Shown here piece after piece: positions 1-64,000 of a DNA stretch of 64,000 bases. The stretch is from Cryobacterium psychrotolerans (GTDB taxonomy: Bacteria > Actinomycetota > Actinomycetes > Actinomycetales > Microbacteriaceae): the NCBI RefSeq assembly GCF_900101115.1, contig NZ_FNFU01000005.1, positions 62,001-126,000 of the forward strand, in the 5' to 3' direction. The translations under genes and the position numbers were made by a program. The notes under the pieces were generated by a model. It worked only from the letters and a program-made list of their open reading frames with translations, had not been told where the DNA came from and did no database searches. Each line of letters opens with the position of its first letter. Position 1 is the first letter of the stretch.

Positions 1-95
1 ACTGATGGAGGGCTGTGGCCGGCGCGCTCGGCTGATTCAATCGAGCCTGTCGGCCACGGCCCACTGTCCGGACCCCTCGTGATCGGCCCATCGAC

Positions 96-653
96 ATGAA
101 GAACGTCCCCAACCACAAAACCACGCGCACAGGGCCCAGCCCGGTCGCCGGGGTATCGCCCGCGCCGACGGAGGACGTGACCATCCTGGAGCCGTTGAGC
201 GATGTCATCGATAGCGAGAGCTTCACTCCGCGTCTGCTCGCTCTTGTCTCGAACGCCCTGGTCTGGCGTGAATCATTGCTGCTGCGGCGCGAGTTCAACC
301 TCGGAACGAATGACTGGCGCGTGATCTCCGCCCTCGCGATCCGGCCCGGGGCCGCATCGACGGAGATCGCGGACTTCGTTGGAATGAACAAGGCCGTTGT
401 GTCCAAGGCCACAAACACGCTGATCAAACGGGAGTTGATTGTCCCCGCGGCAGGCCCCCGCGGTTCACGGCCGCTGTACCTGACGCGCGCGGGCGCGGAG
501 ATGCACGACCTGATGAAGCCCATCTCGCTCAAGGGGGAGGAAATCATTCTCAGCGACCTCACCACCGATGAGGTCACCGAGCTGAAGGCCCTACTGGCTC
601 GGCTCCTGCGCAAGACGCCCGAATTGTCGAGCGTCGCCGACGCACCCGCCTAA
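96..653 (+). CDS. MarR-family transcriptional regulator
   Basis: A 185-residue winged-helix protein. Residues about 70-150 show the MarR pattern: a DWRVISALA helix, a recognition region around EIADFVGMNKAVVSKATNTL, and a wing with RGSRPLYLTRAG. The roughly 40 N-terminal residues are Pro/Ala-rich and probably disordered. Such proteins bind DNA as dimers and usually respond to small aromatic ligands. It stands alone, upstream of a strong terminator and tRNA-Leu, so its target is not evident; autoregulation or control of a gene to the left is possible. The start is the first ATG in frame, without a clear ribosome site, so a later start is possible. Confidence 0.8.
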   Translation: MKNVPNHKTTRTGPSPVAGVSPAPTEDVTILEPLSDVIDSESFTPRLLALVSNALVWRESLLLRREFNLGTNDWRVISALAIRPGAASTEIADFVGMNKAVVSKATNTLIKRELIVPAAGPRGSRPLYLTRAGAEMHDLMKPISLKGEEIILSDLTTDEVTELKALLARLLRKTPELSSVADAPA

Positions 654-686
654 CAGATAGGTAAGCGGGACACCCGGCAAACGACG

Positions 687-714
687 AAAGGCCCCCGATT
701 TCTCGGGGGCCTTT
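687..714. terminator. Bidirectional rho-independent terminator
   Basis: A 12-bp perfect stem (687-698 pairing with 703-714, arm AAAGGCCCCCGA) with a 4-nt loop, flanked by A and T tracts. It lies between the marR gene and the minus-strand tRNA-Leu, so it can end transcription from both sides. Confidence 0.85.
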
Positions 715-769
715 CTTGTCCGCCTGGGTTTTGCAAACAAAAACCTCTTGTTCTGCACCAAACCCTGTG

Positions 770-853
770 TGCGCGAGGGGGGACTTGAACCCCCACGTCC
801 TTTCGAACACTGGCACCTGAAGCCAGCGCGTCTGCCAATTCCGCCACTCGCGC
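770..853 (-). tRNA. tRNA-Leu (CAG anticodon)
   Basis: On the minus strand a full cloverleaf can be read. The acceptor arms GCGCGAG and CTCGCGC lie at 847-853 and 771-777. The anticodon arm is CTGGC-TTCAGGT-GCCAG, giving anticodon CAG. There is a long class II variable arm as expected for Leu, and a T arm containing GTTCAAG. No CCA is encoded. Length about 84 nt. Confidence 0.93.
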
Positions 854-1120
854 GAACTTGGAAATGCTAGCACTTTCAGCTGCCCCTTCGCCATTCGAGC
901 CCCCGTCGGGCGCGCCCAGGGTCGATAAGCGGGGCGCGTTGCGCGGTGATTCGTGTCCTTCCCGGCGGCGCGGCGCGGGGCGCCCGGGGCGCCCGGGAGT
1001 TAGGCGCGGCATCGACCGCGCCCATATGATGACCTTTCGTGCGCTCAACCGCCGTTTCGGCGAGTTAACAAGTGAGCCAAGTAACATGCTCATAGCCAAA
1101 CGGATCGGATCGGGAGACCT
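854..1120. other. Intergenic region between tRNA-Leu and fhaA
   Basis: No gene is seen here. It should hold the divergent promoters of tRNA-Leu (minus strand; TAGCAT near 868-873 is a possible -10) and of the fhaA operon. I could not assign the fhaA promoter with confidence. Confidence 0.4.
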
Positions 1121-1828
1121 GTGGGCATACTGGACAATTTTGAAAAGGGCTTGGAACGTGCCGTCAACGGCGCTTTCGCGAAGACCTTCAAGTCGGGCGT
1201 GCAGCCGGTGGAGATCACCTCGGCGCTTCGGCGCGAGCTCGACACCCAGGCGGCCGTCGTTTCGCGCGACCGCATCCTCGCGCCCAACCGCTTCACGGTG
1301 CGCCTGGCGCGGGCCGACTTCTCGCGGATGACCGGGCTCGGCCGAACGCTGATCGACGAACTCACCCAGTTGGTGGAGCAGCACGCCCGCGAGCAGCGCT
1401 ACCAGTTCGCCGGCGCGGTGGAGATCACCCTCGCCGAAGACCCCAGCCTGAGCGAAGGCATGGTGCAGATCGACTCCACCAACCTCACGGGCAAGGTGGC
1501 CTGGACGCCGGTGCTCGAGATCAACGGCAAGCGCCACCCGATCGTCAAGCCCCGCACCGTCATCGGCCGCGGCAGCGACGCCGACATCACCGTCGACGAC
1601 AGCGGCACCTCGCGCCGCCACGTCGAAATCCTGTGGGACGGTTCACGGGCCAAGGTGCACGACCTCGATTCCACCAACGGTTCGCAGCTCAACGGCGAGC
1701 GGGTCACAACGGCCGCCCTCGAACCCGACTCGGTCGTCACCATTGGGCGCACCCGCATTGTCTTCCGCGTCGTCGCGCAGGCCGGGGCGGCCGACCAGGC
1801 CGCCGGCTTCTGGGGGCCCGGCAAATGA
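1121..1828 (+). CDS. fhaA: FhaA: DUF3662 and FHA domain protein
   Basis: 235 residues. The N-terminal domain (about 1-120, starting GILDNFEKGLERAVNGAFAK) is the DUF3662 module of actinobacterial FhaA. The C-terminal FHA domain (about 140-225) has the phosphothreonine-binding signature GRGSDADI, SRRH and DSTNGS. FhaA proteins bind phosphorylated kinases and cell-wall partners such as MviN at the membrane. It is the first gene of the kinase/cell-wall operon and overlaps fhaB by 4 bp (ATGA). The start is a GTG with a weak upstream GGGAG. It is shorter than mycobacterial FhaA, which has a long central linker. Confidence 0.92.
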   Translation: MGILDNFEKGLERAVNGAFAKTFKSGVQPVEITSALRRELDTQAAVVSRDRILAPNRFTVRLARADFSRMTGLGRTLIDELTQLVEQHAREQRYQFAGAVEITLAEDPSLSEGMVQIDSTNLTGKVAWTPVLEINGKRHPIVKPRTVIGRGSDADITVDDSGTSRRHVEILWDGSRAKVHDLDSTNGSQLNGERVTTAALEPDSVVTIGRTRIVFRVVAQAGAADQAAGFWGPGK

Positions 1829-2373
1829 GCGTCAGCGAACTCACCCTGCTCGTGCTGCGCCTGGGCTTCCTGCTGCTGCTCTGGCTCTTCATCTTCGGCA
1901 TCGTCTACGCGCTCCGCAGCGACCTGTTCGGCCAGCGGGTGCGCAAGATGGCGTCGGATGCCGCGGCAGCGACCCCCGCGCCGTCCCCGGTCTTCGCCGC
2001 ATCCGCGAGCGCGCCCACCGAGGCCGTCTCCCGGCCCGTTGTGTCGCCCGGCAGCGGCGGAACCGAGAAGGCGACCGCGCAGAGCGCCTCCCGCCTGGTC
2101 ATCACCTCCGGACCGAAGGCGGGCACCGAGTTCCCGCTCGGCGCCGAGCCGATCACGATCGGGCGCTCCAGCGACTCCAGCCTCGTCATCCGGGACGACT
2201 ACACCTCCACCCACCACGCCAGGCTGATGCTGTGGCATGACGACTGGATGATCCAGGACCTCGACTCGACCAATGGCACCTTCCTGGCTGGGAGCCGGAT
2301 CGCGGTGCCCACCCCCGTTCCCCTGAACACCGCAGTCAAGATTGGTGCCACCAGCTTCGAGCTTCGGCGGTAA
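1825..2373 (+). CDS. fhaB: FhaB/FipA: membrane-anchored FHA protein
   Basis: 182 residues. A single N-terminal membrane segment (about 5-30, LLVLRLGFLLLLWLFIFGIV) is followed by an Ala/Pro linker and a C-terminal FHA domain (about 105-180) with GRSSDSSL, STHH and DLDSTNGT. Members recruit phosphorylated partners, in mycobacteria FtsZ/FtsQ, for division under stress. The ATG overlaps the fhaA stop (ATGA), indicating translational coupling, and the next gene starts 5 bp downstream. The family assignment is strong; the partner here is inferred. Confidence 0.92.
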   Translation: MSVSELTLLVLRLGFLLLLWLFIFGIVYALRSDLFGQRVRKMASDAAAATPAPSPVFAASASAPTEAVSRPVVSPGSGGTEKATAQSASRLVITSGPKAGTEFPLGAEPITIGRSSDSSLVIRDDYTSTHHARLMLWHDDWMIQDLDSTNGTFLAGSRIAVPTPVPLNTAVKIGATSFELRR

Positions 2374-2377
2374 GTGC

Positions 2378-3590
<1,213 letters not shown>

Positions 3591-3607
<17 letters not shown>

Positions 3608-5003
3608 TCCGGCGGGCGCGGCGGACACGTCTGCGCGCCGGGCGCAACCGCGGACGGGCGTCTTCAAGCGCCTGCACCTTCCGCAGAAGCTGCGCAACCT
3701 CGAGCTCTTCCTGCTCGCCATCGCCTGCGCGATCAACGCCGCCGCCGTGGTGCTCGTGCAGCTCGGCGCGCTCGGCCGCATCGACACCACGCTCGTGCTG
3801 TTCGGCGCCGGCCTGTCCGTCCTGGTCTTCGCCCTGCACATCGTGCTGCGCATCGTCGCGAGCGAGGCCGACCCGTTCATCCTCCCGATCGTCACCCTGC
3901 TCAATGGCATCGGCATCGCCATGATCTACCGCATCGACGTGGCCAACAACGAAGGCGGCATCGGCAGTGCCTCGGTGCGGCAGACCATCTGGAGTGCGCT
4001 GGCCATCGCCATGGCGATCGTGGTCCTCCTGGTGATCCGCAACCACCGGGTGCTCTTCAAATACACCTACATCGCCGGGTTCGCCGCCGTGATCCTGCTG
4101 CTGCTGCCGCTCGTGCCCGGCCTCGGCCGGGAGGTCAGCGGCGCCCGCGTCTGGATCGGCATCGGCTCCTTCGCCACCTTCCAGCCGGGCGAAATAGCCA
4201 AAATCGCCCTCGCCATCTTCTTCGCCGGCTACCTCGTACGAAACCGCGACAGCCTCTCCATGGTCGGTAAGCGATTCCTCGGCATGCACTTCCCCCGGCT
4301 GCGGGACCTCGGCCCGATCCTCGTGCTCTGGGCACTGTCGATGTCGGTCATCATCTTCCAGCACGACCTCGGTACTGCGCTGCTCTACTTCGGCCTCTTC
4401 CTGGTCATGCTCTACCTCGCCACCGCACGCCTCAGCTGGGTGGTCCTCGGCATGGGCCTGTTCATCGGCGGTGCGGTCATCGCAAGCCAGACCCTCAGCT
4501 ACGTCAACGGCCGCTTCACCAACTGGCTCGATGCGATGAACCCGGATGTCTACAATGCGCCCGGCGGCAGCTACCAGCTCGTGCAGGGTCTGTTCGGCCT
4601 CGCCAAGGGCGGCCTCATCGGCACCGGTCTCGGCCAGGGTCGCCCCGACATCACCCCGGTGCCCCAGAGCGACTACATCATCGCCAGCCTCGGCGAAGAG
4701 CTCGGACTGGCCGGCATCTTCGCGATCCTCGCCCTGTACCTGCTTTTCGTCGCCCGCGGATTCCGTATCGGCTTCGCCGGCCAGGACGACTTCGGCAAGC
4801 TGCTCGGCGTCGGCCTCGCCTTCGTCGTCGCCCTGCAGTGCTTCATCGTCATCGGCGGCGTCACCCGCATCATCCCGCTCACCGGCCTGACGACCCCGTT
4901 CCTGGCCGCCGGCGGATCCTCCCTCGTCGCCAACTGGATCATCGCGGCGCTCCTGCTCCGCCTGTCCGACACGGTGCGCAACCAACCCAGGCTGGTGGTC
5001 TGA
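3591..5003 (+). CDS. rodA: SEDS peptidoglycan polymerase RodA (FtsW/RodA/SpoVE family)
   Basis: 470 residues with about ten membrane helices and the SEDS hallmarks: the HDLGTALLYFG motif with its catalytic Asp, a long loop with GSYQLVQGLFGLAKGG, and SDYIIASLGEELG. It polymerises lipid II glycan strands together with a class B transpeptidase. I call it RodA rather than FtsW because it lies directly before pbpA in the fha/pkn cluster, whereas ftsW belongs to the dcw cluster. The start inside the end of pstP and the TGATG junction with pbpA indicate coupling. Confidence 0.92.
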
Positions 5004-6457
5004 TGAATCGAGAACTCAAGCGCGTGAGCATGGTCGTGCTGCTCATGTTCGTCGCACTCCTCACGTCGACCACGGTGGTGCAGGCGTTCCAGGCGGACAA
5101 CCTGGCCGCGGATGCCCGCAACACCCGCACCCTCTATGACAGCTTCCAGGTCGAACGCGGCGCCATCCTCGCCGACGGCAAGCCGATCGCCGAGTCGGTG
5201 CCGGCCGACGACGACTACAAGTTCCTGCGCACGTACAGCAACGGTCCGCTGTACGCGCCGGTGACCGGGTTCATCCCGATCAACGGCGCCCCCACGGGCC
5301 TGGAGCACGCCCTCAACGCGGAACTCACCGGAACGTCGAACTCGCAGTTCTTCGACAAGCTCAGCTCGATCATCACCGGGCAGAAGCCCCGCGGGGCGGC
5401 CGTGGGCACCACGATCGACCCGGTGACGCAGCAGGCCGCCTGGGACGCACTCGGCGATCTCAAGGGCGCCGTGATCGTGACCGAACCGAAGACCGGTCGC
5501 ATCCTCGCCATGGTCTCGAAGCCCGGCTACGACCCCAACACGCTCACCGTGCACGACAACAAGAAGGTCACCGACGCCTACCAGGCACTGCTCGACAACC
5601 CCGACGACCCCCTGATCAACCGGGCGATCCGCGGCGACCTCAACCCTCCGGGTTCCGTGTTCAAGCTGGTCGTGACGGCCGCGGCGCTCGAGTCCGGCGA
5701 GTTCACCCCCGAAAGCACGTTCCCCAACCCCGCCACGCTCACCCTGCCCGGCTCCACGGCCGTGGTCACGAACTCGAGCCGGGGCACCTGCGGCGGCGGC
5801 GCCACCGTCACCCTGGCCACGGCGCTGCGGCTCTCCTGCAACATCCCGTTCGCCGAGCTGGGACTGCAGCTGGGGGACGCGGCGATTCGCGAGCAGGCCG
5901 AGAAGTTCGGCTTCAACTCCACGTATGGTGTCCCGCTGTCCGTCGCGGAGAGCGTCTACCCGAGAGACCTCGACAAGGCGCAGACCGCCCTCTCCGCCTT
6001 CGGCCAGTACGACGTGCGCGCGACGCCGATGCAGATGGCCATCGTGTCCGCCACCATCGCCAACGGCGGCATCGCCATGGAACCCAATCTCGTCGACGAG
6101 ATCCTCGCCCCGAACCTCAGCCCGCTGGAGAGTTTCCAGGCGAAGGAGATGGCCACGGTGATCAGCCCCGAAACGGCCGCGACCATGACCCAAATGATGG
6201 TCAACGGAGTCAAGGACGGCGCCGCGAGCAATGCAAGAATAGACGGGGTTGACGTGGCCGGAAAGACGGGAACCGCACAGAACGGAAAGGATCTGCCGTA
6301 CACCCTGTGGTTCACTGGATTTGCACCCGCGCAGGACCCGCAGTTTGCCATCACTGTCCTGATTGAGGACGGCGGGGGGCTCGGCCAGGAGGGGTACGGC
6401 AATCTTCTTGCCGCACCGGTTGCACAAGAGGTACTAGAGGCGGTGTTGGATAAATGA
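5003..6457 (+). CDS. pbpA: PbpA: class B penicillin-binding transpeptidase
   Basis: 484 residues with an N-terminal membrane anchor (about 8-28). The C-terminal transpeptidase domain has all three active-site motifs: PGSVFK with the nucleophilic Ser (about residue 217), SCN (about 276) and AGKTGTAQ (about 417). It cross-links peptidoglycan as the partner of the preceding SEDS protein during elongation. The ATG overlaps the rodA stop by 1 nt and the end overlaps the pknA start by 4 nt, so the operon is tightly coupled. Confidence 0.93.
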   Translation: MNRELKRVSMVVLLMFVALLTSTTVVQAFQADNLAADARNTRTLYDSFQVERGAILADGKPIAESVPADDDYKFLRTYSNGPLYAPVTGFIPINGAPTGLEHALNAELTGTSNSQFFDKLSSIITGQKPRGAAVGTTIDPVTQQAAWDALGDLKGAVIVTEPKTGRILAMVSKPGYDPNTLTVHDNKKVTDAYQALLDNPDDPLINRAIRGDLNPPGSVFKLVVTAAALESGEFTPESTFPNPATLTLPGSTAVVTNSSRGTCGGGATVTLATALRLSCNIPFAELGLQLGDAAIREQAEKFGFNSTYGVPLSVAESVYPRDLDKAQTALSAFGQYDVRATPMQMAIVSATIANGGIAMEPNLVDEILAPNLSPLESFQAKEMATVISPETAATMTQMMVNGVKDGAASNARIDGVDVAGKTGTAQNGKDLPYTLWFTGFAPAQDPQFAITVLIEDGGGLGQEGYGNLLAAPVAQEVLEAVLDK

Positions 6458-8154
6458 GACCCACAGCAGGGCTCACCTTCGGGGGACGATACGAGCTGCA
6501 GTCCAGGATCGCCATTGGCGGCATGGGCGAGGTGTGGCAATCCACCGACCTCGTCATCGGCCGCACGGTCGCCATCAAGATCCTCAAGGACGAATACCTC
6601 GGCGACCCGGGATTCCTCGAGCGTTTCCGCGCTGAGGCCCGCCACGCCGCCCTGGTGAACCACGAGGGCATCGCCAACGTCTTCGACTACGGAGAAGAAG
6701 AAGGCAGCGCCTTCCTGGTCATGGAGCTCGTGCCCGGTGAGGCACTCTCCACCATCCTCGAGCGCGAGCATGTGCTGTCGACCGACAAGGTGCTCGACAT
6801 CGTCGCGCAGACGGCAGCAGCGCTGCACGCCGCGCACGCAGCCGGGCTGGTCCACCGCGACATCAAGCCGGGCAACCTGCTGATCACCCCCGACGGCCGC
6901 GTCAAGATCACCGACTTCGGAATCGCCCGCATCGCCGACCAGGTTCCGCTCACCGCGACCGGCCAGGTCATGGGCACCGTGCAGTACCTCTCGCCGGAGC
7001 AGGCCAGCGGCAAGTCCGCCTCGCCCACCACGGACATCTACTCGCTCGGCATCGTGGCGTATGAAAGCCTGGCCGGCCGACGCCCGTTCACGGGCGAGTC
7101 CCAGGTGGCCATCGCCATGGCGCAGATCAACGAAACCGCGCCCGACCTGCCGACCACGGTCTCCGAGCCGGTGCGCAACCTCGTCATTTCCTGCCTGGCC
7201 AAGAACCCCGCCGACCGCCCGGCCTCCGCCGCGCACCTGGCCCGCGCCGCGACGGCGCTGCGCCGAGGGGATGTCGCGGCCGCAGCGGCATCCGTGCCCG
7301 CGGTCATGGCCGGGATCACCCCGACCTCCGCAACAATGCTGATGCCCGGCGCCGGGTATGACCAGGCCACGACCGTGCTCCCGACTGCCTCGGCGCCCGG
7401 GACGCGCGCCGAGGCGGCCGCCGCCGAGGCCGCGACGAAGAAGAACAAGCGCAGCCCCTGGACCTGGCCGCTGATCGCCCTGATCGCCCTGCTCGCGATC
7501 GTGCTCACCGGAACGCTGATCGCCCTCTTCACCCAGGGGAACGAGACCCCGGTCGTGCCCCCGACGTCCACGGCGGCGTCGAGCACCCCGAAGGTGACGC
7601 CCACTGCCACGCCGACCGTCACTCCAACCCCGACGAGCACCGCGGTCAGCGTGCTGTCCAAGGACTTTGTGGGCCTGACCAGCGCCGAGGCACGCGACAA
7701 GCTCGTCGGCCTGGAACTCGTCGCCGACATGGTTCCCGGGAACATCGCCGATGCGCCGGACAAGGTCGACCGGGTCTACGACGTCAACCCGACCGGAACC
7801 GTCCAGAAGGGCACGAAGATCACGGTCAAGTACTTCGTTGCCGCACCCACACCCGATGCGCCGACCACTGCGCCGACCGTTGCCCCGGCCACGGCCGTGG
7901 CCGGCACCGACGTGGTCGTCACGTGGACCGCCCAGTCCTGCCCCAGCGGCCTGCAACTGACCGGCTACGAGGTGCTCGTCGAAGGTACCGGCGCGACCTC
8001 GCCCCCCGTTGCCAGCCCCGCAGCGACCACGACGTCGGTGACCACGGGTCCGGATGCGGGCACGTTCACCGTGAAGTTCCGCTACCTGTGCGGAGGCTTC
8101 CCGTCCGAATACTCGCCGGCATCCACCCCGGTGGTCGTCACGGCTGCGCCGTAG
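6454..8154 (+). CDS. pknA: PknA-type Ser/Thr kinase with one PASTA-like domain
   Basis: 566 residues. The kinase domain (about 11-270) has the Gly-loop IAIGGMGEVW, catalytic VHRDIKPGN, DFGIAR and the SPEQ activation segment. A membrane helix lies near 338-358, then a Thr/Pro linker, one PASTA-like repeat (about 398-465) and a C-terminal segment of about 95 residues resembling an FN3-like beta domain with a Cys pair. Canonical PknA has no PASTA domain, so this architecture differs from the mycobacterial one. It phosphorylates division and cell-wall proteins. The start overlaps pbpA by 4 bp. Confidence 0.9.
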   Translation: MRPTAGLTFGGRYELQSRIAIGGMGEVWQSTDLVIGRTVAIKILKDEYLGDPGFLERFRAEARHAALVNHEGIANVFDYGEEEGSAFLVMELVPGEALSTILEREHVLSTDKVLDIVAQTAAALHAAHAAGLVHRDIKPGNLLITPDGRVKITDFGIARIADQVPLTATGQVMGTVQYLSPEQASGKSASPTTDIYSLGIVAYESLAGRRPFTGESQVAIAMAQINETAPDLPTTVSEPVRNLVISCLAKNPADRPASAAHLARAATALRRGDVAAAAASVPAVMAGITPTSATMLMPGAGYDQATTVLPTASAPGTRAEAAAAEAATKKNKRSPWTWPLIALIALLAIVLTGTLIALFTQGNETPVVPPTSTAASSTPKVTPTATPTVTPTPTSTAVSVLSKDFVGLTSAEARDKLVGLELVADMVPGNIADAPDKVDRVYDVNPTGTVQKGTKITVKYFVAAPTPDAPTTAPTVAPATAVAGTDVVVTWTAQSCPSGLQLTGYEVLVEGTGATSPPVASPAATTTSVTTGPDAGTFTVKFRYLCGGFPSEYSPASTPVVVTAAP

Positions 8155-8212
8155 TCCATGCCCCGTGCGGGTACCATAGGCGAGATTGTGTTCGCGAGCT
8201 GGGAGTGATGCA

Positions 8213-9910
8213 TTGACTGAGGTTGGCCGTTTGCTCGCTGGTCGCTACCGCGTAGGCGCGCTCATCGGCCGTGGCGGAATGGCGGATGTCCACGTCGGCA
8301 CAGACTCACGCCTCGGGCGCACGGTGGCCATCAAGCTCCTCAAGTCGACCCTGGCCACCGACCCCGCGTTCCGCACCCGCTTCCGCCAGGAGGCCCAGGC
8401 CGCGGCCCGGATGGCTCACCCCACCATTGTGCGGGTCTTCGACGCCGGTGAAGAGACGGTCACCGAACCGGGCGGCCACGAGGCTCAGGTTCCCTTCATC
8501 GTCATGGAGCATGTCGACGGACGCCTGCTCAAGGACATCATCCGCGAGGGCCCCGTCGAGTCCGCCGAGGCCGTGCGCATCATCGAGGGCGTTCTCACGG
8601 CCCTCGAGTACTCCCACCGCGCCGGCGTCGTGCACCGAGACATCAAGCCGGGCAACATCATGATCACCAGGACCGGCCAGGTCAAGGTGATGGACTTCGG
8701 CATCGCCCGGGCGATCTCGAGCTCGGCGACCACGGTCGCCCAGACCACGGCGATCCTCGGCACTGCCGCCTACTTCTCGCCGGAGCAGGCCAAGGGCGAA
8801 TCGGTCGATGCCCGCACCGACCTGTACTCCACCGGCGTCGTCCTGTTCGAGATGCTCACCGGACGGCCCCCGTTCCATGGCGACACCCCCGTCGCCGTCG
8901 CGTACCAGCACGTGAGCGAGGCCCCGGTCACACCGAGCTCGGTCAACCCGAAGGTCTCGCCGGCCCTCGACGCCGTCGTGCTGCGGGCCCTGACGAAGGA
9001 CCGGTTCGCCCGGTACCAGAGCGCCGTCGAGTTCCGCGCCGACGTCGAGACAGCCGCCGCCGGGCACATCCCCGTGCATCGACCGCTCGACGAAACGGCC
9101 GCCGGGTTGTTCGGCCCGGCGCCCGTCATCGCATCCGGGTCCGAGCTCGCCCTCAAGCAGCTCGCCGAAGACCAGACGATGGTGCGCACCCAGCGCCGAC
9201 CACCGGTGAGCTGGATCTGGGCCGGAATCGTGGCCGTCGTCGTGATCGTGGTCTCGGTGATGTTCTGGGTATTCAGTCTCACGCCGAGCGGCGACATCCC
9301 GGACAGTTCGCGCAAGGTGCCCACACTGACCGGGCAGAGCTACGACGCGGCGCAGAACTCCCTTCTCGACCTGGACCTCGCGGCCACGAAAGCCGAGGAG
9401 GCCAGCGCCACGGTTCCGAAGGACGAGGTCATCCGCACCGATCCGCCCGCCGGCACGATCGTGCAGCCGGCCGAGGTGATCAAGGTCTTCGTGTCGACCG
9501 GCGCCCAGCCGGTCGAGGTCCCTGATGTCACGAACCAGCCCGTCGAGGCCGCGGAAGCAGCCGTCAAGGGGGCCGGGCTCGAATCAGGCTCTGTCACCAA
9601 GGAGAACTCACCGACGATGGCCGCGGGCATCGTTCTGCGCACCGACCCGGAGGCCACCAGCACCGTCCAGGCCGGCTCCACGGTCAACTACGTGGTGTCC
9701 AGCGGGCTCGTGACCCTCATCGACCTCACCGGCCAGTCGCTCAGCGCGGCGAGCGATCTTCTCAGCGCACAGGACCTCCAGCTGGTTCCCATTCCGACGC
9801 CCGACTCCACGTGCGCCTCGGAGGCCGGTTCCCCGGTCACCAAGCAGTCACTGCCCCCGGGTGAAGTGCCCCAGAAGTCCGAGGTCCTCCTCACCTACTG
9901 CGCCGGCTAA
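8213..9910 (+). CDS. pknB: PknB: Ser/Thr kinase with three PASTA domains
   Basis: 565 residues. The kinase domain (about 10-280) has LIGRGGMADVHVG, VHRDIKPGN and DFGIAR. A membrane helix lies near 343-365, followed by three extracellular PASTA repeats (about 372-435, 436-503, 504-565). PASTA domains sense muropeptides or lipid II, so this is the regulatory hub of the operon. The start is a TTG at 8213, chosen because GGGAG lies 8 nt upstream and it begins the conserved EVGRLLAGRY segment; an upstream in-frame GTG is possible. The gene ends immediately before a 32-bp-arm palindrome. Confidence 0.92.
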   Translation: MTEVGRLLAGRYRVGALIGRGGMADVHVGTDSRLGRTVAIKLLKSTLATDPAFRTRFRQEAQAAARMAHPTIVRVFDAGEETVTEPGGHEAQVPFIVMEHVDGRLLKDIIREGPVESAEAVRIIEGVLTALEYSHRAGVVHRDIKPGNIMITRTGQVKVMDFGIARAISSSATTVAQTTAILGTAAYFSPEQAKGESVDARTDLYSTGVVLFEMLTGRPPFHGDTPVAVAYQHVSEAPVTPSSVNPKVSPALDAVVLRALTKDRFARYQSAVEFRADVETAAAGHIPVHRPLDETAAGLFGPAPVIASGSELALKQLAEDQTMVRTQRRPPVSWIWAGIVAVVVIVVSVMFWVFSLTPSGDIPDSSRKVPTLTGQSYDAAQNSLLDLDLAATKAEEASATVPKDEVIRTDPPAGTIVQPAEVIKVFVSTGAQPVEVPDVTNQPVEAAEAAVKGAGLESGSVTKENSPTMAAGIVLRTDPEATSTVQAGSTVNYVVSSGLVTLIDLTGQSLSAASDLLSAQDLQLVPIPTPDSTCASEAGSPVTKQSLPPGEVPQKSEVLLTYCAG

Positions 9911-9979
9911 ATCCCGCGAAACTGCAGTTGTGCGCGCTAAACCCGCCGTTTAGCGCGCACAACTGCAGTTTCGCGGGAT
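9911..9979. terminator. Perfect 32-bp-arm palindrome between convergent genes
   Basis: The arms at 9911-9942 and 9948-9979 are exact reverse complements, with a 5-nt loop CCGCC. It begins at the base after the pknB stop codon and lies 25 bp from the pabA stop. It would terminate both convergent transcripts, but the arms are far longer than an ordinary terminator needs and contain an internal CTGCAG, so it may be a dispersed palindromic element. Confidence 0.8.
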
Positions 9980-10004
9980 GTGCGGGCGGGAGAAGAAGGG
10001 GAGG

Positions 10005-10643
10005 TCAGCTGAGCTTGAGCAGCGGCGTGAGGCCCTTGGCCGTCTCGCGCGCCTCAGGCAGGCCGGCCAGGGCCAGCCAGTTGCCGAGCATCCGGTAGCC
10101 ACCCTCGGTCAGCACGGACTCCGGGTGGAACTGCACCCCGAAGATGGGCGCTGACTCGTGCCGGAGTCCCATGATCACGCCGCCCTGCGTGCGTGAGGTG
10201 ACGATGAGCTCGCGCGGAACCGTGGAATCGACCACGGCGAGGGAGTGGTACCTGGTCGCCGTGAAGGGCTGCGGCACTCCCTGGTAGAAGTCGCTTTCGT
10301 CGTGCGTGATCAGCGACGTCTTGCCGTGCATGAGTTCCTCGGCATTGGTCACGGTGGCCCCGAAGGCCTCCGCAATCGCCTGGTGGCCCAGGCAGACCCC
10401 GAGAAGCGGCGTGCCTGAGGCGAAGGCCGCCTCGACGATCGGAATGGAGACGCCCGCATTGGATGGCTTGCCGGGCCCCGGCGAGACAAGGACGCCGTCG
10501 TAGTGGGACAGTCGTTCGGCCGCCTCCGATGCGTCGAACGCGTCGTTGCGCAACACCTCGGTCTCCGCGCCGAGCTCCATCAGGTACCCGTTGAGGGTGT
10601 AGACAAAGCTGTCGTAATTGTCGAGAACCAGAATGCGGGTCAT
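10005..10643 (-). CDS. pabA: Glutamine amidotransferase, anthranilate/aminodeoxychorismate synthase component II
   Basis: 212 residues of class I glutamine amidotransferase: N-terminal LVLDNYDSFVYTL, SPGPGKPSNAG, the nucleophile elbow GVCLGHQ with catalytic Cys, and GVQFHPES with the His-Glu pair. It delivers ammonia from glutamine to chorismate for anthranilate (tryptophan) or p-aminobenzoate (folate). No synthase component I is nearby, so TrpG and PabA cannot be separated; orphan copies next to pknB in actinobacteria are usually called pabA/trpG. The ATG overlaps the stop of the upstream small membrane gene (ATGA). Confidence 0.9.
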   Translation of the reverse strand: MTRILVLDNYDSFVYTLNGYLMELGAETEVLRNDAFDASEAAERLSHYDGVLVSPGPGKPSNAGVSIPIVEAAFASGTPLLGVCLGHQAIAEAFGATVTNAEELMHGKTSLITHDESDFYQGVPQPFTATRYHSLAVVDSTVPRELIVTSRTQGGVIMGLRHESAPIFGVQFHPESVLTEGGYRMLGNWLALAGLPEARETAKGLTPLLKLS

Positions 10644-10801
10644 GAGCCGCCCACCGTCGCTTCCTCTGTGTTGATGATCTCGTCCACCCAGGGGAACACC
10701 CACGTGCTCAGGACGAGCAGAACGCCGGCCAGCAGGACAAGCAGGAGCAGTATCCGGAGCCAGGCCGGACCGGGCAGGATCTGCCACAGCGCTGCGTACA
10801 T
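10640..10801 (-). CDS. Small single-pass membrane protein
   Basis: 53 residues, starting MYAALWQILPGPAW, with one strong membrane helix (about 14-37, Leu/Val-rich), then an amphipathic WVFPWVDE segment and a short acidic tail. The ATG is preceded by AGGAGG, which sits between it and the sortase stop 9 bp upstream, and its stop overlaps the start of pabA (ATGA). The coupling on both sides argues that it is a real gene. No function is recognised; similar small proteins occupy this position beside sortases in related actinobacteria. Confidence 0.8.
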   Translation of the reverse strand: MYAALWQILPGPAWLRILLLLVLLAGVLLVLSTWVFPWVDEIINTEEATVGGS

Positions 10802-10810
10802 GTGAGCCTC

Positions 10811-11614
10811 CTAGCCCTTCGCCTGCGCGGCGATGATCGGTGCGAGCTCCGCGGGCGGGCCGGCGGATGTCGGCCGCCACGATTCGAAGACGCCGTAGGC
10901 GATGATCCGCTCCGCCGTCGAGTACAGCGGGTTGCAGCTGGTCAGGGTGATGAGGGCGTCGGTGGCGGCCTTGTCCACTGCGCCGGGAACCGGGGCGAGC
11001 ACAGCCACCTCGCTCGGCGCAACGTATTCCATGTCCCGGAACCGGTAGGTGAAGTAGCCGTCGGCCGTTTGCACGTAGATTGCGTCGCCGAGTTGCAGTT
11101 CATTGATCAGGTGCATGCCCCCTCCGTAAGCGCTCCGGTGTGCGGCCACGGCGAAGTTGCCGACCTCACCGGGCATCTGGGTGTCGGGGTAGTGCCCGAT
11201 GCCGAGGCGGGTGCTGTTCAGGACGCCCGTTCCGACACCCTCCGCGATGGTGCGGTGGTAGTCGGCACCGAAACGCGGCACGAAGAGCACGGCGAAGGCA
11301 TCCCCGGCGCCCGGCGCCGCTGACACGATCGGGTCACCGTAGTCCGCGGGTACCGGGGCAGGCTTGTCGGCGTCCCGGGCGTTACGGTCCTGCGCGATCC
11401 AACCGTTGCTGAGGTCGGCGGCGGCCTTCGACTGCTCGCCCGCGACGAACGCGTCATTCCACCAGAGCTGCCAGCCGATGAAGAGGAGCACGACGGCGCC
11501 CGCGGTGATGAGCAACTCTCCGAGCACTCCCAATACGGTGACCGGGCGCCGAGACGACTTCCGGCCGCGTCTGCCACGGGCGGGCGCGGCGACAGGCTCG
11601 GCCATTTCGGTCAT
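10811..11614 (-). CDS. srtE: Class E sortase
   Basis: 267 residues: a basic N-terminus, one membrane helix (about 30-50), then an extracytoplasmic sortase beta-barrel. The catalytic triad is visible as AAHRS (His), LTSCNP (Cys) and AERII (Arg). Sortases cleave a sorting signal and join the protein to the peptidoglycan cross-bridge; class E enzymes typically favour LAXTG-like signals. It begins the minus-strand group sortase, small membrane protein, pabA. No sorted substrate is encoded nearby, as is usual for housekeeping sortases. Confidence 0.9.
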   Translation of the reverse strand: MTEMAEPVAAPARGRRGRKSSRRPVTVLGVLGELLITAGAVVLLFIGWQLWWNDAFVAGEQSKAAADLSNGWIAQDRNARDADKPAPVPADYGDPIVSAAPGAGDAFAVLFVPRFGADYHRTIAEGVGTGVLNSTRLGIGHYPDTQMPGEVGNFAVAAHRSAYGGGMHLINELQLGDAIYVQTADGYFTYRFRDMEYVAPSEVAVLAPVPGAVDKAATDALITLTSCNPLYSTAERIIAYGVFESWRPTSAGPPAELAPIIAAQAKG

Positions 11615-11699
11615 GACGTAATCCTAATCGGGCTCCCGCCGGGCTTTCCCCGAATGGCGGACCGGGGCCCGCCCAGCCGGGGACGCTAGAATCTGAGGC

Positions 11700-11942
11700 A
11701 TGGCACGCACAAACCCCCGCACCAAGCCCGCACGCGACGTGGTTTCCCGCTCCGAAGACGCACCGAACCCGGTCTGGTTCAAGCCGGTCATGTTCGGCTT
11801 CATGCTCCTCGGCCTCGCCTGGATCATCGTCTTCTACGTGAGCCAGGGCGGTTTCCCCGTGCCGGCGCTCGGCTCCTGGAACATCCTGGTCGGCTTCGGG
11901 ATCGCCTTCATCGGCTTCCTGATGACGACCCGCTGGCGCTGA
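11700..11942 (+). CDS. crgA: Cell division protein CrgA
   Basis: 80 residues: a short basic N-terminus with PNPVWFKPVM, then two membrane helices (about 30-48 and 60-76) with the family ending MTTRWR. CrgA is an actinobacterial divisome membrane protein that interacts with FtsZ, FtsQ, FtsI and the cell-wall synthesis machinery. The length, topology and position close to pknB match the family. It is transcribed divergently from the sortase. Confidence 0.93.
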   Translation: MARTNPRTKPARDVVSRSEDAPNPVWFKPVMFGFMLLGLAWIIVFYVSQGGFPVPALGSWNILVGFGIAFIGFLMTTRWR

Positions 11943-11963
11943 CTGTCCCCATTTCGGCGGACC

Positions 11964-12019
11964 AATTACACCGGTGTAATTATCCCCATGTGGAAACTCC
12001 TGTGGATAACTTTTCCACA
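11964..12019. promoter_or_regulatory. 18-bp palindrome followed by DnaA-box-like sites
   Basis: 11964-11981 is a perfect palindrome, AATTACACCGGTGTAATT. Next come TGTGGATAA (12001-12009), the exact complement of the consensus DnaA box TTATCCACA, and TTTTCCACA (12011-12019), one mismatch away. CTGTGGA and TCCACAG also form a 7-bp inverted repeat. The stretch lies between the convergent crgA and rhomboid genes. It may act as a terminator, a DnaA-binding cluster near oriC, or both. Confidence 0.5.
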
Positions 12020-12024
12020 GGCCT

Positions 12025-12864
12025 CTAGCCCAGTAGTTTCACGCAACTGAGGGCCGCCAGGATCAGCGCGAAAACAACGATCAACGCGGTCTGCAGGGTC
12101 GCCTGGGAGCGCTTCCTCGTCTGAACGAAGATGAGGCCCACGATCGCGCCGCCGATCAGCCCGCCGAGGTGCGCCTGCCAGGAGATGTTGGTCCCCGGCA
12201 GGAACCCGATGACGAAGTTGATGCCGAGGAGCACCAGCAGCTGGGTGGAGTTGCCCCCCAGGCGGCGCTGGATGACGAACATGGCGCCCACCAGCCCGAA
12301 GATTGCCCCGGATGCCCCCACAACGCCCACACGCGGGTCGGCGAGGAACAGGACGCCCAGGGAACCGGCCCACCCGCTCAGCAGGTAGAGCGCGAGGAAG
12401 CGCCAGCGTCCCAGCATGGCCTCCAGCTGCGGACCGAAGATCCACAGCATGTACATGTTCAGCAGCACGTGGAAGATGAAGCCGGTCGAATGAAGGAAGA
12501 CGCTGGTGAGCATCCGCCAGGGCTCGAAGAGCGCGGGGTAGGAAAACGCACCGGCGTAGAAGAGCCTGTCCGTGACTCCGAGGCCCGGAATGAGTTGAAG
12601 CACGAACACGAAGAGCGTGACGGCAATGATGCCGTACGTGACGACGGGTGCGCCGCTGCCCGTGAGCCGGGTCAGCACGGCCGACTTCGTGCGCGGAGCG
12701 TTGCGGCGCTGCTCCTGCATGCATTCGGGGCAGATGACGCCGACGGCGGCCTGGGTCTGGCACTCAGGGCAGATCGTGCGTCCGCAGCGCTGGCACAGGA
12801 TGTAACTGGGCCTGCCCGGATGCCGGTAGCAGTAATTCGCGGCGGTACCGGGCAGGTCGGTCAT
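12025..12864 (-). CDS. Rhomboid-family intramembrane serine protease
   Basis: 279 residues. The N-terminal zinc ribbon (about 10-50) has CYRHP, CQRCGRTICPEC and CPEC. The rhomboid core of six or more helices follows, with the nucleophile motif GASGAIFG and the catalytic His in QAHLGGLIGG. It cleaves membrane proteins within the bilayer; substrates are unknown. This zinc-ribbon rhomboid sits between crgA and ppiA in many actinobacteria. It starts 12 bp downstream of the ppiA stop, so the two are probably cotranscribed. Confidence 0.92.
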   Translation of the reverse strand: MTDLPGTAANYCYRHPGRPSYILCQRCGRTICPECQTQAAVGVICPECMQEQRRNAPRTKSAVLTRLTGSGAPVVTYGIIAVTLFVFVLQLIPGLGVTDRLFYAGAFSYPALFEPWRMLTSVFLHSTGFIFHVLLNMYMLWIFGPQLEAMLGRWRFLALYLLSGWAGSLGVLFLADPRVGVVGASGAIFGLVGAMFVIQRRLGGNSTQLLVLLGINFVIGFLPGTNISWQAHLGGLIGGAIVGLIFVQTRKRSQATLQTALIVVFALILAALSCVKLLG

Positions 12865-12876
12865 CCGGGGCGGGGC

Positions 12877-13416
12877 CTAGACCTGTTCGACGGTGACGCT
12901 CTCGATGAAGACATCGGAGAGCGGGCGGTCGCGGCCGTCGGTGGGGACCGTGGCCAGCTTCTCAACGATGGCGCGGGAATCCGCGTCCTCGACGGCGCCG
13001 AAGATGGTGTGCTTGCCCTGCAGCCAGGTGGTGGGAACAACGGTGATGAAGAACTGCGAGCCGTTGGTGCCGCGGCCGCCCTGGATGCCGGCGTTCGCCA
13101 TGGCGAGCACGTAGGGCTGGGTGAAGTCGAGCTCCGGGTTGATTTCGTCGTCGAACTGGTAGCCGGGTCCGCCGGTGCCCTGGCCGAGGGGGTCGCCGGC
13201 CTGGATCATGAAGTCCTTGATGATGCGGTGGAAGACGGTGCCGTCGTAGAGGGGCGTCTTCGAGGTCTGGCCGGTGGCCGGGTGCTTCCATTCGATCTCG
13301 CCCGTGGCGAGGCCGACGAAGTTCTTCACGGTCTTCGGCGCGTGATTGCCGTAGAGGTTTACCTTGATCGGTCCGAGGGTCGTGTTCAGGGTGGCGACTG
13401 CGGTGTGCTTAGACAT
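12877..13416 (-). CDS. ppiA: Cyclophilin-type peptidyl-prolyl isomerase
   Basis: 179 residues, cytosolic, a complete cyclophilin fold: FHRIIKDFMIQAGDP (catalytic Arg), QFFI and LQGKHTIFGAV. It catalyses cis-trans isomerisation of Xaa-Pro bonds during protein folding. It is the first gene of a two-gene minus-strand unit with the rhomboid protease. The position close to the origin with crgA is typical for actinobacterial ppiA. Confidence 0.95.
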   Translation of the reverse strand: MSKHTAVATLNTTLGPIKVNLYGNHAPKTVKNFVGLATGEIEWKHPATGQTSKTPLYDGTVFHRIIKDFMIQAGDPLGQGTGGPGYQFDDEINPELDFTQPYVLAMANAGIQGGRGTNGSQFFITVVPTTWLQGKHTIFGAVEDADSRAIVEKLATVPTDGRDRPLSDVFIESVTVEQV

Positions 13417-13538
13417 AACGGTAATTCTTGCACAGCACTATTGCCGTCTCCTGACGAGGATCCGATACCCAGAGCGCTCCCAGCCGATTCAGTGGCAAGA
13501 TGGGTGTGTTCGCCACACGACATCGATGGAGGGTCCAG

Positions 13539-14063
13539 ATGAGCCTGTCACGCAAGCGCCGCAAGGAACTTGACCGGCTGCGCAAGAGCGCAGACGAACT
13601 ATGGAACCACCAGCAGGAGGTTCTCGACCGTGCGAATGAGATCGCACGCGAGGCCGCACGTCAGGCGGGGAGCCTGACTCGCGAGGAAGTCGTCCCTCGC
13701 GTACGCGAGGGATACGAGCACTACGTTCGCCCCGGAGTTCACGCGGGCCAGGAAGTCGCCGACAGCGTTCGCCGCCGCCTGGTCGAGGACGTGCTGCCCG
13801 GCATCGGGACCGCGATCGGCACGGTCATGTCGGTCGGGGACGTCGCCAAGGATGCGCGGGTGCGCGCCGCCATGAACCGCCTTCGCTTCCAGAAGCCCGT
13901 CGTGGTTGAGAAGCAGGGCCTGGGCGCCGGCACGTACATCGCCATCGGTATCGGCCTGGCCGCCGCAGCCGGCGTCGCCTACGCCGTCTGGCAGACGTTC
14001 CGTGCCGACGACGAGCTCTGGGTGGCCGCTGACGAGCCCGAGCGCACGCCGAACGAGGACTAA
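13539..14063 (+). CDS. Conserved coiled-coil/membrane protein of unknown function
   Basis: 174 residues. The N-terminal half (about 1-70) is highly charged and helical, starting MSLSRKRRKELDRLRKSADEL, and likely forms a coiled coil. A Gly/Ala-rich membrane helix (about 132-152) and a short acidic C-terminal tail follow. The start is the ATG at 13539 because GGAGGG precedes it at good spacing. The organisation resembles the DNA-helicase-like/YtxH-type helical proteins found near ppiA in Microbacteriaceae, but I do not recognise a function. A rho-independent terminator follows. Confidence 0.8.
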   Translation: MSLSRKRRKELDRLRKSADELWNHQQEVLDRANEIAREAARQAGSLTREEVVPRVREGYEHYVRPGVHAGQEVADSVRRRLVEDVLPGIGTAIGTVMSVGDVAKDARVRAAMNRLRFQKPVVVEKQGLGAGTYIAIGIGLAAAAGVAYAVWQTFRADDELWVAADEPERTPNED

Positions 14064-14077
14064 CCGTCCATAGCTTC

Positions 14078-14112
14078 ACCAGGGCCTGTATCTTCCGGAT
14101 ACGGGCCCTGGT
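14078..14112 (+). terminator. Rho-independent terminator after the coiled-coil gene
   Basis: Stem ACCAGGGCC-T-GTAT (14078-14091) pairs with ATAC-G-GGCCCTGGT (14099-14112), with one mismatch and a 7-nt loop, and CTGTT follows. It lies 15 bp after the stop of the preceding gene. Confidence 0.8.
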
Positions 14113-14155
14113 CTGTTAACGGGTTTGATTCCGGCTCGTGCTCTTAAACGAAGAA

Positions 14156-14183
14156 CGCCCGGCCGCTGGAGCGGGGCCGGGCG
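14156..14183 (-). terminator. Hairpin downstream of the tRNA-Ala 3' end
   Basis: CGCCCGGCC (14156-14164) pairs with GGCCGGGCG (14175-14183). Read on the minus strand it lies just beyond the tRNA-Ala 3' end and is followed by GTTCTTCGTTT, which fits the terminator of the tRNA transcript. Confidence 0.65.
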
Positions 14184-14194
14184 TCTGTCATGTG

Positions 14195-14239
14195 TGGAGC
14201 CACGGGGAATCGAACCCCGGACCTCCTGCTTGCAAAGCA
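14195..14239 (-). repeat. tRNA-Ala (TGC) 3' fragment: attachment site of the integrated element
   Basis: The minus strand reads as the 3' part of tRNA-Ala: part of the anticodon arm with TTTGCAAGCAGG, GAGGTC, a T arm CGGGG-TTCGATT-CCCCG and acceptor strand TGGCTCC plus discriminator A. Identity to a tRNA stops after anticodon-stem position 29 (base 14239). Nothing to the right supplies the D arm or the 5' acceptor strand. Tyrosine integrases commonly target tRNA 3' halves and leave such a copy at the distal end. The integrase lies 1 kb away, so this is taken as one att site. The reconstituted complete tRNA is expected at the other end of the element and is not seen in the window. Confidence 0.85.
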
Positions 14240-14321
14240 TTGCAAGACAAGGTTTTTTCGCAGGTCAGAGGCATTGTTGAAATCACCAAGGGCGCACCCG
14301 GGGCGCACCGGTCGACGATCG

Positions 14322-15002
14322 CTAATCGATTCGGGCGATCTGGCCTGCAACAGTGCGCAAAGTTTCAATGAGCTCAGCACGCTTCCCCGGCTGGTTCATG
14401 GCTTGCGGACCCGGATGCCAGGTCTCTACAACGTCGACCGCCGGACGCAGTGGTGATTTATCGATGTTCGCGCGCCAACCGCGCTGCGCGAACCGACCGG
14501 ACAACACCACGGTCTCGAGCCGAGGAAGCATCTGAATCAGCTCGAGCAGAGCGCCCGCGCCCTCCGCCACCTCGGCCACCTTCGGCTTTACGGACGCCGC
14601 TCCGAGGTACCACGGGACAATGTTCCAGCCGATGTATCCGTCATGCAGGCCCGCGGCTTCCCTGGCGAGCCAGAGATTCTCTGCGGTCACGTCGTCGTTG
14701 TCGACGGAGATGAACCCGGACCCCGCGCGCAGACTGCCGGAGAGAGCATTCGTCATCGGTCCGGGCGCTTCGAGCACGAGCAGTATTCGAGCTTCTACGC
14801 CGGCCTCCGCGGGGTCGAAGCTTGGGACGACGCGGCCCGGCGTGCGTGCCGCCAGTGTTGCAGCCCAATCCCTCAGCGGCTGCACGCTGGCGACTTCGTC
14901 GAGCATCGCCAAGCGCTCGTCGCGGGTCTGGGCGGAGCGAAAGCCGCGCGGTGCGCTGAGGAACATAACCCTCAGCGTATCTATCGTCGCGGCACGAGCC
15001 AT
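14322..15002 (-). CDS. Uracil-DNA glycosylase-superfamily protein
   Basis: 226 residues. The fold signature of the UDG superfamily is visible: LLVLEAPG early in the domain, GWNIVPWY in the middle and TWHPGPQAMN near the C-terminus, corresponding to the motif II His-Pro loop. Enzymes of this superfamily remove uracil or damaged bases, but many mobile-element members are uncharacterised and may have other roles. It is the first gene inside the att site and faces away from the integrase. Activity on uracil is not assured, since the motif I catalytic residue cannot be aligned with certainty. Confidence 0.7.
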   Translation of the reverse strand: MARAATIDTLRVMFLSAPRGFRSAQTRDERLAMLDEVASVQPLRDWAATLAARTPGRVVPSFDPAEAGVEARILLVLEAPGPMTNALSGSLRAGSGFISVDNDDVTAENLWLAREAAGLHDGYIGWNIVPWYLGAASVKPKVAEVAEGAGALLELIQMLPRLETVVLSGRFAQRGWRANIDKSPLRPAVDVVETWHPGPQAMNQPGKRAELIETLRTVAGQIARID

Positions 15003-15251
15003 GCCCGATGGGGCAAATGGCGAGCGTCAAACGTACTAGCGCGCCTTCTGGGTCGCGCGTGTACGGAGAACTGCCCGTTCGCGCGAAATAACCTTGGCGC
15101 GCTCTCGCGCTGCTCGCGTGCTGCTGTGCGCTCGGTATTAAGTAGGAATGGGTGCAGCTGTTCGTTGTAGACACGCACTGCCGTACAGCGCATCAAGGCC
15201 GGGCTGAGAGAGTCGGCATGCGGATTGCTACCGGGGGCGAGAGGGCCTCTC

Positions 15252-16358
15252 CTACCGCGCACCAGCCACAAGCTCGTCCATCTTCGCCATGAGCGGTGCC
15301 AGGCCCGCAGGCGCGAGGTGGCCGTACTGATCGAGGGTGATCGACGGCCTGGAGTGCCCCATCGCGCGGGACACGGACAACAGGTCCGCTTCGGCTTCTG
15401 AGAGCGCAATGGCGGCGAAGGTGTGTCGGAGTCCATGGACGTTGATCCGCTTGACAGGCTCCTCGCGACTCTGGTTCGCACGAGCTACTGCACGAGTCAC
15501 GGCGTCAGAGACGTAGCGTTTGCCGATGGCCTGACCAGGCATCCGGGGGCTCGGGAACATCCAGTCGGACTTGGGGCGATCACCGGCCTGTTGCTCGAGG
15601 AGCGGCAGCACGGCCATCAGGACGGGGAGGACGCGTCGACTCGCCCTAGTCTTCGTCGTATCGGTATCACCGCCAGAGTTCTTGACGCTGAGTTGACCAC
15701 GTGAAAGGTCTCCGACGAGTAGCGTGCGGGCCTCGCCCGACCGCAGCCCCATGAGGCCGAGAACCGACAAGAGCGCCTTTTCCCTGTCGTTGGCCGCGGC
15801 ACCGATCACAGCCATCAGCTCCGAAGACGACCAGTGCGGGAGCTCCTTGTGCCCGAGCGAGACGACGATGCCGTCGGTGGGGTCACTGTCGATGAGCTTG
15901 TCGCGGACGCCGCGCTTGATGGCAGCGCGAAACATCTCGAGCTGCTTCTTCCGACTCGAGCGGGCAATATCACTGCGCTGAGACCAGACCTCGATCTCCG
16001 TGGTGTCGATCGTTGAAACGAGCCGATCACCAAAGTGGTTTCGGACACCCCGGGCGTGGTGGTGATCGGCCTCGATGGTCTTCGGTGCCCGGTCGGACTT
16101 GGCAGCTAGATGCCGGGTGAGGAGGGTGTCGACGGTGAGCGAGTCCCGACGGATGCGTTGAGCCTTTGGGTCCTGCATCTGATTCGCGTCGTCGAGGAGC
16201 GCCTGAGCCTTCTTCTGCTCCTTATATGACTGCTTGCGCTGCAGGGCGTCCCGGCCTGTCCCGTCACGCCAGCGGCGCTGCCATCGGTCACGGCCTGCTT
16301 GCCGGCGTTGGGCGATCTCATCCTTGGAGAGGTTCTTCCAGAGGTCATGGACGGTCAT
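15252..16358 (-). CDS. Tyrosine recombinase / integrase
   Basis: 368 residues: an Arg/Lys-rich N-terminus, a SAM-like core-binding domain (about 75-165) and a catalytic domain (about 175-365) with GLRSGEA (Arg), HGLRHTFA (His-x-x-Arg), MGHS and the nucleophile in DQYGHL. It integrates and excises the element at the tRNA-Ala att site 1 kb away. The start overlaps the stop of the upstream HTH gene (ATGA), so the two are cotranscribed and the regulator probably sets integrase levels. Confidence 0.95.
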   Translation of the reverse strand: MTVHDLWKNLSKDEIAQRRQAGRDRWQRRWRDGTGRDALQRKQSYKEQKKAQALLDDANQMQDPKAQRIRRDSLTVDTLLTRHLAAKSDRAPKTIEADHHHARGVRNHFGDRLVSTIDTTEIEVWSQRSDIARSSRKKQLEMFRAAIKRGVRDKLIDSDPTDGIVVSLGHKELPHWSSSELMAVIGAAANDREKALLSVLGLMGLRSGEARTLLVGDLSRGQLSVKNSGGDTDTTKTRASRRVLPVLMAVLPLLEQQAGDRPKSDWMFPSPRMPGQAIGKRYVSDAVTRAVARANQSREEPVKRINVHGLRHTFAAIALSEAEADLLSVSRAMGHSRPSITLDQYGHLAPAGLAPLMAKMDELVAGAR

Positions 16359-16819
16359 CGCTCAGTCTCGGTTCGACGTGCGATCTCGGCGCGCAGCTCG
16401 TCGGTCGAGAACACAGCGAGCACCTGACGGGTTAGAGCCTCCCGCGCGGCGATGGCGGCCTGGGTGTCGAGGTCGGGAGCGGCCGAGGTGCTCTTCGCTC
16501 CAGTGAGGAGCTCGGCTGCCCTGTCCCGACCGAGGCTGCTGAGGACCGCTGGTCCAATCCCCAGGGCGGAGGCCAGTCGAACGAGCGTCTGGTCAGGCGG
16601 GACGGTCACCTTGGGCTCGCCGCTTCGGTATCGGATACCGGAGAGCGCAATACGTATGGCTCCGACACTGAGGCCGGTCGCGGCCGCCAAGTCGGCGGCG
16701 GTCAGACCCGACTTCTTGTAGGTGGCGTTAAGGATCAGCGACTCCGCGGGCGGCTGCACGCCCGATTCATCCGACGGTGACGGTTGCTCGTTGCTCGACG
16801 TGAAATTTCGTATGGCCAT
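16355..16819 (-). CDS. HTH DNA-binding regulator coupled to the integrase
   Basis: 154 residues. A helix-turn-helix lies at about 30-90 (KSGLTAADLAAATGLSVGAI, then TLVRLASALGIGPAVLSSLG), like phage/ICE XRE repressors, followed by an Ala-rich helical tail. The ATG at 16819 is chosen because GGGAGGG lies 6 nt upstream; an in-frame start at 16930 would overlap the divergent gene. It probably represses the divergent excisionase promoter and its own operon through the CTACTAC/GTAGTAG inverted repeat between the genes. Confidence 0.75.
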   Translation of the reverse strand: MAIRNFTSSNEQPSPSDESGVQPPAESLILNATYKKSGLTAADLAAATGLSVGAIRIALSGIRYRSGEPKVTVPPDQTLVRLASALGIGPAVLSSLGRDRAAELLTGAKSTSAAPDLDTQAAIAAREALTRQVLAVFSTDELRAEIARRTETER

Positions 16820-16887
16820 GTTGCCCTCCCGGAGTAGTCGTGAAATTTGCATGGTGGCTGATTCACCTAATACATGTTGCCACAAAT

Positions 16888-16914
16888 CTACTACCACTGC
16901 CGCATCTGTAGTAG
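16888..16914. promoter_or_regulatory. Inverted-repeat operator in the regulator/excisionase intergenic region
   Basis: CTACTAC (16888-16894) and GTAGTAG (16908-16914) form a perfect 7-bp inverted repeat with a 13-nt spacer, 10 bp before the excisionase-like gene. A further GTAG occurs in the next bases. The position suits a repressor that blocks the divergent promoters. The binding protein is inferred to be the adjacent HTH regulator. Confidence 0.55.
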
Positions 16915-16923
16915 CTTGGTAGC

Positions 16924-17166
16924 ATGACATTAACTACCCTGCTGCGACATGCCAAAGAGGAGTGCACCCTGCTCACCGTCAAGGACGTCGCTGAGCTCAC
17001 CCATCTCACGGAGTGGTGGGTTCGCCAACTCATCGCGAAAGGAGAGATCCGCGCGATGAATGTCGGGTCCTACGGGAAGTCGACTAGGTGGCGAATCGAC
17101 CCCGAGGACTTCAACGCCTGGCTGGCGAGCCGCGAGAACCGGCCCCGGGACCTTATGGAGTCTTGA
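16924..17166 (+). CDS. Excisionase-like MerR-type HTH protein
   Basis: 80 residues. A winged helix-turn-helix of the excisionase/AlpA type spans about 15-70: LLTVKDVAELTHLTEWWVRQ, a wing with STRWRI, and the terminal helix FNAWLA. Such proteins bend DNA at att sites to favour excision, or act as activators of element genes. It is divergent from the HTH-integrase operon and begins the rightward replication genes. Excisionase function is inferred from family and position. Confidence 0.75.
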   Translation: MTLTTLLRHAKEECTLLTVKDVAELTHLTEWWVRQLIAKGEIRAMNVGSYGKSTRWRIDPEDFNAWLASRENRPRDLMES

Positions 17167-17280
17167 GCACGCCCGCCCCCTAAACGCCACCTTCCACACC
17201 GCAGTCGTTCAAAAAACAAATGGGCCGCCGAGCTACCACTCGACGGCCCGACACGAAGACCTGATCAGGAGATCTATCGA

Positions 17281-19938
17281 ATGCCAAGTGACATCATCTC
17301 ACGTCCGAGCACGTTGGGGGACCCCGAAAAGGAGATCCAACACATCCCTGAGCCCCGCGGGGGGTTTGGGGGGATCGGGGGGAACCCGGATAGCTCCCCC
17401 AGTGCAAACGCACCCATTGCCCAGTCGGGCAACACTCACGCATTGGACCCGGGCAAGGCATGTTTTTCACATGAGCCCCCGATTCTGATCCCCCCAATCC
17501 CCCCAATCCCCCCGGGCTACGCGAATCTGTCGCCCGAGCATGCCACCGAGCTGGCCGCGAGCGGCATTCCTCCCGTGATCGCAGCGAGGCACGGGGTCTA
17601 CACTGCCGAGCGCCGTGAGGACCTGCCTGAGTGGGCACACTGGATGGTCGACGTCCACGGCGACGACGTGCTCCCCGCGCTCGTGTACCCAATGATGGAG
17701 CCCGACGGCTCTGTGACCGGTCAGGTGAAGCCCCGGCCCGGCACCGTCGTCGACAAAAACGGCAAGACCATCAAGTACATCTCCCCCTCCGGCGGTGAGA
17801 ACAGTCCTCAATTGCCGGTCATTCGAAAGGTTGACGCGCCTGTCGGCGTCCTGCTCGTCGAGGGCGTAAAGCAGGCCCTCGCCGCCGACGCCTGGGCGCC
17901 TGCCGAATGGTCGATTTACCGCTTCTGCGGCATCACCGGGTGGTCGCGCAACGGCCGACCCACCGCGTACCTGGAGGTCGTCGAGGACCTGGACGTGGTG
18001 ATCGTGCCCGATGCCGATGCGGCAACGAACTCTCGTGTTTTCGACGGTGCTGTGAAGCTGGGGAAGGCGTGCAAGGAGTGGACCGAGAAGGTCTCCTTTA
18101 CTCGGATCGAAGGTGCCGGCACCACCGGTATCGACGATCGCCTCGGCGAGCTGGACGGCGCCGAACGGCGCCGCAAGCGGTTCACGCGCTGGATCGCTAG
18201 GGCAACTGCTAAGCCCGCTGACAGCCGGCCCAAGGACGACACTCGCGCCTCGAGCGCGGCGGCCAGGAGCTCCGTGGCGGGTCGACCAGTGGTCAACGTC
18301 GGCGACGACCGCCTCAAAGTGACCGAGACGCTCGAGAAGATCCTGCGCGATACGTTCGATGGCACCGAGCTGTTCCGCCACGGCGACACGCTGGGGCACC
18401 TCGCGATCGACGAGGACGGGCCCGTCATCGAGAATCTGACCGACGGTGCGTTCAATAGGCTGTTGTCCCGGGCTGCCGAGACCATCAAGGTAAGCGACCG
18501 TGGGATCGAAAAACACGAGTGGCCCGACAGCAATACGCTCAAATCGCTCGTGGCCGGCTATCGCGGCTACACGCGGGTCGACGGCGTCTCGTCCGTCCCT
18601 GTGGTCCGCCGCGACGGGTCGATAGTCACCGAGACCGGCTACGACCCCCAGACCCGACTGTTCGTGGCGTTGAGCGACGACATCCAGGGGCTCGTCGTGC
18701 CCGAGAAGCCGACCAAAGCTGACATCGCGGAGGCGAAGCGGTGGCTGCTCGAAGAGCTACTCGTCGATGAGCGCAACAAGCCGATCCACGGGTTTTCCGG
18801 GTTCCCGTTCAAGGCAGACGCGGACGTCGCGCACGCCGTGGCGGCATACCTGACTCCTCTGATCCGCAAGCTGGTGCCGCTTGTCCCTCTCTGCGTAATC
18901 GACGGCCTCACCAGTCGTGTCGGCAAGGGCCTGTTCCTGGAGTGCCTGGTTCGGGTGATGACCGGCTCTCCGCCGGACCTGACGAACCTGCCGAGGGACG
19001 ACGAGCAGGAGCTCCGGAAGTTGCTGACGTCTATGCTGCTGGCCGGGCGGACGTTCGTCGTGTTCGACGAGGCGCACGTCATCAACTCGGCGGTTCTGTG
19101 CCAGGCGCTGACTGCGCAGATCTGGTCGGACCGTCTCCTCGGCGGCAACAAACAGGCTCGCCTTCTGAACGTGGCTTCGTGGTACGCCGCGGGCAACAAG
19201 GTGGAGCGTTCCGGTGACGTTGCCAACCGTGGGTACTCCGTGCGCCTGCACACCAATGAGCCGAACCCACAGGGTCGCGCCAACTTCAAGCACGACCTGA
19301 ATACATGGGTTCCCGAGCACCGCGCAGAACTACTTCGGTCGTGCCTGATCCTTGTCCGTGCCTGGTTCGCCGACGGCTGCCCAAAGCCGACCGGCGTGCC
19401 CGCGGTTCTCGGAGGATTCGAGCAGTGGCGCGAGGTCGTGGGCGGGATCCTTCAGGTCGCCGGCATCAAAGGGTTCCTTGAGTCGGTTGAGGATGAGAGG
19501 CTCGCTTCGAACTTCGAGGAGCAGTATCAGCGTGCGCACGTCGCGTCTTTGGCCGACAAATTCGGCATAGGCGTCCCGTTCACCTCCAAGCAGGGATCAA
19601 TGTTCTTGGTGAACGACGCCGACGCCGAGGCGCCGTACGGCCAAGACGGGCTGAAGGACAAAGAAGATCCGCGTGCTCTCGGGCGATGCTGGAGGTCCAT
19701 GACCGATGTCTGGTACGACAAACTTCGGCTGGTCAAGATCGGCCAGAGCCACGGGAACGTCGCCAACTGGATAATCGAGCAGCACGGTTCGGCCACCACT
19801 CTCGGCACCGCCATCACCGGTGCGGCATCCGTCGCTCCTCTGACCGTCGCCGCAGCGTCGACGAAGAAGCGCATCCCCGAGGAGTCCGGCCGTCCGATGC
19901 CGGTTATCACCGACATCGACGACGAGGAGGCTGCCTAA
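17281..19938 (+). CDS. Mobile-element primase-helicase (DUF3854/Toprim-like N-terminal part)
   Basis: 885 residues. After about 75 low-complexity residues (GGFGGIGG, PPIPPIPP) comes a DUF3854/Toprim-like domain (about 80-300) with LLVEGVKQALAADAW and VVIVPDADAATN. The C-terminal ATPase-like part (about 480-800) has a P-loop-like GLTSRVGKG (about 543) and a Walker B-like FVVFDEAHV. This layout is typical of primase-helicases of actinobacterial phages and integrative elements. The ATG has AGGAG upstream. The TAATG junction couples it to the polymerase gene. A hairpin at about 17221-17250 in the leader may attenuate expression. Confidence 0.75.
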   Translation: MPSDIISRPSTLGDPEKEIQHIPEPRGGFGGIGGNPDSSPSANAPIAQSGNTHALDPGKACFSHEPPILIPPIPPIPPGYANLSPEHATELAASGIPPVIAARHGVYTAERREDLPEWAHWMVDVHGDDVLPALVYPMMEPDGSVTGQVKPRPGTVVDKNGKTIKYISPSGGENSPQLPVIRKVDAPVGVLLVEGVKQALAADAWAPAEWSIYRFCGITGWSRNGRPTAYLEVVEDLDVVIVPDADAATNSRVFDGAVKLGKACKEWTEKVSFTRIEGAGTTGIDDRLGELDGAERRRKRFTRWIARATAKPADSRPKDDTRASSAAARSSVAGRPVVNVGDDRLKVTETLEKILRDTFDGTELFRHGDTLGHLAIDEDGPVIENLTDGAFNRLLSRAAETIKVSDRGIEKHEWPDSNTLKSLVAGYRGYTRVDGVSSVPVVRRDGSIVTETGYDPQTRLFVALSDDIQGLVVPEKPTKADIAEAKRWLLEELLVDERNKPIHGFSGFPFKADADVAHAVAAYLTPLIRKLVPLVPLCVIDGLTSRVGKGLFLECLVRVMTGSPPDLTNLPRDDEQELRKLLTSMLLAGRTFVVFDEAHVINSAVLCQALTAQIWSDRLLGGNKQARLLNVASWYAAGNKVERSGDVANRGYSVRLHTNEPNPQGRANFKHDLNTWVPEHRAELLRSCLILVRAWFADGCPKPTGVPAVLGGFEQWREVVGGILQVAGIKGFLESVEDERLASNFEEQYQRAHVASLADKFGIGVPFTSKQGSMFLVNDADAEAPYGQDGLKDKEDPRALGRCWRSMTDVWYDKLRLVKIGQSHGNVANWIIEQHGSATTLGTAITGAASVAPLTVAAASTKKRIPEESGRPMPVITDIDDEEAA
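17359..17513. repeat. Triple G6 and triple C6 runs in the 5' part of the primase gene
   Basis: Three GGGGGG runs separated by 3 nt lie at 17359-17382, and three CCCCCC runs separated by AAT lie at 17490-17513. The two blocks can pair to make a stem with a loop of about 107 nt, and each strand has G-quadruplex-prone runs. They encode the Gly-rich and Pro-rich parts of the primase N-terminus. Confidence 0.75.
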
Positions 19939-21761
19939 TGCAAACTGTCTACTTCGACATTGAGACCGCTGATGCCGACGAGCTGTACACCTACGGCCCG
20001 AGTTTCTGTCGGCTCGCCGGCTATGCCGTCGACGATGGTCCCGTCGTGCTCACGACGGACATGGACGAGCTGTGCGCCGTTCTCCGGGACGCGGATCGCG
20101 TTGTGGCGCACAACGCGATCGCGTTCGACCTTGCAGCACTGGAGCACTGGCACGGGCTCGATGTCGGTTGCTTGGTCGACGAGGGCAGGGTCCGCGACAC
20201 ACTAATACTCGCGCGGCACAACGACCCCCCACTGTCCGGCCACACCGATGACCGTCGGTACAATCTCGACGCGATCGGGAAGCGGCTGTTCAGCCGGGGC
20301 AAGGACCTCTCGGCAACCGGCGAGTCAACCCTCAAGGGGCTGGCCCGCGAGTTCGGTGGTTACGACCGGATACCCGTCGACGACTCGTCGTATCGAAAGT
20401 ACTTGGTCCGGGACGTAGAGCTCCTGCGGGCGGTCGCCGCTTACCTGAGTTGCGACACATACGCGCTCCGGGAGCACTGTGTCGTGTGGCGGCTGACCCA
20501 CATAAGCAAGCACGGTTTCCGTGTGGACGTTGTTGAGGCCCGCCGACGGCTGGCGTCCCAACAAAAGCGGGTCGCCGTCCTGCAGCAGCGCATGGTGCAG
20601 GTATACGGACTCCCGATCGGGGGCAAGGCTCCCCAGCGGACGAAGGTCGGTGTCATCGCTCTCGAGAGGGCGTTCACCGACTGCGGCATCGAGCCGCCAC
20701 GTACGCCGAAGGGGGCACTGGCGACCGGCAAAGACGTTCTAGCTGCCCTGCTCCAAGGGCATCCCTGCAACGAGTCGCTCGTCGAGCTGGTCGAGACATT
20801 GCGCGCGCTGAATGGGGAACGGTCGGTGACTCAGACGACCCTCGACCACACCGGTTCGGACGGTCGAGTGCACCCGTCGGTGGACGCACGGCAGACTACC
20901 GGGCGGATCTCGGTGACCAAGCCCGGCTTGACGGTCATGGGTAAGCGTGACCGTGCGAACGTGCTCGAGCGGTCGCTGCTGCTTCCCGACGAAGGCGAGG
21001 TTCTCGTGGCGTTCGACCTCAGCCAGGTCGATGCACGGGCGATCGCCGCACACTGCCAGGACGCCGCATACGTCTCCGCTTTCGAGCCCGGCAAGGACTA
21101 TCACACCGAGATGGCGGTTGAACTTTTCGGCGACCCATCTCGCCGCAGCGACGCTAAGCCGGTCACCCATGCGACGACCTACGGCATGGGCGCCAGGGGT
21201 CTGGCCGCGTCGGCAGGGATCGGGCAGGCCGAGGCCCAGGCGCTGCTGAACACGCTGGACAGCCGCTTCCCCGGCCTCGCCCGCTTCAAGAAGCAAGTGC
21301 GGGCCGAGGCCGAGCGGAAGCACATCCTCTGGAATGCGTTCGGACGCCCGATGCGTGTGGAGAAGGGCAAGGAGTACACGAAGGCCCCGGCCGCCATCGG
21401 TCAGGGCACGGCGCGCGACCTAATGATGGAGGGCATCCTTCGCCTGCCCGGATGGCTGCTGCCGTGCCTGCGGGCGATCGTGCACGACGAGATTGTGCTG
21501 TCGGTCCCCACGGACCGCGCTGAGGAGGCCGAGACCGCGGTTCTGAAGGCCCTGCAGTTCTCCTTCGCCGTAACCGGTGCGGATGTTGCCGTCCTCGTCC
21601 TCGCCGACAAGTCCGAGCGCGGTCGCGACTGGGCGGACTGCTACCGGAGCGAGAAGGTGACGTGGCCCGAGGTTGCTCGCGACCACCGTGAGCAGCTGTC
21701 CTGCCTTGACGAGCACTGCACGTGGCACATCGAGAGAAACGAAACGAGGAGCGCAGCGTGA
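19938..21761 (+). CDS. Family A DNA polymerase (phage/ICE type)
   Basis: 607 residues. An N-terminal 3'-5' exonuclease domain starts with YFDIETAD and has a later DTLILARH. The polymerase domain has motif A (AFDLSQVDAR), motif B region (THATTYGMGARGLA) and motif C (VHDEIVLSVP). The 5'-nuclease domain of chromosomal Pol I is absent, as in phage polymerases. The start at 19938 overlaps the primase stop (TAATG). With the primase-helicase it should form the element's own replication module, so the element may replicate after excision rather than move only passively. Confidence 0.92.
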   Translation: MQTVYFDIETADADELYTYGPSFCRLAGYAVDDGPVVLTTDMDELCAVLRDADRVVAHNAIAFDLAALEHWHGLDVGCLVDEGRVRDTLILARHNDPPLSGHTDDRRYNLDAIGKRLFSRGKDLSATGESTLKGLAREFGGYDRIPVDDSSYRKYLVRDVELLRAVAAYLSCDTYALREHCVVWRLTHISKHGFRVDVVEARRRLASQQKRVAVLQQRMVQVYGLPIGGKAPQRTKVGVIALERAFTDCGIEPPRTPKGALATGKDVLAALLQGHPCNESLVELVETLRALNGERSVTQTTLDHTGSDGRVHPSVDARQTTGRISVTKPGLTVMGKRDRANVLERSLLLPDEGEVLVAFDLSQVDARAIAAHCQDAAYVSAFEPGKDYHTEMAVELFGDPSRRSDAKPVTHATTYGMGARGLAASAGIGQAEAQALLNTLDSRFPGLARFKKQVRAEAERKHILWNAFGRPMRVEKGKEYTKAPAAIGQGTARDLMMEGILRLPGWLLPCLRAIVHDEIVLSVPTDRAEEAETAVLKALQFSFAVTGADVAVLVLADKSERGRDWADCYRSEKVTWPEVARDHREQLSCLDEHCTWHIERNETRSAA

Positions 21762-21860
21762 GGCTGTTGGCTCCCCGGAGTGCCTTCTCCAAAAGGCTCG
21801 GGCCAAACCGACCAGATCGGTGCCTGTGCGCCAGGCACCTGACCTTCACCCCTTCCGTGG

Positions 21861-22430
21861 TCAGGGTGCGCTGAACCCAAGTGGCCGGACCGCATCGCGG
21901 ACGGCTTCGGCGAACTGGTTGCGGAAGTTCCCGAGCGGGAACGGGATCGGCTGGTCGTGAAGGAGCGGGGCGCCAGCCGCGATGAGTGCGGGCGCGAGCG
22001 CGCGGTAGCTCGGGGTGTGGCAGATGACGATGCCGCCGGGGGCGATGTCGAGGATCTCGTCGAGACGGGCGGGCACGCTATCACGGAGCGCACTTCGGCG
22101 GGCACGGCCGCCGAAGTGGTTCACCGGGTACGGTGCGAGGTCGATGAGCCAGACGCCATCGTCTTGGAGTCGGGTGAGAAGGTCCGTGCGGTCGTCGCCG
22201 GTGCTGACTTTCTGCCCATAGAGGGCCAGCACGACTCCGCGGAAAAGATTGTCGGCTCGGCTAACCGTCGGCGCGTAGAAGAACCGGCGCTCTGTGGCCG
22301 CAGCGCCCGGGTCCGGTGCCGACTCGGCGACGAGCAGAAGTCGCACGCGCTTGGGCTTCCACTGCTCGCGGAGATGCTGGTACCAGGCATGCTCGGCGTA
22401 TGCGACGGTGGGGCCTTCGTCGTTGACCAC
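21861..22430 (-). CDS. Uracil-DNA-glycosylase-fold hypothetical protein
   Basis: 189 residues. It shows LLLVAESAPDPG near the N-terminus, RFFYAPT, DLAPYPVN in the middle and FPLGNFR near the C-terminus, resembling the UDG-like superfamily in the order of motifs. The usual C-terminal His-Pro loop is not obvious, so glycosylase activity is doubtful. It converges with the polymerase gene across a 99-bp gap. It is a second member of this superfamily on the element, but not a close copy of the first. Confidence 0.6.
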   Translation of the reverse strand: MVNDEGPTVAYAEHAWYQHLREQWKPKRVRLLLVAESAPDPGAAATERRFFYAPTVSRADNLFRGVVLALYGQKVSTGDDRTDLLTRLQDDGVWLIDLAPYPVNHFGGRARRSALRDSVPARLDEILDIAPGGIVICHTPSYRALAPALIAAGAPLLHDQPIPFPLGNFRNQFAEAVRDAVRPLGFSAP

Positions 22431-23612
22431 GGGTGAATCCTCTCCTGTCGCCCTGTTCGGATGTGAGAACGTTCCTGGGCCGTGCAGGCCTCCGGCGACC
22501 TATCCGCCGGCTGCGGCCGAGCGGGCGCAGTTCCGCGGAAGCTCATGGTACCGCCCCATGCGCCCTCCGCATTTCGGTTGCAGGCCAGTTGGGTGCGCGC
22601 TGACGACCGTTGGCTTGAGCACCGGTCAGTGCAGGCCGAGCAGGTTTCGGTGAGCACGCGGCAGCCAGGGCGCCCGGAGGACGAGGGACACCCGGCAAGG
22701 CCCCCCATAGGGGCGTTGAAGGGCAAGGAGCGCAGTGACGCAGTAAGAGCCCAAGGAGCGCAGTGACGAGGGGGAGGAAGACACAGAGACCGAGCGAAGC
22801 GAGAGTCACTGGGGCGCCCGAATTCGTGTCGGCTACGCCGACCACCAAGCGAGATTTTCATGTAGCGAAGCGGAATGAAAAACGAAGCGAGGTGCCACGA
22901 ACTCTTATGCCCTTTTCCTTTCTCCCTCGTATTCGGAGCTCCAGCGGAGAATCGAGGTCATAATTGCTGGTGTATCAGCGTAAATGGATGGTTCCACACC
23001 CTCTGTCAACACCCCGTCGCCGTAGGTGACAGCACTAGGGGGTGGTGACAGTGGCCTCCATTTCCGTTGGAAAGGCGGGGTTTGGTTGTCAACGGCTTTT
23101 CCGGTGCCTTGGCACCGTGTTGACAGCCATGGAGCGCAGCGACGCAGAGCGCGTTTCACCCTTTGACTCAATGCTCGTTTCACCCTGCCGTGGCCGCGGG
23201 CACGCGGTCACCTTTGCCTCACACTCAGCGCAGGTCGGAGCATCGCGGAGACCTCCCTCATGGCGACTTCTGCCGTGTCTGAGTCGTCTCGAAGAGGCTG
23301 CTCAGACGCTCCGTCTCGATCGACGCAGGAGTGAGAAGCGGGACCCGCGACAGCCTCGCAGAGGCGCTGGACAGCCTGGTGAGCTTCACCACATTGGAGA
23401 CGCAGTCGACACGAATGTAGTCGCCTGGTTGGCCGCAGGCCCCGTTGCAGATCAGCTCCAGGGAACCAGCGTGGCAGCTGCCTGGTCGAGCATCGTATCT
23501 GCGCACGGGCCAGCGGGAACTAGCCCCTACAGCGGCTGCAATGGGTTTTGCGGGACCGTGCAAGGCGCGCGGCTTCCACGACCACAGGCACGCCTCTGAA
23601 GACGATCGGACG
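22431..23612. other. 1.2-kb stretch without a convincing gene; short direct repeats
   Basis: Open frames here lack family features and ribosome sites. CAAGGAGCGCAGTGACG occurs at 22724-22740 and 22752-22768, and a related GGAGCGCAGCGACG at 23131-23144. A frame on the minus strand near 23258-23470 contains two Cys in ICNGAC and could be the remnant of a small zinc protein, but I cannot support it. Confidence 0.4.
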
Positions 23613-24347
23613 TCAGCGCGAGCGAGCGGCCGAATCAGCGCGGGACATGTTGACGATGCCGCGAGTATCCTCATCGAGGTCATGAACGTCGATATGGCCT
23701 GTGTCGATGCGTCGAACCAGTTCAGCCGACGCATCAAGCATTGGCAATCCGCGAACGATCGGGAAGTCGAAGTCGGACCGAATCGCCTTCGGGCGAAGCT
23801 TCTTCCCCGCCATCAGAGGGAAGCCAAGTGCGGGATCGGCGATATCGGCGCGCAGCATATTATTGAACGGCAGCCATGCGTATCCCCGGCCCTCGGCGAA
23901 GACGTCCCATCCGTTGGCCCGGTAGAAGTCCGCCTGGGACAGCGGCACATGGGCGACGATCACGTTCTGCCTCGAGAAGACGCTGCGCCGCTCGATATCT
24001 GCGACGAGCGCGCTGCCTATCCCTTCATGCCTTCGGTCGGGGTCAACCGCGAGGTACTGCAGGAGCATGGCTGAAGGGTCGATCTGCCCCGTGCCAGGGA
24101 AGGACGAAGGCACCGCGGCGGCAAAGCCGACCAATTCCCCACCCACTTCCGCGACGAGCGTGAACGAACGCAGCGGGGCTGCAACGCCTTCCGTCAGCGT
24201 CAAGGCTGCGAGCTCGGAGTCCTCGTACAGATAGCCGGCGTGATGTTCTCCCGCGATTGCGGGAAAGTACATTCGCTCGTACTCGAGGAGGGCCGAGATA
24301 TCTGACGGCGTGCCGAAGCGGATGCTAACGCCTGCTGCTGGATCCAT
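23613..24347 (-). CDS. GNAT-family N-acetyltransferase
   Basis: 244 residues. The N-terminal GNAT fold (about 5-165) has the acetyl-CoA-binding motif LAVDPDRRHEGIGSALV (about 96-112) and the later QADFYRANGW segment. A C-terminal extension of about 80 residues is not recognised. It transfers an acetyl group to an unknown amine. It is an isolated minus-strand gene on the element. The ATG at 24347 is preferred to a TTG 18 nt upstream. Confidence 0.8.
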   Translation of the reverse strand: MDPAAGVSIRFGTPSDISALLEYERMYFPAIAGEHHAGYLYEDSELAALTLTEGVAAPLRSFTLVAEVGGELVGFAAAVPSSFPGTGQIDPSAMLLQYLAVDPDRRHEGIGSALVADIERRSVFSRQNVIVAHVPLSQADFYRANGWDVFAEGRGYAWLPFNNMLRADIADPALGFPLMAGKKLRPKAIRSDFDFPIVRGLPMLDASAELVRRIDTGHIDVHDLDEDTRGIVNMSRADSAARSR

Positions 24348-24365
24348 CCGATGAGAGTAGCCCAA

Positions 24366-24774
24366 ACCGCGCCAACTGAGGCCGATTCCACCCTCCAGAG
24401 TGCGCTCCGTCCCCTCGTTCTCAATTCAGCCGCGTTTCGCTTCAAGGGGTTGCTATCCCCGCTATCGTCTCGCCGGGATCGGGAGCGCCTGCATCGCCGT
24501 CATCCCATCCAGCCCCGCGAAAACGTCCATGATGGATGACACTGTGGCACGCCAAACAGTGCTCAAATTGAGCGCCTGGCGCGTCTACACCTTTGAATTC
24601 GCTGGGAACCGAATGGCTCTTGGAGTGCCCACAGGGCTCCAAACGGTGCGCGATTCGTCACCATTTATTGTTGGTCTCCGAGCAGAATGTGCAGTGCGGA
24701 AACGCAGAAATGCCCTCAGTAGGTCCATCTACACGTGCGCAGGGACTCTGAGGAACTTCCTCTAGCGTTACCCC
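24366..24774. other. Intergenic region before the antitoxin-like pseudogene
   Basis: About 400 bp with lower GC. A 77-codon frame begins with ATG around 24530, but it shows no recognisable family and has no good ribosome site. It probably contains the promoter of the following plus-strand genes. Confidence 0.35.
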
Positions 24775-25430
24775 ATGACCCGTTTGCCACCCGACTCCGA
24801 CAGCCTCGACGGACGAGTTGGTCAGCCGGTATCAGGTGATGCCCTCCAGCGCCTCGGACAAGCGATAGCCAATCTGGCAGGCGACTCAAACTTCATAATC
24901 GATTCACTCACCGAACTAGCAATCGCCATGAGGCCCGTGTCGAAGAACAGGCTGACCAAGCAGCAGGAGCGATTCCTGATCGAATCCGGAACCTTCACCG
25001 CCGAAACGTTGGCCGCAACACAGAGGGAAGTGGACCGAGGTGGACTCCAGCTAGTGCAGCCGAGGCCTTCCTGTCGCACCTATGCGCCACCCTGGGGCCG
25101 GAAGACGTCACCGGCTTCCTCGGCTGGGACGAAGAAGCCGTTCAGACCGCCATCGCCGAGGGTCGCCTCTACGCCGTTGAGATCTCTGGCCGGCTCCGCT
25201 TTCCGGTCTGGCAATTCAGTCTCGGATCCCCGGGGAAGCTACTCCCGGGCCTGGCCGAGGTCATCGAGGTCGTCACCCCGAGATGGGGCTGGACCAGCAT
25301 TGCCGGGTTCATGGCTACGGTACAGTCGAGCCTTGTCGCCAAGGGGCGCAAGACACCCGTCGAGTGGCTACGCGACGGCGGCGACGTCCGCGCGGTGAGA
25401 GAGATCGTCGAGTCGGACGAGTGGCGGTGA
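24775..25430 (+). pseudogene. Frameshifted antitoxin-like protein
   Basis: The N-terminal part (24775 to about 25040) encodes QQERFLIESGTFTAETL and TQREVDRGG. The frame then has to shift by -1 near 25035-25045 to continue with SAAEAFLSHLCATLG, an HTH-like segment (GWDEEAVQTAIAEGRLYAV), FPVWQF and TPVEWLRDGG, ending at 25430. Joined, the two halves make a protein of about 215 residues resembling the actinobacterial antitoxin-like proteins encoded before RES-domain toxins. A GTG frame starting in the TGA-overlap runs only 27 codons (VSRFFNLAQ...), possibly a toxin remnant. Sequencing error or programmed frameshift cannot be excluded. Confidence 0.65.
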
Positions 25431-25510
25431 GCAGGTTCTTCAACCTTGCTCAGGCCTCCACCAAGCGTTCCCCGCGGATTGCTCCCGAGACGGTTGGGAG
25501 TTCCAGCTAA

Positions 25511-26317
25511 ATGGAACCACTGATGCCGGGCGATGAGACGCACGTGGTCGTGGCAGGCGACTGGCACGCAAACACCGCCTGGGTCGGCAAAGCCATCCCG
25601 TCGATTGCCCGCAATGCCCCTGAAATACGAACGATCCTCCACGTCGGAGGCTTCGGAATCTGGGCCGGCGCAGGCGGCCGCAAGTTCCTCGACGCCGTCG
25701 ACTTCTGGTGCGTCCGGGCCGGCATCTCGCGCGTGCTCGTCACACCGGGCAACCACGAGGACTGGGATTGGCTGGACAGTGAGTTCAACTCTCAGCCCGG
25801 TGAGCCAGTGGCGCTGAGCGCAGTAGTTGAAGTCCTTCCCCGCGGTTATCGGTTCGAGATCGGCAACAGGACCTTCGCATCGTTCGGCGGCGCTGCCTCC
25901 GTGGACTATGAGATGCGATCAGCGGGTATCGACTGGTTCCCCGGCGAACTGCCCACGGAGCAGGACGTCGAGCGAGCCATCAGCGACGGCCCGGCAGATG
26001 TCCTACTAACACACGAGGCCATCGACGGTGGCACCCCGGCCTCGGAAGACATGCTCCGGTCCAATCCGATGCGGTGGAGCCCGGAGGCTCTGAACTACTC
26101 AAGCCGGTCACGCGCGCTCGTCACGAGGGTCTGGGACAGGGTCGCCCCGAAGTTGCTTTTCCACGGCCACATGCATCTAGCGGACGAGGTAGCGCTGCCT
26201 TCGGGTCAGCAGGTCATTTCGCTCGGCCGTGACGGTCAGGCGAGGAATCTCGCTCTCCTTGAGCTGTCGACGTTGAACTGGCAATGGCTCGAGCGCGCAC
26301 CGAAGGAATCCAAGTGA
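25511..26317 (+). CDS. Calcineurin-like metallophosphoesterase with an altered metal site
   Basis: 268 residues. Phosphoesterase motifs are AGDWH (Asp17, His19), GNHED (about 80-84), LLTHEA and HGHMH. Motif II, normally a Gly-Asp in which Asp bridges the two metals (LHLGD in relatives), reads LHVGGFG, so the bridging Asp is replaced by Gly at about residue 47. The protein may be catalytically weakened or inactive. The stop overlaps the likely GTG start of the TnpB-like gene (GTGA), so the two should be cotranslated. The substrate is unknown. Confidence 0.8.
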   Translation: MEPLMPGDETHVVVAGDWHANTAWVGKAIPSIARNAPEIRTILHVGGFGIWAGAGGRKFLDAVDFWCVRAGISRVLVTPGNHEDWDWLDSEFNSQPGEPVALSAVVEVLPRGYRFEIGNRTFASFGGAASVDYEMRSAGIDWFPGELPTEQDVERAISDGPADVLLTHEAIDGGTPASEDMLRSNPMRWSPEALNYSSRSRALVTRVWDRVAPKLLFHGHMHLADEVALPSGQQVISLGRDGQARNLALLELSTLNWQWLERAPKESK

Positions 26318-27831
26318 GCGCCATCATCCTCGAGCTTCCCAAGAAGCGCAATGACGTGGCCCCAGGGAAATTCGGCAACGGGTCGTTGACCAATCGCGTT
26401 GGGCCGCCTACCAAGGCGAGGAAGCCGCGCGAGGTTGTGCGCACGTATCCGCTGCCGCAGTCCGCGAACGTGCGTAAAACAGAATCGATCGTAGCGATGC
26501 TTGCCCCATGGCAAGCGGGTCTGGTCCGAATCCATTCAGGGCTCACACGAGCGCGTTTTGAGGGCGCGCGCTTTCCGAAGTACCTCGACACGAAACCTCT
26601 CGCCGAAACGAGCGTCTTGACTCAGCGACAGTGGAAATCTGTTACGAATCAGGCGTTCAAGGAGACCCGGTCGTGGGAAGGGATGGCGAAGCTGCGCGTT
26701 GCTGTCCTGATTCGCGGCTCGAAATTACCAAAGAACACCCAATTCTGGCTTTATCAGGTGAACGCTTTCCGGGCGTGGTGGTTCAAAGACGGTTCCCTTC
26801 TCCTCCCAACGGATGAGGAGGCACCACCGGCAGCCGTGTATCGGTTGTCGCGCCAAATGATCAAGCAGGTGACTCGGACGCACCCGCGCCCGCGCCTGGG
26901 TTCCATTCGTACGATGCTGATGGACAGTCTGATTGTGAACGTGGAGCGTTCTCGCGCGAAGACCTTCGATTACTGGGTGAAGATTTCCACCCTGGATCGA
27001 GGTCACCGCGTCATGGTTCCGTTGTCGTCGTATGAGCACATGGAAACTGCACCCGGCCGGGTCCTGCATTACGCGCAAGTTCGCGTCGACACGGACAACC
27101 AGGTGAGCCTGAGCTTGCTGCGGAAGAACGCCCTCGCACCGCTGCGCGGGGACGGCGCAGTGGTGGGGTTGGATTGGGGCCTGTCGCACATGTTTGCGAC
27201 GTCGGACGGGCAACTGCTCGGCAACACCATTTTCCCCTGGTTGAAGGAGCGTGACGCGGAACTTCTCGCACTGACGCGCGCCCTGCAGAAGCAAGGCATC
27301 AAGCTGCGCGCATCACGGCGTTACCGCGAGCTGACGCGCCGCATTCGCGAACACATGGTGAACGAGGTCAACCGAATCCTGAACCAGCTGTCCCGGCGCA
27401 ACATTCGGGCGATCGTGGTCGAGAAACTCGACTTTCGCGGCGGCGGAATGAGCCCGAGCATGAACCATCTCCTGAGCAAATCCGCGAGAGCGACCGTCAG
27501 GGCAAAACTCACCTCCCTCACGGAAACGGCCGGCATCGCGGTGACATATGTGCACCCCGCCTATACAAGCCAGCAGTGCGCGAGCTGCACCAACATAGAT
27601 TTCCGCAACCGGAGTGGAGAGCTCTTCCGCTGCCGGTTCTGCGGACGAGAATCCCACGCTGACGTCAACGGAGCACGAACAATTCTGGGACGTTCCCACA
27701 ATGATTCTGTTCAACTCTGGATGTATCGCGGGATAGTCAAGAAGATCATCGACGCCCAATTCACCCAACGCTGGGGTTCACCCCCGACTGGGCTAACTCG
27801 GCGCCGAGAACCCTCTTCGACCCGCGCCTGA
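26314..27831 (+). CDS. tnpB: TnpB/Cas12-like RNA-guided nuclease (IS200/IS605 OrfB type)
   Basis: 505 residues from the GTG at 26314; an ATG at 26284 inside the previous gene is the alternative. The RuvC-like nuclease is complete: RuvC-I Asp in VGLDWGL (287), RuvC-II Glu in IVVEKLDF (370), a zinc finger CASC...CRFC (Cys 422, 425, 440, 443) and RuvC-III Asp in HADVNGA (450). The 280-residue N-terminal region is long, giving a protein larger than the common TnpB of about 400. No tnpA is adjacent. TnpB proteins cut DNA guided by an omega RNA from the 3' end of the element. Here it overlaps a phosphoesterase gene and lies beside defence genes, which suggests a resident or domesticated role. Confidence 0.85.
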   Translation: MSAIILELPKKRNDVAPGKFGNGSLTNRVGPPTKARKPREVVRTYPLPQSANVRKTESIVAMLAPWQAGLVRIHSGLTRARFEGARFPKYLDTKPLAETSVLTQRQWKSVTNQAFKETRSWEGMAKLRVAVLIRGSKLPKNTQFWLYQVNAFRAWWFKDGSLLLPTDEEAPPAAVYRLSRQMIKQVTRTHPRPRLGSIRTMLMDSLIVNVERSRAKTFDYWVKISTLDRGHRVMVPLSSYEHMETAPGRVLHYAQVRVDTDNQVSLSLLRKNALAPLRGDGAVVGLDWGLSHMFATSDGQLLGNTIFPWLKERDAELLALTRALQKQGIKLRASRRYRELTRRIREHMVNEVNRILNQLSRRNIRAIVVEKLDFRGGGMSPSMNHLLSKSARATVRAKLTSLTETAGIAVTYVHPAYTSQQCASCTNIDFRNRSGELFRCRFCGRESHADVNGARTILGRSHNDSVQLWMYRGIVKKIIDAQFTQRWGSPPTGLTRRREPSSTRA

Positions 27832-28166
27832 AAGCGCACACGGTCTTTGCAGTTGGCCTCTCCGGGCTCCCGCAGCCGGCAAACGCAATTCACGGCACCT
27901 CATGAAAGCGGAAACTGTTCAGGTAGTTGTACAGGTTTGGAAACCAAACCCGACAAGAACCTATGCGCCGATAGTGCGGATAAGTGCGATTATCGGGGGT
28001 AAAAAACCACCCCCTTGAAGTGAGGCGAGGCTGCGCAGAAAAAGGGGCTCGGGGCGACACTTTATTTGGCAACCCGCGCTCTGACCGCCCGGCGCGCATG
28101 TCACAAGGGTTTCAGCGCTTATACCCAAGTGACATGCCGCACGGCCTGGCGCTGCGGTCGGTGCTG
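27832..28166. other. Hairpin-rich region 3' of tnpB, candidate omega-RNA / right end
   Basis: No coding region is supported. GGTTTGG-AAA-CCAAACC (27934-27950) is a perfect 7-bp hairpin, CCGATA and TATCGG pair around 27968-27996, and GGGGGT/ACCCCC (27995-28000, 28009-28014) makes another stem. In TnpB elements the guide RNA comes from the 3' end of tnpB and the right end, so this is where an omega RNA would lie. Confidence 0.45.
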
Positions 28167-29327
28167 CTACAGCTGGTCGGTGAAGCTGACCGTGAAGTCA
28201 GCCTCCGGAACGCTGAGGTCGATGCCCCAGTCATGCGCGTACTGCTCGACGAGAGCATCCAGTTCGGCCTCCTGCACGAGCAGCACGCCAGATTCCCAGA
28301 ACTGCTTCTTCACGACGGGCCAAGAGACGGTCATCGACATGAACTCGCCGACGACAACGGCCACAGCGTCGAAATGAGCCCTCTGCTGAGTGGCCCGCTT
28401 CATGTAGCCCAGAACCTGCCTCAATACCGCAGGGAAGTCGTCGCCCATTGTGGGCTTCAGCTCGAGCCCAATCCGGGCGGTCGCGCCCTCAACAACGTCC
28501 GCGTTGAGGAGCCCCCACTTGCTGAAGTACCCACTTGTTGATCGGGGGCAGGTTGACTCGTGCTTCGTTTTGGAGGTGTAGCTCTCGAAGAGACTGAGCG
28601 CGCGATGGGCGGGTATCGCACGTTCGGGGAGCCTGCCTTGGAACGGCCGATAGCCCGGCAAATTGCGGTTGCGGTTGACCTCGGCGATTGCGGCGCGGTC
28701 CTCTACCTTCTGCTTTCGCGCGTGATGAAGACGACGGAACTCCTTAAGCGCGGCTAACGCGTCAGTATCATCCCGGTTTATCACCTCCACACCATGAGGC
28801 GGGAGCTCGTCAGGGACGTCAGGCAGTGGAATCGGCACGCAAGAGCAGCTCGGTTCGCTCGGGGGGTCCATCTCGCTCGATGCGCCGTAGTAACTGAACT
28901 GCACGTCCCAGGCGTTCACCTCAAAGGACCGCTGTTCGATCGACGGGTGCGAGGAAGTCACGTGACCGGCCAGGGCTGCGCCGACGAGGGATTCCGCCTC
29001 ACTCTGGACTTCTGACGCCGTGCGCAGTTTGCGACCGGCAGAGAACATCGCCACAGCGGCGAGGCAGTAGGCGTCCTGGGTGAACTTCGCCTGGAGCGCG
29101 TTGTGTTCGGGGGTCTCGGCCGGCTCTGCTGTGGCGTTGCCCAGGCCGGCGACGCTGCCGTTCACGAAGAACTGGACGAGTGTCGGGTTCTTCTCCTGGA
29201 ACCAGGGCTGGGCAAGCGCCCACTGCACGTAGGCAGGGTCGGTGGCCATGACCTCGGCCGCGGACTTGCCGCTGTGCTTGCCGAAGCGGATCATCGGCGG
29301 GTCTTCTACTCTGACGATCTCGGACAT
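28167..29327 (-). CDS. Predicted PD-(D/E)XK nuclease with ExoX-C-like N-terminal domain
   Basis: 386 residues. Residues about 12-55 (RFGKHSGKSAAEV, YVQWALAQPWF) match the ExoX-like C-terminal module also called DUF3820-like. A helix rich in Glu (105-120), a strand ending in Asp141 (VNAWDVQF), then E289-L-K291 (GLELKP) and Q304-V-L-G-Y308 give a D...ExK...QxxxY pattern of PD-(D/E)XK exonuclease-type nucleases, split by a 130-residue insertion. The ATG at 29327 is chosen because AGAGGA precedes it. It lies between tnpB and the Wadjet operon, so a defence or DNA-processing role is inferred. I do not know a characterised homologue. Confidence 0.6.
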   Translation of the reverse strand: MSEIVRVEDPPMIRFGKHSGKSAAEVMATDPAYVQWALAQPWFQEKNPTLVQFFVNGSVAGLGNATAEPAETPEHNALQAKFTQDAYCLAAVAMFSAGRKLRTASEVQSEAESLVGAALAGHVTSSHPSIEQRSFEVNAWDVQFSYYGASSEMDPPSEPSCSCVPIPLPDVPDELPPHGVEVINRDDTDALAALKEFRRLHHARKQKVEDRAAIAEVNRNRNLPGYRPFQGRLPERAIPAHRALSLFESYTSKTKHESTCPRSTSGYFSKWGLLNADVVEGATARIGLELKPTMGDDFPAVLRQVLGYMKRATQQRAHFDAVAVVVGEFMSMTVSWPVVKKQFWESGVLLVQEAELDALVEQYAHDWGIDLSVPEADFTVSFTDQL

Positions 29328-29759
29328 GGTTGATCCTCTTTCTGGGGTGTGTGGCTGGGTGGATCCACGAAGCCGTCGGCGGCGCCGGGCGGTTCGTGGG
29401 AGGGAACGTAGTGGGGACGCGTGTCGATGGTGCGCGCGTCGGTGCACGGCGGTCGAGCCGATGTCAGACCCGGGGCCGAGCATGGGTCCATGCAAACGTC
29501 GTCGTCGACCTGGTCCGCGCCGAACTTGGCGGGTGGCCGCGTACGCACTCAGATTGCGCAGCCGACGGACGGCAATCGACCTGTTCAAGCGGGTCAGTAA
29601 TGCGGAACGGTGGCGCTAATTACCGGCTTACTAACTCCGACAAATCTCAGATTCATGTAGATATTTAGAGACGAATTTGCGCGGTAAGGGAGTAAGGTCA
29701 CAAGCATTACTGCATTTCCGCGACAGCAATACCCGAAATTAGAATCTCTAGGAGCCGAT
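29328..29759. other. Divergent promoter region of the nuclease gene and the kfrA-jet operon
   Basis: About 430 bp without a supported gene. The right 150 bp is AT-rich for this genome and contains GTAAGG-GA-GTAAGG (near 29681-29697) and TAGAAT (29740-29745) as a possible -10; TAGGAG precedes the next ATG. Confidence 0.4.
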
Positions 29760-30293
29760 ATGAGCCAGGACATCGAGATCATCTCCTCTGCCGAGGACAG
29801 GGCCATGCGCGCCGCCGACCAGTTGGCCGCCGAAGGCGCCAGTGTGACGGCCGCAGCCGTGCGCCAGCGCAGCGCTGTCGCCATGTCAACGGCCGCGGCG
29901 GCAACGAAGGCCTGGAAAGCGCGCGAGAAGAAGGCCGTGGAGGATTCCACCGAGCCAGTGCCGGAACATCTCCAGGCTCGCTTCCTCTCTGTCCTCGAAG
30001 GGGTGTGGCGCGAAGCGCGCACTCTCACGCACGCGGAGGTCGATGAACTCCGAGTCGCCGGGGACACGAAGCTGCGCGCATCCGAGGAGGAAGTGGCACA
30101 ACTCACCGCAGCGGTCGAGGAGCTTGAGCAGGAGAGCGAGCGTGCCGCAGAGAGGGCCGACGACCACGCGTCCCAGCTTGCAGCCGAACGATCGCGAGCA
30201 GACCGCGCCGAGGGTGCGCTGGCGGCTGTGACCGAAGAGCGAGACCGACTACTCGCCCAGCTCGATGCGGCTCGCGCCGCGACGGTCAGCTGA
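29760..30293 (+). CDS. KfrA-like DNA-binding coiled-coil protein
   Basis: 177 residues. The N-terminal part (about 10-75) has the KfrA_N pattern (AADQLAAEGASVTAAAVRQR, then AATKAWK), a helical DNA-binding domain from plasmid partition/stability regions. Residues about 95-172 are a long Glu/Ala/Arg coiled coil. TAGGAG precedes the ATG. KfrA proteins repress their own promoters and can build filaments on plasmids. The gene ends 34 bp before jetA in the same direction, so it is probably part of the Wadjet operon and may be its repressor. Confidence 0.7.
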   Translation: MSQDIEIISSAEDRAMRAADQLAAEGASVTAAAVRQRSAVAMSTAAAATKAWKAREKKAVEDSTEPVPEHLQARFLSVLEGVWREARTLTHAEVDELRVAGDTKLRASEEEVAQLTAAVEELEQESERAAERADDHASQLAAERSRADRAEGALAAVTEERDRLLAQLDAARAATVS

Positions 30294-30327
30294 CGCGGAC
30301 CAGGTTGCAGTGATGGGAGTGGGGGGC

Positions 30328-31815
30328 ATGGCAACAGGTATTGAGGGCGACGTCGCACGTATTGAGGCGGCACTGAACACGCCCACCCTGAAGCTTCTGG
30401 ACCGCAAGTCCGCCGGCGTCATCATGCCCATCTTCGCCACCGTGTTCACGCAGGACACGCAGTCCATGCCGGTCGAGCGCTTCCACAGCGTCGTCGATGC
30501 TCTGCTCGACGAACTCCGAAGCACCGGGCACGCTGTGCCCGTGGGCGGCGGGAAAGCGCTGGCGATGCAGTGGGTGCGGGAGCGCTGGCTCTACCGCGAT
30601 CCCGGCCGCGGCCAGGAGACTTACCAACTCACCGGCGACGCGAAGCAGGCGCTGGACTACGTGACGCGGGCGACCCGCACTCAGCTGAACGTCTCGGTGT
30701 CTCGCATCGAGACCATGCGACGTGTCGTCTCCGAAGCGGCCCTGGTGGCCAACCCGGACCGCGAAGAGCGCAAGCGCCGTCTCGCGGAGGAGATGAGCCG
30801 CCTTCAGGCTGAGTACGAGCGGCTGGACGGCGGCGGCGAGCTGCCGGGATCCTCGGAGTCCGAGCTGACCGAGCAGTTCGCGAATGTGCTGCGCGAACTC
30901 GACGGCCTCCCCTCCGACTTCCGCCGGGTCGAGGAGACTGTCCGGGATATGCACCGGGACATCACCAAGCGGTTCCGCGAAGAGGAACGTCCGGTCGGCG
31001 AAGTGGTGGATGACTATCTGGACCAGTCGGACAATCTGCTGACGGGGACCCCGGAGGGTCGCGCGTTCTCGGGGGCTCTGGAGCTGCTCCGCAAGCGCGA
31101 TTGGCTGACGAGCATGCGCGTCGATCTTGAGACGATCCTCGCCCACCCTTGGGCGGGCACGTTGCTTCCCGATGAGCAGCGCCAGCTCAGGACGACTGTC
31201 GAGGTAATTCGGCATGGCATCTCCGATGTCCTCGGCCAGCGCACACGCCTCACGGCGACGCTGCGCGAGCACATCGAGAACTACGACCACATCAAGAACC
31301 GCGAGCTCGACGCTGCGCTGCGCTCGGCCGATCGCGAGATGCGCATCTGGATGCAGTCGGCCAGGGCCCGTGACCATGTCGAGGTGGAGATCATCCCGCC
31401 GGGCATGGACATTGCGGCGCTGCGGTTCCGGACGTTCGACCCCGAAAGCGAACGCGCGCCCGAGCCGCTCGAGGACGTTTCCCAGGGGGCTCCTGCGGCA
31501 CTGTCTCTCGACGACATCCGGAAGCAGGGCGGGCCGTCGTTGGACCAGCTGCGTCGGCAGATTGAGGCGAGTCAGGCCGCGGGCGACCTTGAGTCTGCCG
31601 CAGCGCTGTTCAACACCCTGCCGGAGGACCTGCGCCGGCCGGTTGAGATCCTCGGCCTCTTGCACTTGTTCACCCGGATGGGCGGAGAGATCAACCCGGG
31701 GCTGCGTGAGTCAGTCTCCGCAACGCGGCCGGACGGGACCACCCGGCGGTTCCTCATCCCGACATCCACGCTCCAGGCAACCGAGAACGCTAATCCCGAG
31801 GGGGAACCACGATGA
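30328..31815 (+). CDS. jetA: Wadjet subunit JetA (DUF3375)
   Basis: 495 residues. The N-terminus (IEAALNTPTLKLLDRKSAGVIMPIF, winged-helix region with RERWLYRDPGRGQETYQLT) and the helical middle are those of DUF3375, the kleisin-like subunit of type I Wadjet. JetA bridges the JetC SMC heads and binds JetB. The ATG at 30328 is chosen since GGAGTGGGG lies just upstream; an ATG at 30313 is possible. The stop overlaps jetB by 4 bp. With jetB, jetC and jetD it forms an intact plasmid-defence operon. Confidence 0.93.
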   Translation: MATGIEGDVARIEAALNTPTLKLLDRKSAGVIMPIFATVFTQDTQSMPVERFHSVVDALLDELRSTGHAVPVGGGKALAMQWVRERWLYRDPGRGQETYQLTGDAKQALDYVTRATRTQLNVSVSRIETMRRVVSEAALVANPDREERKRRLAEEMSRLQAEYERLDGGGELPGSSESELTEQFANVLRELDGLPSDFRRVEETVRDMHRDITKRFREEERPVGEVVDDYLDQSDNLLTGTPEGRAFSGALELLRKRDWLTSMRVDLETILAHPWAGTLLPDEQRQLRTTVEVIRHGISDVLGQRTRLTATLREHIENYDHIKNRELDAALRSADREMRIWMQSARARDHVEVEIIPPGMDIAALRFRTFDPESERAPEPLEDVSQGAPAALSLDDIRKQGGPSLDQLRRQIEASQAAGDLESAAALFNTLPEDLRRPVEILGLLHLFTRMGGEINPGLRESVSATRPDGTTRRFLIPTSTLQATENANPEGEPR

Positions 31816-32690
31816 CCGACACCCTGACAAACGACGAGGGCGTCCTCGCTGTCGACTCTGTCGACACAGACCCGATCGACGACCTTGAGGCGCTCGAGGC
31901 TTACGACGTGGATGCCTACGCCGTCGAGGCGGCGCCGAACTTCGAGGACGACGAAGCTGACCAGACCAGCCTGGCGATGTTCGAGGGGGACACGGGCACG
32001 CTGTATCCCGAGCAACGACGCTGCCTCCACGCGCTGCTGAAGCACCGGTACATCTCGGCCGATCGTCACCCTGAGCAGTGGGCGGTCCTCATCGTCAACC
32101 AGGACGTCATCAAGAGCCACTTGAACAATCTGTTCCTCGAACTCCACGTCGACCGCGACTTCCAGGTCGCGTTCAAGCGACAGGCCAGCGCGGAGACCGG
32201 GGATCCGCTCCCGTCACTCTTGCGCGACATCTCCCACACCAAGGAGGAGACCATCATGATGCTCTTCCTGCGGCAGAGGTTTTTCGCCCAGCGTCAGGAG
32301 GGCGAGGACATCGCGTTCGTGGACCGTCAGACGTTGCTCGACGATGTCGCCGACATGCGCCCCGAGCACGCCACGCACCGCGCCATGGACCAGAAACGGG
32401 CTGACAAGGCGATCGACGCTCTGGCCAGCGCCGGCGTGCTCCTGAAGACCGGGGACCCGGACCGATTCAGGATCTCGCCGATCATCGAGGTCCTCCTGCC
32501 GGTCGAGCGGGCCAACGTCCTGGCGACGTGGCTGATGGCCCAGAACGGCACCGATGCGCCTGACTCGGACGACGCCGACGCAGACAGCGACGCAGACAGC
32601 GACGCAGACAGCGACGCAGACAGCGACGCAGACAGCGACACCGACGGCACGCTCGACTTGCTGTTCGACATTGAGGAGGAAGACGCATGA
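31812..32690 (+). CDS. jetB: Wadjet subunit JetB (DUF4194) with an acidic Asp-Ser repeat tail
   Basis: 292 residues. The core (about 60-245), with RRCLHALLKHRYIS and the winged-helix part DKAIDALASAGVLLKTG, is DUF4194, the KITE subunit that dimerises on JetA in the Wadjet SMC complex. The C-terminus (about 250-292) is strongly acidic, made of five DADS units encoded by five identical 12-bp repeats, followed by DIEEEDA. The tail is an unusual addition. It overlaps jetA and jetC by 4 bp each. Confidence 0.92.
   Translation: MTDTLTNDEGVLAVDSVDTDPIDDLEALEAYDVDAYAVEAAPNFEDDEADQTSLAMFEGDTGTLYPEQRRCLHALLKHRYISADRHPEQWAVLIVNQDVIKSHLNNLFLELHVDRDFQVAFKRQASAETGDPLPSLLRDISHTKEETIMMLFLRQRFFAQRQEGEDIAFVDRQTLLDDVADMRPEHATHRAMDQKRADKAIDALASAGVLLKTGDPDRFRISPIIEVLLPVERANVLATWLMAQNGTDAPDSDDADADSDADSDADSDADSDADSDTDGTLDLLFDIEEEDA
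32577..32636 (+). repeat. Five perfect 12-bp tandem repeats inside jetB
   Basis: The unit GACGCAGACAGC occurs five times without change from 32577 to 32636. The unit is four codons (Asp-Ala-Asp-Ser), so copy-number change keeps the frame and would alter only the length of the acidic tail. Confidence 0.95.
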
Positions 32691-35600
32691 CGCTCGACCT
32701 GATGATCCCTGCGCAGCCGAGGCCGGGAACGGGCCATGCGCAGTGGCGTATTGAGGCGCTCCAGATGGCGAACTGGGGCGGTTTCCACGGTCGCACCGAG
32801 GTGCGCTTCTCACCCGGTTCCAACCTCATGTCCGGCGCGTCGGGATCGGGGAAGTCGACGGTGCTGGATGCGTATCTCGCACTGATGATGCCCTCTGACA
32901 CGCCGTTCAACGGGGCCTCGAACGATGCGGGCGGGCGAGCCCGCTCGGCCGAGCAACGCAACCTGTTGACCTACCTGCGCGGCAAGATGGACACGAACCG
33001 TGTCGACGGCTCGGACGAGCTGCGCGACCAGGTGCTTCGCGGCGGCAAAGGCGAGCCCATCTGGGGTGCACTCGCCGGGACGTTCATCAACGACGACGGT
33101 CGGCGCTACACCGCCCTCCGGATGTACTTCGCCAAGGCAGGCGCGAGCGTGGGCGGCGACGTCACGACGACCTTTGCCACTGTCGAGGGGTATCTCGACA
33201 TCTCCCGACTCGCCCCGCTGGCTGACACGCGGTTCGACAAGCGTGCGCTGAAGGCCGCCCTTCCGGGCCTGGTCACCTTCAACACGTTCTATGAGTTCGA
33301 GGACAACATCCACACGCGCCTGGGCATCGGCGGCGGTGACGGCGGCCGGAAGGCCATGCGACTGCTTGCCCGCGTCCAGGGAGGCATGCAGGTCAAGCGT
33401 GTCGACGGCCTCTACAAGTCGATGGTCCTCGAGGAGCCGATCACCTACCGGGTCGCCGACGACGCTCTTGCGCACTTCGCCGATCTGGAGGCCGCCTACC
33501 TCAAGATGACCGACGAGGCAGACAAGGTCAAGGCGCTGCGCCGGCTGCCCGGATTGCAGCAGGACCTGGCCGGGGCCGAGGCGAGAGAATTCCTGATCCG
33601 TCAGTTCGGCGCCGAGGATGCGGGCCCCTCGCCGTTCCGGCTCTGGATGCTGCGCACGGAGCGGGAGTTGCTCGACACCGCAGTGGCGGAGAACCGCCGG
33701 AAGCATGCCGAGACCACGACGACGTACACGCAGGCCAAGGCCGACGAAGCCGAATACGAACGCCAGCTCACCCAGATCGCCGAGGACAAGCGCAGCAACG
33801 GCGGCGATGCAATCGACGAGCGCAGGAGCGAGATGGCTCGCCTCAGCCGCAGCCGAGACGAGGTCTACAACTCCAACGTGAGGTTCCAGACGCGCACTGA
33901 GGCGATTGATCTGGTTGCGCCCGAGACCGTGGAGCAGTTCGCTGAGGCGCAGGTCGCCGCGGCGGACTTCTTGGCGGGGTTCGGCGCGCGTGAGGCGGCG
34001 CTCCTGGTGACGGAGGACGAGGTCCAGGACGAACGTGCCCCGTTGACCAGCCGCCAGGTGGATCTCATGAACGAGAAGAAGTCCCTCACCGGGCGCTCCG
34101 GGATGGTGCCGAAACGACTGCACGAGGCAAGGGTGCAGATGGCGCAGGCCGCAGGCCTCGACCCCATGGTCGACCTGCCGTTCGTGGCTGAGCTCCTCGA
34201 CGTACTGCCGGAGGAATCGCGCTGGCGCTCGGCCGTCGAGAACACGCTCGGCGGTATCGCTCGGACCGTGTTGGTTGACCGGCAGACCCGAGACCGGCTC
34301 TCCGCCGCCATTGACGGGGTCCCGATCCGGCCGCGCATCCGCTACCAGGCGGTTAGCCTCGCCGAGCACGAGGACTGGCGAGGTGATCCCGACCACGTCT
34401 CGGGGAAGCTCGCGTTCAAGGATTCACCGTTCTCGCGCTGGGTTCAGGACCGGGTCGGCGACACCGGCGTCGACCACCTGTGCGTTCCCGACGCAGCCTC
34501 GCTCACCGGCCAGGGGGCGCGCGTCACCCCATCCGGGCAGACCCGCAACGGCGACAAGGGCGCGCACGGGGAGTCCGGGGAGGGCGACATCATCGGCTTC
34601 TCCAATGAGCACCGGCTTGCCGACATCGACCGGCTGCTGGCCGAGCTCGAACCCGAGATGGCCGCGATGCGGAAGCGTCTTGCCGACGTGCAGGCACGCC
34701 TGAGCGATCTCCGCCAGCAGAAGGACGCGCACGGCTACGTCCAGGACGCCACCTGGGCGGCTATCGACCATCTCGGCATCGACCGGCGCATCGTTGAACT
34801 CGAGGACGAGATCGCACGGCTGCGGTCCGCCAACAGGATCCTGGATGCGTTGCAGGCTGACGAGGAACGCATTAAGCCGCTGTTGAAGGAGGCCAATCGG
34901 GTCAAGGTCCTCGCCCACGAGGGCAGGAACAACCTGGAGGCCCGTCACGGCAATCTGGTGTCCGATCAGGACGAAGCCCAGGACGGTGTGGACGCGATCG
35001 TCAATGCGCAGACCGCCACCGTCACCGAGGCCCAGCAGGACTACCTGGATGCTCTGTTCACGGGCAACTGGGACGCCACGAGCCTGGACTCGTTCGCCAG
35101 GAACATGAACGCCCTGCGCAAACGTCTCGGGGAGGAGAGCGAGGCCGCGCGCAAGACCGCCCGCAACGCGGTGAGCGCGATGGAGAGCATGTTCGAGGCG
35201 TACAAGGACCGTTGGACGGAGCACAACCTCGGCGTCAAGGTCGCCTCCGCAGACGGCTACCGCGAGATCCTCGACCGGATCGAGTCGGAGGGGTTGTACG
35301 AGCGCCGGGATCGGTGGAGGCGTGAGTTCGCTGCCTGGTCCAGCGACGACCTGTTGCGCCTCAACGACGCGTTCGACACCGCACTCGAGGACATCGAGGA
35401 CCGGCTTGCACCGATCAACCGGATTCTGGAGACGCTGCCGTTCGGCGGCAAGGGCATCCTTCAGATCAGCCTCCGTCGCTTGCAGAGCGACGAGCTGGGC
35501 AAGTTCCGTCGTGGTCTTCGCGAGCTCTCGTCTGGACTCGCACAGGAGCTCACCGAGCAGCAGGTTGAGAGCCGGTTCACGAAGCTTCAGGAGTTCATGA

Positions 35601-36103
35601 CCCGTCTGCGCATTCCCGAAGGCCACACCAAGTCCTCGACCTCGCAGCGGGACCGGTACCTCGACGTGCGCCAGCATGTCGCCGTGACCGCGGTGTGTCT
35701 CGACGAGGATCGTCGCGAGATCGCCAACTACGACTCTCTCGGCGGTAAGTCCGGCGGGGAGACCCAGGAACTCATCGCGTTCATTGTTGGTTCGGCGCTG
35801 CGGTACCAGCTCGGTGACGAGTCGCGTTCACGGCCCCGGTTCGCGCCGGTGTTCCTCGACGAAGGGTTCGTCAAGTCCGACGGCGAGTTCGCCGGCCGGG
35901 CCGTCAAGGCATGGCAGGACCTCGGATTCCAGCTCGTCATCGGAGCGCCGCTCGACAAGGTGACGGCTCTTGAACCCCACATGGACCGGCTCCTCACCGT
36001 CACCAAGAACGAGCAGGGGTACTCCTACGTTCAGGATTTGCTCGACGAGCCTGACGGGCAGCTCGACGAGCTCGACGATCAGATCGCCGGAGACGCAGCA
36101 TGA
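32687..36103 (+). CDS. jetC: Wadjet SMC ATPase JetC
   Basis: 1138 residues, an SMC/MukB-like ATPase. Walker A is GASGSGKST (50-58). Long coiled-coil segments flank a hinge-like region near 450-640. The ABC signature GGKSGGETQ lies near 1019 and Walker B VFLDEGF near 1056. JetC dimers extrude plasmid DNA loops with JetA and JetB until the complex stalls and JetD cuts. All ATPase motifs are intact. The gene overlaps jetB and jetD by 4 bp, giving a single translationally coupled operon. Confidence 0.94.
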   Translation: MTLDLMIPAQPRPGTGHAQWRIEALQMANWGGFHGRTEVRFSPGSNLMSGASGSGKSTVLDAYLALMMPSDTPFNGASNDAGGRARSAEQRNLLTYLRGKMDTNRVDGSDELRDQVLRGGKGEPIWGALAGTFINDDGRRYTALRMYFAKAGASVGGDVTTTFATVEGYLDISRLAPLADTRFDKRALKAALPGLVTFNTFYEFEDNIHTRLGIGGGDGGRKAMRLLARVQGGMQVKRVDGLYKSMVLEEPITYRVADDALAHFADLEAAYLKMTDEADKVKALRRLPGLQQDLAGAEAREFLIRQFGAEDAGPSPFRLWMLRTERELLDTAVAENRRKHAETTTTYTQAKADEAEYERQLTQIAEDKRSNGGDAIDERRSEMARLSRSRDEVYNSNVRFQTRTEAIDLVAPETVEQFAEAQVAAADFLAGFGAREAALLVTEDEVQDERAPLTSRQVDLMNEKKSLTGRSGMVPKRLHEARVQMAQAAGLDPMVDLPFVAELLDVLPEESRWRSAVENTLGGIARTVLVDRQTRDRLSAAIDGVPIRPRIRYQAVSLAEHEDWRGDPDHVSGKLAFKDSPFSRWVQDRVGDTGVDHLCVPDAASLTGQGARVTPSGQTRNGDKGAHGESGEGDIIGFSNEHRLADIDRLLAELEPEMAAMRKRLADVQARLSDLRQQKDAHGYVQDATWAAIDHLGIDRRIVELEDEIARLRSANRILDALQADEERIKPLLKEANRVKVLAHEGRNNLEARHGNLVSDQDEAQDGVDAIVNAQTATVTEAQQDYLDALFTGNWDATSLDSFARNMNALRKRLGEESEAARKTARNAVSAMESMFEAYKDRWTEHNLGVKVASADGYREILDRIESEGLYERRDRWRREFAAWSSDDLLRLNDAFDTALEDIEDRLAPINRILETLPFGGKGILQISLRRLQSDELGKFRRGLRELSSGLAQELTEQQVESRFTKLQEFMTRLRIPEGHTKSSTSQRDRYLDVRQHVAVTAVCLDEDRREIANYDSLGGKSGGETQELIAFIVGSALRYQLGDESRSRPRFAPVFLDEGFVKSDGEFAGRAVKAWQDLGFQLVIGAPLDKVTALEPHMDRLLTVTKNEQGYSYVQDLLDEPDGQLDELDDQIAGDAA

Positions 36104-37299
36104 AGGCGCCTGACACCGTCGTCGCGGACATCCGGCGCCGGCTGAGTGATAGGTGGCACACGGACCTGGTCGGTGGGGAAGCAGCGTTCCCGCACGCGTT
36201 CCCCCTCGGGCGCTTGGACGCCGACGCTCTGCGTGACGACTACGCGCCCATCCACGCGTGGACGGTCGGCATGCAGGACTGGGCTCGGCGAACCGGCGTT
36301 GTGCTCGATTACACCAACCGGAGAGCCAAGGGCGGCACTGTGCAGGCCGTCCCGGCTCACGCCCGAGTCGAGTCCATCGACGACGCCGCCCGGATTGTGG
36401 GCGGGGACTGGTCTGACCGGCTCGGGCGGGCCCGCATGCGGCTGGCCATCCTGCGGGAGGGCTACCCCCAGATGATCGACATCGGTCGCACCCTGCGGCT
36501 CATCGACACGTACGCAGCGGTCGACTTCGGGTTGCTTCTCACCGTCGCCGATTGGTACCTCCAGGACCCGGCTCGCGCCGCGCTCGGCGTCACCCCGAGG
36601 CAGGTCCCGCTCCCAGGCGTGCACGCGAAGTGGCTCCAGTCGCACAAGGCCGGGGTCCAGGCGCTCACAGGGCTTGCAGACCTGAGCCTCTTGCCCGAGC
36701 ACTCGTCGCGTATTCACTTCACCTACCTTGACCCCGATCACAGGGCTGCCGGTGGGCGCGTCCACGATTCGGCCACAGTGGGCGACTCCTTCGTGCCTGC
36801 TTATCAGCCCGAGGTCGTCATCATCTCGGAAAACAAAGACACAGCCATCCACTTCTTGCCCCTTGCCGGCGGCATCTCTGTCGAGGGCGTGGGCAAGGGC
36901 GGCAAGACGGTCGCGTCGTTCCCCTGGATCCGAGACGCGCCCGTGGTCGTCTACTGGGGCGACATCGACCGGGATGGGTACGAGATCTTGGACGGCTACC
37001 GCGCCGACTTCGATCGCGACGTCGACTCGATCCTGATGGACCCCGAGACCTACGAGGCGTATGAGCAGTTCGGTACTGACCTCGACAAGAATACGAAAGC
37101 GATCACGGCCGGAGCCCCGAGGCCAGGGACGAACCTCCATGCTGACGAACGGGCTGTGTATCTACGTGTTCTCGATGCTCAGCGCACCGGGCATCGGCGG
37201 GTCGAACAGGAACGGATTCCCTTGGGTCGGGCACTTGAGGCTGTGCAACTGGTCTGCAAGCAGTCCGTATCGGGTGTCTACGAGGGTCTGACGCCGTGA
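36100..37299 (+). CDS. jetD: Wadjet nuclease JetD (DUF3322 and DUF2220/Toprim)
   Basis: 399 residues. The N-terminal DUF3322 part has FPLGRLDADAL, and the C-terminal Toprim domain has SENKDTA (Glu, about 244) and YWGDIDRDG (Asp-x-Asp, about 287-289), related to the topoisomerase VI A subunit. JetD is the endonuclease that cleaves circular DNA captured by the JetABC motor. The catalytic residues are present. It overlaps jetC by 4 bp, and its stop overlaps the GTG of a small downstream gene. Confidence 0.94.
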   Translation: MKAPDTVVADIRRRLSDRWHTDLVGGEAAFPHAFPLGRLDADALRDDYAPIHAWTVGMQDWARRTGVVLDYTNRRAKGGTVQAVPAHARVESIDDAARIVGGDWSDRLGRARMRLAILREGYPQMIDIGRTLRLIDTYAAVDFGLLLTVADWYLQDPARAALGVTPRQVPLPGVHAKWLQSHKAGVQALTGLADLSLLPEHSSRIHFTYLDPDHRAAGGRVHDSATVGDSFVPAYQPEVVIISENKDTAIHFLPLAGGISVEGVGKGGKTVASFPWIRDAPVVVYWGDIDRDGYEILDGYRADFDRDVDSILMDPETYEAYEQFGTDLDKNTKAITAGAPRPGTNLHADERAVYLRVLDAQRTGHRRVEQERIPLGRALEAVQLVCKQSVSGVYEGLTP

Positions 37300-37469
37300 C
37301 CGCATCGACGCCCGGGAGGATCGAGCACACACCGCCGTTCGCGACTTGTCTGCGCGACTTGAACGACCAGAGCGTTCGTGACGAGATCGTCTCGGAGGCG
37401 CGGAAGGACGCGAACGCGACGCTGCTGCGCAAGAGTCGTGCTTCTACCCGTGCGCGCCAAGCCAGCTAG
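37296..37469 (+). CDS. Small charged protein coupled to jetD
   Basis: 57 residues starting VTASTPGRIEHTPPFATCL and ending in a basic tail KSRASTRARQAS. The GTG overlaps the jetD stop (GTGA), the same coupling used through the operon, which supports it as a real gene. No family is recognised. It is highly charged and helical, perhaps a nucleic-acid-binding or accessory peptide of the Wadjet operon. Confidence 0.5.
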   Translation: MTASTPGRIEHTPPFATCLRDLNDQSVRDEIVSEARKDANATLLRKSRASTRARQAS

Positions 37470-37471
37470 AC

Positions 37472-37606
37472 ATGAATGAGGTCCTCACATCGTTTCAGTA
37501 CCCGGTCTTCACGCGTGCCGTCGCGTACCTGCTGACGCCAGGGCAGAGTCTCAACCTCGTGTGGAGGCCAAGCGGTGTTGGTGATGTCAGCGTGCACAGC
37601 ACCTAG
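37472..37606 (+). CDS. Possible 44-residue protein
   Basis: It begins MNEVLTSFQYPVFTRAVAYL, 2 bp after the preceding stop, and ends at TAG 37604-37606. No ribosome site or family is seen. It could be a remnant of a truncated gene; support is only its position at the end of the operon. Confidence 0.25.
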   Translation: MNEVLTSFQYPVFTRAVAYLLTPGQSLNLVWRPSGVGDVSVHST

Positions 37607-37702
37607 ATGGTGTTTGTCGTTGCTAAACACGAATTAGAGCGAGAACAGTGGTGATTAACTCCTTCAGCGCACACGGCCGCGCGCGCTGCGTAGGAGTGTG
37701 GG

Positions 37703-38269
37703 TCAGGCGGTGAGTGCCGCCGGCGCCCAGGCCGGCCAGGAAGGCTCGCCGATCAGCAGGCCATGTTCATACTCCGCGACGCGGCGGAACGGGTTGCTGG
37801 CCGTGCTGTTGTCGAAGAACTCAGTGCGATGAGCCGTCGTGCGGGCCGCTGCGATGAGGTCCCACAGTCGTGCGTACCGCTCGCGAATCTTCTGCTCGGG
37901 CACGTCATGACCGCCGTAACGCACGCGTTCAGCAACACGACTCACCGCCACGTCGACGGGAAGCAGGATCACGTGCAGATGCACGAGGTAACCGCGTGCA
38001 ATCGCATCATCAACGAGGTCGAGTTTGCTCGGATGGCTGAACACCGTCTCAGTGATGAAAGATTTTCCGGCTGCCAGCAGCTGCACGCGCTCGTCGGCCG
38101 CGGCGCGAGATGCTTCGTAGGCATGCTCGGACTGGGCATCAGGCCAGCGCTCGGCGGCAATCACGTCGGCGTTCACAAACGGAAGGTGCGTCACCGGTTC
38201 CAGAAGGTGGGCGACGTAGGTGGACTTTCCCGAGCCGTTCGGCCCGGCGAGGAGGTGAAGGATCGGCAC
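37703..38269 (-). CDS. Zeta-toxin-family kinase
   Basis: 188 residues. A P-loop AGPNGSGKSTYVA (about 8-20) and the following NADVIAAERWP and FITETVFSHPSK segments match zeta-like kinases, which phosphorylate UDP-N-acetylglucosamine or other nucleotide sugars and stop growth. The start is a GTG 3 bp after the stop of the antitoxin-like gene upstream, so the pair is an operon. Confidence 0.85.
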   Translation of the reverse strand: MPILHLLAGPNGSGKSTYVAHLLEPVTHLPFVNADVIAAERWPDAQSEHAYEASRAAADERVQLLAAGKSFITETVFSHPSKLDLVDDAIARGYLVHLHVILLPVDVAVSRVAERVRYGGHDVPEQKIRERYARLWDLIAAARTTAHRTEFFDNSTASNPFRRVAEYEHGLLIGEPSWPAWAPAALTA

Positions 38270-38272
38270 CTG

Positions 38273-38647
38273 TTAGGCGTCGTCTTGCTGAGCGTGGTGA
38301 CGTTTGACCAGATGGCCCTGCGCGTCCGCTTCGCTCCATGAGCGTCCGGATTTCGCGAACTCGGTGGCGAGATTCAGCTTGGCCCGTCGCTCGTCCAGCT
38401 GCTCATCCCAGCTTGCCCGCACCACCGCCTGGTCACGTTCGCCGAGGTTGTCGTACTTGTAGCCGGCCTCGCCCGCGAGCACGCGCTGGACATCGCGGGG
38501 GCTTGTGCCAGGCGACGCCTCGAGCTCGCGCCCGATCCTGGCCCAATGGCTGATCTGCTGCGCAGCACTCCGGCTTGCAACAGCGCCAACTGATTTCGCG
38601 GCCTCAAAGAGGTCGCCGTCCACTCGCATCGGCATTGTGGTGCTCAT
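38273..38647 (-). CDS. ParD-like antitoxin
   Basis: 124 residues. The N-terminus has MRVDGDLFEAAKSVGAVASR and QISHWARIGRELE, the pattern of the ParD-like family of type II antitoxins with a ribbon-helix-helix fold. The C-terminal half is charged and likely disordered until bound. It precedes the zeta-type toxin by 3 bp. The ATG at 38647 begins the family homology; an upstream in-frame start would add 52 unlikely residues. TGTAGCAAACTGCTACA just upstream is a perfect palindromic operator candidate. Confidence 0.8.
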   Translation of the reverse strand: MSTTMPMRVDGDLFEAAKSVGAVASRSAAQQISHWARIGRELEASPGTSPRDVQRVLAGEAGYKYDNLGERDQAVVRASWDEQLDERRAKLNLATEFAKSGRSWSEADAQGHLVKRHHAQQDDA

Positions 38648-38651
38648 GCTG

Positions 38652-38675
38652 TGAGTGTAGCAAACTGCTACAGGA
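38652..38675. promoter_or_regulatory. Palindromic operator candidate before the parD-like gene
   Basis: The bases around 38656-38672 read TGTAGCAAACTGCTACA, with TGTAGCA and TGCTACA arms around an AAC core. It lies within 10 bp of the start of the antitoxin gene, where autorepressing antitoxins bind. Confidence 0.6.
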
Positions 38676-38699
38676 AGGTCGAGATGTTTCGACGAGTGA

Positions 38700-38963
38700 T
38701 TAGCGCAGTGGGGTGCGCAGCGGGTAGTGCAGCACGACCTCGCCGGCCAGGCTTCGACGATAGGACGCGTCATGGTCGTCGGCGCGGCTCGCGCGGTGGG
38801 CAACCGTGGCCATGTGACCGTTGGTGCCCCCGCACATCGCGCAGTGCTGCGGCGTGCTCGAGAATCTGCTGGCGTAGAGGCGCCGGGCGCCGCAGTCGTC
38901 GCAGATCCAGTTTCCGCAGGCGCGGCATGGTGCGGCCTCCAGAGTTGCCTCGGTATTCGACAT
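38700..38963 (-). CDS. Small zinc-ribbon protein
   Basis: 87 residues with two CxxC pairs and more: CRACGNWICDDCG, then CAMCG. This is a treble-clef/zinc-ribbon arrangement, followed by a basic C-terminal half. GAAGGG lies upstream of the ATG. It sits between two toxin-antitoxin operons. The function is not recognised. Confidence 0.55.
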   Translation of the reverse strand: MSNTEATLEAAPCRACGNWICDDCGARRLYASRFSSTPQHCAMCGGTNGHMATVAHRASRADDHDASYRRSLAGEVVLHYPLRTPLR

Positions 38964-38992
38964 TGGCTTGCACCCTTCGTGGGACGTATGCG

Positions 38993-39253
38993 CTATTGGT
39001 AGACCTCACGACGGTGCGCCACGCGGACCACCGTCACGACGGGGGCATCGTCGAGAAGCTCGTACAGCACCCGGTAATCGCCCACTCGAATTCGCCATGC
39101 GTTGCTTTCGCCCGTGAGCTTCTTGCAGCCGGCGGGCCGGGGATCGTGCTCCAGCTCGGCAATGCCGGCCAGGATGCGGCGGCGGATTCCGAGGTCAAGC
39201 TTTCTGATTTCTTTGGCGGCCGCGGTGGTGAACTCGACGCGGTAGGAACTCAC
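38993..39253 (-). CDS. relE: RelE/ParE-family toxin
   Basis: 86 residues with the RelE fold pattern: YRVEFTTAAAKEIRKLD, a helix RRRILAGIAELEHDPRP, KKLTG, WRIRVGDYRVLYEL and VVRVAHRREVY. The C-terminal Arg/His/Tyr set used for ribosome-dependent mRNA cleavage is present. It overlaps the antitoxin gene by 4 bp. Confidence 0.93.
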   Translation of the reverse strand: MSSYRVEFTTAAAKEIRKLDLGIRRRILAGIAELEHDPRPAGCKKLTGESNAWRIRVGDYRVLYELLDDAPVVTVVRVAHRREVYQ

Positions 39254-39528
39254 TCGTGTTGCTCAGAACCCGTGAGTTCAGAAAGCAGTTCGCCCAGGCC
39301 GACGCGCTCACCGTCATCAGCGGTCTTCGCTGCTCGGTACTCGGCGACATCCCTGTGCATTTCGAGCTGCTCGAGGAGCTCAAGATCTTCGGGCCCGATC
39401 AGCACGGCCGCCAGCTTGCCATTCTTGGTGATCTGGACGCGCTCGTGACCATAACCGGCACGGTTCACAACATCAGCGAGATCCCCGCGGAGGGACCGAA
39501 TCGTGACGGAAGAGGTGATGGTGTCCAT
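39250..39528 (-). CDS. Phd/YefM-family antitoxin
   Basis: 92 residues. The N-terminal Phd/YefM DNA-binding region includes SSVTIRSLRGDLADVVNRAGYGHERVQITKNGK split into typical strands, followed by IGPEDLELLEQLE and an acidic tail that wraps the toxin. It overlaps relE (ATGA). Direct GTGTACACA/GTGTGGACACAC palindromic bases upstream (about 39547-39585) are operator candidates. Confidence 0.92.
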   Translation of the reverse strand: MDTITSSVTIRSLRGDLADVVNRAGYGHERVQITKNGKLAAVLIGPEDLELLEQLEMHRDVAEYRAAKTADDGERVGLGELLSELTGSEQHE

Positions 39529-39588
39529 GCTCTGATTCTAGCACCTGTGTACACATGCAACATAGGTGCAGGTGTGGACACACAACGC

Positions 39589-40179
39589 TCATGCCGTGAG
39601 AATACCGCTTGTGGTCCCGCTCCTGCGGAGTCCGTAGATGGCATCGTTTGAACCGTCACGCGACCACTCAGCGAGCCCCACGGCCAGAGGCTCCGCCGCG
39701 TTCATCATCACGCCGGGGCGGGAGCGGGTGTGAGCCCATTCACCCGATGCGGTCGCAGGGACCTTCAGGCGTCGCGTGAAGGTCTCTCTTGAGAGGCGTG
39801 CGTCCTCGGGGAATTCGGCGCCCATCCACTGCGTGTATAGGGCGTGAAGGAAGCCGGCTGGCAGGAATTCCCAGGCGAAACGATCGGCGAATGCTCGCCA
39901 GAACGAGCGCACTTGCTCGTCGGCGAGAGCGAGTTCTGAGCCGTAGCGTTGCCGCGTAGCGTTTCCTGACGCGGCTCCGAGTGCGTAGGCAATGTCCGCC
40001 CAGGAGTGGGTGCGCTGGGGGCCAGCGCGCAGCTGGGCAACGCAGGAGCGGAGCAGCTCGTCAACACAGTCGCGTGCGGCGCTCAGTGCGGTGAGTTCGT
40101 CGAGTGAGGCGGGGCTGTTGGGGCTCAGGCAGCGGAGCTCGCCGATGGCGGTGTTGAGGGTTTGCTCGGTGTTTCGCAT
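39589..40179 (-). CDS. HTH protein beside the GTACCG repeat array, possible replication or regulatory factor
   Basis: 196 residues. A helix-turn-helix-like segment SWADIAYALGAASGNATRQRYG lies near 70-92. The C-terminal half contains FLHALYTQW, DARLSRETFTRRLK and SGEWAHTRSRPG, resembling the small winged-helix domains that end D5/P4-type primases. The ATG at 40179 has AGAGAG upstream. It reads away from a block of at least eight GTACCG motifs. Binding to these repeats is inferred from position only. Confidence 0.5.
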   Translation of the reverse strand: MRNTEQTLNTAIGELRCLSPNSPASLDELTALSAARDCVDELLRSCVAQLRAGPQRTHSWADIAYALGAASGNATRQRYGSELALADEQVRSFWRAFADRFAWEFLPAGFLHALYTQWMGAEFPEDARLSRETFTRRLKVPATASGEWAHTRSRPGVMMNAAEPLAVGLAEWSRDGSNDAIYGLRRSGTTSGILTA

Positions 40180-40236
40180 GGTGTTCTCTCTTTTCTTGTG
40201 GATGTCCCGTAACGCTGGTTTGCAGCGCAGAACGGC

Positions 40237-40700
40237 AAAAGTACCGGCGAAAGTACCGTATTTTTTCAATAGCGCTGGCATGCTCGTGGGAGCAGATTGC
40301 CAGATGAGGGTGCGTTTATGGAGCACGCGGGCGGCAGGGCAGGTACCGTATTTATTTCGCAGATTTTCAAAAACGGTACGCACTTCAGGGCGCTTTGGCC
40401 TGTCTTTCCCTTTGACTGTCTATTTTCAGAAGAGAGAAAGAGAGAGATGTACCCTATGTACCGCCTGATCGCAGAAACCCTACACATGCGCGCCTGCGCA
40501 CACGCACCTATAGAGTCCTGTCGAGATCGTGGTACAAACGGTACTTTTGCTCGTTTCCCCTGATCACGCAGCAGAACTGTGCATTTTCACGCGGTACCCA
40601 ACTGGTAACACGCATGTAGCCCTGCGGTGATGAATTGCTCTTTCATCAGGGGTTTTAGTGGCGTCGATACGAGGGCCAGAGGTACCGCGACACGTACCGT
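40237..40700. repeat. Array of GTACCG/CGGTAC repeats, iteron-like
   Basis: GTACCG occurs at 40241, 40253, 40343, 40458, 40682 and 40694, and its complement CGGTAC at 40374, 40539 and 40592, with further GGTAC variants at 40449 and 40531. Several lie in an extended AAAAGTACCG / GTACCGTATTT context next to A/T tracts. There is no supported gene in 40180-40770. The layout resembles plasmid origin iterons or a multi-site operator. Confidence 0.6.
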
Positions 40701-40770
40701 TTTTGGGATAACGCAGTAAATGGCTCTCCTGAGGGTCATTTTCACCCCGCAGGCAGCCCAACGGCGAGCC

Positions 40771-41415
40771 TCAGACGAGCAGGTCGAGGTAGACCCGCAC
40801 TGTCGCCGTGCCTGGCGCGATCTCGGTGAGGCCGTTGTCGACGATCGTGATGATCGAGGGGTCATCGGGGCCCTGTGCTGCATAGTCAGCGAAGCCGACC
40901 TCGCCGATGTTGAGCCCGGGGTCTCGGGCCCAGGCCCAGCGGGTGCTGAGGGGTTGCGCGAGCAACCAGGCGCCCAGCGCGTGCGCCACCTGTGCGGCGG
41001 TCTTGCCGGTGCTCATCGAGACATCCGTGTTGATCTCGATGTGCGGGGCCACTGCGCCGGGACGCCGGAAGCGATCTCTTTCGCGTGCGAGATCGAGGCC
41101 GGAGACTTGCAGCCGGCTGATCTCGCGAGGGCTGTCCTCGTAGTGCGCCGGCACGAAGCTGAGGGCCACCGCGTCGCCGACGGCGATCTCTGTGCTTGTG
41201 AGCCCCAGGGCCCTGATGCGCTCGAGCTCGATGGGCCGCTTGACGCGCCGGACGCTCTTGGTGAAGCTGCCACCGAGCCAGGCGCTCCAGGGGTCGCTGC
41301 TCAGGTCAGCGTGCACCATGGCCAGGCCAGAGGCGAGCGCCGCCGCGGCGACGGTGTCGAAGTGCGTGGACGGTTTGACGATGATCGTCTGGACGAGGCT
41401 CATGGCGATGCTCAC
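40771..41415 (-). CDS. Pth2-family peptidyl-tRNA hydrolase-like protein
   Basis: 214 residues. The C-terminal domain (about 100-214) has VSMSTGKTAAQVAHALGAWLL, the Pth2 motif region, and ends with IVDNGLTEIAPGTATV, matching the Asp-x-Gly-x-Thr-x-ile-x-x-Gly-Thr tail of Pth2. The N-terminal 100 residues are an addition not seen in archaeal Pth2 of about 120 residues. It may release peptidyl-tRNA, for instance after toxin attack on translation, or bind another ligand. A GTG start at 41415 is used; ATG 41403 is equally possible. Confidence 0.65.
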   Translation of the reverse strand: MSIAMSLVQTIIVKPSTHFDTVAAAALASGLAMVHADLSSDPWSAWLGGSFTKSVRRVKRPIELERIRALGLTSTEIAVGDAVALSFVPAHYEDSPREISRLQVSGLDLARERDRFRRPGAVAPHIEINTDVSMSTGKTAAQVAHALGAWLLAQPLSTRWAWARDPGLNIGEVGFADYAAQGPDDPSIITIVDNGLTEIAPGTATVRVYLDLLV

Positions 41416-41550
41416 TTTCTGGTCTCGCGGTGGGAGTGGGGGTGCGTAGCGCAGGATGAGCGTCAGCGCTGACCGTCACTGTCGGTATTAGGTGACTTAT
41501 CGTGTGACGCAGCCCTGTCTTATGGGGTGTTTGATTGGTACGCTAAGTGC

Positions 41551-41928
41551 ATGACAAATCTGGCAATGCGCCCACTGCGGCGCTCGGCGCACAAGGCCTC
41601 GGTGCAGTTGTCGTCGACGTCGATCGTGACGCGCCTTCAGGAGGTTCTCGGGCGTGATGTAGTCGCGATCATAACCAGCAAGACCCCCCGGCAGGTCTCG
41701 CGGTGGGTTGCAGGCGAAGCGAAGCCTCCTCTACAAGAACAACGCCTGCTGCGAGACACGTTCCAAGTCGTCGAGCTCCTGGCAGAGGTTGACCCGGATG
41801 AGGTCGTGCGCGCATGGTTCATCGGAATGAACCCGCAGTTGGACGACGCGGCGCCGGCAGAGTTAATCGCCGAGGGCCGAGTCCGTGATGTGATGGCTGC
41901 CGCGCGCGCGTTCGTTAATGCCGGTTGA
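41551..41928 (+). CDS. Xre/MbcA/ParS-type antitoxin of a RES system
   Basis: 125 residues. An HTH region (LQEVLGRDVVAIITSKTPRQVSRW) is followed by the toxin-binding segment ending in AWFIGMNPQLDDAAPAELI and VMAAARAFV, as in DUF2384/MbcA antitoxins. The ATG at 41551 begins the protein; a GTG at 41527 is possible. It overlaps the RES toxin gene by 11 bp. Confidence 0.88.
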   Translation: MTNLAMRPLRRSAHKASVQLSSTSIVTRLQEVLGRDVVAIITSKTPRQVSRWVAGEAKPPLQEQRLLRDTFQVVELLAEVDPDEVVRAWFIGMNPQLDDAAPAELIAEGRVRDVMAAARAFVNAG

Positions 41929-42592
41929 ACTTGCCCTGGTCTTCGCCCCATCCCCGCTGTGGCGGGTTGAGCGCACCGACCCGGCTCTTCGCTTCTCCCT
42001 GCTCAACCCCGTCGATGTGATGAATGACCGAGCCGGGAACCGGTTCGACATCCCCGGCGCTGGTGTCCTCTATGGCGCGACGAAAGCCGACGGCGGCTTC
42101 GCTGAAACATTGGCCGGTTTCCGTCCACGCGCGTCCATGGTCGGAGCGTTCAACAAGCTCACGCCGGAACCGGGCCGAGTACTCCCCGGGCAGGTCCCTG
42201 CGGCCTGGCTCAACACACGAAGGCTGCGGACCTTCGACGAGACGGGATCGCTACCGTTCGTTGATATCGAATCGCCGGCCACCCACGCCTACCTCACCGA
42301 GCAAGCCGCGACGGTTCTCCTGCACCAGGGGTTGGAAAACCTTGATGTCGCTGCCGTGCGGGGTCCGAACCGGCTCCTGACGCGCGCGATCGCAAGCTGG
42401 CTCTATTCCCGTACCGACGAACATGCACTCCCGCTCTACGCGGGGATCCGCTACGTGTCCCGGCTCGGTGACTTCGAGTGCTGGGCGATTTTTGACGGCA
42501 CACCCGTTGAGGTTCGCTCGTCAGCCCCGGTGGATCCGACAGATCCGGCGCTCAGGAAGGTGCTCGAACTCTTCGGCATGTCAATTGCGTAG
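41918..42592 (+). CDS. RES-domain toxin (NAD+-degrading family)
   Basis: 224 residues of RES domain: LWRVERTD, GVLYGATKADGGFAETLAGFRP, a central RLLTRAIASWLY and AGIRYVSRLGDFECWAIFD. The Arg, Glu and Ser residues that name the family are present. RES toxins such as MbcT deplete NAD+ and are neutralised by the Xre/MbcA partner encoded just before. The overlap with the antitoxin gene supports coupled translation. Confidence 0.9.
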   Translation: MPVELALVFAPSPLWRVERTDPALRFSLLNPVDVMNDRAGNRFDIPGAGVLYGATKADGGFAETLAGFRPRASMVGAFNKLTPEPGRVLPGQVPAAWLNTRRLRTFDETGSLPFVDIESPATHAYLTEQAATVLLHQGLENLDVAAVRGPNRLLTRAIASWLYSRTDEHALPLYAGIRYVSRLGDFECWAIFDGTPVEVRSSAPVDPTDPALRKVLELFGMSIA

Positions 42593-42756
42593 GTTTCGCT
42601 GTTGACGGCGGCTCGAGCAGGGTCGGCCAAGAGGGCCGTCAGGGCTGGTAGCCACTTTCGGAATCGGGCCTCTGAGTCTGGCCGGCGCCTTCGCCCAGCC
42701 CGTAGCGGTCGAGCACCATCCCGCGCAGCTCAGCTGTCGAGCTCGTAACCGAACGG

Positions 42757-43146
42757 ATGCGCCGCGTCGACCTGCTGACCAGCCGCGACGTCGCTGCGGC
42801 CGTGCGGGCCACGAAGGCAGTGGCTCCACGCGAAGAGCGGCAGGCGCAGTTTGAACGCCTCGTGAAAGCTGTCGTGGCACAGGTGCGCCGCAATAGTGCG
42901 CGTTATGTCGTCGATGCGGAGATGGAGAACCGGGCGAGGGCTCATCGGGGAAAGCCGCATGTGCCCATCGAGTCAATGGTCGTGCGGCTGGCGATGCTGG
43001 AGATCATTGAGCGCATGCCGACAGACAGGCTGACCGTCGAGGATGCTCGGAATGCTGCCCGGGTCGCGAAGCTACACATTGAGATGGCTTTTCAGGTCCG
43101 TCCGGCCGCGGTGATCAATCGGATCCACCGGCTGCAACTCTTTTAG
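42757..43146 (+). CDS. Hypothetical helical protein near the end of the defence section
   Basis: 129 residues, entirely helical and rich in Arg/Ala/Val, with IESMVVRLAMLEIIERMPTDRLTVEDARNAARVAKLHIE. I recognise no family. Its ribosome site is poor and the 160 bp before it are non-coding. Its codon use matches its neighbours, so it may be a real gene or the remaining part of one. Confidence 0.45.
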   Translation: MRRVDLLTSRDVAAAVRATKAVAPREERQAQFERLVKAVVAQVRRNSARYVVDAEMENRARAHRGKPHVPIESMVVRLAMLEIIERMPTDRLTVEDARNAARVAKLHIEMAFQVRPAAVINRIHRLQLF

Positions 43147-43324
43147 TTGACCGGCGCACGCCATCGCGGAGATGCTGGGGAATGGGGTGCTGCGACAGCA
43201 TGACTGGTAACGGGATCGGCCAGATGCTCGTCGCGTCGTGCCAAACGGCGGTGAAGTCGGATCTGAGCGAGCTCCTGGGCTGTTCCGAAACCCCTCGCCA
43301 GGTGCCACCTGAACGGAGATCCAC

Positions 43325-44161
43325 CTATAAACGCATTCGCGACTCCGCCGCCCTGTCTACGAGTGCGAACACCCGTGTGGGACTACCCGTACCGCCAACG
43401 ATGGGCAGCGGGCTGACGACGATCATGCTACCCACGGGTGGAAGCTGGGCGAGGTTCTGCAACGAAGTCAGTCCGTATTTGTTCTTGCCCAGTAGGAAAT
43501 AGTGCATCGGGAACGCGGGATCCAAGCCCGCGGCCCCGCCAGCGTCGATGCCCACGGTTTCGACGCCGAATCCCGAGATCTTGGTCTCGTCGGCGAGCCA
43601 TTTGGCGCATTCGACCGAAACCCCCGGCGTGTGGGGCCCCGTCTCATCGGCGTTAAGGAACCTGGCCTCGTCCGAAGAATACTGGTCCCACCCGGTGCGG
43701 AACAGCAGCCACGTGTTCTCCGCGAGCTGCCCGTGTTCCATCTCCCACGCCTTCACATGCTCGACCTCGAGCAGGAAATCCGGGTTGTTTTCTGCCTCCG
43801 CGCTCAGGTCCATGACCGACGCAGATCCGATGAGTTTCTTGAGCGGGATGCTGGCCACGTCGTGACTGTCGCGGCCCGAGATCCAGTGGATGGGCGCATC
43901 GATGTGCGTCCCGACGTGCTCCCCGGTGTGGATGTTGTTGTGCTTCCAATACGGACCGGGGTCGTTGTACGCGCTGACTTCCTCAAGACTGAAGTCGACG
44001 AGGTTGGCGAAGGGAGCCGGAAGCCGCAACGCGGGCGTCGCGGCGCTGAGCCGGGTCGTAAGGTCGATGATCTCGACCGCTTCGGTTTGGATTGCATCTG
44101 CGAAGCCAGACAATAGCGAGCTTTCGTGCACAACAATCATATCCCGTGTCCCATCTTCCAT
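43325..44161 (-). CDS. Cyclase-family metal hydrolase, isatin hydrolase/kynurenine formamidase type
   Basis: 278 residues. The metal-binding motif HVGTHIDAPIHW (about 81-92) is that of the cyclase family (isatin hydrolase, KynB). KynB is nearer 210 residues; this length is closer to isatin hydrolases. It also has FRTGWDQY and FGVETVGIDAG. Substrates in the family are cyclic or linear amides; isatin would give isatinate, and N-formylkynurenine would give kynurenine. It is divergent from paaX. The 14-bp shared motif lies in between, so it is probably part of the catabolic regulon. Confidence 0.8.
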   Translation of the reverse strand: MEDGTRDMIVVHESSLLSGFADAIQTEAVEIIDLTTRLSAATPALRLPAPFANLVDFSLEEVSAYNDPGPYWKHNNIHTGEHVGTHIDAPIHWISGRDSHDVASIPLKKLIGSASVMDLSAEAENNPDFLLEVEHVKAWEMEHGQLAENTWLLFRTGWDQYSSDEARFLNADETGPHTPGVSVECAKWLADETKISGFGVETVGIDAGGAAGLDPAFPMHYFLLGKNKYGLTSLQNLAQLPPVGSMIVVSPLPIVGGTGSPTRVFALVDRAAESRMRL

Positions 44162-44225
44162 CGACCGCGTCTGTCCTTCTGTGGACTAGATCGTGTCAGC
44201 AGCGCGTTCACATGTCAAGCTTCTA

Positions 44226-44239
44226 TTACGGTCGTCAAG
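44226..44239. promoter_or_regulatory. Catabolic-cluster motif, copy 1 (cyclase/paaX intergenic)
   Basis: TTACGGTCGTCAAG, one of four related sites (consensus TTACGRYCGTCAAG with a palindromic ACGRYCGT core) found only between genes of this cluster. It lies between the divergent cyclase and paaX genes. Confidence 0.6.
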
Positions 44240-44381
44240 TTAGCGACCTGTGCAGTTCCGGCTCCGGCGCCGTGCGGCCACCTGAGCGGATGCAGGCAGC
44301 GTGGCGGGCGCGGATCTGGGGATACTCTAGGGCAATGATTGAACCCGACGAGTACCGTGCCGACGCAGCGAGGTCACGGCC

Positions 44382-45269
44382 GTGAGGTCGTCCGACACGG
44401 GCGGGGCCGAAGCGACTGTGAGCCCGCGGCACCAGCAGCTGATCGTCACGATCTACGGACTGTATGCGCGTGAAGAGGGCGTTTCGCTTCCCGTTGCGGC
44501 GCTCGTTCGGCTGATGGGCGACTTGGGCGTCGAGGCCGCCGGGGTGCGCTCCTCCGTGTCGCGGCTTAAGCGCCGGGGTGTGCTGGAGAGCCGGCGGAAC
44601 GACGGCGTGGCCACCTATGCGATCTCCGCCGGCAGCGTGCAGATGTTTGCCGAAGGCGACACGCGCATCTTCGCGCCGGTCCGTGCGACGATCGAGGACA
44701 AATGGCTGCTGGCGGTGTTCTCTATTCCCGAATCGATCCGGGCGAAGCGGCACGTGCTTCGGTCCGAGCTGACACGCCTCGGTTACGGTTCGGTGACGCC
44801 CGGCGTCTGGATCGCACCCGCCAAGAGCTGGAAGCAGACCCGGGTGCAACTGCGGCGACTCGGCCTGGAGCAGTACGTGGACTTCTTCAGTGCCGACCAC
44901 CTCGGAGCGGGGGAGCTGTACACCAAGGTCGCCGCCTGGTGGGACTTGGACGCGCTCGACCGGATGTACGCAGACTTCGTCGAGCGCTACGACGGCCTCC
45001 TCAGCCGCTGGCAGACCAGGCTCGCACAGTCGGCAGCGGCCGGCACGGACAACACGGCCAACGCGGCGAACATGAAGGATGCCTTCACTGACTACGTTCC
45101 GATGTTCACCGAGTGGCGGCGGCTACCGTACCTCGACCCGGGCCTGCCCCTGGAATACCTGCCCGCCGACTGGAATGGCGTGTCGGCCGAGGCGCTGTTC
45201 GGGTCCCTGCACAGTTTGCTGGGTCCGCTGGCCCACGGCTACGTGGCCGGGACTATTCACCAGAAATGA
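44382..45269 (+). CDS. paaX: PaaX-family transcriptional regulator
   Basis: 295 residues. The N-terminal winged helix (about 18-85) includes LVRLMGDLGVEAAGVRSSVSRLKRRGVL. The central domain has KWLLAVFSIPES and TPGVWIAP, and the C-terminal domain has WRRLPYLDPGLPLEYLPADW, all typical of PaaX. PaaX proteins repress aromatic-catabolism genes and are relieved by the aryl-CoA thioester. That suits a pathway starting with a CoA ligase. The gene starts with GTG and converges on ridA, overlapping it by 17 bp. Confidence 0.93.
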   Translation: MRSSDTGGAEATVSPRHQQLIVTIYGLYAREEGVSLPVAALVRLMGDLGVEAAGVRSSVSRLKRRGVLESRRNDGVATYAISAGSVQMFAEGDTRIFAPVRATIEDKWLLAVFSIPESIRAKRHVLRSELTRLGYGSVTPGVWIAPAKSWKQTRVQLRRLGLEQYVDFFSADHLGAGELYTKVAAWWDLDALDRMYADFVERYDGLLSRWQTRLAQSAAAGTDNTANAANMKDAFTDYVPMFTEWRRLPYLDPGLPLEYLPADWNGVSAEALFGSLHSLLGPLAHGYVAGTIHQK

Positions 45270-45651
45270 CGGCCACGCCCTGGATCTCGATCAGAGCCTC
45301 GGGCTGCCAGAGCTTCGTGACGCCGATGCCGGCCATTGCGGGGTATCGGGTTCCGGCCAGTTCGCGCCAGACCCGCCCTATTTCGCGCCCGTTTGCCTGG
45401 TAGTCCTCGACGTCGGTCAGGTAGATCGTCACCGAGACGAGATCGTCGGGCGTGCCGCGGGCCTCCGTCAAGATATCCAGAACGTTCTGGAAGCACTGGC
45501 GGAACTGGGCCACGATGCCCCCGGGCACGATGGCGCCGTCGGCGTCCATCGCGGTCTGCCCTCCCAGATACAGGGTGTTGCCGGCGAGCACCCCGTGCGA
45601 GAAGCCGGAGGGGGCGGCCATGTGGGCGGGATTGACGAGGCGGTGGGTCAC
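45253..45651 (-). CDS. RidA/YjgF-family protein
   Basis: 132 residues with the RidA pattern: HGVLAGNTLYLGGQTAMDADG, VSVTIYLTDVEDY, YPAMAGIGV and LIEIQGVAV. RidA proteins hydrolyse enamines and imines, and relatives include 2-aminomuconate deaminase of the 2-aminophenol route. The substrate-carboxylate-binding Arg of canonical RidA is replaced (TKLW in place of xRLP), so the substrate may differ. The GTG at 45651 is chosen because AAGGAG lies 8 nt upstream. Confidence 0.85.
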   Translation of the reverse strand: MTHRLVNPAHMAAPSGFSHGVLAGNTLYLGGQTAMDADGAIVPGGIVAQFRQCFQNVLDILTEARGTPDDLVSVTIYLTDVEDYQANGREIGRVWRELAGTRYPAMAGIGVTKLWQPEALIEIQGVAVISGE

Positions 45652-45797
45652 GTGCGGTCTCCTTCGTGGTGATGCGAGCGATGATGCGGATGCGTGCAAG
45701 TGGCGTACGTGTCAGCAGCAATTCGATCGCGGCAGTGCCGTTGGGCATTCCCTCGAGTCGCCTATTGTGCTAATTTCAGGAGCATATACTCTTTTCA

Positions 45798-45811
45798 TAA
45801 CGTTCGTCATG
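45798..45811. promoter_or_regulatory. Catabolic-cluster motif, copy 2 (ridA/FAH intergenic)
   Basis: TAACGTTCGTCATG, matching the shared motif at 11 of 14 positions, in the divergent promoter region of ridA and the FAH-cupin-thioesterase operon. Confidence 0.5.
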
Positions 45812-45884
45812 AAAGCGCAACACAGACACGCGTCAATACACAAAACACGCCAAATCATTCAATGAAGACTGAGGTGCAACTGCG

Positions 45885-46736
45885 ATGAGGCTAGCAACCC
45901 TAGAGGTCAACGGCTCCTCGACGGCCGCCGTCGAGGTTAACGGGCTCTTCGTGTCGCTCCCCGCCGCCGATGTCGGCGCGCTCCTGAAGCAGCCGGACTG
46001 GCGCCAGGTCGTGGAGGCGCACCTGGCTGACGAACCCGCCGTGAGTGTGCGGGATGCCGACTACCGTGCCGTCATCCCCGCCCCGTCGAAGGTCCTCTGC
46101 TGCGGCCACAACTACTCCGAGCACATCCGCGAGCTCGGGCGGGAGCTGCCGCCGTTCCCCACCCTGTTCGCCAAGTTCGCCGACACGCTCACGGGCCCCT
46201 ACGCGGAACTCGTGCTCGACGGCGAGTCCACCGAGATCGACTGGGAGGCCGAGCTGGCCGTTGTGGTCGGCGCCGAGGTCTACAAATGCACGCCGGAGGA
46301 GGCATCCGCGGCCATCGCCGGGTACACCGTCGCCAACGACGTCTCGATGCGGGATTGGCAGCGGCGCACGCTGCAGTGGCTGCAGGGCAAGGCGTTCGAC
46401 GCCAGCACGCCGCTCGGCCCGGTGCTGGTGACCGCAGACGAGTGCAGCCCCGAGTCGGGCCTGGCGATCACCTGCACCGTCAACGGTGAGGTGGTGCAGG
46501 AGGGCTGCACCTCAACCCTCGTCTTCGACGCCGCAGCACTGATCTCCTACATCTCCACATTCACCGTGCTGCGCCCCGGCGATGTCGTGCTCACCGGCAC
46601 GCCCGGGGGAGTGGGCATGGCCCGCAAGCCCCCGAGATTCCTCGCCGACGGCGATGTGCTCGTGACGGCCATCGAGGGAATCGGCGAACTGCGAAACCGG
46701 GTGCGGATGCCCGTGCGCGAGCCGGTCCTGAACTGA
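45885..46736 (+). CDS. Fumarylacetoacetate hydrolase-family protein
   Basis: 283 residues. A short N-terminal domain is followed by the FAH fold with VLCCGHNYSEH, the metal ligands in DWEAELAVVVG, YTVANDVSMRDWQ, and VVLTGTPGGVGM. Members hydrolyse fumarylpyruvate, acylpyruvates or related ring-fission products, giving pyruvate and a dicarboxylate. It is the first gene of the FAH-cupin-TesB group and fits the last step of an aromatic-ring pathway. Confidence 0.9.
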   Translation: MRLATLEVNGSSTAAVEVNGLFVSLPAADVGALLKQPDWRQVVEAHLADEPAVSVRDADYRAVIPAPSKVLCCGHNYSEHIRELGRELPPFPTLFAKFADTLTGPYAELVLDGESTEIDWEAELAVVVGAEVYKCTPEEASAAIAGYTVANDVSMRDWQRRTLQWLQGKAFDASTPLGPVLVTADECSPESGLAITCTVNGEVVQEGCTSTLVFDAAALISYISTFTVLRPGDVVLTGTPGGVGMARKPPRFLADGDVLVTAIEGIGELRNRVRMPVREPVLN

Positions 46737-46796
46737 ACCGCACCACTCCAAGCCACCCGCACCACCCACGAACCGACCGTTAAGAAGGGGCTGACC

Positions 46797-47234
46797 ATGT
46801 CAGACATCGTTACCGAGAAGATCGTTCCCGTTGTGACTCGCCAGGGCCACGAGTACGGCGACACCGGACAGTCCGGCGGAGCGCACCGCGTCTCCGGCGT
46901 CAGCATCCAGCACACGCCGGCCACCAAGATCTGGTTCGGCAAGGTCACCAACCTTCCGGGCTACCGCTCGCTGCCGCACCACCACGGCGAGGCGGAGACC
47001 GGCGGTTATGTTCTCAAGGGGCTGGGCCGCATCTACTTCGGCGAGAACTACTCCGAGTTCATCGACATGAGCGAGGGTGACTTCGTCTTCGTGCCGCCGT
47101 TCATGCCGCACGTCGAGGTCAACATGAGCACCACCGAGGACCTCGTCTGGCTGACCACGCGCACCCCGGACAACATCGTGATCAACCTGGCCGATGTGGA
47201 CGACTCCAGCCTTGAGGGCTATCGCCGCGCATGA
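46797..47234 (+). CDS. Small metal-binding cupin, candidate ring-cleavage dioxygenase
   Basis: 145 residues, a single cupin. Motif 1 is GYRSLPHHHGEAETGGYVLKG and motif 2 is GDFVFVPPFMPHVEVN, so the three His and one Glu that bind Fe or Mn are all there. It is much shorter than gentisate dioxygenase (about 350). Its place between an FAH hydrolase and a thioesterase, in a cluster with an aromatic 5-hydroxylase but no other dioxygenase, makes it the best candidate for ring cleavage; this is inference. AGAAGGGG precedes the ATG. It overlaps the next gene by 4 bp. Confidence 0.75.
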   Translation: MSDIVTEKIVPVVTRQGHEYGDTGQSGGAHRVSGVSIQHTPATKIWFGKVTNLPGYRSLPHHHGEAETGGYVLKGLGRIYFGENYSEFIDMSEGDFVFVPPFMPHVEVNMSTTEDLVWLTTRTPDNIVINLADVDDSSLEGYRRA

Positions 47235-48133
47235 GTGACACGGCTGAGGCCGCGCTGAGCGCGGCACGTTTCCTCGCGGCCATCGAGCTGGAGCCGACCG
47301 AGCCGGAGCACTTCGACCAGGCCTTCACCGCCGTCACCCAGTACGTGCCGTGGCCCAAGGCCTACGGCGGCGACCTGGTGGCCCAGGCGGCGATGGCGGC
47401 GATGCGAAGCGTCGACGCCGACCGCGAGCTGCACTCGATGCACAGCTATTTCATGCGGCCGGCCGACATTCTGCAGCCGCTTCGCTACGAGGTGGAGCAT
47501 CTGCGGGACGGCCGCTCCTATTCGACCCGCCAGGTTCGCGCGTACCAGAACGGCAAGGTCGTCTACGCGGCCCTGGCGTCATTCCACGTGCCCGAGGAGG
47601 GACCGGAGTTCGCCGCGGAAATGCCCCTGCCCTACCGGGACCAGCTGCCCCAGCCGGAAGATCTGCCGTCGTCGGGGGAGACCCTCGCGGGCGTCGAGGG
47701 ACCGGCCGCCGATTACTGGGGATCGGGTCGCAGCTTCGATATGCGCCACGTGTCGTCCCCGGTCTACCTGCAGTCCGGGGCGGACCGGCTGCCGCACCAG
47801 GCGGTCTGGATCAAGGCCTTCGAGGAGCTACCGGATGACCCGCACGTGCGGCGGGCCGCGCTCGCCTACGTCTGCGACTACACGATCCTGGAGCCCGTGC
47901 TGCGCGAACAGGGCAGCGCCTGGGCGGATGCCGGACTCGTCACGGCCAGCCTCGACCACTCGATGTGGTTCCACCGCGAGGGGCGGATGGACGACTGGGT
48001 GCTCTATGTGCAGGAGGCGGTCTCCACGCAGCGCAGCCGAGGGCTCGCCACCGGGCACTTCTACTCCCGCGACGGCGTCTTGCTGGCGACCGTGGCGCAG
48101 GAGGGCATGATCCGGAAGCTCAGGCAGGAATAG
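47231..48133 (+). CDS. Acyl-CoA thioesterase II (TesB-like)
   Basis: 300 residues with a double hot-dog fold: GGDLVAQAAMAAMRSV, HSMHSYFMRPAD, DGRSYSTRQVRAYQ in the first half and LAYVCDYTILEPVL, SLDHSMWFHR, GLATGHFYSRDGVLLATVAQEGMIR in the second. The active-site Asp and Thr/Gln residues of TesB appear in place. It may release an aromatic or aliphatic acid from CoA in this pathway. The ATG overlaps the cupin gene stop. Confidence 0.9.
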   Translation: MSDTAEAALSAARFLAAIELEPTEPEHFDQAFTAVTQYVPWPKAYGGDLVAQAAMAAMRSVDADRELHSMHSYFMRPADILQPLRYEVEHLRDGRSYSTRQVRAYQNGKVVYAALASFHVPEEGPEFAAEMPLPYRDQLPQPEDLPSSGETLAGVEGPAADYWGSGRSFDMRHVSSPVYLQSGADRLPHQAVWIKAFEELPDDPHVRRAALAYVCDYTILEPVLREQGSAWADAGLVTASLDHSMWFHREGRMDDWVLYVQEAVSTQRSRGLATGHFYSRDGVLLATVAQEGMIRKLRQE

Positions 48134-48162
48134 ACAGCCAGCCTGAAAACGTGGCGTATTCG

Positions 48163-48176
48163 TTACGACCGTCACG
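48163..48176. promoter_or_regulatory. Catabolic-cluster motif, copy 3 (before the CoA ligase)
   Basis: TTACGACCGTCACG, matching the consensus at 13 of 14 positions, about 90 bp upstream of the CoA ligase start and 30 bp after the TesB stop. Confidence 0.6.
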
Positions 48177-48266
48177 CACATGACATATACGCTAACGTCA
48201 ACGAACAGCGGCGGGTCCGGCACAGAGACGTCCCGGGCCGCGGTCGCACGGAAGGAAAGGTGCCCG

Positions 48267-49895
48267 ATGGATCTCAGCGCTTCGGCTCACGTGGATACAT
48301 TCGCCCGAGACAACCTGCCCCCCTCCGAGCTGTGGCCCACCATCGAGTTTACACTCCCGGAGCTGCAGTACCCGGACCGGCTGAACGCGGCCACCGTGCT
48401 CATCGACGATGCCGTCGCCACGTTCGGCGCCGACCGGCCGTGCCTGCTCACGCCGGACGGCATCCGCTGGACCTACGGCGACCTGCTCACGAAGGCCAAC
48501 CAGGTTGCCCAGGTGCTGACCGAGGACTTCGGGGTGGTCCCGGGCAACCGGGTGCTGCTGCGCGGGCCGAACAACCCGTGGCTGGTGGCCTGCTGGCTCG
48601 GCGTGCTGAAGGCAGGCGGGGTCGTCGTCACCACCATGCAGGCCCTGCGCGCCCAGGAAATCGAAGCGCTCATCGCACTCACCGGGCCGGTCGTCGGAAT
48701 CAGCGACCATCGTTTCGCCGACGAGCTGCACGCGGCCGCCGGCCCGAAGCTGGCACTGATCGCCTACGGCGGTGCGGCGGCGGACGACCTGGTCGCCCGG
48801 TGCGCGACGAAGTCCGGCGCGTTCGTCAACGTGCAGACGGCAGCGGATGATGTCGCCCTGCTGGGCCCCACGTCGGGAACCACCGGCACGCCCAAGATCA
48901 CCATGCACTTCCACCGCGACATCCTGGCCAACGCCGACACCTTCGCCCGCCTCATCCTGCAACCCACGGTCGACGACGTCTTCTCCGGCTCCCCGCCCCT
49001 GGCGTTCACGTTCGGCCTCGGCGGCCTCGTCGTCTTCCCGCTGCGGTTCGGCGCCTCCTCGCTGCTGATCGAGCGCGCCACCCCCGTTGAGCTCGCGGAA
49101 CTCACCCACGCGGCCGGGGTCACCATCCTCTCCACGGCACCCACCGCCTACCGGGCGATCCTGCGGGGCGGCAAGGCCGACCTGCTCCGCGGCATCCGCC
49201 GAGCCATCTCCGCCGGCGAGCACCTGCCCGGCTCGGTCTGGGCCGAGGTGCTCGAGAAGACCGGGCTGAAGCTGATCAACGGCATCGGATCGACCGAGAT
49301 GCTGCACGTCTTCATCTCCGCCGCCGACGACGAGATCCGCCCCGGCGCCACGGGCAAGGCCGTCGCCGGATTCCGCGCGATGGTGATGGATGAGGACGGC
49401 AACGAGGCGCTGGTGAACCAGCTCGGCCGCCTGGCCGTGATCGGCCCAACCGGCTGCCGCTACCTCAACGACGACCGCCAGCTCAACTACGTCAAGAACG
49501 GCTGGAACGTCACCGGTGACACCTTCCGCCGCGACGAAGACGGCTACTTCTGGTACGAGGCCCGCTCGGACAGCATGATCGTCTCCTCCGGCTACAACAT
49601 CGGCGCGCCCGAGGTCGAGGCGGCGCTCGGCCAGCACGACGACGTGGTCGAAAGCGCCGTGATCGGCAGACCCGACGCGGACCGCGGCAGCATCGTCAGC
49701 GCGTACGTGGTCCTGCGTGAGGGCGTGCCGGGCGACGACGCCAAGCGCAAGGAGCTCCAGGACTTCGTCAAGCAGACTATCGCCCCCTACAAATACCCGC
49801 GCGAGGTCACCTTCGTGACCGAACTGCCGCGCAACCCCAGCGGCAAACTCCAGCACTTCCAGTTGCGCGACCGCCTGGTCGCGAACGATGCCTGA
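48267..49895 (+). CDS. Aryl-CoA ligase, 2-aminobenzoate/benzoate type
   Basis: 542 residues of AMP-forming acyl-CoA synthetase. The AMP-binding core is PTSGTTGTPKITMHF, followed by AFTFGLGG, INGIGSTEMLHVF, GWNVTGDTF and the C-terminal hinge and lysine in PRNPSGKLQ. STEMLHIF-type residues are typical of benzoate and 2-aminobenzoate CoA ligases. It activates the aromatic acid with ATP and CoA. The ATG at 48267 has AAGGAAAGG upstream, and gives the usual length of the family; an in-frame start at 48180 would overlap the motif region. The next gene follows closely. Confidence 0.9.
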   Translation: MDLSASAHVDTFARDNLPPSELWPTIEFTLPELQYPDRLNAATVLIDDAVATFGADRPCLLTPDGIRWTYGDLLTKANQVAQVLTEDFGVVPGNRVLLRGPNNPWLVACWLGVLKAGGVVVTTMQALRAQEIEALIALTGPVVGISDHRFADELHAAAGPKLALIAYGGAAADDLVARCATKSGAFVNVQTAADDVALLGPTSGTTGTPKITMHFHRDILANADTFARLILQPTVDDVFSGSPPLAFTFGLGGLVVFPLRFGASSLLIERATPVELAELTHAAGVTILSTAPTAYRAILRGGKADLLRGIRRAISAGEHLPGSVWAEVLEKTGLKLINGIGSTEMLHVFISAADDEIRPGATGKAVAGFRAMVMDEDGNEALVNQLGRLAVIGPTGCRYLNDDRQLNYVKNGWNVTGDTFRRDEDGYFWYEARSDSMIVSSGYNIGAPEVEAALGQHDDVVESAVIGRPDADRGSIVSAYVVLREGVPGDDAKRKELQDFVKQTIAPYKYPREVTFVTELPRNPSGKLQHFQLRDRLVANDA

Positions 49896-49923
49896 GAACA
49901 CGATGTCTGAGAAAGGACGTCCC

Positions 49924-52329
49924 ATGCGTATTGCAGTAATCGGCGGAGGCCCCGGAGGGCTCTACTTCTCCGCCCTGATGAAGCAGCTCAAGCCGGAACA
50001 CGAAATCGTCGTCTGGGAGCGCAACGCCGCCGACGACACGTTCGGCTTCGGCGTGGTCTTCAGCGACGAGACGCTCGGCGGGATCGAGAACGCCGACACC
50101 GTCATCGCCGCCGAGATGGCGAGCCAGTTCGCCCGCTGGACCGACATTGACGTGCACTTCAAGGGTGAAGCGCACACGGTCGGCGGTCAGGGCTTCGCGG
50201 CGATGAGTCGCAAGGAACTGCTCCGGCTCCTGCAGCTGCGGGCGATCGTTCTCGGCGTGGACGTGCGATTCTCGACCATGCCCCCCGACGTGGAGGAGCT
50301 CAGCCGTGACTACGACCTGGTGCTGGCCGCGGACGGGCTGAATTCGGGCATCCGCACCCGCTACGCCGACTCCTTCAAGCCGACGCTGGACCTGCGCACC
50401 TCCAAGTACATGTGGCTCGGCACGACGCAGGTCTTCGAGGCGTTCAAGTTCTTCGTCAAGGAGACCGAGTACGGCATCATGCAGATCCACGGCTACCCGT
50501 ACTCCGACCAGGGCAGCACCTTCATCGTGGAGATGCACCCGGACGTGTGGGAACGCGCCGGCTTCGGCGCCAGCGCGAACAAGGCCTTCCCGCCCGGGGT
50601 CAGCGACGAGGGATCCATCGCGAAGATCCGCGAGATTTTCGCCGAGGAGCTGCAGGGCCACGAGGTGCTCTCCAACAACTCGAAGTGGATCAACTTCACC
50701 ACCGTGCGGAACGAAAACTGGCGCCACAACAACATCGTGCTGCTGGGCGACGCGGCCCACACCGCGCACTTCTCGATCGGTTCCGGCACCAAGCTGGCCA
50801 TGGAGGATGCCCTCGCCCTCGCGGCCTGCCTGCACGAGCACGCCGAGGTCGAGGATGCCCTCGCCGCCTACGAGACGGAACGCCGGCCCGTGGTCGAATC
50901 GACGCAGCGCGCGGCCCAGGCCAGCCTCGAATGGTTCGAGAACATCGGCCAGTACAAGGACCAGGACGCGATTCAGTTCTGTTTCAACCTGCTGACCCGC
51001 AGCCGCCGGATCACCCACGACAACCTCAAGCTGCGCGACCCCGGCTTCGCCGCCCTCGTCGACGCCGATTTCGCTGCGCGCCAGGGCGCGGGCGAGGTCG
51101 CGCCGGCCATGTTCCAGCCGCACCGCCTGGGCGAGCTGGAACTGCCCAACCGGGTCATCGTCTCCCCGATGGACATGTACTCCGCCGACGAGGGTGTCCC
51201 CGGCAACTTCCACCTCGTGCATCTGGGCTCCCTGGCCATAGGCGGTGCGGGGCTCGTGATGACGGAAATGGTGTGCGTCTCGCCGGAGGGGCGGATCACC
51301 CCCGGCTGCAGCGGCCTGTACACCGACCCGCAGCGCGAGAGCTGGCGGGAGATCGTGGGCTTCGTGCACGAGCGGTCCAACGCGAAAATCGGCGTGCAGC
51401 TGGGCCATTCCGGCAGGAAGGGCTCAACCAGGCTGATGTGGGAGGGCATCGACGTTCCCCTCGAGGAGGGCGGCTGGGAGACAATCAGCCCCTCCGCCAT
51501 TGCCTACGGACCGGAGAGCGCCACTCCCCGGGAGATCACCCGGGCCGACATGGATGCCGTCCGCGACGAGTTCGTGAGCGCCGCCCGGCGGGCGGCCGAC
51601 GCCGGCTTCGATCTGCTCGAGGTGCACTGCGCCCACGGCTACCTGCTGTCCTCCTTCCTGTCGCCGTTGGCGAATCAGCGAACGGATGCCTACGGCGGCA
51701 GCCTGGAGAACCGGCTGCGGTATCCGCTGGAGGTGTTCGACGCCGTGCGGGCGGTCTGGCCCGCCGAGCGCCCGATGAGCGTGCGCATCTCGGCCACCGA
51801 CTGGGTGGACGGTGGGAACACCGAGGACGACGCCGTGGCGATCGCCGAGGCCTTCGTGAAGCACGGCGCCGACGCGATCGACGTGTCGACCGGGCAGGTC
51901 AGCAAGGCGGAACGTCCGGCCTACGGCCGGAGCTACCAGACCCCGTTCGCGGACCGCATCCGAAATGAGGTGGCGGTCAAGTACGGAGCGAGCGTCATCG
52001 CCGTCGGCGCGATTTCCTCCTACGACGACATGAACTCCATCCTGCTGGCCGGCCGGGCGGACATGTGCGCCCTGGGCCGCTCGCACCTCTACGACACCAA
52101 GTGGACGCTGCACGCCGCGGCGGAGCAGGAGTATGTCGGCCCGGGGGCAGAGTGGCCACTGCAGTTCCGGGCCGGGCGACGCAAACCGCCGACGGCGCGC
52201 ACCGAGGCCGTGCGGCCCCGGCTGGAGCTGGTGCGCCACGATGAGCCGACCGAGCAGGGTCACCACGTTCGCTGGCTGCCGCAGCCGGCCGACCGGGCCC
52301 CGGAGAGCGTGGAGTCCGTGACGGTGTAG
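49924..52329 (+). CDS. Two-domain flavoprotein: aryl-CoA 5-monooxygenase fused to an old-yellow-enzyme reductase
   Basis: 801 residues. The N-terminal FAD monooxygenase (about 1-390) has the Rossmann GGGPGGLYFS, FGFGVVFSDETLGG and GDAAHTAHFSIGSG. The C-terminal domain (about 398-750) is an old-yellow-enzyme NADH:FMN barrel with FQPHRLGELELPNRV, QLGHSGRKGS, HCAHGYLLSSFLSP and AYGGSLENR. This is the architecture of 2-aminobenzoyl-CoA monooxygenase/reductase and of salicylyl-CoA 5-hydroxylase/oxidoreductase. It hydroxylates C5 of the aryl-CoA. The ATG at 49924 is preferred because GAAAGGACG precedes it. Confidence 0.92.
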   Translation: MRIAVIGGGPGGLYFSALMKQLKPEHEIVVWERNAADDTFGFGVVFSDETLGGIENADTVIAAEMASQFARWTDIDVHFKGEAHTVGGQGFAAMSRKELLRLLQLRAIVLGVDVRFSTMPPDVEELSRDYDLVLAADGLNSGIRTRYADSFKPTLDLRTSKYMWLGTTQVFEAFKFFVKETEYGIMQIHGYPYSDQGSTFIVEMHPDVWERAGFGASANKAFPPGVSDEGSIAKIREIFAEELQGHEVLSNNSKWINFTTVRNENWRHNNIVLLGDAAHTAHFSIGSGTKLAMEDALALAACLHEHAEVEDALAAYETERRPVVESTQRAAQASLEWFENIGQYKDQDAIQFCFNLLTRSRRITHDNLKLRDPGFAALVDADFAARQGAGEVAPAMFQPHRLGELELPNRVIVSPMDMYSADEGVPGNFHLVHLGSLAIGGAGLVMTEMVCVSPEGRITPGCSGLYTDPQRESWREIVGFVHERSNAKIGVQLGHSGRKGSTRLMWEGIDVPLEEGGWETISPSAIAYGPESATPREITRADMDAVRDEFVSAARRAADAGFDLLEVHCAHGYLLSSFLSPLANQRTDAYGGSLENRLRYPLEVFDAVRAVWPAERPMSVRISATDWVDGGNTEDDAVAIAEAFVKHGADAIDVSTGQVSKAERPAYGRSYQTPFADRIRNEVAVKYGASVIAVGAISSYDDMNSILLAGRADMCALGRSHLYDTKWTLHAAAEQEYVGPGAEWPLQFRAGRRKPPTARTEAVRPRLELVRHDEPTEQGHHVRWLPQPADRAPESVESVTV

Positions 52330-52379
52330 CCGGTACCGCCCGGCGGCGCGCTCGCTTCCCCCGGCGGGAGGCGGGCGCG

Positions 52380-52805
52380 CTACTTCGTGTCGGGGGTGAG
52401 CCTGTCGAGGAAGTGCTGCGGCCAGGGTCCGGCCTGGTCCTGGCCGGGGGCGATGTAGACGGTGACGAAGGTGCCGTGCGCGGCTGGGCTGCCTTCCCGC
52501 CCCTCGAACTCGTGGCCGTACGCGTCGAAGCGGAACGCCATCGAGGTGCGGCCGATCTTCTCGAGCGTCACGGTCGTGGTCACCCGCTGGCCGAACCACA
52601 GCCGTGCCGTGAAGTTGACGCTCTGCTGAACCCGCGGTGCGCGCGGGAAGTACTCCGGCAGGCCCAGCCCGCGGAAGAGCTCCGCCTCGCACGATTCGGC
52701 CCAGCGCAGCAGCACCGAATTGTGCTGGTGACCCCCGGCATCCGTGTCTACCCACTCCACCCTGCGGTTAATGCTGCAGCTGGAGGGTGTCGTGGTGATC
52801 GTCAT
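52380..52805 (-). CDS. Hot-dog acyl-CoA thioesterase (4-hydroxybenzoyl-CoA thioesterase type)
   Basis: 141 residues. The single hot-dog fold begins RRVEWVDTDAGGHQHNSVLLRWAE with the catalytic Asp (about 19) of the 4HBT family, and continues with VTTTVTLEKIGRTSMAFRF. In salicylate and hydroxybenzoate routes such enzymes release the hydroxylated acid from CoA, so it may yield 5-hydroxyanthranilate or gentisate here. It is convergent with the monooxygenase gene and divergent from the MFS transporter. Confidence 0.85.
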   Translation of the reverse strand: MTITTTPSSCSINRRVEWVDTDAGGHQHNSVLLRWAESCEAELFRGLGLPEYFPRAPRVQQSVNFTARLWFGQRVTTTVTLEKIGRTSMAFRFDAYGHEFEGREGSPAAHGTFVTVYIAPGQDQAGPWPQHFLDRLTPDTK

Positions 52806-52860
52806 GTGTGAGCTCCCGTGGTCTGTCGTGTTCCGGCTTTCGGAAACTCTATTGCGATTG

Positions 52861-52889
52861 CTTGACGGTCGTAAGTGAAAGTGTATGGT
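52861..52889 (+). promoter_or_regulatory. MFS promoter overlapped by catabolic-cluster motif, copy 4
   Basis: 52861-52874, read on the minus strand, is TTACGACCGTCAAG, an exact match to the consensus. On the plus strand it covers TTGACG (52862-52867), which with TATGGT (52884-52889) at a 16-bp spacing forms a plausible -35/-10 promoter for the transporter. A protein bound here would cover the -35. Confidence 0.6.
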
Positions 52890-52953
52890 TGGGGGGCAGT
52901 GGGCGCTCCGTCCATGACCCCGCCCTGCATTGCCCCGACTCAAGGAAGAGTTC

Positions 52954-54339
52954 ATGACGCAATCCCACGCCACACCGGCCGCCACGAAGGCCCTGCCGAA
53001 ACGGAGCGGTGGCCTTGTGCTCGCGCTTTGCTTCTTCACCATTGTCTTCGACGGCTACGACCTCGTCGTCTTCGGCGCGACGGTGCCGACCCTGCTGGCT
53101 CACCCCACCTGGAACATCGACCCGGCCCAGGCCGGCCTGATCGGCAGCCTCGCGCTGATCGGAATGCTGATCGGCACGCTGACCGTCGGAGCGTTGACCG
53201 ACGTGCTCGGCCGCCGCAAGATCATGCTGTTCTGCATCGCCTGGTTCTCCGTGTGCATGCTCGCTACGGCCGCGGCGCCGAACGAGACCGTATTCGCGGT
53301 GCTGCGTTTCCTGACCGGGCTTGGCCTGGGCGGCGTCGTGCCGACCTGCATCGCGCTGACCGTGGAGTACGCACCGAAGACACGGCGCCAGATCGCCAAC
53401 GCGCTCATGTTCAGCGGCTACTCCGTCGGCGGCGTGGCCGCGGCCGTGCTCGCGATGTCGACCCTTCCGGCACTGGACTTCCGCTGGCTCTACGCAATCG
53501 GCGCCCTCCCGCTCGTCACCCTGCTGCCGATCGCCTACAAGTACCTCCCCGAGTCCATCGCCTTCCTCGCGAACCGGCGTTCGCCGGCCGAGGCCCGGGC
53601 GACGGCCGACCGGTTCGGCCTCGTCTACGCGGACATCGTCACCGACGCACCGGCCGTTGACGCACGGGCCGGCGCTTCGGCCGCCGCCGTGCCGGCCCGG
53701 CAGTCGAGCCTGAAAGACCTGTTCAGCGCCCGCTGGCGCCGGTCGACGATCCTCTTCGCCGCCGCGAACTTCTGCGGACTGCTGCTGGTCTACGGCCTGA
53801 ACACCTGGCTGCCGCAGATCATGCGCGGCGCCGGCTTCGAACTCGGCCACGCGCTCGCGTTCCTCCTCGTGCTCAACCTCGGCGCGATCGTGGGCTCGAT
53901 CGGCGCGTCGTGGGTGGCCGACCGGATCGGCATCAAGAAGGTCGTCACCGCCTCGTTCATCCTGGCGTGCATCTCGATCTTCCTGATCAGCCTCAACCTG
54001 CCGGTAGCCTTGCTCTTCGTGCTGGTGGCCTTCGCCGGCCTCGGCAGCGTCGGAACGCAGATCCTGGTCGGCGGCTTCTGCGCCACGCACTACCCGCAGC
54101 GCCTGAGCCCCACGGCCCTGGGCTGGTCGCTCGGCGTCGGGCGCATCGGCGCCATGATGGGCCCGATCATCGGCGGCGTCATCGCCAGCACCGCGCTCGG
54201 TTACCAGGCCAACTTCTACGTCTTCGCGGCCGTGGCCGTGCTGGGTGCCATCGTCGTGTCCTCCGTGTCCACACGCACGGGGGAGTCCCAGAAGGGTGCC
54301 GCCGCGGTCGAAACCGCGCCCGCGCAGGCATCCGTGTAA
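52954..54339 (+). CDS. MFS transporter, aromatic acid:H+ symporter (AAHS) type
   Basis: 461 residues, twelve membrane helices in two halves. The AAHS signature FDGYDLVVFGATVP sits in helix 1, and GALTDVLGRRK is the loop 2-3 MFS motif, repeated as WVADRIGIKK in the second half. These carriers import benzoate-type acids with protons. The ATG at 52954 has AGGAAGAG upstream. It supplies the substrate for the cluster; which acid is carried cannot be read from sequence. Confidence 0.92.
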   Translation: MTQSHATPAATKALPKRSGGLVLALCFFTIVFDGYDLVVFGATVPTLLAHPTWNIDPAQAGLIGSLALIGMLIGTLTVGALTDVLGRRKIMLFCIAWFSVCMLATAAAPNETVFAVLRFLTGLGLGGVVPTCIALTVEYAPKTRRQIANALMFSGYSVGGVAAAVLAMSTLPALDFRWLYAIGALPLVTLLPIAYKYLPESIAFLANRRSPAEARATADRFGLVYADIVTDAPAVDARAGASAAAVPARQSSLKDLFSARWRRSTILFAAANFCGLLLVYGLNTWLPQIMRGAGFELGHALAFLLVLNLGAIVGSIGASWVADRIGIKKVVTASFILACISIFLISLNLPVALLFVLVAFAGLGSVGTQILVGGFCATHYPQRLSPTALGWSLGVGRIGAMMGPIIGGVIASTALGYQANFYVFAAVAVLGAIVVSSVSTRTGESQKGAAAVETAPAQASV

Positions 54340-54343
54340 TTGA

Positions 54344-54380
54344 TACAACACGTGTAGTTGATACAACGCGTGTCGTTGTA
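54344..54380. promoter_or_regulatory. Tandem TACAAC operators before the ThDP-enzyme gene
   Basis: TACAACG-CGTGT-CGTTGTA (54362-54380) is a perfect 7-bp inverted repeat with a 5-bp spacer. An imperfect copy TACAACA-CGTGT-AGTTGAT lies exactly 18 bp upstream (54344-54362). They differ from the 14-bp cluster motif and lie 90-120 bp before the ThDP-enzyme start, suggesting a second regulator. Confidence 0.6.
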
Positions 54381-54466
54381 CGCCCGGCCGTCGGTGCCTT
54401 CCGGATCTCTTCCGCAAGGCGCCGGCGGCCACCCCCGCAGGCCCGATAGAGAAGTGGATCAAGCGA

Positions 54467-56116
54467 ATGAACGTAGCGGAACTGGTCGGCCGGACGCTGG
54501 CGCAGCTGGGAGTGAGCCACGCCTTTGGAGTGGTCGGCAGCGGCAACTTCGAGGTCACGAACGCCCTGCGTCGCCATGGCGTGACCTACGTGGCCGCGCG
54601 GCACGAGGGGGGCGCCGCCACGATGGCCGACGCCTATTCGCGGATGTCCGGCGAGGTCACCGTCGTGTCCGTTCACCAGGGCTGCGGGCTGACCAACGCC
54701 ATGACCGGAATCGGCGAAGCGGCCAAGAGCCGCACGCCGATGATCGTGCTGGCCGCTGAAACGGCCGGCTCGGCCGTGCGCTCGAATTTCACGATCGACC
54801 AGCAGGCACTGGCCCGCAGTGTGGGTGCCGTGGCCGAGCGGGTGCATTCCCCCGGCAGCGCCGTCGCCGACACCGTGCGGGCCTACCGCACGGCGCGCAG
54901 CGAACGCCGCACCGTGGTGCTGAACCTTCCCCTCGACGTGCAGGCGGCTCCGGCCCCGGAGGGCACGCCCGACATCGTGGCCGCCATCCCGTCGGCCCAA
55001 CTGGTGCGTCCCTCGAACGAGGCCGTGCGCGAGCTGGTCCGGCTGATCCAGGCCGCCGCGCGCCCGGTCTTCGTCGCCGGCCGCGGCGGGCGCGACGCCC
55101 GCACGGAGATCCTCGAGCTGGCAGAGCAGGCCGGCGCGCTCGTGGCCACCTCGGCCGTGGCCAGCGGGTTGTTCAACGGCGAGCGATTCTCCCTCGGCAT
55201 CTCCGGCGGATTCTCCTCACCGCAGACCGCCGAACTCATCAGCCAAGCCGACCTGATCATCGGGTTCGGCTGCACGCTGAACATGTGGACCATGCGCCAC
55301 GGCGCCCTGATCTCGGAGCGTGCCCGCGTCGTGCAGGTCGACGTCGAAGACAGCGCCCTGGGCGCCAACCGGCCCATCGACCTCGGTGTGCTCGGCGATT
55401 GCGCGGCGACCGCGCGGGAGGCCCTCGCCGTACTGCGGGAGCACGGCGGGGCGGCCGACGAGAAGTACCGCACGGAGCGAAACGCCACGCTGATCGCCGA
55501 GCACTCCCGCTGGCAGGACGTTCCGGTGGAGGACATCTCGATGGGGGGCCGCATCGACCCCCGGGTGCTGAGCATCGCCCTGGACGGCATCCTGCCGGCC
55601 GAGCGCATCCTGTCCATCGACTCGGGCAACTTCATGGGCTACCCGAGCACGCACCTGAGCGTTCCCGACGAGTTCGGCTTCTGCTTCACCCAGGCCTTCC
55701 AATCGATCGGGCTGGGCCTGTACACGGCCATCGGTGCGGCGCTGGCCCGGCCGGACCGGTTGCCCGTGCTGGGGACCGGCGACGGAGGCTTCCTGATGGG
55801 CATCTCCGAGCTGGAGACAGCCGTGCGGCTGAGTCTGCCGCTGGTCGTCATCGTCTACAACGACGCGGCCTACGGCGCCGAGGTGCACCACTTCACGGCG
55901 AAGGAGGACCTCGACACGGTCACGTTCCCCGACTCAGACCTGGCGGCCATCGCCCGCGGCTACGGCGCGCACGCCATCACGGTGCGCACGCCCACCGACC
56001 TGGACGCCGTGCAGGGCTGGCTGGATGGGCCCCGGAACGCGCCACTGGTCATTGACGCCAAGATCGCCAGCGACGGCGGAGCCTGGTGGCTGGCGGAGGC
56101 CTTCAAGGGGCACTGA
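54467..56116 (+). CDS. ThDP-dependent enzyme, acetolactate synthase/benzoylformate decarboxylase type
   Basis: 549 residues with three domains: pyrimidine-binding (catalytic Glu47 in AARHEGGAAT), a central domain (about 190-330) with VAGRGG and LIIGFGCTLN, and the diphosphate-binding domain with GTGDGGFLMG (about 437) and YNDAAYGAEVHHF. No regulatory subunit is present, so it is more likely a 2-oxo-acid decarboxylase than an anabolic acetolactate synthase. Beside an isatin-hydrolase-type gene, isatinate (2-aminophenylglyoxylate) is an attractive substrate; this is inference. Confidence 0.85.
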   Translation: MNVAELVGRTLAQLGVSHAFGVVGSGNFEVTNALRRHGVTYVAARHEGGAATMADAYSRMSGEVTVVSVHQGCGLTNAMTGIGEAAKSRTPMIVLAAETAGSAVRSNFTIDQQALARSVGAVAERVHSPGSAVADTVRAYRTARSERRTVVLNLPLDVQAAPAPEGTPDIVAAIPSAQLVRPSNEAVRELVRLIQAAARPVFVAGRGGRDARTEILELAEQAGALVATSAVASGLFNGERFSLGISGGFSSPQTAELISQADLIIGFGCTLNMWTMRHGALISERARVVQVDVEDSALGANRPIDLGVLGDCAATAREALAVLREHGGAADEKYRTERNATLIAEHSRWQDVPVEDISMGGRIDPRVLSIALDGILPAERILSIDSGNFMGYPSTHLSVPDEFGFCFTQAFQSIGLGLYTAIGAALARPDRLPVLGTGDGGFLMGISELETAVRLSLPLVVIVYNDAAYGAEVHHFTAKEDLDTVTFPDSDLAAIARGYGAHAITVRTPTDLDAVQGWLDGPRNAPLVIDAKIASDGGAWWLAEAFKGH

Positions 56117-56191
56117 CCTACTCCGAGCGGTCCCTTCCGAACATGGGCACCACGGTATCCCACGCGGCTGACAGGCTGATCCCCTGACGGA

Positions 56192-56737
56192 CTAGTAGCT
56201 GGGAGGCGTCGCCGCGATGATGAAGGTCGCCATGACGTTGCCCTCGTTGATGAGCCGGTGCGGAAGCCTGGAGTTGAAATGACAGCTGTCGCCTTCTGCC
56301 AGGCTGTAGCGCTTGCCCTGGACCTCCGCGACAAGGGCTCCCTCGATCACGACAACGCACTCTTCGGACGGGTGGCTCCACGGCTCTGCACTCGAGGCGC
56401 CCCCGGGCTTCAAGGATCCACGCAGGACCTCAAGCTGACCGTTTCCAGCGGAATGCCGGGAGTAGGTGATGTCCGCTGTGGGGGACGTGATGCGAACCTG
56501 GTGATCCTTTCTGACCACCGATACGCCGCCACCTTCGGGCTCCTGCTCAAACAGCTCGAATAGGGGCACGTCCAGAGCGCGCGAGATCTTGCGCAGTGTT
56601 TCGAGGCTTGGATCGGAGCGCCCCCTCTCGACCTGACTGATCAGCCCGGCGGACACCTCCGTCGCGAGCGCCAGCTCCGAAATGGTCATCCCTCGGTTGG
56701 CGCGCAACTCCCGAATGCGAAAGCCGTCCACAGGCAC
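56192..56737 (-). CDS. XRE-cupin transcriptional regulator
   Basis: 181 residues. An N-terminal HTH (about 8-62: MTISELALATEVSAGLISQVERGRSDPSLETL in parts) is fused to a C-terminal cupin sensor (about 110-178) with PSEECVVVIEG and EGDSCHFNSRLPHRL. Such regulators (PuuR-like) control amino-acid or amine catabolism and sense a small acid. It starts with GTG after GAAAGGA and is divergent from the PLP enzyme, its likely target. Confidence 0.9.
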   Translation of the reverse strand: MPVDGFRIRELRANRGMTISELALATEVSAGLISQVERGRSDPSLETLRKISRALDVPLFELFEQEPEGGGVSVVRKDHQVRITSPTADITYSRHSAGNGQLEVLRGSLKPGGASSAEPWSHPSEECVVVIEGALVAEVQGKRYSLAEGDSCHFNSRLPHRLINEGNVMATFIIAATPPSY

Positions 56738-56832
56738 ATTCCTTTCGGCGACATCTCGTGACCTTTGAAGAAAACATTAGTCACATTGAAAACAGTTGAC
56801 CACACTAAACATCTGGGCATAGGCTCGCCAGC

Positions 56833-58002
56833 ATGGAAACATCAGCCACCGCCGTACAAACCGCAGAACTCTTCGACGCAGAAGAATTTCGACGCCAGTT
56901 TCCGCCGCTCGAAAAAATGGTTCACCTGGCCAGCTGCAGCCAGGGCGCCCTGTCGACGCAACTGAATTCTAGTCTGAGCGACCTCACCAGCTCCCTGACC
57001 GATTCAGGCGCCCCATGGGGCCTCTGGATGGGTGAGGTCGAGAAACTGCGTGAACGGTTTGCGCGATTCATCAACGCCGACCCGGATGAGATTGCGATTG
57101 TCTCTTCTGCATCGGAGGGTGCCTACCAGGTGGCCTCCAGCTTCCGCTGGGACGAGCGACCGGGCATACTGACGTCCGCTCTCGAATTCCCCTCGGTGGG
57201 GCATGTCTGGCGCGCGCAAGCGGCGCAGGGATCCCAGGTGCACATGATCTCCGACCGAGTCGACGCGCTGAACGCAGTCGAGTGGGAGTCTGCCATCAAC
57301 GATTCGCTGAGCCTCGTTTCGGCGCCGCTGGTGAGCTATCACGATGGCGCTCGCCCGCCGCTCAGGGAAATCACGGACCTTGCGCACACGGCGGGTGCAC
57401 GGATGTTCGTTGATGCCTATCAAGGTGCCGGCGTGGTTCCGATCGACGTCAAGGAACTCGACTGCGACTATCTCGTGACCGGGTCGCTGAAGTACATGCT
57501 CGGTCTCGCCGGGGTGGCCTTTCTCTATGTGAAGGATGGGATCACCTCCGAGCGATCACCGGAACTCACCGGCTGGTTCGGTCGAGTCGACCCGTTCGCG
57601 TTTGACCCGGAACTCGTCGACTACCCCACAACCGCGCGCCGGTTCGAGGCCGGGACACCCGCCGTACCTGCCGTGTACGCAGCGAACGCGGGTCTCGGGA
57701 TTCTCGAGCGAGTCGACCAGGCACAGGCGTATGAGCACGTGTCACGGCTGTCTGACCAGCTCGCGGCAGGACTCTCGGATCTTGGAATCCGGATGAGTCG
57801 GCCGGCCGATCCAGAGCATCGGGGACCGCAGGTCGCAATCTACGACGAGGATCCCGCAAGGCTGTCCCAATGGCTCTTCGAGCGGGGAATCGTGACCGCT
57901 CCTCGCGGCGAAATCCTCCGGCTGTCCCTGCACTACTACACAACGCCCGAGGACATCGAGACAGCACTGGCGGCACTTCGCCAGTTCCGATCCGTTCGCT
58001 AG
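56833..58002 (+). CDS. Class V aminotransferase-fold PLP enzyme
   Basis: 389 residues, fold type I. FVDAYQGAG carries the Asp that binds the PLP ring nitrogen, and the Schiff-base Lys is in TGSLKYMLGLAG (about 220). RRFEAGTPAVPA is the usual class V segment. The family covers cysteine desulfurases, kynureninase-like and aminotransferase-like enzymes; the sequence does not decide between them. The small-molecule setting (XRE-cupin regulator and NhaC carrier) suggests an amino-acid or amine substrate. Confidence 0.85.
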   Translation: METSATAVQTAELFDAEEFRRQFPPLEKMVHLASCSQGALSTQLNSSLSDLTSSLTDSGAPWGLWMGEVEKLRERFARFINADPDEIAIVSSASEGAYQVASSFRWDERPGILTSALEFPSVGHVWRAQAAQGSQVHMISDRVDALNAVEWESAINDSLSLVSAPLVSYHDGARPPLREITDLAHTAGARMFVDAYQGAGVVPIDVKELDCDYLVTGSLKYMLGLAGVAFLYVKDGITSERSPELTGWFGRVDPFAFDPELVDYPTTARRFEAGTPAVPAVYAANAGLGILERVDQAQAYEHVSRLSDQLAAGLSDLGIRMSRPADPEHRGPQVAIYDEDPARLSQWLFERGIVTAPRGEILRLSLHYYTTPEDIETALAALRQFRSVR

Positions 58003-58083
58003 GCGCCAGCCTCGGGGCCGCCGCCCACGATCACCTGCCGACAAGCATCCAACCACCTCGTATATGGGCAAAGGAGCCTAAAA

Positions 58084-59568
58084 ATGATTGAGAGTTCTGA
58101 ACGGCTTGAATTTAGGGGCGGAATCATGGGGGCTCTCATAGCTCCAGCCACCTTCCTGGTCGGAGTCATCGCCTACTTCGTGATCTTCCGGGTGTTCGAC
58201 ATGAACGCCCTCACGGCGTCCGGGCTGGCCGGCCTGCTGATCGCCGGGCTCTTCGCTCGCCGATACTCCCAATTCTGGGACAGCGTCATCCTGGGCGTCT
58301 CATCCCGGACCTCGATCACGCTCCTCCTGATCCTGTTGATCGTGAGTCTTGTCTCGGCCCTGATCAAACAGACGGGTGTCTCCGGCGGCTTCGTCTGGCT
58401 GGCCAGCAGCCTCGGCGTCTCCGGGGGCTGGTTCATCGCCGTCACGTTCATTGTGGTGTGCGCGATCGCGATGTCCACAGGAACCTCGATCGGCACGATG
58501 TTCACGGCGTTTCCGATCTTCTACCCGGCCGGCGTCATCCTCGGAGCGGACCCGCTGCTCCTGGCGGGCGCGATCCTGTCCGGCGCGTTGTTCGGCGACA
58601 ACCTTGCCCCGATTTCGGACTCGACAATCGTTTCTTCGTCAACCCAGAAATATCGCAATAAGGAAGGTTCCGCTGAGATCGGCGGAGTCGTCAGGGCTCG
58701 GGCAAAGTACTCCCTGGTCGCTGCGGGCATCAGCGCCATCCTGTTCCTCGTCATCGGGTCGCTGCGTTCGGACGAGGGCGGGTCAACCGCGCAGGCGGAT
58801 GTCTCGGGCACGCCGCTCAGCCTCATCATGCTCATCCCGATCGCCATCCTGCTCTTCGTCGCTTTCTGGAAGCGGGACATCTTCCTGGCGGCAACAATCG
58901 GCCTCATCTCGGGTATCGCGCTTGGCCTGCTCACAGGGCTCCTGAGTCTCTCGGATGTCATGTCCGCGAACGAGGACGGCACGCCCGGAGGATTCCTCGT
59001 GGCCGGAATCGCTGACATCCTCCCGCTCATCGGACTGGGGATCGTGATCTTTGGAATCATCGGTGTTCTGCAGCAGGCCGGTATCTTCGACCTCATCGTT
59101 GATGCCGTCGCAAAGTCTGCATTCGCTAAGACGCCTATGGGGGCTGAGATCGCAATTGGAGTCGGAGCGCTCGCGACGGCGACAATTTTCGCCGGCGTCA
59201 ACGGGCCGTCGATGATCATGTTCGGCCCGGTCGCCGACCGCATCGGTGCCGCGGCGGGGCTGCACCCGTACCGGCGCGCGAACGTCATGGACTGTGTCAC
59301 CCTCGGCCTCGGATCAGTGGTTCCGGTTGTGAGCTCCTTCCTGTTGATCGCCAGCCTGCTCACCCAGGGTCATGACAGCGCGCCCGTTCTGTCCGCGCCT
59401 TCGATCTTCCTGGCAGCGTTCTACCCGCTGGTGCTCACCTTGGTCATTCTTGTAGCGATTCTGACCGGATGGGGCCGGCGTTTTGAGGGGGCGAACGGCG
59501 AGGAGCGCAAGACTCCCTTGCCCGCGAGGATCAGCGACGATGAACTGGAAGCCAGCACGCGCGGCTAA
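58084..59568 (+). CDS. NhaC-family Na+/H+ antiporter-like transporter
   Basis: 494 residues with about twelve membrane helices. GALFGDNLAPISDSTIVSS (about 163-181) is the NhaC signature, and GVNGPSMIMFGPV lies in the second half. AAGGAG precedes the ATG. Several NhaC relatives exchange an organic substrate with Na+ or H+. Being directly downstream of a PLP enzyme under an XRE-cupin regulator suggests it carries that enzyme's substrate. Confidence 0.87.
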   Translation: MIESSERLEFRGGIMGALIAPATFLVGVIAYFVIFRVFDMNALTASGLAGLLIAGLFARRYSQFWDSVILGVSSRTSITLLLILLIVSLVSALIKQTGVSGGFVWLASSLGVSGGWFIAVTFIVVCAIAMSTGTSIGTMFTAFPIFYPAGVILGADPLLLAGAILSGALFGDNLAPISDSTIVSSSTQKYRNKEGSAEIGGVVRARAKYSLVAAGISAILFLVIGSLRSDEGGSTAQADVSGTPLSLIMLIPIAILLFVAFWKRDIFLAATIGLISGIALGLLTGLLSLSDVMSANEDGTPGGFLVAGIADILPLIGLGIVIFGIIGVLQQAGIFDLIVDAVAKSAFAKTPMGAEIAIGVGALATATIFAGVNGPSMIMFGPVADRIGAAAGLHPYRRANVMDCVTLGLGSVVPVVSSFLLIASLLTQGHDSAPVLSAPSIFLAAFYPLVLTLVILVAILTGWGRRFEGANGEERKTPLPARISDDELEASTRG

Positions 59569-59588
59569 CCAGCGACAACGATGCATGG

Positions 59589-59630
59589 AGCCCGGCGTCC
59601 TGAACGTTCACACGTTCAGGACGCCGGGCT
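59589..59630 (+). terminator. Strong rho-independent terminator
   Basis: A perfect 18-bp stem (59589-59606 with 59613-59630) with a 6-nt loop and TTTCG after it, 20 bp downstream of the transporter stop. It also ends the minus-strand araC remnant's opposite side. Confidence 0.9.
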
Positions 59631-59655
59631 TTCGTGTCGGAACGGGCCGCGAACA

Positions 59656-60050
59656 TTACCGGCGGAGGGTGGCCGACGGGTACTTGCCGTACGCCGCGTG
59701 GTAGCTGCCGGCGAATCGGCCCAGGTGCACGAAACCGCAGCCCGCCGCGATGTCGCTCACGCTGGCGACGGCGGGATCGGCGGCCAGCAACCGAGCCTGG
59801 GCGAGACCCAGTCTGACCTCGTGCAGCCGCTCGGACGGCGTCACGCCGAGCTCACGCCGCACGGTGTTCTGCAGGGTGCGCAGGGGCACGTTCAGGGCGT
59901 TCGCGATGTCGATGATGCTGAGCTCGTCCTGGGCGTGGTCGGCGAGCATCCGCTCGAAACGCCGCACGAGCCGTGACTGTAGGGTGCCGCCGGCCGCCGG
60001 CGACCCTCGGCCATCCGTCGCCCGGACCGCCGTGTTCCCCACGGCCAGCG
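59656..60050 (-). pseudogene. AraC-family regulator, C-terminal DNA-binding part only
   Basis: About 125 residues remain. The double HTH of AraC is intact: ELSIIDIANALNVPLRTLQ, RELGVTPSERLHEVRL and VSDIAAGCGFVHLGRFAGSYHAAYGKYPS. The N-terminal sensor domain, about 170 residues, is missing, and the homology stops close to 60050, where an IS21-type istB remnant begins on the other strand. The insertion probably truncated the gene. Confidence 0.75.
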
Positions 60051-60053
60051 GCG

Positions 60054-60167
60054 GACTCGATCGTGAACCGCCTCGCCAATAACGCCCGGGTCATCAATCT
60101 GGGTCAGATCAACATGCGCCGGCACCGCAACGACCAGGCCCGCGCCCACGAGACCTACTGGGAGTAA
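60054..60167 (+). pseudogene. IstB-like (IS21-family ATPase) C-terminal remnant
   Basis: The last 37 codons before TAA encode DSIVNRLANNARVINLGQ and RAHETYWE, the end of IS21 helper proteins (IstB). The ATPase core and istA are absent. Confidence 0.7.
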
Positions 60168-60200
60168 CACCGGAGGTGGCACGGGCACAGCGCCCGGGCC

Positions 60201-60262
60201 GCTACCATCTCGTCAGAACTGCGCTACCAGGTGCCTGGACTAGCGCTACCATCAAGCGCTAC
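60201..60262. repeat. IS21-type terminal repeats
   Basis: GCTACCATC (60201), GCGCTACCAG (60221), GCGCTACCATC (60243) and GCGCTAC (60256) recur at roughly 13-22 bp spacing just beyond the istB remnant. IS21 elements have multiple repeats at each end, so this is taken as one end of a deleted copy. Confidence 0.6.
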
Positions 60263-60292
60263 TCGCCATTTGGATGGCGGAATCGCTCGGTT

Positions 60293-60421
60293 CTAAACCG
60301 TGCTGTCGCCGTCGCGCTTGATGGTTCGGCAGATGATTGAGCGGGCTAGCCCGAACAGTTTGCCTAGTTCGACTCTCGCGTGCGTCACCGTGCAGCGCTG
60401 CGCGACGGTCAGGCGCCTGGG
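60293..60421 (-). pseudogene. Serine-recombinase (resolvase) C-terminal remnant
   Basis: The minus-strand frame contains RLTVAQRC, then LGKLFGLARSIICRTIKRDG before the stop, resembling the C-terminal HTH of Tn3-type resolvases, with a few residues missing in between. The catalytic domain is absent. It borders the mercury genes, as resolvases of mer transposons do. Confidence 0.45.
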
Positions 60422-60455
60422 GGCGGCAGTATTTCGGATTGGCCGGCGATAGTGG

Positions 60456-61805
60456 CTAGATGTCCAGTTTTTCAAGGGCTGCTTGGTAGGCCTCGTTGTA
60501 GGTCGGGTATTGGGCAACCTGGTCGAGAAGAGTGTCGATGGGGATTTGCGCGCGGATGGCTAGGGATGCCTGATGGATCCACTCGCCGGCTTGGGGTGCG
60601 ATTGCCCATGCGCCGATGAGTACCTTGCGTTTGGTATCCACCAGCAAACCAAGGTGCCCACGGGGATCCTGTTCATATGTCCATGGGCGGGTGATGGCGT
60701 TGGCTAGGTCAATTTCCGTTGCCGCCGTAGGTAGCCCCTGTTGGTTGGCTTGGGTCTGGGTGATTCCGGCGGCGGCGATTTCCGGGTCAGCGAACACAAC
60801 GCGGGGGATGCCGTCGTAGAAGGCTTCGCGGGTGCCGCCGAGAATGGCGTCTGCTGCGATGCGGCCCTGGTATTTGGCGACGTGGGTGAAGGGCATGATG
60901 CCGGTGACATCTCCAATCGCCCACACGTTCTCGGCCGCACGACAGTATTCGTCCACCTGTACCTGCCCGTGATCGCCCAGAGCGATACCAGCGTTTTCGA
61001 AGCCGAGGTTTCTGGTGCGAGGGGTGCGTCCGGTTGCGAAAATGACAACGTCGGCCGTCACGTCAGTGCCGTCATTAAGTTCAATCACGCTATGTTCGCC
61101 GGTGCGGTGTGCCTTGTGGGCGGTCACGCCCAGACGGATATCGATTCCGGACTCTGTCAGATACTTGTAGGTCAGCTCCCCGACCCTGGGCTCTTCGCGT
61201 TCCAGGACCCGGTCGCCGCGGTGGACGAGTGTGACCTTCACTCCGAAACGGGAGAGGAAGGTGCTGGTCTCGGTCCCGACGGCGCTACCGCCGATGATCA
61301 CCGCACTCTTCGGCAGGGTCTTGGTCGTGTATGTTTCTCGGTTCGTCCAAGCGGTGATCTGATCGAGACCTTCGAGATCGGGGATGACCGCCTCCGAGCC
61401 GGTCGCGATAATGATGTGCTCTGCGGTCAGCTCGCGGTCCTGTACTTGGATCCGGCCGGGGCCCGTGATCCGGGCTTCGCCCTTAATTACGACGGCACCG
61501 TGGCGGGCATACCCGTCGACCTGTGCGCTGTCGTCGAGATTCCGGATCATGTAATCGCGGTACTCACTGGCCTCAGACCAGTCCAGTTCCGCGCCGGATA
61601 CCCCGGCTGCCCGTTGGACTTCCGTGCGGGCTTCAGCTGGCCGCAACAGCGTCTTGGACGGAATGCAGGCCCAGTAGGCGCATTCACCGCCGATCAATTC
61701 CCGCTCGATGACCGCGACCTTCTTCCCTGCATTGAGCAGCCGGCTTGCGGCCACCTCCCCGCCAGGCCCCATGCCTAACACCGCAACATCAAAATGTTCG
61801 CTCAC
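60456..61805 (-). CDS. MerA-like FAD disulfide oxidoreductase
   Basis: 449 residues. FAD-binding GMGPGGEVAASRL, a redox pair in GGECAYWACIPSK (Cys-x4-Cys), NAD(P)-binding GGSAVGTETSTF and the second FAD site WAIGDVTG. The His-Glu of dihydrolipoamide dehydrogenase is replaced (YPTYNE), and the C-terminal Cys-Cys of MerA is absent, so it is neither a standard LpdA nor a standard MerA. Such genes accompany merA/merB in actinobacteria. The GTG start follows AAGGAG. It is 105 bp downstream of merB in the same direction. Confidence 0.85.
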   Translation of the reverse strand: MSEHFDVAVLGMGPGGEVAASRLLNAGKKVAVIERELIGGECAYWACIPSKTLLRPAEARTEVQRAAGVSGAELDWSEASEYRDYMIRNLDDSAQVDGYARHGAVVIKGEARITGPGRIQVQDRELTAEHIIIATGSEAVIPDLEGLDQITAWTNRETYTTKTLPKSAVIIGGSAVGTETSTFLSRFGVKVTLVHRGDRVLEREEPRVGELTYKYLTESGIDIRLGVTAHKAHRTGEHSVIELNDGTDVTADVVIFATGRTPRTRNLGFENAGIALGDHGQVQVDEYCRAAENVWAIGDVTGIMPFTHVAKYQGRIAADAILGGTREAFYDGIPRVVFADPEIAAAGITQTQANQQGLPTAATEIDLANAITRPWTYEQDPRGHLGLLVDTKRKVLIGAWAIAPQAGEWIHQASLAIRAQIPIDTLLDQVAQYPTYNEAYQAALEKLDI

Positions 61806-61910
61806 AATTTTCTCCTTAATCTCAGATGTCTAAATCAGGTTCAGTTTGTGGAGCTCTAACGGAGACTTCAGTGGACGCATTGGTGGCGGTGCCGTTGCAG
61901 CACTGCGGTC

Positions 61911-62573
61911 TTAGCAGCAGCCGTGCACCCCGTTGCCAGGTTGGGCGGACCGCTGCGGTGTCGTCTCCTTGAGCATCGTTTCGGCAATGGAGGTACCGAG
62001 CCGGTAAGCCTCGTCGACAGGTATCACGGAGCCGCCGGGGTGGCTGTCAAGCCAAGGCTTGGCTTCTTCAGGTGACGCGAAGAAGTGGACCTGGTTACAG
62101 AACGCCGAACGCACCGAGCTCATGTCTTCCGGATTGACCAGAGAGACCACAGCCGTGGCTGGCTCAACGCTCGTCACCCCGGAGGCGTCAACGCTTACCC
62201 GAACTGGAATTCCAGTTGCCCCGTAGGCCGATTCGATTCTCACGGATGATCCGAGGACGGCTGGCAGGATCAGGGTATCCAGAGCACACCACGTGTACAG
62301 CTGTTCACCGTTGACCTCGAGGCGGTGCGGAGTGGACCGAAGAGTCAGGCCCTGCCCGATAATCCGCCCGGACCCGTCGTACTCCGTATCGGGCACGGCT
62401 GCCAGAGCACGGTGAACGTCTTCGGCGGGCCGGCCGGACGCAGCCGCCAAGTCGGCAATGTCTACTGCGTCTCCCTTGGCCAGCAGCTTCATGAGCGGCA
62501 GCCAGAGCCAGGTTTCGAGTCCTGCATCGCCGGAGGTGAGTCGTTCTGTGACCTGATTGGTTTCATTCGTCAT
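61911..62573 (-). CDS. merB: Organomercurial lyase MerB
   Basis: 220 residues. The catalytic residues are in YTWCALDTL (Cys and Asp) and AFCNQVHFF (second Cys), as in MerB, which cleaves carbon-mercury bonds by protonolysis and passes Hg(II) to MerA. The C-terminus ends with GNGVHGCC, an extra vicinal Cys pair that is not part of the standard MerB. GAGAGGAG precedes the ATG. It is 32 bp after merA, in one operon. Confidence 0.93.
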   Translation of the reverse strand: MTNETNQVTERLTSGDAGLETWLWLPLMKLLAKGDAVDIADLAAASGRPAEDVHRALAAVPDTEYDGSGRIIGQGLTLRSTPHRLEVNGEQLYTWCALDTLILPAVLGSSVRIESAYGATGIPVRVSVDASGVTSVEPATAVVSLVNPEDMSSVRSAFCNQVHFFASPEEAKPWLDSHPGGSVIPVDEAYRLGTSIAETMLKETTPQRSAQPGNGVHGCC

Positions 62574-62605
62574 GATGAGCTCCTCTCTTTGTGAGGCTTA
62601 GGTGG

Positions 62606-64000
62606 TTAGGCGGCGCAGCAGGAGAGCTTGGAGACGTCCGTGTTATAGGACTGGCAGGCGATCTTGATGCCTTCGGCCATCGTCAGGTACGGGCTCCACA
62701 TGGTGGCGACTTGGTCGACGGTCATCCCGGCTTCCAGGATGTAGCCGCCGGCCGCGGCGAGGTCACCGGCGTCTTTGGCGACGGCAGTGATCCCCACGAT
62801 CCGCCGTGTCTCGGCGTCGGCGACGATCTTGATGAAGCCGCGGGTATCCCGGTTGACCAGGGCCCGGGGGACGTATCCCAGCGGCAACACCCGGCACTCA
62901 CACCGGATGCCGGCCGCATTGGCTTCCTTGTCGGTCATACCTACCGCGGCCAGCGCGGGGCTGGTGAAGGTGACCCGGGGGAGGTGACGGTAGTCGACCA
63001 CCCTCCCGGCATCGTTGAACGCGTTGTCCACCACAAGGGATCCATGGGAGGCGGCCACATACACGAACTCCGGGTGTCCGGTCACGTCCCCGGCACCCCA
63101 GATTCGCGGGTTCGAGCTGGCCAACATGGTGTTGACCACAATCTCGCCCTTCTCTCCCACGTTGACGCCGACCGCGCCCAGGTTCAGGCCCTCCGTCACG
63201 GGGCGCCGCCCTGTGGCGACCAGCAGTTTGCTGGCACGGAACTCTTCCCGCCCGCCTCCCGTCGTGGCCACAGCGACAACCTCGCCGGTGGACTCGTCAA
63301 GGTGCACGGCGGACACGGTGGCCCGGCGGATGACCCGCATACCCTCGTCCGCGAAGACGCCCATCAGGGTGCGGGACGCTTCCGGCTCCTCCGTCGAAGC
63401 CAGCCGTGAGCGGACCAGCATTGTCACCGTGGAGCCGAGTCGTGAGAAAAGCTGCGCCTGTTCCAACGCGACGTATCCACCGCCCAGGACCAGCAGCGAC
63501 TCGGGCACCTCGTCAAGTTCCATGGCCGTCGTGGACGTCAGGTAGCCCACCTCCTCCAGACCCTCGATCGGAGGCGCCCACGGGGTCGACCCGGTTGCCA
63601 CCAAATAGTGGGCGGCACGCACGGTTTCCACGGACCCATCGAAACCGGTGACTTCCAACACCGGCTCATTGGCAGTCCCGGCGAACACGGCAGTGCCTTG
63701 GCGCAGCTCCCAGCCGTACTCACCGATCAGGTCCACGTACTTGCCGGTCCGCATCGTTTCCACCAGGGAACGTTTGCCACCAATCAGCTCCGACATATTG
63801 ACTGCGTCAGCGGAGGTAGAGATCCCCGGGAACCTTCCGGAATCCAGTGCGACGTGGCGCGCTTCGGCCGCAGCGAGCAAAGCTTTAGACGGAACGCAGC
63901 CAGTGTTCACGCAGGTCCCGCCGACGGTTCCGCGCTCAATCATCACGACCCGCTTACCCAAGTTCGTCGCTCGGATGGCGGCAGCGAACGCGCCCCCGCC
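62606..64000 (-). CDS. merA: Mercuric reductase MerA (5' end beyond window)
   Basis: 465 codons are visible, open to the right edge and starting within the FAD-binding GGGAFAAAI, so perhaps 10-15 residues are missing unless an N-terminal HMA domain is present. The active site is GGTCVNTGCVPSK, NAD(P) binding is LVLGGGYVALEQAQ, and the C-terminus YNTDVSKLSCCAA carries the vicinal Cys pair that receives Hg(II). It reduces Hg(II) to Hg(0) with NADPH. MerR and transport genes are expected to the right. Confidence 0.94.
   Translation of the reverse strand, partial: GGGAFAAAIRATNLGKRVVMIERGTVGGTCVNTGCVPSKALLAAAEARHVALDSGRFPGISTSADAVNMSELIGGKRSLVETMRTGKYVDLIGEYGWELRQGTAVFAGTANEPVLEVTGFDGSVETVRAAHYLVATGSTPWAPPIEGLEEVGYLTSTTAMELDEVPESLLVLGGGYVALEQAQLFSRLGSTVTMLVRSRLASTEEPEASRTLMGVFADEGMRVIRRATVSAVHLDESTGEVVAVATTGGGREEFRASKLLVATGRRPVTEGLNLGAVGVNVGEKGEIVVNTMLASSNPRIWGAGDVTGHPEFVYVAASHGSLVVDNAFNDAGRVVDYRHLPRVTFTSPALAAVGMTDKEANAAGIRCECRVLPLGYVPRALVNRDTRGFIKIVADAETRRIVGITAVAKDAGDLAAAGGYILEAGMTVDQVATMWSPYLTMAEGIKIACQSYNTDVSKLSCCAA

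Follow-up and report, generated by a model that had tools for sequence, protein, structure and literature searches.

What is a plasmid-type DNA-binding gene doing as the first gene of an anti-plasmid operon? In the window, by which is meant the whole 64,000-nucleotide stretch of Cryobacterium psychrotolerans DNA that was analysed, a KfrA-like gene directly precedes the type I Wadjet genes jetABCD. The Wadjet review, in its available text, describes four subunits and no KfrA (PMC10586767), and among the literature matches listed little was found in print on the control of Wadjet expression. The leader is probably a plasmid-type autorepressor that, as first gene of the Wadjet operon, sets its expression, a reading for which we infer co-transcription, binding, repression and an effect on plasmid defence. 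If true, this would mean that a defender has unexpectedly recruited a plasmid part, a repressor of the plasmid-maintenance type, to lead an operon directed against plasmids, and it raises the question of whether plasmid DNA itself controls Wadjet.

By gene content, models and motifs, jetABCD is a complete and intact type I Wadjet operon (Table 1). Pfam places JetA in DUF3375 (2.8e-91) and JetB in DUF4194 (1.6e-36), and the top PADLOC models are all of type I Wadjet (JetA1 9.9e-167, JetB1 1.5e-85, JetC1 E=0, JetD1 3.5e-79). The three junctions from jetA to jetD are each a 4 bp ATGA overlap. JetC, which matches JetC structures in the PDB, carries a Walker A motif (GASGSGKST, residues 50-58), LGGKSGGETQ (1018-1027) and LDE (1057-1059). 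JetD matches MksG and JetD structures and has the Toprim residues E244, D288 and D290, invariant in an alignment of four JetD sequences. The sequence-only reading had reported four intact genes with these overlaps, catalytic motifs and coordinates, and re-reading, Pfam and PADLOC bear it out. The start of jetA was placed by the (G/D)IEG motif found close to the N-terminus in most clade relatives, and the Asp-rich C-terminal tail of JetB is encoded by a 12-bp tandem repeat. The operon thus has the same four subunits, order, motifs and type I models as type I Wadjet (JetABCD; also MksBEFG, EptABCD), but differs in its KfrA-family first gene and the operator-like array upstream.

Table 1. Features of the Wadjet locus, in window coordinates.
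Feature	Coordinates	Strand	Basis
Candidate KfrA operator, 114 bp with six TTAC/GTAA boxes	29597-29710		Predicted; box count against shuffles
Boxes of the array	GTAA 29597; TTAC 29620; TTAC 29628; GTAA 29684; GTAA 29692; TTAC 29707		
kfrA-like leader, 177 aa, HTH head and one long helix	29760-30293	+	KfrA_N; AlphaFold2; homologues at jetA in L093 and L094
jetA (DUF3375, kleisin)	30328-31815	+	Pfam; PADLOC
jetB (DUF4194, KITE)	31812-32690	+	Pfam; PADLOC
jetC (SbcC/MukB-like, MukB/SMC-like ATPase)	32687-36103	+	Pfam; PADLOC; PDB JetC matches; motifs
jetD (Toprim nuclease; DUF3322 and JetD_C)	36100-37299	+	Pfam; PADLOC; motifs
57-codon ORF	37296-37469	+	Overlaps jetD by GTGA; functional role not supported

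The leader was correctly recognised from the letters alone as a KfrA-like gene with a 34-bp gap between its stop and the jetA start; its KfrA_N match scores 41.9 bits against a cut-off of 26.1. The AlphaFold2 model (mean pLDDT 93.7, pTM 0.46) has helices at residues 11-24, 31-38, 42-63 and 69-176, the last a single helix of 108 residues, and so shows the globular HTH head and long alpha-helical tail expected of the KfrA type. At E 0.001, Foldseek found no PDB match to this model (most of the 50 rows listed are HTH regulators), and a leader profile compared with solved structures found mainly coiled-coil proteins, the best being tropomyosin (E 0.0047). Neither a terminator-like site nor a sigma-70-like promoter was found across 29300-30400.

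The region upstream of kfrA contains an array of short boxes that is a candidate operator of the leader. There are six TTAC/GTAA boxes within 170 bp before the gene, a number reached by 1 of 1000 dinucleotide shuffles, although the box word was picked after inspection of the sequences. They include two direct pairs with an 8-bp pitch, in opposite orientations. This is the only place in the 213-kb contig with at least 5 boxes per 170 bp, and both of the contig's TTAC-N4-TTAC pairs lie in it; genome-wide that pattern is not enriched (8 matches, against 16 for the backwards control). A tandem array between convergent genes at C20:156621 was considered as a second KfrA target and dropped, as it looks like a simple repeat. 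Upstream of the jetA-linked kfrA of relatives, five GTTAC/GTAAC boxes are present in Nocardioides cremeus (1/1000 shuffles) and four in Tessaracoccus (0/1000); that exact word has no copy before the window kfrA, where the TTAC core alone is found. The 170 bp before jetA hold no box at six clade loci that lack an intact kfrA (L090, L091, L092, L095, L096 and L148); this sets DNA before kfrA against DNA before jetA and so is not fully like with like. The count of two at L089 is weak, because its jetA start was not located and the fallback start is about 36 bp off. In Arthrobacter Hiyo4, two TTAC/GTAA boxes (39/1000 shuffles) lie 450-620 bp before jetA, near the expected start of a full-length kfrA, a count that speaks neither way.

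This arrangement resembles that of the KfrA of plasmid RA3 (IncU), which the available text describes as an autorepressor acting on five repeats of 9 bp, of which three point in one direction and two in the opposite one (PMC7783346). The two share an N-terminal HTH and a long helix, the latter by model for the window leader, and, in kfrA's own promoter region, short repeats that recur in both orientations. They differ in length, the window leader having 177 residues while the RA3 tail is described to residue 355 (PMC7783346, in part), in the box word, which is GTAA[GT] or GTAAC here and TGTATTGTA in RA3, and in setting: the window kfrA heads a defence operon, whereas that of RA3 belongs to a plasmid stability module. 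Together with this published biology, the box array lends support to the earlier suggestion that the leader is an operon repressor. A dimer or oligomer of KfrA would bind the boxes and repress its own promoter, and jetABCD would be transcribed along with kfrA, given the shared strand, the 34-bp gap and the lack of a predicted terminator. Wadjet would therefore be kept low and self-limiting, with JetABC expected to act as a loop-extruding SMC motor and JetD as a nuclease cutting closed-circular plasmid DNA. As far as the source's text extends, RA3 KfrA also acts in plasmid maintenance (PMC7783346), so repression need not be the leader's sole job.

Similar arrays are found on plasmids. The N. 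cremeus leader as query found five plasmid KfrA homologues, the G251 leader found one of these, and searches started from two of the five led back to the same set of five; the window leader had no match among plasmids and phages. GTAAC/GTTAC arrays of 5, 4, 3 and 4 copies (at most 3/1000 shuffles each) are present at four of the five actinobacterial plasmid kfrA promoters; the plasmids with arrays are those of Tessaracoccus, Paenarthrobacter, Pseudarthrobacter and Microbacterium. These promoters were found after the box word was set and serve as a later check. The Paenarthrobacter array has three boxes in one orientation and two in the other; the Xylanimonas promoter has no GTAAC-type box, only GAAAC repeats. 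From the array, operators can be predicted for a subfamily of actinobacterial KfrA proteins. JetA itself was found in nine plasmid records; no KfrA-annotated gene lies upstream in six plasmid jetA regions, and at plasmid loci L173 and L177 the short same-strand ORF nearest jetA is unlike KfrA by eye. Four scans of viral contigs, with JetD, the leader and an alignment of each, gave no confirmed relative.

How often kfrA stands at jetA depends on the clade. Among the 10 loci of the closest Wadjet clade with readable upstream DNA, three have an intact kfrA, one a probable remnant and six none; leaving out the window, an intact copy is present in 2 of 9. These counts exclude L114 (Arthrobacter bambusae), where 133 residues of JetD align at 68% identity as a mere fragment and jetABC has no match, and L111, whose contig begins inside jetA; the upstream DNA of L091 and L119 is near-identical, so these two are not independent. 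The tree and identity table cover 16 loci and the window. In Tessaracoccus the gene is 21 bp upstream on the same strand as jetA, and in N. cremeus it lies beside jetA but divergently, so that a single kfrA-jet transcript cannot be the general rule. The stretch ending 28 bp before jetA in Hiyo4 is probably a decayed kfrA, judging from a similarity of 27.3 bits reached in 3 of 500 shuffles (top 30.4), while the highest score among four clade members without kfrA is 17.7. The best single Hiyo4 match covers only JetA 72-492 and JetC 1-476, so decay and sequencing error are indistinguishable there.

Of 394 genomes searched in the class, two contain a match to the leader protein, and of 396 searched in the phylum, two have KfrA_N above its cut-off, the window's own included in each case; with such rarity, adjacency of kfrA and jetA by chance is unlikely. 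KfrA_N is more frequent in the order, where 76 of the 124 genomes with a JetA match were searched for it and 7 have it; in the six besides the window's own it lies away from jetA. No kfrA was found at jetA among the loci examined outside the clade, where the upstream genes vary (leuS-like, Fic-like, transposase-like and others, named by eye). The linkage that the sequence-only reading expected to recur in actinobacteria is therefore repeated inside one clade and not elsewhere. The varied gene content before jetA that it held to count against a functional part is true of Wadjet in general; in the clade the leader is not a random neighbour. With an E limit of 1e-140, searches of the families of Agromyces (204 genomes) and Arthrobacter (202) gave nothing beyond the centre genome. 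Those centred on N. cremeus (198 genomes) and Tessaracoccus (197) added one clade member, G1230. By eye, transposase-like debris precedes jetA in G1230.

The association was found in one clade only, and seven of its 10 readable loci lack an intact kfrA; both points count against the autorepressor. The second also fits a kfrA that is a backbone gene of a mobile island or former plasmid, jetABCD having landed behind it or kfrA in front, with no coupling. Such hitchhiking is possible but rather doubtful. A tyrosine integrase (15252-16358), an HTH_17 gene, a DNA polymerase A gene, a TnpB-like gene and toxin-antitoxin-type genes are found in the operon's region, homologous kfrA genes lie near parA on Tessaracoccus flavescens and Xylanimonas plasmids, and in trees the jet-linked KfrAs form no single group apart from plasmid KfrAs. 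No exact direct repeat of at least 14 bp, sought as island ends, is shared by 13.0-17.3 kb and 38-46 kb. The window apparently is chromosomal, since it has at about 1-10 kb a cluster that we take to resemble FHA, PP2C, FtsW, penicillin-binding and protein-kinase genes, and it does not have the plasmid location beside partition genes of a kfr stability module. Against mere hitchhiking, the same slot is occupied in Tessaracoccus and, divergently, in N. cremeus, and in both genomes the jetA-linked copy is the sole match to the KfrA profile; a 3-sequence KfrA profile missed the distant KfrA of L121.

Other roles for the leader are less probable. As a plasmid sensor it would be titrated off the jet promoter by an incoming plasmid with KfrA-type repeat arrays in the promoter of its own kfrA, as on the four plasmids above, switching Wadjet on. 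This is unlikely; the jet-linked boxes of Tessaracoccus and N. cremeus share the GTAAC word with plasmids, and the window's GTAA[GT] would then mean a different plasmid group. It is very unlikely that the leader is an adaptor contacting JetABC or DNA, steering loading of the SMC motor or shielding a host element from Wadjet. The 108-residue helix would suit such a role, and RA3 KfrA, in the available text, forms oligomers and has other plasmid proteins as partners (PMC7783346). However, the sequence has no sign of contact, the boxes are concentrated at kfrA's own promoter, and Wadjet persists without intact kfrA both at the loci examined outside the clade and at most of those inside. The earlier idea that the leader links the motor to particular DNA is not supported here. 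For the autorepressor, a parallel may be seen in the WYL regulator of defence islands, presumably BrxR, since the leader too is a DNA-binding regulator candidate beside defence genes; the families are unrelated, and the window KfrA is of plasmid type and tied to one Wadjet clade. Co-localisation of the WYL regulator with defence genes in defence islands is described in the accessible part of the source (PMC9122601). A chromosomal gene annotated KfrA_N is likewise known in Vibrio cholerae, from the text available (PMC11288032).

The sequence-only reading also included a 57-residue gene coupled to jetD. The GTGA overlap is present, but a functional gene is not supported, and it is most improbable that the ORF encodes a genuine fifth subunit of Wadjet or a small regulator. 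There are no Pfam or PADLOC matches, tblastn against the loci in the comparison gives a best E of 1.1, and in none of 15 other loci examined is jetD followed by an ORF like it. Fourteen of those 15 were listed in the same way, and 10 of the 14 also show an NTGA overlap where jetD stops. The codon bias of the 57-codon ORF is slightly coding-like, at 0.20 bits per codon where the two remaining forward frames give -0.56 and -0.01, but among 1250 open segments of 57 codons drawn at random from the window, 29% score as high.

The type I Wadjet operon that the sequence-only reading had placed in the window is intact in its gene models, motifs and coordinates. PMC10586767 describes Wadjet as made up of four subunits. 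Here each jet gene overlaps the next by ATGA, JetC and JetD retain their ATPase and Toprim motifs, and the solved structures nearest by sequence to the window proteins are JetC and MksG/JetD. The KfrA-like leader, said to end 34 bp before jetA, was likewise confirmed. The protein has 177 aa and carries KfrA_N, scoring 41.9 bits where Pfam sets a cut-off of 26.1; its AlphaFold2 model (mean pLDDT 93.7) has an HTH head of three short helices and a single helix at residues 69-176. The system itself is known; what is new is a regulatory variant that recurs in a small clade and has a concrete, testable candidate operator.

Features of the window (window coordinates) and state of kfrA at jetA in the clade loci
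Feature	Position or locus	Detail
Tyrosine integrase	15252-16358	in the ~15-43 kb region containing the Wadjet operon
TnpB-like protein	26284-27831	515 aa; Cas12f1-like TNB domain; 1.9 kb before kfrA
TTAC/GTAA boxes	29597-29710	upstream of kfrA
kfrA (leader)	29760-30293 (+)	
jetA	30328-31815	
jetB	31812-32690	
JetB tail repeat	32576-32639	perfect 12-bp tandem repeat, 5.3 copies; encodes Asp-Ser/Ala-rich tail
jetC	32687-36103	
jetD	36100-37299	
57-codon ORF	37296-37469 (+)	
Toxin-antitoxin-type genes behind the operon	37703-39528 and 41918-42592	zeta-like kinase + ParD-like; ParE + Phd/YefM; RES-domain gene
Intact kfrA at jetA	window	same strand; 34 bp gap
Intact kfrA at jetA	Tessaracoccus sp. 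SD287 (L094)	same strand; 21 bp between genes
Intact kfrA at jetA	Nocardioides cremeus (L093)	divergent; 195 bp
Probable kfrA remnant	Arthrobacter sp. Hiyo4 (L092)	frame-shifted similarity, ends 28 bp before jetA
No kfrA at jetA	Agromyces (L090)	
No kfrA at jetA	Arthrobacter L091 and L119	the two loci near-identical
No kfrA at jetA	Propionibacterium australiense (L095)	
No kfrA at jetA	N. donggukensis (L096)	
No kfrA at jetA	G1230 (L148)	transposase-like debris

The 57-residue gene proposed as a further part of the operon found no support. Its ORF begins within the jetD stop and has weak codon bias; no similar ORF follows jetD in 15 other loci, the best tblastn match in the compared loci has an E of 1.1, and NTGA overlaps at the jetD stop are common, occurring in 11 of 15 comparably listed loci, window included. 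On this sequence evidence it is not counted as a Wadjet part. The jetD stop of N. donggukensis is overlapped by ATGA by an ORF of 327 aa (L096, from 11143) that matches nothing in Pfam.

By gene order, the linkage of kfrA and jetA is real, seen in a single lineage, and not universal within that lineage. The clade was defined from a named-genome scan with a JetD alignment, which gave 31 loci, plus one later genome, G1230. Over the joined JetABCD sequences, ten loci are 59.5-75% identical to the window; the best of the remainder among the 16 compared reaches 48.9%. The clade is thus 11 loci including the window, with upstream DNA readable in 10, as L111 begins within jetA. The repeated linkage named earlier as a check is found inside the clade, in the window, Tessaracoccus and N. 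cremeus, but not outside it, where no kfrA precedes jetA among the loci looked at. When 23 whole genomes were searched with the KfrA profile, four had matches; in N. cremeus and Tessaracoccus the neighbour of jetA is the only one, and in two other genomes (G251 and G011) the match lies away from jetA.

Across the order, the JetA model matches in 124 of 297 genomes. KfrA_N was found in 7 of the 76 of these that were searched, and coordinate comparison places it beside jetA only in the window. The genes preceding jetA are highly varied in 40 loci fetched from this JetA-bearing set, and the profile of jet-linked KfrAs has no match in them. The leader protein has matches in 2 of 394 genomes of the class and KfrA_N is above cut-off in 2 of 396 genomes of the phylum, each time including the window's own. 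In Agromyces a 90-aa MerR-like HTH ORF below the Pfam cut-off (L090:4054-4326) has an ATGA overlap with jetA, so DNA-binding proteins of other kinds may occupy the leader position. In two genomes (L072 and L075) the gene immediately after a longer KfrA_N gene is, by eye, alpha/beta-hydrolase-like, possibly a further KfrA-led pair.

The candidate KfrA operator consists of TTAC/GTAA boxes. Six lie before the window kfrA, a number reached in 1 of 1000 dinucleotide shuffles, and nowhere else in the 213-kb contig are there at least five per 170 bp. The contig's only two TTAC-N4-TTAC pairs are also here, in opposite orientations. Five GTTAC/GTAAC boxes precede kfrA in N. cremeus and four in Tessaracoccus, and the one TTAC-N4-TTAC pair of each locus is located before kfrA. 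No boxes were found in the 170 bp before jetA in six clade loci without an intact kfrA. For the two kfrA genes that are not at jetA, three and two boxes were counted upstream, the count of two being weak. The word was picked after inspection of the sequences and was therefore tested on kfrA genes found later, five plasmid homologues that were all that three queries returned from 72,556 plasmid records. In four of these the start is preceded by GTAAC/GTTAC boxes, numbering five, four, three and four, counts that no more than 3 in 1000 shuffles reach; the fifth, from Xylanimonas, has no such box and three GAAAC-type repeats. Elsewhere in the window genome, a tandem 8-bp GTAACTCA-type array with a core similar to the KfrA boxes (contig C20, 156621-156648; L162) is between convergent genes, not at a promoter.

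According to PMC7783346, the KfrA protein of plasmid RA3 represses its own gene and also has a plasmid-maintenance role. Its operator is five 9-bp repeats around the -10 motif, three pointing one way and two the opposite way, and two close repeats are enough for some repression in vivo. This three-plus-two plan is common to the Paenarthrobacter plasmid array. Homologues of kfrA are near parA on Tessaracoccus flavescens and Xylanimonas plasmids, and in Tessaracoccus the jet-linked and plasmid boxes have the same word. Of the papers searched, PMC12375680 alone names both Wadjet and KfrA, and in the passages compared the two are unrelated. A KfrA-controlled Wadjet is in no paper among the top matches listed, from searches on KfrA with defence and on Wadjet regulation that covered neither bioRxiv preprints nor most subscription journals.

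We lean towards the simplest reading, that a plasmid-type autorepressor now heads a Wadjet operon; by acting on its own promoter, KfrA would keep expression of jetABCD as well as of itself low and self-limited. The surprise would be a plasmid-type switch on an anti-plasmid operon. The main rival, that kfrA is a hitchhiking gene, is rather unlikely. Three observations count against the operator. The window does not have the exact five-letter word of the others, only the TTAC core being common; the spaced TTAC pattern is not enriched genome-wide (8 matches against 16 in the backwards control); and 29300-30400 yielded no recognisable sigma-70-like promoter. The HTH region has TAAAVR..SAVAM in the window against mostly TARAVR..xGVxM in other KfrAs, a difference that could fit the change of box word and rests on one sequence. 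That KfrA instead acts directly on the SMC motor as an adaptor seems very improbable. Within the autorepressor reading, incoming plasmids with KfrA arrays might titrate the repressor and make Wadjet plasmid-induced, which we consider doubtful.

The contig holding the window (213,059 bp, 66.7% G+C) reads as chromosomal because of a cluster at ~1-10 kb of the window that we take, from translation starts, to be genes resembling FHA, PP2C phosphatase, FtsW, penicillin-binding and two protein kinase genes. The operon probably belongs to an integrated island, since the ~15-43 kb region has, besides the integrase and TnpB-like gene, an HTH_17 gene, DNA polymerase A and several toxin-antitoxin-type genes; the ends of the presumed island were looked for and none found. 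The window genome has a second jetABC on contig C43; neither jetD nor kfrA turned up in the 16.4 kb examined there. This locus is one of 34 of 40 JetABC loci of the order (L032-L071) in which a profile search found no JetD within the stretch fetched, a few stretches stopping soon after jetC. JetABC without JetD may represent a condensin-like form that lacks the nuclease and is widespread. By eye, the next genes downstream seem unrelated in 16 JetABC loci, and several JetABC loci come after a leuS-like gene.
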